The position numbers and the translations under genes were made by a program. DNA of 42,830 bases, taken from contig CAIYUY010000213.1 of NCBI GenBank assembly GCA_903929485.1, positions 1 through 42,830 on the forward strand, given 5' to 3'. The notes beneath the pieces are model-generated. The model was not told the DNA's origin and did no database searches. It was given only the letters and a program-made list of their open reading frames with translations. Below are positions 1 to 42,830 of the stretch, piece after piece (positions within the stretch are counted from its first letter, which is position 1; every line of letters starts with the position of its first letter). The stretch is from an uncultured Desulfuromonadales bacterium (GTDB lineage: Bacteria > Desulfobacterota > Desulfuromonadia > Geobacterales > CAIOGM01).

Positions 1-681
1 GTTGTTTCCGGGCCGATCGGCAGGGAGACTATCCATTTTGAGGCACCGCCGTCGTCGCGGGTTCCGGATGAGATGACCACGTTCCTGAAGTGGTGGGCCG
101 CCAGCCACAATACCGTTGAAGGGGTGCTACGAGCCGCCGTGGCACATTTCCGTTTTGTCACGATCCATCCCTTCGAAGACGGCAACGGTCGACTGGCTCG
201 GGCCATCACCGACACGGCCCTAGCCCAGGATGACGGTCAAGCCGTGCGCTACTACAGCCTATCCGCTCAAATCATGGCCGAGCGCGATAACTATTACGAT
301 ATCCTGGAGCGCTGTCAGAAAGGCGACGGCGATCTTACGGAGTGGCTGCTCTGGTTCCTGAGCTGTTTCAAACGTGCGATTGGGCGTGCCGATAGCCTTT
401 TGAACATGGTGAGGGATAATGCTGCCTTCTGGCAGCGCTACGCCGATGCCGCTCTCTCTGAGCGCCAGAAAAAAGTCATAAACCGCTTGCTGGAGGCCGG
501 CAAAGGTGGCTTTGAAGGTGGGTTGACTAATCGAAAGTATGCCGCCCTGACCAAAGTCAGTCGCGCCACCGCATTCCGCGAACTTGAGTCCCTCCGGGAT
601 ATGGGCATCATCTGTCAGGTAGGTAGCGGCCGCAACGTCCGCTATGATCTGTCATGGGTCATGACCGGTAAAGAGGACTGA
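1..681 (+). CDS. Fic family protein, 3' part only
   Basis: The frame is open from base 1, so the gene begins outside the window and 226 C-terminal residues are present. The Fic active-site motif HPFEDGNGRLAR begins at base 166; its histidine is the catalytic base and the DGNGR segment binds the nucleotide phosphates. Fic enzymes usually transfer AMP from ATP to hydroxyl side chains of target proteins. After the Fic core there is a helical stretch and then a winged-helix-like C-terminus (about bases 520-670, LTNRKYAALTKVSRATAF), typical of Fic proteins of about 370 residues that also carry an N-terminal DUF4172 domain. The inhibitory helix, if any, lies outside the window. The target is not predictable. 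The Fic assignment is secure; the domain type of the missing half is inferred. Confidence 0.9.
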   Translation, partial: VVSGPIGRETIHFEAPPSSRVPDEMTTFLKWWAASHNTVEGVLRAAVAHFRFVTIHPFEDGNGRLARAITDTALAQDDGQAVRYYSLSAQIMAERDNYYDILERCQKGDGDLTEWLLWFLSCFKRAIGRADSLLNMVRDNAAFWQRYADAALSERQKKVINRLLEAGKGGFEGGLTNRKYAALTKVSRATAFRELESLRDMGIICQVGSGRNVRYDLSWVMTGKED

Positions 682-926
682 CACCCTGCAAATTTAAAGC
701 CCTCCGACCCTGTATCGTTTCATTATACTCTTATCCACGAGAATCAAATCCTGACACACCGCAGCTAACATTCTAAAATCATGCAGGTAATTACATTTTA
801 CCGCTTATGGGCCTGTCTCTTTTACTTATACACCGCGACTATCCCCCGTCACATTAGACAGTGGCGTCTGTCCGATAAATTCCACTACATCAGCAGGTTA
901 TGACTATTTTCGCCTTCCCCTCATTT

Positions 927-945
927 CTGGCACGGTCTAAGCTAT
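927..945 (+). promoter_or_regulatory. Candidate sigma-54 (-24/-12) promoter
   Basis: CTGGCACG (927-934), four bases, then AAGCT (939-943). The -24 half matches the sigma-54 consensus exactly, and the -12 GC (941-942) is 12 bp from the -24 GG (929-930), the required spacing. The TT of the -12 box is replaced by AA. Transcription would start near 954 and lead into the small membrane protein at 988. No enhancer site was identified. Confidence 0.5.
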
Positions 946-987
946 ATACTGGACAAGAGACAAAGAAAAGCAGACCAGGAGGACGTC

Positions 988-1218
988 ATGAAAACCACAC
1001 TGAGAACAATAGCCGCCGCAACGGCAGCAACGATGGCAACAGCAGCCCCGGCATTTGCAGCCCCCGTATACACCGATAACAGCGGTCTTCTGGTTTGGTC
1101 TTTCCTCGGCTTTTGCGCCGTGATCGTGGTTGCCCAGGTACTCCCCGCTCTCATGATGATGGTGGGAATCGTCAAGGGTATCGCCACCGAGCCGACCGAA
1201 GCCAAAGCCCATAATTAG
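988..1218 (+). CDS. Small exported or membrane protein, 76 aa
   Basis: This short protein has an N-terminal signal-like segment (residues 1-25, MKTTLRTIAAATAATMATAA then PAFAA, a plausible signal peptidase site). One hydrophobic segment follows (about 34-62) and a short polar tail. A strong ribosome site, AGGAGG, lies just before the ATG at 988 and fixes the start. I do not recognise a family. The gene lies 55 bp before the receiver-like gene at 1274 in the same direction and sits behind a sigma-54-like promoter, so the two are probably cotranscribed. Two overlapping minus-strand frames look like its shadows. Expression is well supported; function is unknown. Confidence 0.7.
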   Translation: MKTTLRTIAAATAATMATAAPAFAAPVYTDNSGLLVWSFLGFCAVIVVAQVLPALMMMVGIVKGIATEPTEAKAHN

Positions 1219-1273
1219 CGGTCAGAGGTCCGGCTCCCCACGAAGAAAGCGCCGTAGCAGAGGAAGGTGTACC

Positions 1274-1660
1274 ATGTCAGGACTTATGATCGCCGAACAA
1301 GACCCCAGCTGCCGCACCATGATGGCGGAGTTGATGAGCGAGGAAGGGTACTGTGTGACCGTCACCGATTCGGCGGCCGATGCCCTCAGCGGAATCCTGA
1401 AGAAAAGCGCCCAGGTGGTTCTGCTGGGGAGTCAGTTTGACAACTTGGCGGCAACAGAGCTGATCCCCCTGCTCAAGCAGTGTAACCGGAACCTGACCAT
1501 CATCCTCGTCTCCGATGAGGAGTCACAACCGGTCATCCGGAAGATTCGCGCCGAGGGGATTTTCTACCACGCCCTGAAACCGGCGAAACCGGAGGATAGC
1601 GATGAAATCCGGCAGGCTGTCAGGTGCGCCTTTGATAACCTCTCCTCCAACACCCACTGA
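1274..1660 (+). CDS. Degenerate receiver-domain protein, 128 aa
   Basis: A stand-alone CheY-like fold is visible: the first strand with acidic residues (LMIAEQD, residues 4-10), a second strand near residues 26-32, the third strand AQVVLLG (46-52), and a conserved lysine in ALKP (K102). Normal receivers have the phosphorylated aspartate at the end of strand three (LVLLD); here this residue is Gly52, and the nearest aspartate is Asp56. It therefore probably cannot be phosphorylated at the usual place, and may act as a phosphorylation-independent binding module. GAGGAAGG lies upstream of the ATG. A terminator-like hairpin follows at 1729. The family is secure; the role is unknown. Confidence 0.8.
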   Translation: MSGLMIAEQDPSCRTMMAELMSEEGYCVTVTDSAADALSGILKKSAQVVLLGSQFDNLAATELIPLLKQCNRNLTIILVSDEESQPVIRKIRAEGIFYHALKPAKPEDSDEIRQAVRCAFDNLSSNTH

Positions 1661-1728
1661 CGGTGACAAGAGTGCCACCTCTGAGCCGCTGCCGGGGGCG
1701 GCGGGAAAGTCGTGAATATACAGAAAGT

Positions 1729-1769
1729 ATGGCCGGCACTTCATCAGGAGTGACTGGCCATCTGTTTTT
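1729..1769 (+). terminator. Intrinsic terminator after the receiver gene
   Basis: ATGGCC (1729-1734) pairs with GGCCAT (1756-1761), and an inner CACT pairs with AGTG. A run of five T (1765-1769) follows. It would end the 988-1660 unit and separate it from hipBA. Confidence 0.65.
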
Positions 1770-1847
1770 CTGCCGATTGACAATTAAGTTGGTGGAGCCC
1801 CTTGGACATTGAGTCATGGCGGGTCAACAGCTTGGCAGGAAATTCTA

Positions 1848-1876
1848 TTGACGTATTTTTTTATTTTGAGTATTAT
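1848..1876 (+). promoter_or_regulatory. hipBA promoter
   Basis: TTGACG (1848-1853) and TATTAT (1871-1876) are separated by 17 bp, each differing from the sigma-70 consensus by one base. The -10 box lies inside the left arm of the inverted repeat at 1866-1916, so a protein bound there would block RNA polymerase. Confidence 0.75.
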
Positions 1877-1916
1877 CGTAACCATAAAATAGCTACATGG
1901 CTACGATAATACTCAA
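1866..1916. promoter_or_regulatory. hipBA operator: perfect 15-bp inverted repeat
   Basis: TTGAGTATTATCGTA (1866-1880) and its exact reverse complement TACGATAATACTCAA (1902-1916) are separated by 21 bp. The left arm holds the -10 box; the right arm covers the first possible start codon of hipB. The arrangement suggests autorepression by HipB or the HipBA complex, as in the Escherichia coli system, although the E. coli operator sequence is different. Confidence 0.75.
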
Positions 1917-1926
1917 TTGGTGGTCT

Positions 1927-2265
1927 ATGGCGTCTCCCGTAAATCGTACATACCTCCGCCAGACCCGGGATGCTGCTGAACTGTTAGGTAAACTCATCAG
2001 ACTCGGCAGGAAAGAACGCAAGATGACCGCGGAAGAGTTGGCGGGACGGGCGGGTATTTCCAGAAGGACCTTGCAGAAGATAGAGCGCGGCGACCCGAAG
2101 TGTGAGATCGGTCTGGTGTTCGAGGTCTCCAACCTGATAGGGATCAACCTTTTTGGGGATGAAGGTAAAGCAAATATTTCCAGGAATATAAGCCGAGTCG
2201 ACGATAAATTAGCACTTCTGCCTCGGCTGGTTCGCAGCATGGTGAAGGTAAACGATGATTTCTGA
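1927..2265 (+). CDS. hipB: HipB-like antitoxin, XRE-family helix-turn-helix
   Basis: The protein contains a Cro/C1-type helix-turn-helix: KMTAEELAGRAGISRRTLQK, followed by IERGDP. This is the DNA-binding part of HipB antitoxins, which neutralise HipA and repress their own operon. An in-frame ATG at 1897 would add ten residues (MATIILNWWS), but it overlaps the operator arm and lacks a ribosome site. The ATG at 1927, preceded by TGGTGG, is a better start, giving 112 residues. The frame overlaps hipA by 11 bp (2255-2265), which indicates translational coupling. Family and role are well supported by the fused context; the start is less certain. Confidence 0.88.
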   Translation: MASPVNRTYLRQTRDAAELLGKLIRLGRKERKMTAEELAGRAGISRRTLQKIERGDPKCEIGLVFEVSNLIGINLFGDEGKANISRNISRVDDKLALLPRLVRSMVKVNDDF

Positions 2266-3544
2266 ATACAAGGATGCATATGTCTGGATCTGGCTCCCTG
2301 GAGAGACTGAGCCGGTGGTGGCCGGGAGGCTTACGGCCGTAGGGATAACATATGTTTTCAACTACGGTAGAAGCTACCTGCAGCGAGATACCGCAATATC
2401 GATTTACGACGCTGAACTTCCCCTACGTCAGGGGCTACTCCCTCTCCTTTCCGGTCTTTCTATACCTGGATGTCTGCGAGACGCGGCTCCTGACGCCTGG
2501 GGACGCAGGGTAATATTGAACAAGAAGTTTGGAAACAAAGCGTCCGGAATAGATCCGGCGGCACTCGACGAACTCAGTTATTTTATTGAGTCCGGGTCCG
2601 ACCGGATAGGCGCTCTGGATTTCCAGCTATCGCCTACACAGTATGAGCCACGCTATACCTCCGGAGCACCCATTGAAGAATTGATCGAGGCGACTGAGCG
2701 TGTCGAGAAGGGTATTTCTCTAACTCCTGAGCTTGCCCAGGCACTTCAGCATGGCACCTCTATCGGCGGAGCACGCCCCAAGGCCCTCATTGAAAGCGAT
2801 TCCCGCAAATTCATAGCGAAATTTTCCACCTCCACAGACCTCTACTCCGTCGTCAAAGCAGAGTATGTCGCAATGAGACTAGCTGCCATGGCCGGCATGG
2901 ATGTGGCGCCGGTCTTTCTGGAACGTGCCGCCGGCAAGGATCTGCTGCTTGTGGAGCGTTTTGATCGGAAGGCAACGGCCAACGGGTGGCAGCGCAAGAT
3001 TCTTGTCTCGGCGCTGACGATGTTGACTCTGGATGAGATGATGGCCCGTTACGCAAGCTATGAAACGTTTGCCGAGATTGTTCGGAGTAAATTCAGAAAT
3101 GCTCCAGGAACATTGCGCGAGCTGTTTTCCCGTATTGTTTTTAATATCCTGATAGGCAACACTGACGACCACGCCCGCAATCATGCAGCTTTTTGGGATG
3201 GGCAGATGCTGATGTTGACACCGGCGTACGATATCTGTCCACAGGCTCGCCATGGGCAGATCGCCACTCAAGCAATGCTGGTTACGGGGGATGACCGTTC
3301 AAGCCGGATCACCACCTGCATTGCCGCCGCTCCACAATTTCTCCTTTCTGAAGAGGAGGCCGTCAAGATTATCACTACACAGATAACGTGCATTGGGCAG
3401 AATTGGTCGACTGTCTGTGACGATGCCTCGTTGAGCGAGGTTGATCGAAATCTGCTCTGGGGAAATCAGATATTGAATCCATATGTTTTCGAGGGGTTGG
3501 GACCAAGCCCCCTAAAAGACCTCGCGAGACAATACGAGCAATGA
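2255..3544 (+). CDS. hipA: HipA-like serine/threonine kinase toxin
   Basis: This 429-residue protein is full length for HipA. The N-terminal subdomain carries the PDAWGRR motif (residues 79-85). TSIGGARPKA (168-177) is the P-loop-like segment; its Ser169 corresponds to the serine that E. coli HipA autophosphorylates. IAKF gives the ATP-binding lysine (K189). NTDDHARNH (302-310) holds the catalytic aspartate, and LTPAYDICP (321-329) the metal-binding Asp326. All key residues are present, so the kinase is probably active. E. coli HipA phosphorylates glutamyl-tRNA synthetase and produces growth arrest; the target here is inferred only by family. The 3' end is overlapped by an open frame continuing from an HlyD remnant on the opposite strand. 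Confidence 0.92.
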   Translation: MISEYKDAYVWIWLPGETEPVVAGRLTAVGITYVFNYGRSYLQRDTAISIYDAELPLRQGLLPLLSGLSIPGCLRDAAPDAWGRRVILNKKFGNKASGIDPAALDELSYFIESGSDRIGALDFQLSPTQYEPRYTSGAPIEELIEATERVEKGISLTPELAQALQHGTSIGGARPKALIESDSRKFIAKFSTSTDLYSVVKAEYVAMRLAAMAGMDVAPVFLERAAGKDLLLVERFDRKATANGWQRKILVSALTMLTLDEMMARYASYETFAEIVRSKFRNAPGTLRELFSRIVFNILIGNTDDHARNHAAFWDGQMLMLTPAYDICPQARHGQIATQAMLVTGDDRSSRITTCIAAAPQFLLSEEEAVKIITTQITCIGQNWSTVCDDASLSEVDRNLLWGNQILNPYVFEGLGPSPLKDLARQYEQ

Positions 3545-3761
3545 TGAAACTGAACGCCACATACCTCCCGGAACTCAAATCTCTGTCTTTTGACTGGTAA
3601 CTTTCGATGATGCCGTTGGCATAGATCCCTTGTCCATAGGGGTTGAAGGCGGGATTGAACGCGGGAGGGTGTGGCTTTTTCTCGATACCGAACAGGAAGG
3701 CGCTCGTCAAACCGGCGACAAGTCCGATGATTGCAAGGATGAATATGACTTTATTTCTCAC
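3375..3761 (-). pseudogene. Truncated HlyD-type membrane-fusion adaptor, N-terminal remnant
   Basis: A GTG at 3759-3761 with a very strong ribosome site (AAGGAGGAGG, about 3764-3773) starts a frame reading VRNKVIFILAIIGLVAGL, an N-terminal membrane anchor, then NPYGQGIYANGIIESYQ. I recall that pattern from HlyD/AcrA-type adaptors of Geobacter efflux and secretion systems, just before the first biotinyl-lipoyl-like domain. Recognisable similarity stops near base 3,595, about 50 bp from the hipA stop codon. The open frame then runs antisense into hipA to 3375 with no family character. An intact adaptor would be about 300 residues or more, so this is a gene cut by a rearrangement. Identification rests on memory of the family. 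Confidence 0.6.
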
Positions 3762-3840
3762 GTCCTCCTCCTTGGCCAATACCGGTGACCTGTGATCCTC
3801 CAATTTCACCATGCTGTTTGATACTTACTTTGACGCCGAG

Positions 3841-4692
3841 CTAATGCCTCTGTCTTTCCCCGCGAGGTTCGGGACGATGCATCCGTCCATCATAGTGCGC
3901 CCTGTCGAGATCATATCGTTTGTGCTCAAGATCCCGGAGATGCCGGATTTCATTAATACGGTACCGGTGTAAAAGCGGCGGGAAACCAATGCCGGCTGCA
4001 ACTGTCCACGGGCCATAGTAATATGGTCCCTGATACCATCGTCCACCGTAAAAGTAGAAATAAACGGTTCCGTCATACAGCAGGTCGTAGGGAACTCCCA
4101 CCGCAACATACATATTGAGTGCGGGCGTATAGACAAATTCAGGAGTTGCACTAAGAGAAATCTCCGGCGGAAGCAGGTACTGTCCCGCCTCCGCTGACAC
4201 CCCAGGCGGAGGTGCAGTGACGTCTAGAGGCTGATGAGGCTCAGTTACTACATGACGATATTCAGGAACCAGATTCCCATAGGTATACATGCATTCCACA
4301 TAGGCATTGTCATATCTGTGCTGTGCCTCCCTGCCATAGACTTGGCCTGAGTTGTCGCCGGCCGCGGTGCCAAAGAGAAGTCCGGTTGCGGCACCAACAG
4401 CCGCACCCGCTCCGGCGTGACCGGAGGCTGAACCCGCGGCTGCGCCAAGCCCTGCCCCTAGTGCCGTCCCCCCAACTGCCCCTATGGCAACATTTTTATC
4501 GTAAGTTTCTTGAATTGACTTCCCAATTTGCGTTTCCGCCCACTTTCTGCAGGTCGCCTCTTCAGCCTGGAACAGTTCAAAAGGCTTTCCTTGGGCAGGC
4601 ATGACGTTGACGCTTGGCCCAGTAGGGAGCGTAGTGCAGCTACACAACAGTAGCAGTAAAAGAGATGATCTGTTTTTTCGTATCAGTCCCAT
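3841..4692 (-). CDS. Glycine-zipper outer-membrane-type lipoprotein
   Basis: The 283-residue protein starts with a lipoprotein signal peptide: charged MGLIRKNRSS, six leucines, then CSC with Cys19 as the probable lipidated residue. Residues about 68-112 form a glycine zipper, with repeats such as GAVGGTALGAGLGAAAG. These segments insert in or pack against membranes. The C-terminal half has an aromatic stretch (VYFYFYGGRWYQGPYYYGPW) like that of YXWXXGXWYY-type surface lipoproteins, then an Arg/His-rich tail. GGGGAGAAG lies ahead of the ATG. It is probably monocistronic. Enzyme activity is not expected; a role in envelope structure or stress is inferred. Confidence 0.8.
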   Translation of the reverse strand: MGLIRKNRSSLLLLLLCSCTTLPTGPSVNVMPAQGKPFELFQAEEATCRKWAETQIGKSIQETYDKNVAIGAVGGTALGAGLGAAAGSASGHAGAGAAVGAATGLLFGTAAGDNSGQVYGREAQHRYDNAYVECMYTYGNLVPEYRHVVTEPHQPLDVTAPPPGVSAEAGQYLLPPEISLSATPEFVYTPALNMYVAVGVPYDLLYDGTVYFYFYGGRWYQGPYYYGPWTVAAGIGFPPLLHRYRINEIRHLRDLEHKRYDLDRAHYDGRMHRPEPRGERQRH

Positions 4693-5055
4693 TGTCTTCT
4701 CCCCTCATCGTTTCTGATGTTATTGGCGAAGAAAAATCGGCGTCATTCGACCAGGATGGCCCTCCCACTCAAAACGATGAGCCGGCGAAAGTGTCGGCTC
4801 CATTGTAACGTCTCCCCCTCTGGCGGAATGAACTGGTGTATCTGTCCCATGAACTTTTAGGTTCGCGTTCAGAACATTCCCTGAAACAAGCCAAGATAAT
4901 AAGTTCTTAACCCTGCAGTTCTTCCTTTAGTATCAGGCTTACAACCCTACCCTCCAACAAGTTTGCACGGTGGGCTTATTTCGGATCGGACCGGTAACGA
5001 GAGGCCAAACATGATGACCTCTCGTGCTTGGTGAACCTGATGCCATGGCTACAAT
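4693..5055. other. Intergenic: leader of the glycine-zipper gene and 3' region of the protease gene
   Basis: No gene is supported in these 363 bases. Two small hairpins are visible: GAGCCG (4779-4784) with CGGCTC (4795-4800), and ACGAGAGG (4997-5004) with CCTCTCGT (5018-5025). The second is 31 bases beyond the protease stop codon but has no T-run on the minus strand, so it is at best a weak terminator. Confidence 0.5.
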
Positions 5056-7296
5056 TTAGTTGGTCCTGAAGAAATTGACCGCCGATGAAACCGTGGTACT
5101 GCCGGATGTTGACGACACCTGGTAATAGTAGGTCGTGCGGCGTGACAGTGAAGACAAACTCACCAAATGTGCGGTAACCGGTCTGGAATTCGATACGGTT
5201 TTGTTCAGGTTGCTTGTGGTTGTTCCATAATTCACCGTTGAGTTGGCGGCCACGTTTGTGCTCCACTGTATCTGCGCGGAATTGGTAGTTGCAGTGGCAG
5301 TAGGCCCGGCGATGATGGTCAAAGTTGGAGCAGTGGGCGTTGCCGATACCTCGTTTGAAGGATCGGATGTGCCGGTGCTGTTGGTGGCGGACACGTTGTA
5401 GTAGTAGGTCGTACCGTTGACAACACCGTCCGTGTAGGTCGTTGTGGTGATGCCGCTCTTGAGAGGGCTTTCCGCACCAGAAGCCGTGCCGCGCTGAACG
5501 TTATAGCTTGTCGCCCCGGTGCTTGCCGTCCAGTTCAGCCTGATTGTTCCGTTACCCGCGGCGGCAGTCAGACCGGTCGGAGCGGCAGGGGTGGACACAG
5601 TGGTGGCTACCAAGTCGGTCAGCAGGTTGGCTCCGTTGAAACTACCCCATCCTGTGGCGTTATCATAGCCCGTGGTAGCAGAATAGTAGAGGTTCATGCC
5701 GTTCGTGACATCATGAAAATCATTCCCATATCTTGCACCGGATGCAATGGCGTAGATCGCCGGGTTGGCAAATCCAAGAGGCGGGTTCCCCTGGGCAACT
5801 CGCAACTGATTAACACGCGCGGTGAAGGCTGCCCAGAGGGGAGAGGCGCAGCTCGTGCCGCCAAAAATATACCACCCCCCTTTGTAGAAGATGGAATAGC
5901 CAGTATACTGGTCTGAATTGAGAGAGACATCCGGCACGTTGCGCATGGTCGTTGACGCTGCGGACGTAATCCCCTGTTGCCAGGTCGGAATGCTCCAGCG
6001 GTTGCTGACACCGCCTCCGCCGGCGCCTCCGCTCACCGTGTTATTGACGTTCCAGGTCGTTTCATGATCGTAGATCTTGTTATTCAGATAGAGTTGCGTC
6101 CCGCCTACGCCAACCATGTAGGGTTGAGAGGCGGGATCATCGACGCTGAGAGTAACTCCGTTGTCGTAGGCCCCACTGTCGCCCGAGGCGGCATAGATGG
6201 ACTGACCCTGCGCCGCCATCTGCTGAAAAGCAGCGTTCTCGTTGTTGAGGAGAGCAGAGCTGCTTTGTCCCTCGCTCAACCCCCAGGACGTGCTGATCTG
6301 CTTAACCAGGTTATCCGTGGCAATCCTGTTGTAGGTGTCAACAACGCCCGTGCTGCTGTTCGGTCCTTCGTAGACGATGATTTTGCTCGCGCCGGGCGCC
6401 AGGGCATTCTGAAGCTCGATGTCCAGCGTCACCTCGGATGCTCCGCTCCCGGCCCTACCGGAGAAGCCATCAACCAGGATATTCTGTATCGGTACGGATC
6501 GCAGGCCAAAATGGGCAACGTAATTGGCCACATCGCTGGGGTTGTACCCGTCCAGCTCGAATAGGCCAAGAACTTGGCCGACGCCGGCGTTCGACAGACT
6601 CTGGAGGTTATAGGCCGTAAGAATATCGCCGGGGGTCAAGCCGCCACCGGGCCCCGTGCCGATCTGAAGCGATGAAGTCCGCGCCATATCCGCTGCGGGG
6701 GTAAAATGACTCTGGGCATGCCAGATAGCCGCATTGTCCAGGCCAACCAGACCCTCGATGCGGGAAGCAAGTGCATCGGGAACTTCGGGATCATTGTCAG
6801 GGGCATGAAACTTTCGCCCTTCCGACGTCTGGTACTGTTGGAGGCGAAGGTTAAAGGCGGATTCGACCTGCACTGCGGAACCTGTTACATCCAGAAGGGT
6901 GCGGTTGGGATGAGTCCCGGTGACGGTAAGTCCCATACTCTGCGCATAAGCGACAACGGCATCATAATCAGCCTGGGTGGGACTAAACCTGTCCGTGAAC
7001 TCCCGTGGTGTAAGGTAATGGCCATACTCCTGATCAGCCGGGTCGTAAATGCGCCCCAGTAGTTCCTGTAACTCCGACTGGTTGCGTAATGGCAACGTAA
7101 AAGCCATGGTAATTTGAGTGTCGGGAACCACTCTGCCCAATCCCCTTGCCTTGGCCATTGACTCGGTGGGAACGTGACCGTGTAATCTCACCGGCGAAGG
7201 GATGGGACCGGCTGAACAAGGTGTTTGAACCCCACTCAATACAACAGCAAGGGCCATCAGGAGCGTGCTACACAGGTTTGAAATGTGACTCTTCAT
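5056..7296 (-). CDS. S53 family (sedolisin/kumamolisin) serine-carboxyl peptidase with fibronectin III domains
   Basis: A secreted acid-type protease of 746 residues. The start at 7296 (MKSHISNLCSTLLMAL) is chosen because GGAGG lies six bases before it and a signal peptide with cleavage near residue 29 follows; the longer open frame to 7635 adds non-conserved residues. Domains are an S53 pro-domain (about 36-190), a catalytic domain (about 215-565) and two fibronectin type III-like domains (569-660 and 661-746). Active-site residues are visible: Glu288 and Asp292 in SEVTLDIE, oxyanion Asp373 in SGDSG, and Ser482 in GGTSCASP (usually SGTS). The C-terminal calcium site fits DFHDVTNG and GYDNATGWG. 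Expected to self-process and act outside the cell. A sigma-70 promoter lies about 270 bases upstream. Confidence 0.93.
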   Translation of the reverse strand: MKSHISNLCSTLLMALAVVLSGVQTPCSAGPIPSPVRLHGHVPTESMAKARGLGRVVPDTQITMAFTLPLRNQSELQELLGRIYDPADQEYGHYLTPREFTDRFSPTQADYDAVVAYAQSMGLTVTGTHPNRTLLDVTGSAVQVESAFNLRLQQYQTSEGRKFHAPDNDPEVPDALASRIEGLVGLDNAAIWHAQSHFTPAADMARTSSLQIGTGPGGGLTPGDILTAYNLQSLSNAGVGQVLGLFELDGYNPSDVANYVAHFGLRSVPIQNILVDGFSGRAGSGASEVTLDIELQNALAPGASKIIVYEGPNSSTGVVDTYNRIATDNLVKQISTSWGLSEGQSSSALLNNENAAFQQMAAQGQSIYAASGDSGAYDNGVTLSVDDPASQPYMVGVGGTQLYLNNKIYDHETTWNVNNTVSGGAGGGGVSNRWSIPTWQQGITSAASTTMRNVPDVSLNSDQYTGYSIFYKGGWYIFGGTSCASPLWAAFTARVNQLRVAQGNPPLGFANPAIYAIASGARYGNDFHDVTNGMNLYYSATTGYDNATGWGSFNGANLLTDLVATTVSTPAAPTGLTAAAGNGTIRLNWTASTGATSYNVQRGTASGAESPLKSGITTTTYTDGVVNGTTYYYNVSATNSTGTSDPSNEVSATPTAPTLTIIAGPTATATTNSAQIQWSTNVAANSTVNYGTTTSNLNKTVSNSRPVTAHLVSLSSLSRRTTYYYQVSSTSGSTTVSSAVNFFRTN

Positions 7297-7565
7297 GATT
7301 AACCTCCATAAGCAAACCTTTTTTGACAACTTACCGTAACTACGATCAAATTTTTTCATCACGCCCAGTATCGGGAGCGATGCCGGGTCTGACTTAGGTG
7401 TCGATGAGCAATTGTTCTCTTTCCTTGGCGCCTCCTTTTTCGCCATGCATTTATTCGTGGAACTTTTCCCCTCCGAGTGGCTTTCCGATTGCACCATTGA
7501 AGTAGGATAAGCTAATCGACTACTCCTCTTATTCTTTTCGCACCGCAGGTTAAAATGAATGCACT
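7297..7565 (-). other. Long 5' leader of the S53 protease gene
   Basis: About 270 bases lie between the predicted transcription start near 7565 and the ATG at 7296. The leader contains purine-rich segments such as AAAAAGGAGGCGCC and several short inverted repeats, but I could not match it to any riboswitch family. It stays open in the frame of the protease, which is probably chance. Confidence 0.35.
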
Positions 7566-7571
7566 TTATAA

Positions 7572-7599
7572 AAAATATCATCAGCGGTATAATTGTCAA
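7572..7599 (-). promoter_or_regulatory. Sigma-70-type promoter for the S53 protease
   Basis: On the minus strand, a perfect TTGACA (7594-7599) is followed after 16 bp by TATTTT (7572-7577). Start of transcription would be near 7565. Confidence 0.55.
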
Positions 7600-7636
7600 C
7601 CTGCCAATTGGGCACAAAGGTTCGAGCATGTGCAAT

Positions 7637-8065
7637 TGGAGCAGATCAAATCATGAGAACAACACAAATATAACAAAATATTATTTCCAATTTGTGCTGA
7701 GCTCGGCAGTTAAATGAGTTGCAGACTATATGACGGTTTTTTTAGCATGCAAAGCCATCATTTATCGTTTACGAAGTGGGCCGTAAGCCGTTATCAGGGC
7801 GCACCTCTTGCGTACCGCTGCCACCAAAGCGATGGACGGACAAGGTCACGACCTGGATAGCGCTGGGGGATACTCCCAGGCACGGTGCCGCCAGCGAGCG
7901 GCCAGGGAACGATCCCGACCGCGAGCACGAAAAAAGGGCCGCCGTAAGCGCCCCCCTCATTATTGCACCGTATCCGTCAGTAACCCAATAAAAACATCAA
8001 CTTGCCAAACCACAACTTGGATAGGCCGTTGTTTTTCAACCAGTCCGGGCCAATGTGTTGCTATT
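7637..8065. other. Intergenic with a GC-rich, self-complementary core
   Basis: Bases about 7,775-7,960 are GC-rich between AT-rich flanks and contain clustered inverted repeats: CTGGGGGATACTCCCAG, the palindrome GGCACGGTGCC, and CGG..GGGAacgaTCCC..CCG. Short frames occur on both strands (for example 7769-7960 minus), but none has a ribosome site or recognisable product. It may be a structured RNA or a decayed mobile fragment; I cannot name it. Confidence 0.35.
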
Positions 8066-9886
8066 TTAATGAACGTTGATCGCGGTAAGGGTCGCGCCGT
8101 ATCCTTTGATATAGAGAATGCCGTTGGGAGACAGCGCTAGATTCCCCGCCGTCGGGTAACTCCACACCACGTGGCGCGTAAACCGATCAATCACGTACGT
8201 CGAAAGATTCGTGCTCACAATCACGGCATTTTGCGTGAGCAGTACCTCGCTAATAAATCCTGTATCGCCCGAAGTCGGAGGGGTCCAAGACCAGGTCAGC
8301 GTACCGTCGACCTCGGAGCGTGCTTCCACCCGCAGCGGATTGTTGTTCGCCGCGTAAATGATTCCGCTATCGTAGGCAGGCGTCGACGGGTAGTCGCCTT
8401 TGATAGTCCAGTCGACCGTGTTCGATAGAAGATTGAAGTGCACGAGCGAGTTGCCGATCGCGCCATTGTTGAGAAAGCTGTTGCCGTATGCCGCGGCAAA
8501 CACGGAGTTGACGGCCCCTAGTACGGCCGAACCGCCGATTTCGTAGATGTAGTTCCTGAATGTCGGGTCGCTTATGCTCGTCTTGAGCGTACCCAAGACC
8601 GGATCGAACACAAGCAGGGCATCACCCGTGTAGGCATACACCGAGCCGGAATCGATTGCTGGGGTCCAAGTGGACTGCTGGGCAGTCGACGCGAAGTACC
8701 GCTTGAACCCCTGGAAATTGAACGCATACAACCCACCGTTCGTGCCCGCGTTGGTGTAGACCCCCGATGGCCCCACGGTGGGAGCGAGGTAGTTATCCCA
8801 CTGGGAAGACATAGCGGATTGGAACAGCTTGGAACCGTTCTTAGCATCTAAGGCGAACATATAAGTTGACGATTGCTGTCCGGCCGCCACATAGACGATC
8901 CCGTTGCTGACGGCGGGCGGGTTCACGGACGGAAAAGGCAGTCCATTGAAGCTGTAGCTCCACAGGGTGGATCCGTCGTACTCGCCACGGGCGGTGACGG
9001 CATTCGCGCCCGCCATGTAAAATATCCCGCCTTCCGTGGTCACCGTGGACAGATTGAACCGACCGTTGAAATAGAGGAACGCGGGGCCCGAGATCTGCCA
9101 GCGCGTACTGAACTGGTTGGGGTCGAGCGTGACGGGCACATATCCGGTGTGGGCGGCATTGCCCTGAAACGTGGCCCATTCGGGAGCACCCTGGATTAAT
9201 GACAGCGCAGTCAAGTGATTGCCAGGCCACGCGCCACCCGGGGCGAGGACATTGACAGTGTAATTCACCCATACATTCGGCACCGCCTGTGGTGTTGTGT
9301 AATCGGCGTCCCTGTAAAGGCTCACAACGGCTTGTCCGGTATGAAGGCCCAAGCTCGCGGAGCTCAGTGTTGAGAGTTCGAGCACGTAGTTGCCTCCGCT
9401 GGCGTTGACCGCAACCGGCGCACTGAAAACGCCGCCCGCATCACCGGCTCTAGCGTAGACCGTGCCACTGAGTCCTAAGGCTGTGGTATCAAGCGTCACT
9501 AACGAAGAGACCGAAGTACTGGCCACCACCATCCTGTAAACAGATACCACCGGCACTACGGTGAGGCGCAAGCTGTTCGTGGTGGAGCCGTTTGGTCCTG
9601 CAACCGTTATTGTATAATCAACGGTCGCTGCGATGGCGGCAGGATTGCCGGAAATCGAGCCCGTGGTCGTATCCAGTACCAGGCCAGCAGGCAGCGATGG
9701 GGTGATCCTGAACGAGGTCGCCGTGCCGGAGATGGCCGGCACCAACGGCGAGATGGGTTGGTTCTCTCCGTAAATCTGGGGCGACGAATACGAAGCTTGC
9801 GGCGCCACAGAACCGCCGCTACCGCCTCCACAACCTGCCAAAATGACGATGCAAATGATTGTCGCCCATATGTCCATCGCCTTCAT
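8066..9886 (-). CDS. Lipoprotein with Ig-like domain and PQQ-type beta-propeller
   Basis: The 606-residue protein has a lipoprotein signal (IVILAGC, Cys19) followed by a glycine/serine linker. Residues about 35-112 resemble a putative Ig (He_PIG) domain, with SFRITPSLPAGLVLDTTTGS then ISGNP. A second beta-rich domain follows (to about 215). The rest (about 235-606) repeats segments such as GSKLFQSAM, GTLTWSW and GGIFYMAGANAV, typical of PQQ-like (BamB-type) beta-propeller blades. It is probably anchored in the envelope and binds ligand or protein; no catalytic site is visible. The ATG follows GGGAGA. It does not look operonic with the protease, which lies about 770 bases away. Confidence 0.8.
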   Translation of the reverse strand: MKAMDIWATIICIVILAGCGGGSGGSVAPQASYSSPQIYGENQPISPLVPAISGTATSFRITPSLPAGLVLDTTTGSISGNPAAIAATVDYTITVAGPNGSTTNSLRLTVVPVVSVYRMVVASTSVSSLVTLDTTALGLSGTVYARAGDAGGVFSAPVAVNASGGNYVLELSTLSSASLGLHTGQAVVSLYRDADYTTPQAVPNVWVNYTVNVLAPGGAWPGNHLTALSLIQGAPEWATFQGNAAHTGYVPVTLDPNQFSTRWQISGPAFLYFNGRFNLSTVTTEGGIFYMAGANAVTARGEYDGSTLWSYSFNGLPFPSVNPPAVSNGIVYVAAGQQSSTYMFALDAKNGSKLFQSAMSSQWDNYLAPTVGPSGVYTNAGTNGGLYAFNFQGFKRYFASTAQQSTWTPAIDSGSVYAYTGDALLVFDPVLGTLKTSISDPTFRNYIYEIGGSAVLGAVNSVFAAAYGNSFLNNGAIGNSLVHFNLLSNTVDWTIKGDYPSTPAYDSGIIYAANNNPLRVEARSEVDGTLTWSWTPPTSGDTGFISEVLLTQNAVIVSTNLSTYVIDRFTRHVVWSYPTAGNLALSPNGILYIKGYGATLTAINVH

Positions 9887-10028
9887 ACCTGTCTCCCGTT
9901 TTCATTGATTGTGTATTTGCTCATATGTGTGCTGACTCGGAGATAGTGGGCGTATTTAACCTCTGTCGGCCCCAAGTGTGCGATGCACCCAAGAAACCGG
10001 GACGGTCACACCCAATGAGTTTGGCGAT

Positions 10029-11144
10029 CTACTGTTTGATCAACCATTTCTCGAACACCGGGTCAACCACTCGCCAAATGTTACCTATTTTTTCCGCCAA
10101 GTCCAACTTTTTGAGCTTAGCTAGACTCGTCTGTACTCCGCCCTGAGAACCAAGACGGTTTTCTACCAAAAACTCCTGACCATGTATCGTGGTTGGTTGA
10201 TGCTTGGCGATGGCCCTGAGCAGCCGCTTTTGATGATTGGTCAAACCCAGAAAAATTCCCTCGAAGTCCGCAGCCTCCATCTCCACCAGCAGGCTTTTCG
10301 CAAATGGTAAGGCATCGTCTCGTTCCCCGACCAAGTTAAAATGCAGCATGGCTAACTTCTGGACATAGTATGGATATGCCCGTACGAACGCCACGATCTC
10401 CCCGGCCTCGGCTCCGGAGAGCACCTTTCCGCCGCCGGCATATCGGTCGATCAGGAAGGCGACGAATTCATTTACCGGAATCTCCGGTAACGGAAGAACG
10501 TAGGCGCTCTTGTAGAAGGGGCGCTTCCGGTCTTCAAACATGTCCCGCAGGATCGTCCGGCGGCTCCCCATCATCAGGAAGGAGACATTCTGTGCGGACT
10601 GCATCCCCCCCCGCAACAAGGCTTCAATCTTCTTGCTTTCCTTCAGCGCGCATATTTCCTGGAACTCATCCAGCACCAGGCAGACCTTGATAGCCTGAGC
10701 GGTGCAATAGTGATCAAGAGCGGCGATGATCAGTTCCAGATGAATTTCGGCACGCTCCTCCCCCAGAGATACCGAAAACTCCGGCAACATGGTCATCGAG
10801 TCGATTTCGATGTTTAACCGGAGTTTTTTAAACGACGCCAGGATACGAGAGGCCAAGGTGGTTTGGTCTGCCGCCGTACGCCCCAAGGTAGCAACGATGA
10901 CTCGATAGATTTTTTCGACGACATCCTCCGGAGAGGTAACAGAAAACAGATCAACATAAATACTGATCATATCCGTCAGAAGGGCGCCGACCTCCATGGC
11001 CAAGCTAGACTTGCCATAACGCCTGGGAGCATAGATGACCGTGTGGATGCCGGAGCGCATATTTTGGCCGATCAGGGCCTTTTCTGCGGTTCTGTTGCAG
11101 AAACCGCTTCCTTGAGCGAGAGCCAGGTTGAAGGGGTTAGACAT
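10029..11144 (-). CDS. AAA-type ATPase of the archaeal-ATPase/ORC-like group
   Basis: A 371-residue P-loop ATPase. It has Walker A at residues 39-47 (APRRYGKSS) and Walker B at 155-160 (CLVLDE), followed by FQEI. A sensor-1-like segment (FLMMGSRRTIL) comes next. The C-terminal part (about 300-371) resembles a winged-helix domain, with LTNHQKRLLRAIAKHQP. This layout matches the PF01637/STAND-like ATPases that are common as lone genes in Geobacter-type genomes and in archaea. Substrate and partners are unknown. The catalytic residues are complete, so ATP hydrolysis is likely. A modest ribosome site (GGAG) lies about 11 bases before the ATG. Flanking intervals (9887-10028 and 11145-11470) show no further gene. 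Confidence 0.82.
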   Translation of the reverse strand: MSNPFNLALAQGSGFCNRTAEKALIGQNMRSGIHTVIYAPRRYGKSSLAMEVGALLTDMISIYVDLFSVTSPEDVVEKIYRVIVATLGRTAADQTTLASRILASFKKLRLNIEIDSMTMLPEFSVSLGEERAEIHLELIIAALDHYCTAQAIKVCLVLDEFQEICALKESKKIEALLRGGMQSAQNVSFLMMGSRRTILRDMFEDRKRPFYKSAYVLPLPEIPVNEFVAFLIDRYAGGGKVLSGAEAGEIVAFVRAYPYYVQKLAMLHFNLVGERDDALPFAKSLLVEMEAADFEGIFLGLTNHQKRLLRAIAKHQPTTIHGQEFLVENRLGSQGGVQTSLAKLKKLDLAEKIGNIWRVVDPVFEKWLIKQ

Positions 11145-11470
11145 AATATGGTACTCCAGTTATTTAAAGTAAATTATTGCATCTGGATAATATCAGGGAA
11201 TAGCTTTCACGTCAACTCTGACTTCCATTTCTGTGAGTAACGAGGAGAGTGGAACAAAGCGGAAGGTGGAAATTCGAGAAGTATTGTGTCGGCCATGCGG
11301 TGAGTCCGGCTTTTGTTCTCCCTTGCCGGCCAGGGATCAACCTTCGGGAAGGAGTATCGTGAGCGTTAAAATAATACCGACAGAGGGGACATTGGAACGT
11401 TAGTTGCAGAGGAGTAGTGGAAAGAGCACGTGGTGTCAAATATCAGACACAAGGCGGCGGGAGGATTGAC

Positions 11471-11914
11471 ATGAATGCGACTTTAGTGGCCAATGAGACT
11501 ATGCTTAACAGTACGATTGATATGAACCTGTGCGGCATCAGTATGAATATGGAACTGATGGCCAACAAGGCAAATCTCGCGATGCACGGCTTTGACCTCC
11601 GCCCCATTTCGCACCGCCGGTTCGATGTCATCGCTGACTGGTACAGCAGAGAATTTCTCATCCTCTGCAACGCCTTGCGGCATACTTATTCCGCTTCTGA
11701 ATTCGACGGCTTGCTTCAGGGCATTGCCGAATACAACAAGGCGAACGGTCACCCCGAGGTCGCGGAGGTACTCACCGAGTTATTCGCGAAGGTTGAACCA
11801 CGCGAACCATGTCGGGTGATACCCTTGAGACGAAGGGAAAATCCCGATTCGGTCGGGAGAAGATGCGCGACTCCCGGCTCCACGGGCAGTAAATTGAATC
11901 TGGTCAGCTCATGA
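11471..11914 (+). CDS. Hypothetical protein, 147 aa
   Basis: The ATG at 11471 is chosen over one at 11417 because GGGAGG lies seven bases before it. The protein begins MNATLVANETMLNSTIDMNL, has a central helical part (RRFDVIADWYSREFLILCNA, about residues 53-72), and ends with a basic, serine-rich tail. There is no signal peptide, membrane segment or motif I recognise. It lies between the divergent ATPase gene and the convergent porin gene, in its own transcription unit. Codon usage resembles the neighbours. Probably expressed; function unknown. Confidence 0.6.
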   Translation: MNATLVANETMLNSTIDMNLCGISMNMELMANKANLAMHGFDLRPISHRRFDVIADWYSREFLILCNALRHTYSASEFDGLLQGIAEYNKANGHPEVAEVLTELFAKVEPREPCRVIPLRRRENPDSVGRRCATPGSTGSKLNLVSS

Positions 11915-11950
11915 ATGCCGAGGCAAAAGATATCCGGGGGAGTTTTCGTG

Positions 11951-11977
11951 AAAAAGCGACCCGCCGGGGCGGGTCGC
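11951..11977 (-). terminator. Intrinsic terminator of the porin gene
   Basis: GCGACCCGCC (11956-11965) pairs perfectly with GGCGGGTCGC (11968-11977). On the minus strand the stem is followed by five T (complement of 11951-11955). It lies 76 bases beyond the porin stop codon. In the plus direction there is no T-run. Confidence 0.85.
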
Positions 11978-12052
11978 GAGATAGGAAAAATTGGGGGATC
12001 TAAGCCCCCCATGAAGGAGGCCCACACACGAGGTATGGACCGGGTGAAATGA

Positions 12053-13384
12053 TTAGAAGAGGAGCTGAGCCTGGGCGCGGAAGATGGTGTCTTCGACGCC
12101 TTCGCCATGGGCCGTTGCCCGTGAGTCAACATAGTTCTGTACGAAGGATTTCGTCACGTCGGCCTGAACCTTGAGGTTATGACCGTTGACGTACCAGCTG
12201 ATGGCCCCTTGAACTTCTGATTTCAGGCTGTCGGTTTTTTCCTGGTTGTAGTCCATCCAGGCGTAGCGCAGGGCGAGTTCCACGGTCTTGGGAATGACCA
12301 TGTAACCTGCCTGGGCATAGAGCCCTTTGGAAATAACCGTGGCGTTCGTCCCCTGGCCGACCCCTTCAGCCCAGAAATATTCACTCTGCAGTGACAGCCC
12401 CAGCCATTTGAAGGCCAGATCCGTTTCGAAGGTGTTGATGTTGACGTTTTCCGTGGTGCTGAACAGGCCGTTGTTATTCTTCAAACCCAGCCAGCCGCTG
12501 GTGCCGGTAAAGTTCAGGTTGTTATTGTCGAAAGTATTGGCTATAGCCTTGGTGGCGTCGGTATTTCTCCTGATGGTGTCATGGAAGTACGCTCCCCCCA
12601 GGGAGAAAAGCGGCTTGGCTGATCCGTCCAGATCCCCTTCGGAATACTTCATGTCACCCAGCGGGTTGATCGCCAAACGCAGGTTGTAGCTGTTGTTGTT
12701 GGTTCCCTGGGGAACGTTTTGTCCCTTCCCACCCAGTAATTGGGCCGAATAGGTGGCCAGCCCCTTGGCGATGCTGCCGTTGAGCCCCAGACCGGTGTCG
12801 TAACTGGGCCGGAAGGCGTTGGTGACGAAGGAGTTGTCTACAAACTCGTCCTGGGTGCTGGAGGTGATCCACTGCCGGGCATACTGAATCTTGTCCTGGC
12901 CGACCCTGATTTGAGCTTCATCAACAATCTTGTAGTTTAAATAGGTTTCTTCCAGGACTTGGGAGCTGTTGCTGTTGGTGCTGTTGCTGTTGAACGTCCC
13001 CAGTTGCGCCCAGTTTTGGTTGAATTTGAAAGTCAAATCCTTGGTCAGAAAGTAGCCGCTGAAGAGGGTCTTGGCCCGCTGAAGCCTCCATTCGCTGCTG
13101 TCGGCTTGGTTAGCGCCATCCTTTTGAGTAAAGGTGTAGCGTGGCTGCAACTGTCCGCCAATGGTCAACTGGAACTTCTCATCGGGGGAGGTAAAGCTGA
13201 AGCCGCTCCCCGGTTTGTAGGCCACCGGTGTCGACTTGGGCGCCGACTTGAGAATGTCGTTGTAATCCGCCTCGGTGATGACCCCTTTTTCCTTCAGCAC
13301 ATCTTCCAACGTCTTGGCCTGGCTGTTCTGAACCGCCGTTGCCAGCGCCAGCAGACCGGCCATTGCTACGATACCACGCTTCAT
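12053..13384 (-). CDS. Phosphate-selective porin OprO/OprP family
   Basis: An outer-membrane beta-barrel of 443 residues. The start at 13384 follows CAGGAGGA and gives a clear signal peptide (MKRGIVAMAGLLALATAVQN, then SQA). The mature N-terminus has a short helical region (TLEDVLKEKGVITEADYND) common in this family, then alternating strands beginning FQLTIGGQLQPRYTF. The chain ends in LLF with a terminal Phe, the signature recognised by the BAM assembly machinery. Members form trimeric channels for phosphate or other anions. The gene is about 4 kb from phoB, which fits a phosphate role, but only a poor CTCAA-type match to the local PHO motif occurs upstream, so Pho control is unproven. Confidence 0.85.
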   Translation of the reverse strand: MKRGIVAMAGLLALATAVQNSQAKTLEDVLKEKGVITEADYNDILKSAPKSTPVAYKPGSGFSFTSPDEKFQLTIGGQLQPRYTFTQKDGANQADSSEWRLQRAKTLFSGYFLTKDLTFKFNQNWAQLGTFNSNSTNSNSSQVLEETYLNYKIVDEAQIRVGQDKIQYARQWITSSTQDEFVDNSFVTNAFRPSYDTGLGLNGSIAKGLATYSAQLLGGKGQNVPQGTNNNSYNLRLAINPLGDMKYSEGDLDGSAKPLFSLGGAYFHDTIRRNTDATKAIANTFDNNNLNFTGTSGWLGLKNNNGLFSTTENVNINTFETDLAFKWLGLSLQSEYFWAEGVGQGTNATVISKGLYAQAGYMVIPKTVELALRYAWMDYNQEKTDSLKSEVQGAISWYVNGHNLKVQADVTKSFVQNYVDSRATAHGEGVEDTIFRAQAQLLF

Positions 13385-13549
13385 GTAATCCTCCTGTGTG
13401 CCGGCTCTTCCCGCCGGCAGTAGTCGTGCGACTGCACCGTTTGACATGGACGGAAGTGTACCCGGTAAATGTTGCGGCGCCGTTGAGGAGAGGTAAAGAT
13501 TGAGGAACAGAGGGGGGAAGATCTGATTTTATTGAAGAATAAAGATAGC

Positions 13550-13570
13550 TTCCCCCCGGGAAGGGGGGAA
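13550..13570 (-). terminator. Hairpin terminator after the helix-hairpin-helix gene
   Basis: TTCCCCCC (13550-13557) pairs with GGGGGGAA (13563-13570) over a five-base loop, six bases beyond the stop codon. A T-rich stretch follows on the minus strand. Confidence 0.6.
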
Positions 13571-13575
13571 CTGTT

Positions 13576-14172
13576 TCAGGAAAGAGCCCGTTCCAGCCCC
13601 TTGCGAGCTCGCTTGAGCCCCTTGAGGATTTCCGCCAACTCACCTTGGGCAAGCCCGCTCAACCGTTTGCGGGTTTTTTCCAGAGCCCGACGACTCCGTT
13701 TGGGCCGTCGCTCAGCCAGCTCCTCCATGGCATAGAGCGCATCAACCCCGGCCACCATGCTCCTGGTCAGTTTATGACCGATCTTGTCGGTCAACTCCTC
13801 CGGGAAACGATCGCGCACCGCCTGGGCAATCTCCTGCATGGCGCTGCGGAGTTCCGCCGCCAGCGTTTTCAGCTCGCCGATGGCATCGGACTCCGCCGTT
13901 TTCAGATCATCGACGATCGCGGGTTCCGATGCCGATGTTTTCAGATCATCGGCGGGTTCAGGCACCGACGGCGCGTCCGAGGCAACGGACGCGGCAGCCT
14001 GTTCCAGGATACCGGGAATTTTCCTGGGGTTGATACCGGGGATGGCGCGCAACCCCTCTTCTCCGGCGGCGACGATTGCCGAGAAGGTATCAAGCCCCGC
14101 GGCGGCAAGACGTTGCGCCGTTGCCTCCCCTACCCCCGTAAGTTTTTGCAGTTCATTGATGGTTGCTGTCAT
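13576..14172 (-). CDS. Helix-hairpin-helix domain protein, 198 aa
   Basis: Residues 1-60 form tandem helix-hairpin-helix motifs (LQKLTGVGEATAQRLAAAGL and LRAIPGINPRKIPGILEQAA), a nonspecific DNA-binding fold also found at the ends of RadA and NusA-like proteins. A flexible acidic middle (65-105) carries two or three DDLKT/GELKT repeats. The C-terminal half is strongly helical and ends with a Lys/Arg-rich region (RRPKRSRRALEKTRKRL). It overlaps the end of sixA by 20 bp, so the two genes are translationally linked. DNA or nucleic-acid binding is likely; the process is unknown. A terminator follows the stop codon. Confidence 0.75.
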   Translation of the reverse strand: MTATINELQKLTGVGEATAQRLAAAGLDTFSAIVAAGEEGLRAIPGINPRKIPGILEQAAASVASDAPSVPEPADDLKTSASEPAIVDDLKTAESDAIGELKTLAAELRSAMQEIAQAVRDRFPEELTDKIGHKLTRSMVAGVDALYAMEELAERRPKRSRRALEKTRKRLSGLAQGELAEILKGLKRARKGLERALS

Positions 14173-14713
14173 TGTATTCCTCCGTGGGTTGATCCCGGCC
14201 TCCGGTGAGGCGGGTAACTGCCGTGTCGTGATCCGTTATCAGCTTGCCGCCGCCGGTCACCATCCAGAGGAAGCGCGCCACGGTTTCCGGTTGCTGAAGC
14301 TTGAGATTGAGAGTGACAACGCCCCCCTTTTTGATGCCGCAGTTTGTCAGGCCAAGAAGCTCGCCCACCAGGAGACCGAGATCCGGCTCATGCCCCACGA
14401 GAGCCAGTTCGCGGACTCCTCCCCGTTCCTCAAGAAACTCCCGCAACCGGGAGAGGCAAAAACCATCCCCCAAAAGCGGCAGGATGAGAAGCTCTCCCGA
14501 GAAGCGGAGGGTCTCCGCCACTATTTCGGCGCTCTGCACCGCTCGCACCAGCGGAGTGGAAATGATAATCTCGGGATCGATGCCGCATTTTTTCAGCGTT
14601 TCCGCCACCCGCCGGAATCGGGTTCGTCCCCGGCAGGAGAGATAGCGATAATCGTCGACGGACGTGGCGGAGAGATCGACAGCTTCTGCATGACGGATGA
14701 GATGAAGTTTCAT
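14153..14713 (-). CDS. sixA: SixA-type phosphohistidine phosphatase
   Basis: A short histidine-phosphatase (phosphoglycerate-mutase fold) of 186 residues. The RHG motif reads LIRHAEA with catalytic His8; a second arginine follows in RGRTRFRR; and the second catalytic histidine is in ALVGHEPDLG. SixA removes phosphate from phosphohistidine, for instance on HPt domains and PTS proteins, and can damp phosphorelays. An HPt-containing hybrid kinase is encoded 10 kb away (24754-27102), but a direct link is only conjecture. The promoter and a PHO-like motif lie upstream. SixA-like proteins without the usual arginine network may have other phosphate substrates; here the core residues are intact. Confidence 0.85.
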   Translation of the reverse strand: MKLHLIRHAEAVDLSATSVDDYRYLSCRGRTRFRRVAETLKKCGIDPEIIISTPLVRAVQSAEIVAETLRFSGELLILPLLGDGFCLSRLREFLEERGGVRELALVGHEPDLGLLVGELLGLTNCGIKKGGVVTLNLKLQQPETVARFLWMVTGGGKLITDHDTAVTRLTGGRDQPTEEYNDSNHQ

Positions 14714-14753
14714 GGTGCGTTCCCTTCATGATAGATACGGTATGTTTATACGC

Positions 14754-14781
14754 AGTATAAGTGAAGAGCGCAAGATGGCAA
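14754..14781 (-). promoter_or_regulatory. Sigma-70-type promoter for sixA
   Basis: On the minus strand, TTGCCA (14776-14781) and TATACT (14754-14759) are spaced 16 bp apart, each one mismatch from consensus. Start of transcription would be near 14747, about 35 bases before the sixA ATG. Confidence 0.6.
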
Positions 14782-14806
14782 GAGTCACAGAGACAGTTGA
14801 ACGCAA

Positions 14807-14830
14807 ATTTTTACACAATCTCAACAATTA
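14807..14830 (+). promoter_or_regulatory. Candidate PHO box between GH3 gene and sixA
   Basis: ATCTCAACAATT (14818-14829) is identical to the sites before phoB and pstS, and a related 11-mer, TTTTACACAAT, precedes it. It overlaps the stop codon of the GH3 gene and lies about 70-83 bp upstream of the predicted sixA start of transcription, but on the opposite strand from its promoter. Confidence 0.5.
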
Positions 14831-16405
14831 ACCTAAATGATCAGCAAAATCAGCCAGGCTTTTGACCAGTTCTCCCGCCAACGTGGGGTCAACATGGGGT
14901 ATTTTGCTCTGCCCCCCCAGCTTCCCCCGAACCCGGCCTGACCATTCATAAATACCTTCTTCCGACACCGTTACGATGGCCGGCGGCCTGATCCGTCCCT
15001 GACGACGAAAAGCGGCATAATCGGCGTTAAAGGTCATGAGTCGCTCATCCAGGAATCGTCCCAGCTCCTCCCTAACCGGAGAAGTTCCCTTCACGGCCAG
15101 GACCCAGAGGTGACGCCGCTCCGCTATATCAGGACCCACCATGAATTCCACAACTTCCGCCGCCGTCTGCTCGTTCAGGTCGGCCACGGCCCGATCCACT
15201 TCGGCCTGTGTCACCTTCTCTTCAAAACGGTCCAGGAAGCGATCACGCCCGGTGAACTCGAAGGTGAGAGGGGCCAGGGAGGTGAAGCGGATGGTGTCGC
15301 CGAGGTGGTAACGCCAAAGGCCGGCGCAGGTGGTGAGGATGACGGCGTAACGCTCACCGGCCCGGACTTCAGCCAGGGAAAGAGATGGAGCATGGGGGGG
15401 GATTCCCCCCTGGCCATCCAGATGGGCAAACGGCACAAACTCGAAGAAGACTCCGTACCAGGGGGTAAAACGCATATGGCTATCCCCCGGGATTTGGAAC
15501 CCCATGAAACCTTCCGACGAGGGAAGCAGCTCCAAAAATCGTGGCGAGCGCTCCCCGAAGAGGGTATCGAATTCCCGTTTGTATGGTCCGATGCTCGTGC
15601 CGCCATGGACGATCAGCTCCAGGTTCGGCAGAAGTTCCGGGAGCGGCTTTCCACCCCGCCGGCGGACCTGCTCCAGGAGCATGAGGAGCCAGGGGGGGAC
15701 CCCGGAAATGCCGGTGATCTCCCGGTCGTCAAGGAGCAGCTGGGTAAGGGCTTCGATCTTGGCCTCCCACGCCAGGGCCGCCACCTGGGGTGAGGGTGTA
15801 ATGAATGGACGGAGGTACGTGGGGGGATACCGGAGAGTGATGGCGCTCATGTCGCCGCTGTTGACGCCGGGGCCGAGGTCGGTGAGGAGGGTGCTTCCCG
15901 AGAGGTAGAGAAAACGCCCCCGGAACAGACGGCTCCCGGGGACTTTAGCCAGATAGTTGGTCAGGAGGTCACGAGCGGCCCGCCGGTTGGCGGCAAACAT
16001 CTCCGGAGTAAAGGGGATGTACTTGGTGGGGGCCGTGGTGCCGGAGCTCTCGCAGAAGAGCGGTATTCGACCTGGCCAGGTGACGTTATCCAGCTCCAGA
16101 CGGGGTGAACCGTTGGGCGCCGAAAAGCCGGTGCTGAAATAGTCACGCCAAAAATCAGCATAGGTCCGGATGGGGACCGTTTGACGATAGGAATCGTACG
16201 CCTGGGCAAAGGGGCGCTTACGTAACGCCGCGAACCGGTAATCGCGGCCGAACCGGGTATCTTCTCCACGCAGCAGCAGATCCATGAAAATAGCTTCCTG
16301 GGCCGCCACCGGGTCACGTCGCTCAAAGCGGGATGCTGCCAGGGACGCCCCCACCCGGATGGCCGGCGCCAGGGCCGGGACGATGTAGTTTCTCAGAATA
16401 CTCAT
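14828..16405 (-). CDS. GH3-family acyl-adenylating amidosynthetase
   Basis: A 525-residue member of the GH3 family, first known from plants, whose enzymes adenylate a carboxylic acid with ATP and join it to an amino acid. The phosphate-binding motif is ESSGTTAPTKYIPFT (about 119-133), the second nucleotide motif HGGTSIGPY lies near residue 268, and the YxLGD-type motif is present as WRYHLGDTIRF. The C-terminal part forms the mobile lid. Residues that bind the acyl group cannot be read by eye, so the acid and amine are unknown. It follows an alpha/beta hydrolase gene by seven bases and probably shares its transcript. Bacterial GH3 proteins of this length are reported from deltaproteobacteria. 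Confidence 0.88.
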   Translation of the reverse strand: MSILRNYIVPALAPAIRVGASLAASRFERRDPVAAQEAIFMDLLLRGEDTRFGRDYRFAALRKRPFAQAYDSYRQTVPIRTYADFWRDYFSTGFSAPNGSPRLELDNVTWPGRIPLFCESSGTTAPTKYIPFTPEMFAANRRAARDLLTNYLAKVPGSRLFRGRFLYLSGSTLLTDLGPGVNSGDMSAITLRYPPTYLRPFITPSPQVAALAWEAKIEALTQLLLDDREITGISGVPPWLLMLLEQVRRRGGKPLPELLPNLELIVHGGTSIGPYKREFDTLFGERSPRFLELLPSSEGFMGFQIPGDSHMRFTPWYGVFFEFVPFAHLDGQGGIPPHAPSLSLAEVRAGERYAVILTTCAGLWRYHLGDTIRFTSLAPLTFEFTGRDRFLDRFEEKVTQAEVDRAVADLNEQTAAEVVEFMVGPDIAERRHLWVLAVKGTSPVREELGRFLDERLMTFNADYAAFRRQGRIRPPAIVTVSEEGIYEWSGRVRGKLGGQSKIPHVDPTLAGELVKSLADFADHLG

Positions 16406-16412
16406 GGAGATA

Positions 16413-17480
16413 TCACCGGCTCAGAAGTGTCGGCGCCGAAAAGCGCTTGTACCAAGCGGCAATAACCGGGTTGTAGACATGATGATGGAAGATGAGCGAA
16501 GCATGGGGGACCGGATCATCGCTTTGGGGAGAGGTCACCGTCAGACAGCGTCCGCCGGGAAAGACTTGGTGAAAGCGGAGCGGGTCGCGGCAGAGAGCCA
16601 GGGTGGGAGAGGTGGGAACCAGCAGGCTATCCTCGCCTTCGGCCAGGAGCGTCAGCACCGGGCCGCTGAAAAGCGGTGTAGAGGGAGAGGGGTGCTGAAA
16701 CTCCTGAAGAGCCAGCGTCCGTTCAAATCCGCCCCGGGCCGGGGTCTTTTGGATGACCGCCATGATTTTGTCGCGGATAGCCAGGTGCCGCGGCTCCAGG
16801 TGACGATGTTCCGCACCCATGCCGAAGAGCCCCTGGAAACAGCGTCGAGCCCGCTCTATTTGACGTTCCACATCCTCTGGAGAGCCGCCGCGCACCGAGA
16901 AGATCCGCCTGAGATTACTTTCCAACATCCTGACCCCGCCGGTTCGCTCCCGCTCCGGCCGCACCAGATCCTCCGCGCAGAACACCGGACTGACGAAAAG
17001 TACCCCCCGGATGGATAGTCCGTCTCGGGGAAGCACCTCCCGCAAAAAACCGGAGACGAGGCCGGCGCCGAAACTGACCCCCAGGAGCACCGGCTTTTCT
17101 CCACGCAGGTTAAGACTCTCCACCAGATCCGCCAACTGAGCCTGAAAGAGGAGAAGATTGAACCCCTCCCGCGGGTAGTTGAGATAATAAATGGCGCCGG
17201 ACTGTTTGAGGAGCGGCCGTTGAAACTCAATCACCTCGGTGGCGTCGGGGACAAAGCCGCCGATAACTACAGTCGGTTGCTTGCCGATCCCCCGCTCACG
17301 GAAGAGGCGAGCAGCCGGAAGCCGTTCACCGGAGAGAATCGCCAGCTCCCGTTCCCGCTGTCTCACCGGGGGGAGATACGGCCTGATGGCGAATCCCCGC
17401 ATCATGGCCGAGGCCGTGCCGGCAACCTGGGCGATAAACGGGGTCGGAGCGGTACTCTTGACTGCTGCACTATTTCGCAT
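16413..17480 (-). CDS. Alpha/beta hydrolase
   Basis: The 355-residue protein has a hydrolase fold. VVIGGF (about 71-76) is the region of the oxyanion loop. GVSFGAG places the nucleophile at Ser136. The late histidine is probably in DPVPHASLIFHH, and an acidic residue in LLAEGEDSL could complete the triad. The ATG at 17480 follows GGAGG at six bases; an out-of-frame ATG lies just upstream. No signal peptide is evident. It is seven bases ahead of the GH3 gene, so hydrolase and synthetase may handle the same amide or ester product. Substrate is unknown. Confidence 0.8.
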   Translation of the reverse strand: MRNSAAVKSTAPTPFIAQVAGTASAMMRGFAIRPYLPPVRQRERELAILSGERLPAARLFRERGIGKQPTVVIGGFVPDATEVIEFQRPLLKQSGAIYYLNYPREGFNLLLFQAQLADLVESLNLRGEKPVLLGVSFGAGLVSGFLREVLPRDGLSIRGVLFVSPVFCAEDLVRPERERTGGVRMLESNLRRIFSVRGGSPEDVERQIERARRCFQGLFGMGAEHRHLEPRHLAIRDKIMAVIQKTPARGGFERTLALQEFQHPSPSTPLFSGPVLTLLAEGEDSLLVPTSPTLALCRDPLRFHQVFPGGRCLTVTSPQSDDPVPHASLIFHHHVYNPVIAAWYKRFSAPTLLSR

Positions 17481-17655
17481 GGCATGCCTCCGCTGATTTT
17501 TCCCCTATCTTGCGCCGTGAACATTGTGGAGATGTTGAGGCCAGGCAAAAAGATCGTGATAATTCATGAAAATGTGAGATTATGGCGACAAGGCGTAACC
17601 AATTAATCCGCGGGGAGACACGGTTTTTTCGTGTTTTTACGCAACGTCAGCCATA

Positions 17656-17689
17656 ATTTCACATGATCTCAACAATTGACTGATATAAA
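17656..17689 (+). promoter_or_regulatory. Candidate PHO box and -10 element of phoB
   Basis: TTTCACATGAT (17657-17667) is followed by CTCAACAATTG (17668-17678), two 11-bp units sharing a CAC/CAAC core, then TATAAA (17684-17689), a good -10 box. There is no separate -35 box, as is normal at PhoB-activated promoters. It suggests that phoB activates itself. Confidence 0.6.
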
Positions 17690-17741
17690 CAACAGAGTAT
17701 AAACGTAGTGGTCTGCCTAAAATAAGATCAGTGGAGAGATC

Positions 17742-18419
17742 ATGAGAATCGTAATCGTGGAAGACGAGAAGGATCTTGCAGCCCTTCTGGCCTTTCAACT
17801 GGAAAAAGAGGGGTACCGGGTCCTGACGGCTCATGATGGGAGCAGCGGGTATGATCTGGTCTCCAGGGAACTTCCCGATCTGGTGCTCCTGGATATCATG
17901 CTGCCGGTTGTCAGCGGTATCGAGGTCTGCAAACTCCTCAAGAAGCAGAAGAGCACCCAGGGAATCCCGGTAATCATGCTCACCGCCAAGGGGGAAGAGA
18001 TCGACCGAGTCATCGGCCTGGAGGTGGGGGCCGACGATTACGTAACCAAACCCTTTTCCGTGCGGGAACTGCTGCTTCGGATCAAGGTCGCCCTGCGCCG
18101 TTCCGGTCGCGGAGGGGACGAGGAACAGATCATGGTCATGGGACCGGTGGCCATCAACACCGGCCGTTGCCTGGTGACGGTGAGCGGCGTCGAAGTCGTC
18201 CTTACCACCACCGAATACAAGTTGCTTTGCGCCCTGGCGGAGAGCCGGGGAAGAGTGCAGACCCGTGATCACCTCCTGCGTCATGTTTGGGAACACCATA
18301 GCGGTACCGATACCCGCACCGTGGATTCTCACATAACCCGGATTCGGACCAAGTTGGGGGTCTGTGGCGATTTTATCAAGACCGTGCGTGGCTTCGGCTA
18401 CAAGATGGAGGGAGAATGA
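17742..18419 (+). CDS. phoB: Response regulator PhoB-like (OmpR family)
   Basis: The 225-residue protein has a receiver domain (1-120) with acidic residues EDE (8-10), phospho-acceptor Asp51 in LVLLDIMLP, and the conserved TKPF lysine. A winged-helix DNA-binding domain follows (about 130-225), with TTEYKLLCALAE and the recognition helix RTVDSHITRIRTKLG. When phosphorylated by PhoR under phosphate limitation, it would bind PHO boxes and activate pst genes. It overlaps phoR by 4 bp (ATGA). GGAGAG lies before the ATG. The assignment as PhoB rather than another OmpR-family regulator rests on the adjoining pst genes. Confidence 0.93.
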   Translation: MRIVIVEDEKDLAALLAFQLEKEGYRVLTAHDGSSGYDLVSRELPDLVLLDIMLPVVSGIEVCKLLKKQKSTQGIPVIMLTAKGEEIDRVIGLEVGADDYVTKPFSVRELLLRIKVALRRSGRGGDEEQIMVMGPVAINTGRCLVTVSGVEVVLTTTEYKLLCALAESRGRVQTRDHLLRHVWEHHSGTDTRTVDSHITRIRTKLGVCGDFIKTVRGFGYKMEGE

Positions 18420-20182
18420 CTGTCCCCTTTCGCTGGAAACTTCTGGGCTCTTATCTCCTGCTGATACTCCTCCTGGGTGGGGGGCTGTATCTTTATCTGG
18501 ACCAGCGGATGGAAGCGCTTCAGCGGTCGGTGCTGCAGGGGGAGCTACTCACCGAAGCAAAACTGGCCACGCTGATGGCGGAGAGCGGCATGCGGGATTT
18601 GACGCGGGATGCCCCGGCCATGGCCACAGCCCTGGGGCGCGCCGGCTCGGCGCGGGTCACCATTATCGCCCGGGATGGCCGGGTGGCGGGTGACTCGGAG
18701 GTTCCTCCGCCCGCCTTGAAAGAGTTGGAAAATCATCTGGATCGTCCGGAGGTAAACGCCGCCTTCGCGGGGGGAACGGGTCAAGCACTCCGCTATTCCG
18801 CCACCCTGAAGACCGACATGCTCTATGTGGCCATCTCCTTCCGGACTTCCGGCGGTCCGGCGGTGCTTCGATTGGCCTTGCCGCTGGCCGCGGTGAATCA
18901 GGCCGGGCGGCAGATGAATACCCTGCTTGGCGCCGGGCTGGTATCCGGGCTGATCCTGGCCATGCTCTTCAGCTACATCCTTTCGCGGATCATGTCTCAT
19001 CCTTTACGGCTCATCGCCGATAGCGCCCGGGAGATCGGCCGGGGGAACTTTCGTCAGCGTCTGGCGGTACTGGGGAGCGACGAACTGAGCGAGATGGCCA
19101 CGGTGATGAACGACATGTCGTCTCGCATCGAGACTCAGATGGAAAAACTGGAACGGGAGAAGGGACGACTGGACGCCATCCTGCGCGGCATGGGAGAAGG
19201 GCTCATGGTAACCGACAGCGCCGGCGCCATAACCCTGGTGAATCCGGCTTTCTGCGAGCTGTTCGGGGTCTCTTCAACGGTGGTGGGGCGCCCCCTCATC
19301 GAGATCGCCCGGTATCCCGATCTTAACGCCTGCTACCGGCATGCCTCGGGAGAGCGGAGTGAATATCACCGGGAGATCGTGATCTCCGGCATCCGGGAGA
19401 GGGTTCTTACCACCCACTGGGTTCCTCTCATGGACCAACAGAAACATCTGGGGGTGGTGGCGGTATTCCATGACATCAGCGACCTGAAACGATTGGAAAA
19501 GATCCGGAAAGAGTTCGTGGCTAACGTTTCCCATGAATTGAAGACGCCGGTAACCATCATCAAGGGGTATGCCGAGGCGCTTCTGGACGGCCTGGTAATT
19601 TCCGATCCGCAGCGCGCGGTGAGTTTTGTGGAGGTCATCCGGAATCACGCGGATCGTCAGGCTGAATTGATCGGCAATCTGCTGACCCTGGCGGAATTGG
19701 AGTCCGAGGAGTTCACCCTGGAACTGCACCCCTTCGACCTGGAGGGAGTGGTGCGACGGGCCGTGAGTTTCCTTGGGCCCAAGAGCCTGGAACGGGGCGT
19801 CACGGTGCAGGTGACGGGCTTCACCGGGTTGCCGCCGGTCCTCATGGATCCCAGCAGGATGGAACAGGTCTTTGTCAATCTGCTGGACAACGCCGTCAAG
19901 TACACCATTGCCGGAGGCAAGGTCGAAATTCGCGCCGAGGCTGAAGGCGAACGGGTTAAGGTGACGGTGCGGGACCATGGCCCGGGGATTCCGCCCCAGA
20001 GTCTCACACGAGTCTTTGAGCGGTTCTATCGAGTGGATGAAGGGCGGAGTCGGGAAGACGGGGGGAATGGGCTGGGACTGGCCATCGTCAAGCATCTGGT
20101 CCATCTGCATGGAGGAACGATCTCGGTGGAGAGCACCCCCGGTCACGGCAGCGCCTTCATTTTTACGCTCAAGAAGGGGTAG
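18416..20182 (+). CDS. phoR: Phosphate-regulon sensor kinase PhoR-like
   Basis: A 588-residue membrane histidine kinase. Transmembrane segments lie at about 10-28 and 170-191, enclosing a periplasmic domain of about 140 residues. HAMP (190-245), PAS (about 255-355), HisKA with His373 in VSHELKTP, and HATPase (475-587; N box NLLDNAVKYT, G1 DHGPGI, G2 GNGLGLAI) follow. The E. coli PhoR lacks such a large periplasmic domain, but this layout is usual in Gram-positive and deltaproteobacterial PhoR. It would phosphorylate PhoB. The start overlaps the phoB stop codon. Confidence 0.92.
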   Translation: MTVPFRWKLLGSYLLLILLLGGGLYLYLDQRMEALQRSVLQGELLTEAKLATLMAESGMRDLTRDAPAMATALGRAGSARVTIIARDGRVAGDSEVPPPALKELENHLDRPEVNAAFAGGTGQALRYSATLKTDMLYVAISFRTSGGPAVLRLALPLAAVNQAGRQMNTLLGAGLVSGLILAMLFSYILSRIMSHPLRLIADSAREIGRGNFRQRLAVLGSDELSEMATVMNDMSSRIETQMEKLEREKGRLDAILRGMGEGLMVTDSAGAITLVNPAFCELFGVSSTVVGRPLIEIARYPDLNACYRHASGERSEYHREIVISGIRERVLTTHWVPLMDQQKHLGVVAVFHDISDLKRLEKIRKEFVANVSHELKTPVTIIKGYAEALLDGLVISDPQRAVSFVEVIRNHADRQAELIGNLLTLAELESEEFTLELHPFDLEGVVRRAVSFLGPKSLERGVTVQVTGFTGLPPVLMDPSRMEQVFVNLLDNAVKYTIAGGKVEIRAEAEGERVKVTVRDHGPGIPPQSLTRVFERFYRVDEGRSREDGGNGLGLAIVKHLVHLHGGTISVESTPGHGSAFIFTLKKG

Positions 20183-20230
20183 CGCGGTTACAGCGCGGAT
20201 GTCGCGAAAAGTTTTAACATTTCACAGAAA

Positions 20231-20278
20231 TATCCAACCATCTCAACGTAATCTCAACAATTATCCTGTAGATATGAT
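20231..20278 (+). promoter_or_regulatory. Candidate PHO box and promoter of pstS
   Basis: Two direct 11-bp units, CTCAACGTAAT (20242-20252) and CTCAACAATTA (20253-20263), stand head to tail. A looser unit, TATCCAACCAT (20231-20241), precedes them. TATGAT (20273-20278) is a good -10 box. Seven conserved bases plus four AT-rich bases per unit is the arrangement of PhoB sites in other bacteria, with a different base sequence. Confidence 0.7.
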
Positions 20279-20312
20279 CGGACAAAACGAACCTACCAAG
20301 GAGACAAGAAAC

Positions 20313-21329
20313 ATGGTAAAAAAACTCGCAGCACTCCTGGCCGTCGGCCTTTGTGTCGCCACGGGAACGGCTTTCGCCGAGACGCTCATCAACGGAGCCG
20401 GCGCAACCTTCCCCTACCCGCTCTACTCCAAATGGTTCAACGAGTACGCCAAGATCGACAAAGAGGTTAAATTCAACTACCAGTCCATCGGCTCCGGTGG
20501 TGGGATCAAGCAGATTACCGCCCAGACCGTGGATTTCGGCGCCTCTGACAAGTTCCTTTCCGACGATGAGCTTAAAGGGGCTCCGGGCAAGCTTCTTCAT
20601 ATTCCCACGGTCATGGGGGCGGTGGTCGTCACCTACAACATCCCCGGCGCCCCCAAGGGCTTAAAGCTTCGTTCCGAGGATATCACCAACATCTTTCTGG
20701 GGAAGATCACCAAGTGGAATGATTCCCGCATCACCGACGACAATCCCGGCGTGAAATTGCCGGACAAGCCGATCATCGTTGTCCACCGTTCCGACGGGAG
20801 CGGCACCACCAGCATCTTTACCGACTACCTGAGCAATGTGAGCAAGGAGTGGCACGACAAGGTGGGGAAAGGGGCCTCGGTGAAGTGGCCGGTGGGGCTG
20901 GGGGGCAAGGGAAATGAAGGAGTTGCCGGTCAGCTCAAAACCACCGAAAACTCCCTGGGATACGTGGAGTTGGCCTACGCCGTGGAGAACAAGCTCCCCT
21001 ACGCCACCGTGATGAACAAGGAAGGTGCTTTTGTGGAGCCGCGGATCAACTCCATCACCGCGGCGGCCGCCGGGGCAGCCAAGCATATGCCCGCCGACTA
21101 CCGGATCTCCCTGGTGAATCAGCCGGGAAAGGATACCTACCCCATCGTCGGCTTTACCTGGCTTCTGGTCTATGAGCAGCAGAAGGATAAGGTCAAGGGG
21201 CAGAAACTGGTGGAATTCCTCAAGTGGAGTCTTCATAACGGCCAGAAGATGGCAGCGCCGCTTCTCTACGCGCCGCTTCCCGAGAATGTGTCCAAGATGG
21301 TGGAAAAGACCATCAAAGAGATCAAATAG
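20313..21329 (+). CDS. pstS: Phosphate ABC transporter, periplasmic binding protein
   Basis: The start at 20313 is fixed by AAGGAG nine bases upstream and a 22-residue signal peptide (MVKKLAALLAVGLCVATGTA, then FA); a longer upstream frame enters phoR and is not real. The mature protein opens with INGAGATFPYPLYSKWF, which holds phosphate-binding residues. FGASDKFLSDDEL and HRSDGSGTTSIFTDYL give the remaining binding-pocket residues (Ser, Asp, Arg, Thr). At 338 residues it is normal for PstS. It captures phosphate in the periplasm and delivers it to PstCA. It is the first gene after the PHO-box promoter; the pstC gene follows by five bases. Confidence 0.96.
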   Translation: MVKKLAALLAVGLCVATGTAFAETLINGAGATFPYPLYSKWFNEYAKIDKEVKFNYQSIGSGGGIKQITAQTVDFGASDKFLSDDELKGAPGKLLHIPTVMGAVVVTYNIPGAPKGLKLRSEDITNIFLGKITKWNDSRITDDNPGVKLPDKPIIVVHRSDGSGTTSIFTDYLSNVSKEWHDKVGKGASVKWPVGLGGKGNEGVAGQLKTTENSLGYVELAYAVENKLPYATVMNKEGAFVEPRINSITAAAAGAAKHMPADYRISLVNQPGKDTYPIVGFTWLLVYEQQKDKVKGQKLVEFLKWSLHNGQKMAAPLLYAPLPENVSKMVEKTIKEIK

Positions 21330-21334
21330 CAGCC

Positions 21335-22285
21335 ATGAGTGAACCGGTATCGTTGATCGACACGAGAGTCGTGAAGGGGGATCTCCTCTTCAAGTGGATT
21401 ATCTTCTCCCTGGCCGCCGCTGTCCTCCTGATCCTTCTGGTCATGGTGGTGGCAATGGTCCGGGAGAGCCTCCCCTCCATCAGGCAGTTCGGAGCGAAGT
21501 TCATCGTCGGCCGGGAGTGGGACGCGGTGAAGGGGGATTTCGGGGCGCTGGACTTTCTCTACGGTTCGGTGATCTCCTCGGTCCTGGCGCTACTGTTGGC
21601 CACCCCCCTAAGTGTGGGGGCGGCCCTCTTCATCACGGAGATCGCCCCCCGTCGGGTGGGAGAGATCATCGCACCGATCATCGAACTCCTGGCGGCCATT
21701 CCCAGCGTCATCTACGGCCTCTGGGGGGTGCTGGTCATGGCTCCCTGGCTTCAGCAGTCGATTCAGCCCTGGCTCATCGAGCATCTCGGCTTTCTCCCCT
21801 TTTTCCAGGGAGCCCCCTACGGGGTGAGCATGCTGGCGGCGGTCTTCATCCTGATGATCATGGTGATCCCCATCATCACCTCCATTACCAAGGAGGTGCT
21901 GATGGCGGTGCCGGTCTCCCAGAAAGAGGCGGCCTACGCCCTGGGGGCCACCCGGTGGGAGATGTTCCGGATGGCGCTCATCCCCTATGCCCGTTCCGGG
22001 GTTTTGGGGGCGGTGATCCTGGGATTGGGGAGGGCCATCGGCGAGACCATGGCGGTGACCATGGTCATCGGGAACACCCCGCAGATCTCCCTGTCGCTTC
22101 TGGCGCCGGGGTACACCATGCCCAGCGTTATCGCCAATGAGTTTGCCGAGACGACCTCCAAGCTCCACTCCTCGGCGCTCATGGAGATCGGTCTGATCCT
22201 TCTGGTGGTCACGCTCATTATCAACGCCCTGGCGCGTCTCCTCATCTGGAGCGTTACCCGTGGGGATACGGGGGCCCGGGCATGA
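21335..22285 (+). CDS. pstC: Phosphate ABC transporter permease PstC
   Basis: A 316-residue inner-membrane protein with about six transmembrane segments, the first at 27-49 (WIIFSLAAAVLLILLVMVVA). The cytoplasmic coupling (EAA) loop is visible in SQKEAAYALGATRWEMFRMA, followed by ALIPYARSGVLGA. With PstA it forms the channel for phosphate taken from PstS. No ribosome site stands clear of pstS, so translation is probably coupled to it. It overlaps pstA by 4 bp. Confidence 0.96.
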   Translation: MSEPVSLIDTRVVKGDLLFKWIIFSLAAAVLLILLVMVVAMVRESLPSIRQFGAKFIVGREWDAVKGDFGALDFLYGSVISSVLALLLATPLSVGAALFITEIAPRRVGEIIAPIIELLAAIPSVIYGLWGVLVMAPWLQQSIQPWLIEHLGFLPFFQGAPYGVSMLAAVFILMIMVIPIITSITKEVLMAVPVSQKEAAYALGATRWEMFRMALIPYARSGVLGAVILGLGRAIGETMAVTMVIGNTPQISLSLLAPGYTMPSVIANEFAETTSKLHSSALMEIGLILLVVTLIINALARLLIWSVTRGDTGARA

Positions 22286-23124
22286 TCGGTTACGACCTGC
22301 GACGAAACCTGACAAACAATTTCATGATGTGCCTCATGGTGGGGGCGGCCCTGGCCGTCATGGCCCCCTTGGGGATCATCTTTGTCCACATCCTCAAGAT
22401 GGGGGCCAGCTCACTGAGTCTGGATTTTTTCACCCAGATTCCCAAACCCACCGGCGAGAGCGGGGGGGGGATGGCCAACGGTCTGGCCGGCTCTGCCATG
22501 ATGATCGGCATGTCCTCCTGTCTGGGGCTCCCCGTGGGGATCCTGGGTGCGGTCTACCTCAATGAATTCGGGGGAAACCGTTTCGCCACGGCGGTTCGTT
22601 TCAGCGCCGACGTCCTGGCGGGAATCCCCTCCATTATTACCGGCATGGTGGCCTATACCTTGCTGGTGGTCCCCATGAAAGGTTTCTCCGCCCTGGCCGG
22701 GGCAGTCGCCCTGGCTCTCATCATGATTCCCATCGTGCTTCGGACCACCGAAGAGCAGTTAAAGATGGTCCCCGGCACCCTGCGGGAGGCATCCCTGGCG
22801 CTGGGTGTCCCCTGCTGGCGCACCAGTCTGAAGGTGACCCTGGTGAGCGCCCGGGCCGGAATCATCACCGGGGTGCTCCTCTCCATCGCCCGGGTCGCCG
22901 GAGAGACGGCGCCGCTTCTCTTCACCGCCCTGGGCAACCAGTTCTGGAGCAAGCGGCTCACCGAACCCATGGCCGCCATCCCGCTGCAGATTTTCAACTT
23001 CGCCATCTCTCCCTACGAAGACTGGCACAAACTGGCCTGGGCCGGGGCTTTGGTGCTGGTGGTGATCATGTTCACCCTGAATCTGACGGCCCGCTACTTC
23101 GGCAGAATCAAACATAACGGCTAA
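22282..23124 (+). CDS. pstA: Phosphate ABC transporter permease PstA
   Basis: A 280-residue permease with about six transmembrane segments, beginning NFMMCLMVGAALAVMAPLG. The EAA-type loop reads LREASLALGVPCWRTSLKVT, the coupling site for PstB. The ATG lies within the last codons of pstC (4-bp overlap), which indicates coupled translation. It is followed by an 88-bp spacer with tandem repeats before pstB. Confidence 0.96.
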   Translation: MIGYDLRRNLTNNFMMCLMVGAALAVMAPLGIIFVHILKMGASSLSLDFFTQIPKPTGESGGGMANGLAGSAMMIGMSSCLGLPVGILGAVYLNEFGGNRFATAVRFSADVLAGIPSIITGMVAYTLLVVPMKGFSALAGAVALALIMIPIVLRTTEEQLKMVPGTLREASLALGVPCWRTSLKVTLVSARAGIITGVLLSIARVAGETAPLLFTALGNQFWSKRLTEPMAAIPLQIFNFAISPYEDWHKLAWAGALVLVVIMFTLNLTARYFGRIKHNG

Positions 23125-23212
23125 AACGGTGAAAGGATAAAGGATAAAGGTTAAAAACCGGTCCCAAGTCCCCAGTCCCGGCTTTCCCAGTCCCGGCTTT
23201 TAAGAGGTTTTC
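23125..23212 (+). repeat. Tandem repeats in the pstA-pstB spacer
   Basis: A heptamer array, AAAGGAT, AAAGGAT, AAAGGTT (23132-23152), is followed by a perfect tandem duplication of the 15-mer CCCAGTCCCGGCTTT (23171-23185 and 23186-23200). The repeats look like slippage products in untranslated spacer DNA. Confidence 0.85.
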
Positions 23213-23971
<759 letters not shown>

Positions 23972-23976
23972 GGCTG

Positions 23977-24065
23977 TTTTAGGTTTTAGGTTTTAGGTTA
24001 AGCCCTAAAACCTAAAATTTAAAACTTGAATCCTGGATTCTGAATATTAAAACCTAAAACCTAGA
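23977..24065. repeat. Heptamer repeats with a perfect stem in the pstB-phoU spacer
   Basis: Three tandem TTTTAGG units (23977-23997) are followed by two CCTAAAA units (24004-24017). Two units on each side form a perfect 14-bp stem (23984-23997 with 24004-24017) around TTAAGC. Further copies, AAAACCTAAAACCTA, lie at about 24049-24063. No T-run follows, so it is not a typical terminator; it could protect or divide the mRNA ahead of phoU. Confidence 0.85.
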
Positions 24066-24089
24066 TTCTAAAACCGCTTCGAGGCATTC

Positions 24090-24764
24090 ATGTCAAGACA
24101 CTTGATGACGCAATTCGATACCGATCTGCAGGAAATACGCACCATGCTCCTGGAAATGGGGGGTAAGGTGGAGAAGATGATCACCGACGCCATGAAGTCG
24201 CTGGTGGAGCGGGACAGCCTGCTGGCGATGACCACCATTGACTACGACCACGAAATCAATCGACTGGAAGTGGAGATTGACGAGCGTTGCCTGGAAGTCC
24301 TTGCCCTGCGCCAACCCACGGCCCGGGATCTCCGGTTCGTCACCCTGGCGCTGAAGATCGTCACCGACCTGGAACGGATCGGCGACCAGTGCCGCAACAT
24401 CGCCAAACGGGCTCAAGAGCTGAACGAACTGCCGCCGCTCAAACCGTATATCGACCTTCCCCGAATGGCGAGCATCGCGGCGAACATGGTCACCGAAGCG
24501 CTGGACGCCTTTGTGCGCGGTGACGACCAACTGGCCTATGCCGTCTGTCGCCGCGACGACGAGGTTGATCTTCTCAACGAGCAGATTCAGCGGGAGCTCT
24601 TGACCTACATGATCGAGGATTCGGCGAGCATCACCAGGGGCATCAAGATCACCGCCATCGCCAAGTGCCTGGAGCGGGTGGCTGATCACGCCACCAACGT
24701 GGCGGAGATGGTCATTTTCATGGTCAAGGGAAAAGATATTCGTCACCTGGGATGTGACGCGTAA
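24090..24764 (+). CDS. phoU: Phosphate transport regulator PhoU
   Basis: A 224-residue all-helical protein with the two-fold PhoU repeat: MGGKVEKMITDAMKSLVERD with ERIGDQCRNIAKRA in the first half, and the mirrored ALDAFVRGDDQL with LERVADHATNVAEM in the second. The E/DxxxD clusters (ERIGD, ERVAD) bind metal ions. PhoU links the state of the Pst transporter to PhoR and represses the Pho regulon when phosphate is plentiful. It stands last in the classical cluster. CGAGG lies before the ATG. The following kinase gene overlaps its stop codon if the first start is used. Confidence 0.96.
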   Translation: MSRHLMTQFDTDLQEIRTMLLEMGGKVEKMITDAMKSLVERDSLLAMTTIDYDHEINRLEVEIDERCLEVLALRQPTARDLRFVTLALKIVTDLERIGDQCRNIAKRAQELNELPPLKPYIDLPRMASIAANMVTEALDAFVRGDDQLAYAVCRRDDEVDLLNEQIQRELLTYMIEDSASITRGIKITAIAKCLERVADHATNVAEMVIFMVKGKDIRHLGCDA

Positions 24765-27102
24765 CCGTTCCATGGCCGACAACCGATCATGCAATCTGCC
24801 GGATCTGGTGAACCACAGCTGTAGTATTCAGGCGTCGGAGAGCCTCCGCTCGACCTTTTCCCAATTCAATAACTCGCCTCACGATTTCATGGCGGTGCTG
24901 GATGGGAGCCGGTTGCTGGGTATCTGCTCCCGACGGGAAATCGGCATGATTCTCGGCTCCGGTTACGGGCGAGAGCTGTTCGGCAACAGTTCGGTGCGGG
25001 AACATCTGGAGCCGAATTGTCTCACCATCATGGATGGTTCACCCATGGTGGAGGTTTTGTCCACGGTTTTTTCCGTGGATGACTCGCGATACTTCAATGA
25101 CATTGTCCTGACTGACCGCGCGGGCCGCTATCTGGGTCTGATTTCGGTTCTTACCATGATACGACTTCAGAATCGCCTCCTCCTTGAATTAAATCTTGAA
25201 TTGAAAGATTCCTTGCGTGAGCTGGAAGATGCACGCCAGGCCGCTGAATCGGCTAACAAGGCCAAGAGTGAATTTCTCTCCAATATGAGCCATGAGATCC
25301 GCACCCCCATGAATGCCGTATTGGGTTTGGCCCAATTGCTGGAGAAAGAGCAGCTGGCGCCGGACCAGCGCGACATGGTGCGGCATATCCGGACCGCCGG
25401 CCACTCCCTCATGGGTATTATCAATGATATCCTCGATTTCTCCAAGATCGAGGCCGGCAAATTACGGATAGAGTTGCGTCCTTTCACGTTGCCGGCGCTC
25501 CTGAATCAGCTTGACGGCGTCATGGGAAGCGCGGCCCGCGGCAAGGGGCTCGGACTACGCATAGATCCACCTGCCGGGTTGACGTCGGCTCTTTTGGGCG
25601 ATGACCTGAGGCTGGGGCAGATTCTGATAAATTTGGTGGGCAATGCCGTCAAATTTACTGAACATGGAGAAGTCAGAGTCGTGATTGTGCCGGTTGAATT
25701 AACCGAGACAACAACGCGGCTTCGCTTCGAAGTCCATGATACCGGCGTCGGTATTGCCCCGGAGGTCATGGCGACTCTGTTCAAGCCGTTCACCCAGGCC
25801 GATGACAGCATCACCCGACGCTTCGGAGGCACCGGTCTGGGCCTTTCCATCTGCAAGCGCCTGGTTGAATTAATGGGAGGAATCATTGATCTGGAAAGTC
25901 GGGAGGGAGGTGGAAGCACCTTCTGGTTCGAAGTCCCCTTTCATCTGACAACAGCAGTCGGCATGGATTTCATTACGGGCTCGGTGGAGACCGTCGCCGG
26001 CGGTCCTCGTCTCGTTGGTCGACGCGTCCTGGTGGTCGACGACAGCGATATTAATCGGATCATCGTTGCACGGGCGCTGGCGTTGGAAGGGGCGCAAACG
26101 GTTACCGCCAATAACGGTCAACAGGCTCTCCATCTACTCCGGGCGCAGCCTGGAGAGTTCGATATACTCCTGATGGACGTGCAAATGCCGGTGATGGACG
26201 GACTGACCGCCACCAGAGCCCTGCGCGGTGATCCTTGCCTATGCGAGCTCCCTGTTATCGCCTTCACCGCCGGTGTTTTTCAAGATGAGCGCCAAAGGGC
26301 GCTGGACGCCGGCGTCAATGACTTCCTCGCCAAGCCGGTGGATTTGGAGGAGATGGTCGCCGTTCTCCTCCGCTGGAGTTCCCCCGCCACTGCAACTACC
26401 GATTCCTTGGCGAAGGGTGAGCCGACGCCAACCGGTTCGGCTGATGAGGTCAGGAGTTTGCCCGCCGCACTCCCCGGACTGGATGTGGCCAAAGGGGTTG
26501 CGACCTGCGGAGGCGAGAAACTTTACCGGGAACTGATACATGAATTGATGCGAAGTCACGGGGACGACGTTGCCGCAATCCGGTGCGCCCTGACAACGGG
26601 CAATCATCAGCAGGCCGGCCGTATTGCCCATACACTGAAGGGGGTGGCCGGCAATCTCTCGGCCGTCACCATTTACCGGATTGCGGACGAGTTGGAAATC
26701 GCCCTGAAGCACAACCAGCCCGACTTCGTGGATTCTCTGCTGCTCCGGCTCACGGACGCCATGGCGGAACTCCGGACGGCGGCCCTGCTGGTGGGGGAAG
26801 AATCCCCCTCTCCGACTCAAATCCTTCCCGCCGCACCCCTTGTGGAATCGTGCGAGATTTCTCCCTTGATCGATGAGTTGCTACAGATGCTCCAGGAACG
26901 TCGTTTAGCCGCACGGCATGTTGTGCGCCGGTTGGGAGAAAAACTGTCCGGCACCGTTGTTGCTCCGGAGTTAACGCTTCTTTCGGTGGCGGTGGATAGA
27001 CTGGAATTTGTTGACGCCCATACCATGGCTATGGAGTTGGCGCAACGGTTCACGCAACTGAAAAACCGGACGGCGCAAAATCCGCCACAACTTCTTCAGT
27101 AA
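24754..27102 (+). CDS. Hybrid sensor kinase: CBS pair, kinase, receiver, HPt
   Basis: A 782-residue cytoplasmic phosphorelay protein. Residues about 10-145 look like a CBS-domain pair (FMAVLDGSRLLGICSRREIG and IVLTDRAGRYLGLISVLTM), which commonly bind adenosyl nucleotides. A coiled coil (about 148-175), HisKA with His180 (NMSHEIRTPMN), HATPase (about 285-395; FGGTGLGLSI), a receiver with Asp475 (LLMDVQMP) and an HPt domain with His626 (IAHTLKGVAG) follow. A phosphoryl group can thus pass His180 to Asp475 to His626 and then to an unidentified regulator. No membrane segment is visible. It overlaps phoU by 11 bp; an alternative start lies at 24772, and neither has a good ribosome site. Confidence 0.88.
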   Translation: MTRNRSMADNRSCNLPDLVNHSCSIQASESLRSTFSQFNNSPHDFMAVLDGSRLLGICSRREIGMILGSGYGRELFGNSSVREHLEPNCLTIMDGSPMVEVLSTVFSVDDSRYFNDIVLTDRAGRYLGLISVLTMIRLQNRLLLELNLELKDSLRELEDARQAAESANKAKSEFLSNMSHEIRTPMNAVLGLAQLLEKEQLAPDQRDMVRHIRTAGHSLMGIINDILDFSKIEAGKLRIELRPFTLPALLNQLDGVMGSAARGKGLGLRIDPPAGLTSALLGDDLRLGQILINLVGNAVKFTEHGEVRVVIVPVELTETTTRLRFEVHDTGVGIAPEVMATLFKPFTQADDSITRRFGGTGLGLSICKRLVELMGGIIDLESREGGGSTFWFEVPFHLTTAVGMDFITGSVETVAGGPRLVGRRVLVVDDSDINRIIVARALALEGAQTVTANNGQQALHLLRAQPGEFDILLMDVQMPVMDGLTATRALRGDPCLCELPVIAFTAGVFQDERQRALDAGVNDFLAKPVDLEEMVAVLLRWSSPATATTDSLAKGEPTPTGSADEVRSLPAALPGLDVAKGVATCGGEKLYRELIHELMRSHGDDVAAIRCALTTGNHQQAGRIAHTLKGVAGNLSAVTIYRIADELEIALKHNQPDFVDSLLLRLTDAMAELRTAALLVGEESPSPTQILPAAPLVESCEISPLIDELLQMLQERRLAARHVVRRLGEKLSGTVVAPELTLLSVAVDRLEFVDAHTMAMELAQRFTQLKNRTAQNPPQLLQ

Positions 27103-27256
27103 GCGCGACGCAAAAACCCCGCTGCGCCTTCTCTGCAAAACTTTCCGTCACCAGTACCTTTTTCCCTGACTACAATTCGACCTGAACACGGTTGCAACAG
27201 TCCTATGCAACAATGACAAAGCTGTTCGGATGCCACAACAACTCAGGGAGAAAAAA

Positions 27257-28507
27257 ATGAATGTACCCGTCGTCTCGAAACTGGCCATGACTTCGTTGGC
27301 CTCACTGCTGCTGCTGTCCGGTTGCGGTTCCGGCTCAACGACCGCAGCCGACGCCACCATCAACACAACCACGTTCGTCTACACGTCGGACACCCATTAC
27401 GGCATAAAAAAAATCCCCTTTTCGGGGATGAGCAGCGCGCAACAGGTAAACGGAGCAATGATTGCCGAGATGAATCGGTTGCAGACGGCAGCCATTCCCA
27501 TGCCCGGTGATAACGGAGTCAACGCCGGACAGCCTCTTACGGCGGTGGACTTTGTTGCGGTTACGGGTGATGCGGTCAATCGCTCGGAAGGGGCTATCTA
27601 TCCGCGCAAAAACGCCCCGGCCGCGGAAATGTGGCCTCAGTTCCAGTCGGATTATTTCACGGTCCTCAACCTCAAAAACAGATCCGGCGCCAAAGCCCCT
27701 CTCTTCATGACCACCGGCAACCATGATACCTCCAACGCCATCGGCTACTATAAGACCGGTTCCGTCCTTGACGCAACCGCCTACGCAGCCATTTATAATC
27801 TCATGATGCCGACGAAATCCATGACGAATGCATCGTTCATCGGAAGTGCGCCCGGCAGCGCGACCACGGCGGCGGCCAGTTATGCCACAACAACGAACCG
27901 AATTGTCACCTCACGCGACCTGAATGGCGTCCACTTCGTTTTTGTAGGGATGTGGCCCGATTCGGTTAACAGGCCGCTCATTGACGCCGATCTGGCGGTA
28001 GTTCCCGCGACGACTCCCGTGGTGTTGTTCACCCACGCTCCGCCGGTTGCCGAGGCGAAGCTGTTCACCAACCCCATTGCCCCCTACACCATACTTTCCG
28101 CCAATAAATTCGAGAACCTTATTTCCGACACCTTTGCCGAAGCCACCCCTTTCAACACCCCCTTCTCCGACGCCGCCGGTACAATCGCAATCGCCGACGC
28201 CATTGAACAACGTGCTCTCGTGGCTTGGCTCAAAACACACAAGAATATCGTCGCCTACTTCCATGGCCATGATAACGCCAACGAGTTCTACACCTATACC
28301 GGTCCCGATAACGACATCAGCTTGCCGACGTTCCGGGTGGACTCACCCATGAAAGGGAACGTCTCCGTGGGTGATCCCAGCAAATTATCCTTTCAGGTCG
28401 TTTCCATCGACGCCACAGCCAAGTTGCTGACGGTGCGGGAATATCTCTGGAATACGAAAACATGGGGCGCTTCAAAAACGCTATCCCTGACTCCTCGCGC
28501 GCTCTAG
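27257..28507 (+). CDS. Metallophosphoesterase lipoprotein
   Basis: The start at 27257 follows AGGGAG; a 27230 start adds nine residues. A lipoprotein signal ends at LSGC (Cys23). The 416-residue protein shows the calcineurin-like metal-site motifs in order: Asp45 and His47 in SDTHYG, Asp105 in TGDAVNR, Asn155-His156-Asp157 in GNHD, THAPP, and FHGHDN. These bind two metal ions and hydrolyse phosphoesters, so all ligands are present. Being envelope-anchored and encoded just beyond the Pho locus, it could release phosphate outside the cytoplasm, but no PHO-box motif is seen upstream, and the substrate is unknown. It ends at a strong bidirectional terminator. Confidence 0.87.
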   Translation: MNVPVVSKLAMTSLASLLLLSGCGSGSTTAADATINTTTFVYTSDTHYGIKKIPFSGMSSAQQVNGAMIAEMNRLQTAAIPMPGDNGVNAGQPLTAVDFVAVTGDAVNRSEGAIYPRKNAPAAEMWPQFQSDYFTVLNLKNRSGAKAPLFMTTGNHDTSNAIGYYKTGSVLDATAYAAIYNLMMPTKSMTNASFIGSAPGSATTAAASYATTTNRIVTSRDLNGVHFVFVGMWPDSVNRPLIDADLAVVPATTPVVLFTHAPPVAEAKLFTNPIAPYTILSANKFENLISDTFAEATPFNTPFSDAAGTIAIADAIEQRALVAWLKTHKNIVAYFHGHDNANEFYTYTGPDNDISLPTFRVDSPMKGNVSVGDPSKLSFQVVSIDATAKLLTVREYLWNTKTWGASKTLSLTPRAL

Positions 28508-28531
28508 TTTCAAGACAGTTCATCCCCCATG

Positions 28532-28570
28532 AAGGAAGCTCCGTCGACCATGCGACGGAGCTTCCTTTAT
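28532..28570. terminator. Strong bidirectional terminator
   Basis: AAGGAAGCTCCGTCG (28532-28546) pairs perfectly with CGACGGAGCTTCCTT (28553-28567) across a six-base loop. The stem has A/T-rich ends on both sides, so it can terminate both the metallophosphoesterase gene and the opposing receiver gene at 28581. Confidence 0.9.
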
Positions 28571-28580
28571 TAGAAACCGG

Positions 28581-29030
28581 TCAACGGCATGCCGCCGGAG
28601 GCTCGTTTATGAGAGCCCAGAAGATCCCCAGCTCGGCGACAGCGTCCATGAAACTGTGAAAATCCACGGGCTTCACCACATATGCGTTTACACCGATCTG
28701 ATAGCTTTCCGTAAGATCCCGCTCTTCCCTGGAGGAGGTAAGAACTACCACCGGTATTGATTTTAACGATTCCGTCGCCTTGATAATACGCAGGACTTCC
28801 AACCCATCCACCTTGGGAAGTTTGAGGTCAAGGAGGATGAGACCCGGATTATTACCGGAGCGACCGGTGTAGACGCCTTGATGATTGACAAAATCAAGAG
28901 CCTGTTGACCATCCTTGACCCATTCCACCTCATTTGCCAGCCCTTTTCTCCCCAAGGCCTTCAAGGTAAGTTCGGCATCGTTGGCGCTGTCTTCAACCAG
29001 AAGAATTCTTTTCAATTTGACTTCCATCAT
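28581..29030 (-). CDS. Single-domain response regulator, Rcp1-like
   Basis: The 149-residue protein is one receiver domain. Glu13 and Asp14 bind metal, Asp68 in [13 protein letters not shown] accepts phosphate, Thr98 in VVVLTSS and Lys120 in VVKPVDF complete the site. The Rcp1-type loop ahead of the phosphorylation site ([15 protein letters not shown]) marks the subfamily that works with phytochrome-like and HAMP-type kinases. There is no output domain. It overlaps the kinase gene by 4 bp and is likely its cognate partner. A terminator follows. Confidence 0.9.
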
Positions 29031-30463
29031 GTTTGCTCTCCTCTATTGGGCAAAGAAAAGTAAAACGTGGCCCCTTCATTCACAGCTCCCTCGGCCCATG
29101 TCCGGCCGCCGTGACGCTGAATAATGCGCCGCACATTGGCCAAACCTACTCCGGTCCCTTCGAACTCTTCAACGGTGTGCAGGCGTTGAAACAGCCCGAA
29201 AAGTTTATCCAGATACCTCATATCAAAGCCGACTCCATTGTCGGCGACAGAACAGATAGTTTCGTCGGAGGTAATGGACTGTCGGCAACTGATCGTTATC
29301 CTGATGGGATTCCTGTCACGACTGTACTTGAGGGCGTTACCCATGAGATTGACCAGAACCTGGCGCAGCATTGCCGGATCGCCGTAAACCTCCGCCAAAT
29401 TGTCCGTCTCCCAGATGATAGTTTTACCTTCCATTTCATTTTGCAGTTCATTGCGCGCCTCGGCCACCAACTTCCACATGCTGACGGACGTTTGCATCAT
29501 TTCCGTCCGCCCCATGCGGGAGAATGACAGAAGGTCATCAATGAGAGTACCCATTTTCTTGGCGGCGTCGGCAATGACCTGCAAGTAGCGCCGGCTGGTT
29601 TCATTCAGCGAGCTGGTGTCCTCTTCCCTCAGTAATTCGATAAAACCATTTACATGTCGCAGCGGCGCCCGCAGGTCATGAGAAATCGAATAACTGAACG
29701 CTTCAAGTTCATTGTTGGCCGCTTCCAGCCGATTCATATACATCCGCACCTTGTCGGTCATGGTATTGAGCATCAGGGAGAGCTCGGCAAGCTCATCATC
29801 CCCCCGGCACGGAATCCGGTGTTCCAGGTCGCCTTCGGCAATAATCGCAATACCCGCTTGTATGGACGCCAGACGCCTGCGCAATAACCTATTGACCAAC
29901 ATGGAATTAAGAACAGTGGTCAGAACCAACACCGCGACAAAAATTGAGCTGAGGAGTACTGTTTTGTTGTAATTGGAGTTGGCGACTTTTCCGGTTAATT
30001 CATCCAACTGCGCGGCTTCCGAGTAAAGGGCGGAAGCAAGAAGGATATTCTGGCTGATGAGTCTCTGCTCCAGCTCATCATTGCCGGCGCCACTCTTTGA
30101 TTCTTCCTTCAATTTGACAATTTGCAAAAAAGTGCCGCGAGTGGCGTTAAAACTATTCCGGATCCTGATCAGAGCGTCCCTTTCGCCCTTTTCCTTGAAA
30201 CGTTCATTGGCCAGATCAAGCAGGCTCTCCAGTACTGCGGTTTTATTGAGCCACTGTTGTTTTATCCGTTCCGCGCCATAGATCAGATATTGATCCCGAA
30301 GAACCGTACGCTCGAAAATAGCGGCCACAATCTGGTCGGCAAGAAGATTTTGGCGAATGGAGAGCCCATACAGGGTGAATAACCAGATCAGGACCGGGAT
30401 AAAAAGAGACAGCACCCCCAGTGAAATGTATGAGCTTAAGGCGAGCCTGGTAGCTATGCGCAT
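29027..30463 (-). CDS. Membrane sensor histidine kinase with HAMP domain
   Basis: The 478-residue kinase has two membrane segments (about 12-35 and 167-190) around a mainly helical periplasmic domain of about 130 residues, a HAMP domain (188-242), a coiled segment, HisKA with His262 in [10 protein letters not shown], and HATPase (about 360-475; [26 protein letters not shown]). It lies four bases after the binding-protein gene, so its periplasmic domain may sense that protein rather than a free ligand. It is followed with a 4-bp overlap by the receiver gene. The ligand is unknown. Confidence 0.9.
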
Positions 30464-30467
30464 GACG

Positions 30468-31454
30468 TTACCTGGAAATCAGTGTAACTGCTTCGGGTTT
30501 CACTCCCCTCAGACTATCTACATGAATATAATTGAGATAATTCGGCATTTTGGCGCCTTCGACCGGATGGCCATTCATTGCCCAGCGACTCTCGTCTTCC
30601 AGAACCAGCAGGAGGAGCTGATCAAGGCTTACCCGGAAGTTAAATTCACTCCAGAGTTCGGCTATGAGCGACTTGTCTATCCGTAGTTCCGTGGCGACGA
30701 ACGCCTGCGCCTCGTCAGGGTGTTCGGCCGCGAATTTTTCAGCCTTGAGCAGAGCTCGCACTACCTGCCTGATTACCATCGGATTTTTTTGCACATATTC
30801 CCGTCCGGCGACAAGATTGAATATTTCCGTATAAATTTGCTTGTCTATGAACGTGACCCCCCTGCTCCCCAGACGCTTGCGAATGTTGGCAAGGTAGTAA
30901 TTCCAGGTGACTGCCGCGTCTATTTTTCCGGAAATAAGGGCATTTTGCATCTCTTCGGGTTTCAAGGCTACCAGCTTCATATCCCCGCGCAGAATAGCGT
31001 TGGCGGTAAGGAAGTTGTCCATGTAGAATTCGCTGGAAGTACCGGGTGTATATCCGACTACTTTCCCCTTCAGGTCATGGGGAACCACCACTCCCCGATC
31101 TCTTCCGGCAATAACCCCGTTGTTTTTGTTGGAGCTGAATATGCTGGCGACAATAACCGGCTTTTCTCCCGTTAAAACGGCGAACACCACCGGGGTATCC
31201 GCCGCGGTAGCCAGATCGGCCCTTCCCGCCAGCATCGAAGCAAGAGCCGCCCTGCCGGTGGCATGCATGAGCGGCTGCATCCGGATTCCTTCCTGGGTAA
31301 AATATCCTTTCGCCATGGCGAGATGAACAAGGGTAGCTTCCGTTTGTGAAGTAAGAGCCAGAGTGACTTTTCGCACCGGTTCTTTATTTCGGGAGGAGTT
31401 CCGACACCCCATGAGAACCCCGATAAACATGAGTATGATCATAAATTTAAGCAT
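30468..31454 (-). CDS. Periplasmic-binding lipoprotein, NMT1/SsuA type
   Basis: The start at 31454 follows GGGGAG. A lipoprotein signal ends at GVLMGC (Cys17). The 328-residue protein has the fold and motifs of nitrate/taurine/thiamine-precursor binding proteins: ALTSQTEATLVHLAMAKGYF then TQEGI, GRAALASMLAGRADLATAAD, and KGKVVGYTPGTSSEF. Such proteins normally deliver substrates to an ABC permease and ATPase, but no such genes are nearby. The gene stands between two kinases, so it probably presents a ligand to the membrane kinase at 29027. Ligand type cannot be told from the sequence. Confidence 0.85.
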   Translation of the reverse strand: MLKFMIILMFIGVLMGCRNSSRNKEPVRKVTLALTSQTEATLVHLAMAKGYFTQEGIRMQPLMHATGRAALASMLAGRADLATAADTPVVFAVLTGEKPVIVASIFSSNKNNGVIAGRDRGVVVPHDLKGKVVGYTPGTSSEFYMDNFLTANAILRGDMKLVALKPEEMQNALISGKIDAAVTWNYYLANIRKRLGSRGVTFIDKQIYTEIFNLVAGREYVQKNPMVIRQVVRALLKAEKFAAEHPDEAQAFVATELRIDKSLIAELWSEFNFRVSLDQLLLLVLEDESRWAMNGHPVEGAKMPNYLNYIHVDSLRGVKPEAVTLISR

Positions 31455-31470
31455 GTTTTGTCTCCCCTCG

Positions 31471-32637
31471 CTACACCTCGATACGAAACTCGGCGCCACC
31501 TTTGACATTGCGGGCGGTGAGGCGTCCGGCCATGTTTTGTTCAATGATAACCTTGGCCATATAGAGGCCGATACCGGTCCCTCTATCCGGACCACGGGTT
31601 GTGAAATAGGGATCAAAGATCTTCGGCAGAACATCCTCGGAAATACCGCCGCCATTGTCCCGGACATACAACACTGAACGTCCATTTTCCTCGGTAACGG
31701 TGATGGAGATGCAAGGATTGACGGCGCAACGCTCCATACAGGCATTACGGGCGTTACTTATAATATTGACCAGAGCCTGGGCGTACTCATTTTTGAAACC
31801 GAAGGCCGTCACGTCACTCTTTGTTTCAATTTCCAACCGGATCTCCTGGGACTTGATTGCCGGCGCCGTTAACGTCACCGCACTGTTGACGGCGGTGACG
31901 ATGCTGAACCTCTGTTTTTCTTTTTCTTCGTGAAAAAAATCGCTGAAATCATTAATAGTCTGAGACATCTGCCCAATAACTTCCATCGCCAGACGAATAT
32001 CACGGTGCAGCTGCATCATGGCGGCGGTATCGTAACCCAACTCCAGCTGAACATTCTGAATAATGAGCGCCACATTGTTCAGCGGATTACGCCACTGGTG
32101 AGCAATGTTACGGATCATCTCACCCATGGCCGCCAGTCGGCTCTGCTGAATCAGGAGCTGATCCTTTTGGCGTTGATCGGCGACAAGAGCGATGACACGC
32201 GCCTCCAGACTTTTGCGCAGTTGATCAAGCTCCTCATCCGCCTCTCGCCGACTGCGCCGGTTCTCGGCTTCGGCAATCTCCCGTTTGATGGCCGGAGCCA
32301 GCCGGGCAAGATTATTTTTCAGGATATAGTCATGCGCCCCCGCTCTCATGGCTGCCACGGCGGTTTCTTCGCCCATTTTTCCGGACACAATAATGAAAGG
32401 GATGTCCATCCGGCTCTCTTTCAGCAGTTGCAGCGCTTCCAGGCCACCAAAATGAGGCATGACAAAATCGGAGATGACGACATCCCACCTCTGTCGGCAC
32501 AAGGCCGCCTGCATCGCCTGGGGTGTCTCGACGCGCACGGCTTGGAGTTCATAGCCGTTTACCGAAAGGTTTCGCTCCAGAAGTTCCGCATCAAGTTCCG
32601 AGTCCTCAACAATAAGTACACGCAGCGGTTGCGGCAT
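31471..32637 (-). CDS. Receiver-histidine kinase hybrid (no membrane segment)
   Basis: The 388-residue protein has an N-terminal receiver with Asp57 (VVISDFVMP) and Lys107 (YILKNN), a helical linker (about 120-165, rich in Glu/Arg), then a kinase core with His180 in NIAHQWRNPLNN and HATPase motifs NIISNARNAC, DNGGGI and GTGIGLYMAK. This HQWRNPLN type of phosphorylation motif is common in soluble kinases of deltaproteobacteria. It is likely controlled by phosphorylation of its receiver. The ATG at 32637 follows GGAGCAGGA; a GTG at 32661 has none. It lies 33 bases after the giant gene. Confidence 0.88.
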   Translation of the reverse strand: MPQPLRVLIVEDSELDAELLERNLSVNGYELQAVRVETPQAMQAALCRQRWDVVISDFVMPHFGGLEALQLLKESRMDIPFIIVSGKMGEETAVAAMRAGAHDYILKNNLARLAPAIKREIAEAENRRSRREADEELDQLRKSLEARVIALVADQRQKDQLLIQQSRLAAMGEMIRNIAHQWRNPLNNVALIIQNVQLELGYDTAAMMQLHRDIRLAMEVIGQMSQTINDFSDFFHEEKEKQRFSIVTAVNSAVTLTAPAIKSQEIRLEIETKSDVTAFGFKNEYAQALVNIISNARNACMERCAVNPCISITVTEENGRSVLYVRDNGGGISEDVLPKIFDPYFTTRGPDRGTGIGLYMAKVIIEQNMAGRLTARNVKGGAEFRIEV

Positions 32638-32670
32638 AATCCTGCTCCATTGTTTAAGCACAAGAAAAAA

Positions 32671-35600
32671 TTAATACGCCTCAATCTCAACGATCCGGCT
32701 ATAACCTCCCAGGGAGGCGGAGACCAGCACTCTGATCCGGTCCGTCGTCACCACCGGAAAGGTGATCTTCCGCCAGACAAAATGGTTTCCGGTAACGCCG
32801 CCACCCGATACGGTTATCCAGCCCGACCCATTCCAATACTGAACATCGAAGTTGGTGACACCGTACTTCGTAAACATCTGAAGAGCAGTCGGCTCTTGTG
32901 CCGTCGTATAAAGATCCTGTAACGTGAAGAGGTCAATTTCGCTTATACTCTTTTGCCCGTTGAAGGTAATCTGCACCCAATCCGGGTAGAGATTGTTCGT
33001 GGCGTCGTTCCATCCTCCGCCCGCGCCCCATTTGAGCCCCTTCCGGTCACCATTGTTCACCGCCGCAATCGGATAGCTGCTCACATTAAAGGTCGACGAT
33101 GCCGTTGCTATTCCACCGTTGGTCGCCAGGGCTACGTTCAACCTGGCTGGAGGGACAAACAGAATATTTCTCCGGGCAATGGTCTTGTTCGCGTTGCTCT
33201 CAGTCACTGAAACCTCGAAGGGGTAACTTTTTTTATCGGTGAGTGTCACTGCCTGGTTGAATGCGCCGTTGGTGACAACCGGTGTGTAGGCGGAGACACC
33301 ATCGCTCACACCAATGGTAACCGGAGACACTGCGTCATCGATGGTCCCGCCGATATTCTGGGCCGGATTGCTTGTCACAAAATCCTGAACCGGAGTAATC
33401 GCGACCGTCGGTCCCTGGTGACTGGATACGACGGTCCGCTTGAGGCTGTTTCTTTTGCCCTGGAGATCGCTCGCGGTGATCTCCAGAGTATTCAAACCCG
33501 CGGCCAAGTTGACGTTCGCGGAAAATGAGCCGTTGACTATGTCCGCCTGCTGTGAGCCTGTGCCATTTACCGATACGGCAACCGTGGCGTTGAGGTCGGA
33601 GATACTGCCTGCTACGGTGACGAAGCTCTTGTTTGCACTGCTGTTGTCCGACGGAGCAGTGACGATCAGTCCCGGCAACAACGGATCGTAACTAACGGTT
33701 CGACGCTCCACCGTCTGATTATCGGCCGTGTCGGCGGCAATGGCGGTGATAGTGGTTGTTCCCACCGGGAGAAGCAGCGGCCAGGTGAAACTCCCATCGG
33801 CATTGACCGGAACGTTTGAGCCGTTGATCGTGAATGTTCTGATCCCCGCGGCATCAGTGACGACGCCGGCTACGTTGAGAACGGCGGAAGAGGTGACGGC
33901 GCCGTCGGAGAGAGTTGAGAGAATAAGAGTGGGAGGCAGGCTGTAGTTAACAGATACATTGATCGTGGTTATATTAGTGACCTGATCCATAGCTGAAATG
34001 GTGAAGGTATTAGCTCCCTGTGCAAGGTTTGAAACTGTACACGACCACTTCCCGGCAGCAATTATTGACTGACCTATGGAAGCACCTTTATCCGTGGATA
34101 CATTTACATTCGCTCCCGCGTCTACGGTTCCACTCAAAGTCAGACTATTGGAACAAGTAGAACCTGGAACACTGTTTACCGTCAGTTTTGGAGCAACCGT
34201 ATCAATACTGAATACTTTTTCATCAAAACCGGTTTTACCGTTGCCGGTTGCTTCAACCCGGATAGTGTGACTGCCGTCACCAAGCTGATCGAGAGCAGCA
34301 CCGGAAACCTTGTTAACAACAACGCCGTCAACTTTAACGGCCACGGTTCCCGAGCTGACACTGTAGTTAAGAACCGGCTTATTGTTGTTGATTGCACCTA
34401 GAGGAGAAACAATTGAAACCGTTGGCGCGGGAATCAGGTTAAAGGTCGCCGTTACAGAATCCGCGCCGTCAATAGAGACGGAACAAACGCCTGTCCCGGA
34501 GCATAGGCCTGACCAACCGGCAAATATCGAGGTAGTCGTAGTTGCGACTGGCGTTAATACAATTGAAGCGCCGGCATTAAATGACGCCGAACAACTGCCG
34601 GCAGAACAGGATATACCACTTGGAGAACCGGTTACGGAACCGGCGCCGTTTCCGGAGATTGTTACTGTCAGTGGATAGGGAAGTATTGCCGGCTTCGGTG
34701 TTGGGATCTGGGCGGTCGTCCCATCACCTAACTGGCCAGAGCTATTCCCCCCCCATACCCAGACACCACCGTTGCTTTTCATTGCCATACTATGAGCCGC
34801 ACCGGCAGCAATTGCGATTACCCCCTCAATGCCATTTACACGTACAAGAGAACCTCTGTCCGATGTCGGTTCAACACCCAGTTGATTATTTCTGTTGATC
34901 CCCCATGCCCAGACAGTGCCATCGCTCTTTAACGCCAAGACATGGGATGAGCCGGCCCCTGACGCCACCGCCACTACCCCGGTAAGACCAATCACCTGAA
35001 CCGGTGCGATTCGGTCTATCGCAGTTCCGTCGCCAAGTTGACTATTATAGTTGAGACCCCAAGCCCAAACCGTACCGTCAGCCCTGCTTGCTATTGAAAA
35101 ACATGATCCGGCTGCCATGGCTGTAACTCCACTTAAACCGAAGACCTGAACCGGTATATTTTTACTCACATACGTCAGGTCACCCAATTGATCACAGCCG
35201 TTGTTACCCCATGCCCAGACAGTGCCGTCACGCTTTAAAGCAAGCGTATGATTCTCTCCGGCAACGATGGCTGTTACATCGCTCAAGCCAAAGAGCTGAA
35301 CAGGAAGCATATATTGTGTATAATTACCGCTACCCAACTGCCCAAAATCATTTCGCCCCCAAGCCCATACGGATCCATCGCGTTTCAACGCCGCGGCATG
35401 GCTAAAGCCTGCTGTAACCGCCACTACATCAGTGAGCCCGATTACTTGCACCGGCGCATTCTGGTTATTAGTGCTGTTTATACCCAGTTGTCCGTAATTG
35501 TTGTACCCCCACGTCCAAACCGAACCGTCTCCTTTCAGTGCAACGGTAAAGTTGGGGCCGCCGACAGCGCTGACAACGGCTCCGATTAAATCTACCTGTT

Positions 35601-38600
35601 TCGGAGTAAGACTGTTTACTTGGCCGCCGTCACCCAGTTGACCAAAACTGTTGTTTCCCCAAGCCCAGAGCGTACCATTGCTCTTAACAGCAAGAGTATG
35701 ACTTTCTCCAGCTCCTATTCTCGGTTGAACCTGAACAGCATCAGAAATCACCTCCGACGCAAAACCGACACTCACACTGCAATTATCCGTGACGTGATCG
35801 ATTTTATAGGTTGCCTTGTCAACGGACAGGTTACCGCCACACCCGGTAACGGAAGCAAGCTGGTAGCTGTTGGCCGGAGTGAGGGTGAAGCTTAGAGCAT
35901 CTCCGGCTGCAACTATCAGGGCGGATGACGGAGTTATACTCCCCTTGCCGCCCATGAGCAGAGGTGTTACCAGAAGGCTCTGGCTCAGGCTAAAAGCCAT
36001 TGATTTTGGTATAATGCAACTGTCGGTTGTACCAACACCCAGCCTGCCTACGGCATTATCACCCCACGACAACAGCGTACCGTCGCTCTTCAGCGCCAAA
36101 TTGTGAACTGCTCCTGTAGCAAACGCCACCACATTGGCAAGACCACCTACACGCACAGGAACAACCCTGTCTATATCCGATCCATCACCTAACTGACGAT
36201 TTTGGTTATAACCCCAAGCCCAGACAGCGCCGTCTGATGTCAAAGCCAGTGAATGCGAGGAAGCAGGACCAGTCGCTATTGCTATCACTCCGTCAAGCCC
36301 ACTCACCTGAACCGGAATCACTCGATTAGTAGTGGCGCCGTCACCCAGCATTCCATAACCACTGTTGAAATACGTACTGCTATTGCGCCCCCACGACCAT
36401 ACCGTTCCATCACCTTTAAGAGCGAGAGAAAATCCGGAACCGGCTGCGATGGAAGTTACTCCAATTAAACCATAAACCTGGGTTGGTTTTGAACTATTGG
36501 TATTGATAGTAGTCATGTTTCCCAATTGCCCCATGTCGTTAACACCCCACGCCCACACGGTTCCGTCACGTTTAAGCGCCAAACTATGATCGCTTCCGGC
36601 GGCGATGGACACCACATCACCTAGGGTGGAAACAGGAACAGGTAGCAATGACTGGGTTATTGTTCCATTACCCAGCTGACCGACATTATTGTAGCCCCAG
36701 GCCCACACCGAGCCGTCATTTTTCAACGCCAATGAATGGTTAATTCCAGCGGAAATATCCGCAACCCCGCCAAACTCGGCAAGTCCGGTTATATCTAGTA
36801 CCGCTACGGGAGAGAAACCAGCCACAACGCTGTTATTACCCAATTGACCATTCGTATTATTCCCCCAAGACCTCACTTTCCCGTTACTCATTAAGGCCAA
36901 GGTATGACTGGAGCCGGCAACAACACTGGAAACGCCGGTGAGCCCACTGACCTGGGACGGACTAAGCTGATAACTTAAAATGTTTCCATTTCCAAGCTGA
37001 CCAAAAGAATTACCACCCCAGGTCCGGACTGTGCCGTTGCCCTTCAGGGCGACACTATGATCAACGCCCGCGGCTATCTTCTTCTGAACAATCACCACAG
37101 TGGGCTGTTGCAACGTGTCAAAAACTGCGTTAACCGTGCAGTCACCTATTACTGAACTGATTGTGTAGCTGTTGCCGCTCAAACTTCCACCGCAACCGTT
37201 AACAGAAGCGATCTTATACTTACTGTTCGCAGGAGTAAGTGTAAAAATAATGGGGCTGCCGGTCGCCACGGTCTGAACAGTTGCCGGACTGATAGTTCCG
37301 CCACTGCCGGCGACAACCGGCGTTACGAGCAAGCTCAAGTTCTGACTGATAGCCGATGATTCCGGCCTGAGAGAACTGTTTATAGTCCCATCACCCAACT
37401 GGCCAAAGGTATTCCCCCCCCAAGACCACACCGAGCCGTCTCTTTTCATAGCCAAGCTATGATTAGTACCGGCAGCAATCGCAATGACATCATTCAAACC
37501 ATAAACCTGAACCGGAATCGACCACGAGGTAATACTCCCGTCGCCACACTGTCCGGAATTATTGCTCCCCCAAGCCCACACTGTACCGTCATTCTTTAAC
37601 GCCAGGGCATGACTGGAACCGGCGCTTGAAGCAATGGCAGTTACCCCGGTTAGTCCAAAAACCTGCCCCGGAATAGTCTGGGCTTGGTATGATGTGCCGC
37701 CATTTCCCAGAAGAGTGCTTGCACCCCAAGCCCAGACCGTGCCGTCATTCTTAAGCGCAAACGTATTAACGCCTCCTGCTGCTATGGCCGTAACACCGCC
37801 AAGAGCTGTTGTCTGCACGGGAAGAAGTTGCTCAGCTAAGCCTCCATTTCCCAACTGGCCATTACTATTATTCCCCCATGCCCAGACCGTTCCATCATTT
37901 TTCAATGCTACGGAATGAAAATTGCCGGCAGCAACACGGATAATTTTTGCACCATTAAGGCTAACTACGTTTGTTGCGGTGTTCAGAATAGCAGGTCTTG
38001 GGGAGACGCCAAGTTTACCGTCGTAGCCATATCCCCAAGCCCAGACGGTGCCGTCACGCTTCAAAGCTACAACATGATTAACACCTGCTGAAATATCCGC
38101 GACACCGGTAAATGTGGCGGAGGTAGTCGCCGTAAGCACGCTAACCGGACTATTACTATGAGCGTAAGTCTTATTACCCAGTTGACCGTCGAAGCCGTAC
38201 CCCCAAGTCCGGACATCGCCATTGTCCCGCAAGGCAACAGTAAAATTGGCGCCTCCGGCAACACTGACATAAGTTCCGGTGAGTCCGGAGGTGTTGTTCA
38301 CAGGTACCGGAAACGATTTAGCGACATTGGAACTGTCTCCAAGCTGGCCGTAGAGGTTGTTACCCCAAGTCCAGGCCATGCCATCGCTCTTCAGGGCAAT
38401 GCCATGGTTTCCACCGGCGGCAAGCCTTCTTTGGACAACTGGAACAACTTCCGGCAGCAGCGATGCAAAGCTGATATTCACGGCACAGTTCCCGGTTACC
38501 GAACCGGTCGTGTAAACAGCGCCGCTCAAAGAACCGCCGCAACCGGTTGCGGAAAATATCCGGTGATTGACATCCGCTGTAATGTTAAAGGTTACCACAC

Positions 38601-41600
38601 TACCCGTAGCTACTGTCCGGGCAGTCGCCGGAGTGATGCTCCCCCCGATGTCTGCACTCGGCGTTACCAACAGGTTCTGATTAAGATTGATAGTCGTGGT
38701 TCCAGGTATGATACGCCTTTCATTCGTCCCGGTTCCCATCTGTCCATAACCGTTATCTCCCCACGCCCATACCGTGCCATCACCCCTTAGCGCCAAACTA
38801 TGAGATTGGCCGGCAGCAATTGCCATGACATCAGCAAAGCCTTTTACAAGGACGGGAATGCTCCGGCTTGTTGCAGTTCCGGTTCCATCGCCCAATTGAT
38901 TATAGTTGTTATAACCCCATGCCCAGACGGTGCGATCCGACTTCAACGCAAGGGCATGAGAAGAGTCGGGACCAGCGGCAATCGCCGTCACACCGGCAAG
39001 ACCGTTCACCTGAACCGGTGCAATTCTGTTGATCGTGGCGCCATCACCAAGTTGACAGTTGCCATTGATGCCCCATGCCCAGACAGTGCCATCTCCCTTG
39101 AGAGCGACAGTAAATCCTGACCCGGCAGTTATGGCGGTAACACCATTAAGGCCATAAACCTGAACAGGAACCGGTTGCGCCAAGGTGCTCATATTCCCCA
39201 ACTGACCATTTCTATTGTCCCCAAAAGTCCAGACTGTACCATCGAGTTTCAAAGCTGCGCTGTGTTTATCTCCGGCAGCAATAGCAATCACATCGCTCAA
39301 GCGGGTTACCTTTACCGGTGTTTGACGCTGCCTGTTGCTCCCGTTTCCTAATTGACCCGAGCCGTTGTCACCCCATGCCCAAACAGTTCCGTCACTTTTT
39401 AGCGCCAGGGTATGACTGTTGCCGGCAGCAATAGCGATTACTCCGGTTAGACCGCTTACCTGATTTACAGTTTTCCGGGTATAGCCGCCATTACCCAACT
39501 GACCATAAGTGTTGTTACCCCATGTCCAGACCGTTCCATCATCCTTAAGAGCAACAGTATGATTCCCACCGCCAACAGCATTGACAACCACTCCGACAAG
39601 CATGTCACTATTATTTACTTGCTTCGGAGTGGGACTGTCGGAAACGCCTCCGTCACCAAGCTGACCATAACTATCGCTACCCCACGTCCAGACCGTCCCG
39701 TTACTTTTTACAGCTATACTGTGGTTGTCACCGGCCGCTATTCGTGGCAGGACCGCAGTGGCGGAAACCTTCAATGCCGCGAAGCTGACACTAACCGTGC
39801 AGTCTCCTGTAACAGAGGCAGTATTGTAGGTGCTTCCACTCAGACTCACGCCACATCCGGTTACTGAGGCGATCTTGTGATCGGAATCAGGAGTAACAGT
39901 TAATTGAACAATTTCGCCGGCAGCTACGCTCTGGACAACATTCGGACTGATGGTCCCGCCGGCGCCCCCCAAGAGTACCGGGGTTACGTGCAGGCTTTGA
40001 TTCAGGTTTAAGTCGATAACTTCCGGTATTATGGAACCGGTAGTCGAACCATCGCCCAGCTGCCCGGATGAATTAAATCCCCAGGACCAAACCAGACCAT
40101 CACTCTTTAGCGCCAAAGTATGATTCAACCCGGTGGCAATTGCCGTCACATCGGCAAGCCCCGTCAAAAGGACGGGAACATTCCTGTTAACAATAGTTCC
40201 ATCACCCAACTGATTATTATTATTCAGCCCCCAAGCCCATACCGTGCCGTCCGACTTTATCGCCAGGGCATGAGATGAGCTGGGGCCGGACGCTATACTT
40301 AGTACCCCACCGAGACCATTTACCTGGACCGGAGCAAACCGGCTGATCACAGTGCCGTCGCCTAACTGGCCTGAATTGTTGATGCCCCACGCCCAGACGG
40401 CGCCGTCCTTCCTGAGACCAAGAGAAAAACCGGCGCCCGCGGCAATAGCCGTAATACCGCTTAAGCCATGGACCTGAACCGGTCTCTGCTTCGAACTATT
40501 TGTCATATCGCCCAATTGGCCATTTTCGTTGCACCCCCACGACCAGACCGTTCCATCGGACTTCAGTGCACTACTGTGATTATCTCCGGCAGCAATGGCT
40601 ATAACATCATTTAAGTCGGAAACGGGAACAGGAGTTAATTGCTGCACCGTGGTTCCGTCACCAAGTTGTCCACGGCCATTGTTACCCCACGCCCAAACAG
40701 TGCCGTCACTCTTCAATGCCAGGGTATGACTATAGCCGGCAGCAATGGCCGATATCCCATTAAACCGGCTGAGCGCCCCGTCGACTCCACTGACCAGAAC
40801 CGATACCGGCGTAGTTCCCTGGATGGTAGTAGTATTACCCAGTTGACCATTACTGTTGTTACCCCAAGCACTGACGGTGCCATCACTCTTTAATGCCACG
40901 GTATGGAAAGAGCCTGCGGCGACTGATGTAACTCCGGAGAGGCTGATAATCCGGAGGGGCGTGTATTGGTTGTTAGAGGCGCCATTGCCCAACTGACCAT
41001 TGCTATTCATGCCCCAGGTCCAGACAGTTCCGTCCTGTTTCAAGATCACATTATGATTTTCACCAGATGCGATTTTTGCAGGAGTAGGAGGAGGCAGAGG
41101 CTGGTAAAAACTCCAGAGTGGCCCCACCGTAACAACGTTGTTACTATCCCGAGTATCCACTCTCCAGTAATAGGTGGTATTGTATTCCAGCTCCTTGGGC
41201 AAATATGAATTCCAGCCAACCGCCACGAGTGGCGGATTAGTCGTTGTGCCAAAATAGACATAAGAAACTACACTATCATTACTATCAGGGTCGGATACCG
41301 ACCAGGTCAGGGTGGCATTCGCGGTACTTCTGGCGCCGTTATTGGCGGGTGAAGGGTTAAAGGCAACATTGGGTGGATGATTCACAGGTGTGGTTGGAGA
41401 AAGGGTTTTTTTTATCAACCGGTTGCCCATATTATCGTACAAATAATTAACTGACGAACCATTATCATACTGAACTCTGGTGAGTCTAAGCATGACGTCA
41501 TATGAATAATTCATATTTTCAGCAAAGACAGGGACGCTATTAAAAAAAATGGCGGCCGGCACTACCAAACAGAATATGGCTAATAGATTTTTCCGTTTCA

Positions 41601-41601
41601 T
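32671..41601 (-). CDS. Giant secreted RCC1-repeat protein, five predicted propellers
   Basis: About 2,976 residues. The ATG at 41601 follows GAGG and begins a signal peptide (MKRKNLLAIFCLVV, ending near VFA); a GTG at 41613 adds four residues. Layout: a YD (RHS-type) repeat (YSYDVMLRLTRVQYD, YLYDNMGNR), a fibronectin-like domain, then five groups of exactly seven RCC1 repeats. Groups are separated by about 80-residue linkers with two cysteines (VTGCG and GDC), resembling InlB-type B repeats. A third cysteine-bearing repeat domain, several Ig-like domains, and a C-terminal discoidin (F5/8-C)-like domain (about the last 150 residues, from LNVALATNGGIATASS) follow. RCC1 repeats form seven-bladed propellers. 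No anchor or catalytic site is visible. Probably a surface or extracellular binding protein. Confidence 0.9.
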   Translation of the reverse strand: MKRKNLLAIFCLVVPAAIFFNSVPVFAENMNYSYDVMLRLTRVQYDNGSSVNYLYDNMGNRLIKKTLSPTTPVNHPPNVAFNPSPANNGARSTANATLTWSVSDPDSNDSVVSYVYFGTTTNPPLVAVGWNSYLPKELEYNTTYYWRVDTRDSNNVVTVGPLWSFYQPLPPPTPAKIASGENHNVILKQDGTVWTWGMNSNGQLGNGASNNQYTPLRIISLSGVTSVAAGSFHTVALKSDGTVSAWGNNSNGQLGNTTTIQGTTPVSVLVSGVDGALSRFNGISAIAAGYSHTLALKSDGTVWAWGNNGRGQLGDGTTVQQLTPVPVSDLNDVIAIAAGDNHSSALKSDGTVWSWGCNENGQLGDMTNSSKQRPVQVHGLSGITAIAAGAGFSLGLRKDGAVWAWGINNSGQLGDGTVISRFAPVQVNGLGGVLSIASGPSSSHALAIKSDGTVWAWGLNNNNQLGDGTIVNRNVPVLLTGLADVTAIATGLNHTLALKSDGLVWSWGFNSSGQLGDGSTTGSIIPEVIDLNLNQSLHVTPVLLGGAGGTISPNVVQSVAAGEIVQLTVTPDSDHKIASVTGCGVSLSGSTYNTASVTGDCTVSVSFAALKVSATAVLPRIAAGDNHSIAVKSNGTVWTWGSDSYGQLGDGGVSDSPTPKQVNNSDMLVGVVVNAVGGGNHTVALKDDGTVWTWGNNTYGQLGNGGYTRKTVNQVSGLTGVIAIAAGNSHTLALKSDGTVWAWGDNGSGQLGNGSNRQRQTPVKVTRLSDVIAIAAGDKHSAALKLDGTVWTFGDNRNGQLGNMSTLAQPVPVQVYGLNGVTAITAGSGFTVALKGDGTVWAWGINGNCQLGDGATINRIAPVQVNGLAGVTAIAAGPDSSHALALKSDRTVWAWGYNNYNQLGDGTGTATSRSIPVLVKGFADVMAIAAGQSHSLALRGDGTVWAWGDNGYGQMGTGTNERRIIPGTTTINLNQNLLVTPSADIGGSITPATARTVATGSVVTFNITADVNHRIFSATGCGGSLSGAVYTTGSVTGNCAVNISFASLLPEVVPVVQRRLAAGGNHGIALKSDGMAWTWGNNLYGQLGDSSNVAKSFPVPVNNTSGLTGTYVSVAGGANFTVALRDNGDVRTWGYGFDGQLGNKTYAHSNSPVSVLTATTSATFTGVADISAGVNHVVALKRDGTVWAWGYGYDGKLGVSPRPAILNTATNVVSLNGAKIIRVAAGNFHSVALKNDGTVWAWGNNSNGQLGNGGLAEQLLPVQTTALGGVTAIAAGGVNTFALKNDGTVWAWGASTLLGNGGTSYQAQTIPGQVFGLTGVTAIASSAGSSHALALKNDGTVWAWGSNNSGQCGDGSITSWSIPVQVYGLNDVIAIAAGTNHSLAMKRDGSVWSWGGNTFGQLGDGTINSSLRPESSAISQNLSLLVTPVVAGSGGTISPATVQTVATGSPIIFTLTPANSKYKIASVNGCGGSLSGNSYTISSVIGDCTVNAVFDTLQQPTVVIVQKKIAAGVDHSVALKGNGTVRTWGGNSFGQLGNGNILSYQLSPSQVSGLTGVSSVVAGSSHTLALMSNGKVRSWGNNTNGQLGNNSVVAGFSPVAVLDITGLAEFGGVADISAGINHSLALKNDGSVWAWGYNNVGQLGNGTITQSLLPVPVSTLGDVVSIAAGSDHSLALKRDGTVWAWGVNDMGQLGNMTTINTNSSKPTQVYGLIGVTSIAAGSGFSLALKGDGTVWSWGRNSSTYFNSGYGMLGDGATTNRVIPVQVSGLDGVIAIATGPASSHSLALTSDGAVWAWGYNQNRQLGDGSDIDRVVPVRVGGLANVVAFATGAVHNLALKSDGTLLSWGDNAVGRLGVGTTDSCIIPKSMAFSLSQSLLVTPLLMGGKGSITPSSALIVAAGDALSFTLTPANSYQLASVTGCGGNLSVDKATYKIDHVTDNCSVSVGFASEVISDAVQVQPRIGAGESHTLAVKSNGTLWAWGNNSFGQLGDGGQVNSLTPKQVDLIGAVVSAVGGPNFTVALKGDGSVWTWGYNNYGQLGINSTNNQNAPVQVIGLTDVVAVTAGFSHAAALKRDGSVWAWGRNDFGQLGSGNYTQYMLPVQLFGLSDVTAIVAGENHTLALKRDGTVWAWGNNGCDQLGDLTYVSKNIPVQVFGLSGVTAMAAGSCFSIASRADGTVWAWGLNYNSQLGDGTAIDRIAPVQVIGLTGVVAVASGAGSSHVLALKSDGTVWAWGINRNNQLGVEPTSDRGSLVRVNGIEGVIAIAAGAAHSMAMKSNGGVWVWGGNSSGQLGDGTTAQIPTPKPAILPYPLTVTISGNGAGSVTGSPSGISCSAGSCSASFNAGASIVLTPVATTTTSIFAGWSGLCSGTGVCSVSIDGADSVTATFNLIPAPTVSIVSPLGAINNNKPVLNYSVSSGTVAVKVDGVVVNKVSGAALDQLGDGSHTIRVEATGNGKTGFDEKVFSIDTVAPKLTVNSVPGSTCSNSLTLSGTVDAGANVNVSTDKGASIGQSIIAAGKWSCTVSNLAQGANTFTISAMDQVTNITTINVSVNYSLPPTLILSTLSDGAVTSSAVLNVAGVVTDAAGIRTFTINGSNVPVNADGSFTWPLLLPVGTTTITAIAADTADNQTVERRTVSYDPLLPGLIVTAPSDNSSANKSFVTVAGSISDLNATVAVSVNGTGSQQADIVNGSFSANVNLAAGLNTLEITASDLQGKRNSLKRTVVSSHQGPTVAITPVQDFVTSNPAQNIGGTIDDAVSPVTIGVSDGVSAYTPVVTNGAFNQAVTLTDKKSYPFEVSVTESNANKTIARRNILFVPPARLNVALATNGGIATASSTFNVSSYPIAAVNNGDRKGLKWGAGGGWNDATNNLYPDWVQITFNGQKSISEIDLFTLQDLYTTAQEPTALQMFTKYGVTNFDVQYWNGSGWITVSGGGVTGNHFVWRKITFPVVTTDRIRVLVSASLGGYSRIVEIEAY
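34681..41076 (-). repeat. Five-fold RCC1 propeller repeat, about 1.3-kb period
   Basis: Propeller groups lie at about 40001-41076, 38680-39747, 37340-38430, 35980-37083 and 34681-35724 (minus-strand order). Each contains seven blades of about 50 residues with core GTVWAWGNNxxGQLGDGT. Start-to-start distances are about 1,330, 1,317, 1,347 and 1,359 bp. Blade-specific features recur in every group: blade 6 has an inserted SSH (AGPSSSHALA), and blade 5 lacks the His of AGxxH (mostly GFS/GFT). Groups therefore arose by copying whole propellers, not single blades. Confidence 0.9.
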
Positions 41602-41611
41602 ATGAGACCTC

Positions 41612-41621
41612 ACTGTACAGT
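41612..41621. promoter_or_regulatory. Short palindrome in the RCC1 gene leader
   Basis: ACTGTACAGT is a perfect 10-bp palindrome 11 bases before the ATG at 41601. A direct repeat CGATTCCAC also occurs twice in the leader (about 41632-41685). It could be an operator, but such a short site may be chance. Confidence 0.25.
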
Positions 41622-41741
41622 ATTACAATGTGGAATCGTCACCTACGGGATGCGCCATTGATTCTGTAGAGAGTGGAATCGCGACCACTATTGAAGTTTT
41701 TTTAGTTAATTTGCAATTGTCAGAATATGACACCTTCGGCT

Positions 41742-42422
41742 TTACTTGACCCTCGTGTCCCATGATGTATGAATCAACACATTATTACTACCTTCAAGCT
41801 TTGAAGGCTTGTGTCCACTAACCTTATAAATGCTATTTTGACTATTTACCCAAATCCTATCGCCTCCACGTTCTTGAAAGTCTGATGGCGTTTTCCCTTC
41901 TATAAATATCTGCCAAACATGTACATTTAATTGGTGTCTAGCTATGTTTTTCGAAAAACATACAGTAAGTCCGTCATCACGATAGACGCAATCAGAATTA
42001 GATTTTGAATGAAGCCATGCGACTGCTTCTTTAATAGTGTCAAAATGCTGCTGACCTTCAGCAACAACACCACGCTTAATCACATTAAGACCCATCCAAT
42101 GGAACCCTGGTCCAGGATAGTATAGACCCAGACTTCCGTACCACCTATCTGTCCTAGGCCACATAACTACCGATCTTGTTGCCCCATCCCATGAATAATA
42201 TCTCTTTAACCCCCTTCCAGATTTTATTGAAATTTTCCCTTCGGGAGTTGTTGCCTCTATCATCGAATCGGGCGGCATAACAATTTCATTGTTGACCGGT
42301 ACCAGTGGATCACCCTTTATCATATTATTAGCAAGCTCTATAAAACCGCTTCCAGTATTGGTTAATATTAAAAAATATGCCAATAGAATAAGTGCTGCCG
42401 CTGAAAGAATAATTTTTTTCAT
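41742..42422 (-). CDS. Unknown membrane-anchored protein, 226 aa
   Basis: One N-terminal hydrophobic segment (about 4-24, IILSAAALILLAYFLILTN) could be an anchor or signal. The rest is globular with many aromatic residues (SWDGATRSVVMWPRTDRWYG, YYPGPGFHWMG) and a possible cysteine pair (SDCVYRDDGLTVCFS). I recognise no family. The gene is AT-rich compared with the region to its left and lacks a clear ribosome site. It lies 140 bp upstream of the giant gene in the same direction, so it may be its partner, but the spacing suggests a separate promoter. Confidence 0.6.
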   Translation of the reverse strand: MKKIILSAAALILLAYFLILTNTGSGFIELANNMIKGDPLVPVNNEIVMPPDSMIEATTPEGKISIKSGRGLKRYYSWDGATRSVVMWPRTDRWYGSLGLYYPGPGFHWMGLNVIKRGVVAEGQQHFDTIKEAVAWLHSKSNSDCVYRDDGLTVCFSKNIARHQLNVHVWQIFIEGKTPSDFQERGGDRIWVNSQNSIYKVSGHKPSKLEGSNNVLIHTSWDTRVK

Positions 42423-42705
42423 ACTAAGTGGAGAGCAACATTAGCAAGTTGCTTAATTATTGTTGAATATTTCGTTCTGTCTCCGCCTCATCAATTGCGA
42501 GTAATACTGCTACGTGGGTCTTACCGGTCATCTTGCCAAAACCACCAGTGTCGTGCCACTTTTTTCGTGCGCATAAGGATAAAACTCACGTCGGGCCTTG
42601 CTGATAACATGCCCACAGCTTGGTCCCACCTACAATCTCATCTGGACTTACACCCGTTAGAGTAACTATTTCGCCTCGTCGCTGTCTTAAGTGGGTAATG
42701 GCGAC
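42423..42705. other. Intergenic, no supported gene
   Basis: No frame over about 60 codons with a start was found. On the minus strand, short stretches look protein-like but are in different frames (for example bases 42450-42570, ending in DEAETERNIQQ), so a decayed gene end is possible. I cannot name it. Confidence 0.4.
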
Positions 42706-42795
42706 GGCCGTAGGTTTTGCATAGGGCGTGAGTCGAGCGCGCCAGAATGGAGCGCACGGCGAGACGAACGCCCTGTGTAAAACCTGTCTACGGCC
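42706..42795. repeat. 90-nt imperfect inverted repeat
   Basis: GGCCGTAGGTTTTGCATAGG then GCGT (42706-42729) pairs with ACGCCCTGTGTAAAACC then TGTCTACGGCC (42768-42795), with a four-base insertion on the right and few mismatches. An inner region pairs TCGaGCGC with GCGC..CGA. It looks like a single long hairpin, as in a MITE or a structured RNA. No family assigned. Confidence 0.65.
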
Positions 42796-42830
42796 ACTCT
42801 GCTTTTATTTTGCGAACAAATTGTTTTAAA

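Follow-up and report, generated by a model that had tools for sequence, protein, structure and literature searches.

The window analysed here is a stretch of 42,830 nucleotides, positions 1 to 42,830 of the forward strand of contig CAIYUY010000213.1 (assembly GCA_903929485.1), from an uncultured Desulfuromonadales bacterium that is probably a relative of Geobacter, Geobacteraceae being among its named relatives. Its reverse strand carries a very long open reading frame in which five sets of RCC1 repeats alternate with linkers and are followed by Ig-like and discoidin-like domains (Table 1). Although the frame can be counted from a GTG, translation more likely begins four codons further in, at the ATG at 41601, since the putative signal peptide starts there, and the protein is apparently secreted. 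Downstream on the same strand lie genes for a response-regulator/histidine kinase hybrid, which starts only about 10 bases past the stop of the RCC1 gene, an NMT1/THI5-like binding protein and a HAMP histidine kinase. Elsewhere in the window, reading by eye revealed PhoB/PhoR-like genes with a phosphate operon and a GH3-like gene.

Table 1. Coordinates of the RCC1 gene, its predicted domains and other features of the window
Feature	Coordinates	Strand	Basis or remark
Whole gene	32671..41613	-	2980-aa ORF counted from GTG
Signal peptide (MKRKNLL...VFA)	41521..41601	-	By eye: positively charged start, then a hydrophobic core, VFA at the end
Two YD (RHS-type) repeat units	41398..41514	-	By eye (YSYD...RLT...YLYD...GNRL); no Pfam match
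Probable fibronectin III/Ig-like domain	41098..41388	-	Motif reading; no Pfam match
Propeller 1 (RCC1 units 1-7)	39994..41079	-	AlphaFold model and UVR8 match
Linker 1, InlB-B-repeat-like (PF18998), Cys pair	39760..39993	-	Pfam and linker alignment
Propeller 2 (units 8-14)	38671..39756	-	AlphaFold model, residues 446-807 of which match HERC2 RLD1
Linker 2, Cys pair	38443..38670	-	Linker alignment
Propeller 3 (units 15-21), most divergent	37330..38433	-	Residues 4-371 of the model match the propellers of Kti13 and RPGR
Linker 3, Cys pair	37096..37329	-	Linker alignment
Propeller 4 (units 22-28)	35980..37083	-	UVR8 Z 56 over 350 residues
Linker 4, Cys pair	35737..35979	-	Linker alignment
Propeller 5 (units 29-35)	34678..35724	-	Pfam and motif scan, sequence only
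B-repeat-like domain following propeller 5, distinct from linkers 1-4	34429..34677	-	Alignment and by eye
Ig-like region (Glucodextran_B, Big_13/Big_6-like)	33184..34428	-	Three PF09136 stretches (E 1.1e-28)
C-terminal discoidin-like domain (F5/8 type C)	32683..33108	-	PF00754
226-aa gene upstream	41742..42422	-	No Pfam match
Response-regulator/histidine kinase hybrid, NMT1/THI5-like binding protein, HAMP histidine kinase	29027..32661	-	
PhoB/PhoR-like genes and pst/phoU-type phosphate operon	17742..24764	+	By eye
GH3-like gene	14828..16405		By eye

The protein scores 1845.7 bits against PF25390 (RCC1-like domain; cut-off 150) and has no NCBIfam match. In a scan restricted to the C-terminal 184 aa, the terminal discoidin-like domain reaches 32.2 bits, above the PF00754 cut-off of 28.2; in a longer tail it scores 24.9 bits, under the cut-off. 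Within the frame, the Pfam scan found 35 stretches of PF00415, and a motif scan likewise located 35 units spaced 49-59 residues apart, save for four gaps of 132-135 residues that follow units 7, 14, 21 and 28. The outcome, five sets of seven with no remainder, is the arrangement that a preliminary description had counted from the sequence, and its coordinates fit as well, unit 1 starting near 41091 and unit 35 ending near 34678. The blade peculiarities it listed were recovered: the usual His of blade 5 is replaced across the five sets by F, F, N, F and F; blade 6 carries a two-residue insert ending in SSH in every set; an elongated blade 2 is confined to sets 1, 3 and 4 (spacing of 59, 56 and 56 against about 50); and all four linkers contain a Cys pair. 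Two irregularities on which that description was silent also emerged in blade 5, namely the loss of the usual GQLG spacing in set 3 and a seven-residue insert in set 4. The frame of the unit is near-invariant (G, A, DG, W, WG, QLG, P), and its loop positions are highly variable (AGxxH, WGxNxx, GDGTxxxxxxP).

Do the sets fold as independent rings? We modelled two joined pairs with their linkers in AlphaFold2, obtaining a mean pLDDT of 90.9 and a pTM of 0.51 for sets 1-2 (42-row alignment), and 89.4 and 0.53 for sets 3-4. Comparison with solved structures aligns a complete RCC1-type propeller to each of four stretches, residues 5-366 and 446-807 in the model of sets 1-2 and residues 4-371 and 454-821 in that of sets 3-4, the best match being UVR8 (Z 57 over 353 residues, rmsd 1.6 A, for propeller 1); BLIP-II matches with Z 29 and 38% identity over the aligned part. 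The structure alignments indicate that propellers 1-4 are separate, closed, seven-bladed rings; seven repeats per propeller are thus given by the models for these four and by sequence only for propeller 5. Pairing of blades across set boundaries, the outcome that would have spoken against the proposed arrangement, is not seen in either model. The five-propeller rod envisaged in the preliminary description fares less well: the separate closed propellers are borne out in both modelled pairs, but the rod is not supported, because the pTM of 0.51-0.53, beside a pLDDT near 90, does not define where the rings sit with respect to one another. The predicted architecture is rather one of beads on a string.

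The resemblance among the 35 units follows the propeller rather than the neighbouring blade. Units occupying the same position in different sets share a mean identity of 0.535, as opposed to 0.457 for other units, and identity within one set (0.457) is no higher than this background. Shuffling positions within sets yields 0.468 +/- 0.006, with the observed value reached in none of 20,000 trials; the true register is the best among 2,401 cyclic registers, and identity rises to peaks between units that lie 7, 14 and 21 places apart. On the blade tree, the position label requires 10 changes, fewer than in any of 200 shuffles (mean 24.4), whereas the set label requires 26, many forks being unresolved because the alignment offers only 51 columns for 35 rows. 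The repeat tree suggested earlier as a check thus groups blades by propeller position and not by neighbourhood. A tree built from 75 propellers unites the five of the window on one branch, with an SH-aLRT of 93 that comes from a quick method and lies below the starred level. Their shared marks are rare elsewhere: counted by alignment column, 4 of the 189 propellers from elsewhere contain an insert like the one in blade 6, of different sequence, and the His at the blade-5 site is kept in 150 of the 189. Clustering by position, the single branch and the rarity of the marks uphold the earlier proposal that a whole propeller-linker unit was copied repeatedly; the single branch together with the shared marks suggests that an ancestor already bearing the marks probably gave rise to the five by duplication of entire propellers together with their linkers.

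Judged by their divergence, these duplications are old, not recent. The sets are 52-61% identical at the DNA level and the propeller copies 45-57% identical; residues shared between copies use identical codons only slightly more often than expected from codon usage, and synonymous divergence is near-saturated. Such DNA identity and codon sharing make an assembly artefact unlikely, and on these grounds both an artefact and recent copying were rejected.

The uniqueness hinted at in the preliminary description, which knew of no described protein with this architecture, is not supported, given that proteins of 14, 21 and 28 units are widespread, that HERC1 and HERC2 are known and that a second protein with five sets exists. 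In a census we applied a unit profile built from the window to ORFs from 80 named loci and regions of related genomes, retaining complete ORFs with at least six units (n = 107) and counting as one the two half units that end a circularly permuted ring. The search for multiples of seven, also proposed earlier, was productive: 101 of the 107 ORFs qualify, 53 with 7 units, 36 with 14, 5 with 21, 6 with 28 and one, that of the window, with 35. The loci had been picked for their likeness to a full propeller, a choice that may enrich for complete propellers while leaving the number of units per protein free. Most totals that miss a multiple of seven by one can be traced to weak units or to half units terminating circularly permuted rings. 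No examined ORF from 141 same-order genomes goes beyond 28 units; within the genus, the RCC1 proteins examined contain no more than two propellers each, and the genome itself encodes one further two-propeller and one single-propeller protein. The second five-set protein belongs to a betaproteobacterial MAG (JACPTK010000054.1; L112:6557-19435, + strand), where an open-ended ORF has longer linkers of other sequence, with inter-set gaps of 114-213 residues and one of 710. The protein of the window therefore appears to be a long example of a widespread, little-described design.

Additional clues come from relatives within the genus. Some 160 residues at the C-terminal end reappear, with identities of about 57-83%, in other large proteins from the genus, and subtilase, PA14 plus fn3 or sortilin/BNR domains are present in some of these. 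The discoidin-like domain, which ends YSRI-EIEAY, is found on otherwise unrelated large proteins, often in 2-4 copies, and could be a widely used module for docking or sorting. Two-propeller relatives in the same genome and in two others of the genus adjoin conserved PEP-CTERM, lipoprotein-like, YjbH-family and Sel1-repeat genes (L142:3664-9818, L054:881-7020 and L047:11007-17095), the YjbH family being named exopolysaccharide biosynthesis protein in Pfam; one such relative, when scanned, also contained B-repeat, Ig-like and discoidin-like domains. The five-propeller gene itself is not adjacent to exopolysaccharide genes.

What could be the role of such a protein? We think it reasonably probable that it is a secreted multivalent binding protein, the best-supported reading, by analogy with BLIP-II and the HERC propellers and given the variable loops on a constant frame. 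The protein would leave the cytoplasm via its signal peptide and presumably pass beyond the inner membrane, carrying five independently folded RCC1/BLIP-II-type propellers as beads on B-repeat spacers, themselves probably pinned by a disulfide. The C-terminal Ig-like stalk and discoidin-like domain would dock on the cell envelope or on extracellular polysaccharide, while the loops would endow the propellers with five related but different binding faces, acquired through repeated in-gene duplication of the propeller-plus-linker unit and subsequent divergence. Consistent with this proposal are the unit and domain content, the predicted closed propellers, their one-branch origin with shared derived marks, the genus-wide C-terminal domain, the exopolysaccharide-type neighbours of the two-propeller relatives and the finding of RCC1 and F5/8C proteins in outer-membrane vesicles of Myxococcus (PMC4158809). 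Against it count the lack of exopolysaccharide neighbours at the gene itself, the failure to recognise any outer-membrane export or anchor signal in the protein and the variability of the loops, which may be drift. Our literature search found little on the function of secreted bacterial RCC1 proteins and nothing relevant on RCC1 in Geobacter. We offer only tentatively the more specific idea that RCC1 proteins with discoidin-like domains are multivalent matrix proteins of a YjbH/PEP-CTERM exopolysaccharide system, whose valency would change by gain and loss of whole propellers, the protein of the window being the five-headed extreme.

Binding might also be dispensable. Propellers without a ligand of their own could merely add length and bulk, holding the discoidin domain or the N-terminal part off the surface, and the regular propeller-linker repetition, along with the variation of relatives by whole propellers, is what length tuning would produce. 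We nevertheless find this rather unlikely: the low pTM beside high pLDDT gives no fixed orientation, propellers are costly beside the Ig-like domains that the protein already has, and the loop positions are diversified. Even less credence is due to a neutral ratchet of a duplicated module, in which five copies would persist without a selected role. The extent of divergence between the copies and the ceiling of two propellers in examined same-genus proteins agree with such a process, yet all 35 units retain their frame residues and reading frame despite the near-saturated synonymous divergence. The least plausible alternative, to which we give very little weight, makes the protein part of an RHS polymorphic-toxin locus, acting in presentation or delivery in connection with the upstream, immunity-type 226-aa gene. 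That gene has relatives (56-78% identity) directly behind RHS genes in all three other genomes possessing it, there are two YD units at the N terminus, and the repeats described for Sec-exported polymorphic toxins include beta-propellers (PMC3482391). However, the protein ends not in a toxin domain but in a discoidin-like domain common to non-RHS proteins; beyond the YD units read by eye it has no Pfam match to an RHS or toxin domain; the window shows no RHS core; and no RCC1 gene was seen beside the three RHS genes, the C-terminal parts of which resemble, by eye, cysteine-rich phospholipase A2. With no RHS gene visible before the contig end, the 226-aa gene is probably an orphan immunity-type gene here; being linked elsewhere to RHS and not to RCC1 genes, it says little about RCC1 function and was discarded as a clue.

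The gene extends in-gene copying from single blades to what are probably whole propellers in a bacterium, and the census reveals RCC1 copy number to be counted in sevens across phyla. Proteins of one to five rings provide a natural series for questions of valency and binding, and a concrete functional hypothesis follows from the shared module at the C terminus and from the exopolysaccharide-type genes next to the relatives in the genus.

Repeat, fold and ring size are those of the RCC1/BLIP-II superfamily (BLIP-II, RCC1, UVR8, HERC RLDs), of which BLIP-II is a secreted binder (PMC9218822); what sets the protein of the window apart is the occurrence of five rings in one apparently secreted chain, without ligase or photoreceptor features. 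A UV photoreceptor was rejected, as the UVR8-type chromophore Trp (GWRHT-type motif) is absent from the xx of AGxxH in all 35 units, and an RCC1-type Ran exchange role is unlikely given the bacterial host and the signal peptide. Human HERC1 and HERC2 also unite several RCC1 propellers in one giant protein, three in each, proposed to engage different partners (PMC10501995). They are, however, eukaryotic ubiquitin ligases with HECT, a domain for which the Pfam scan of the 2980-aa protein gave no match, whereas here five near-regularly spaced propellers follow a putative signal peptide. Also comparable are the often large two- to four-propeller RCC1 proteins of the same order, Myxococcota, Planctomycetota, Bacillota and other bacteria, whose totals are likewise multiples of seven; these have 14-28 units and frequently no linker, as opposed to 35 units and four homologous linkers. 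The WD40 tandem propeller WRAP, with 14 blades in two propellers (PMC9218822), similarly draws several rings from one repeat run. The known route of propeller amplification, that of the WD40 tandem propellers, starts from single blades (PMC9218822), whereas the unit copied in the five-propeller gene would be the propeller itself.
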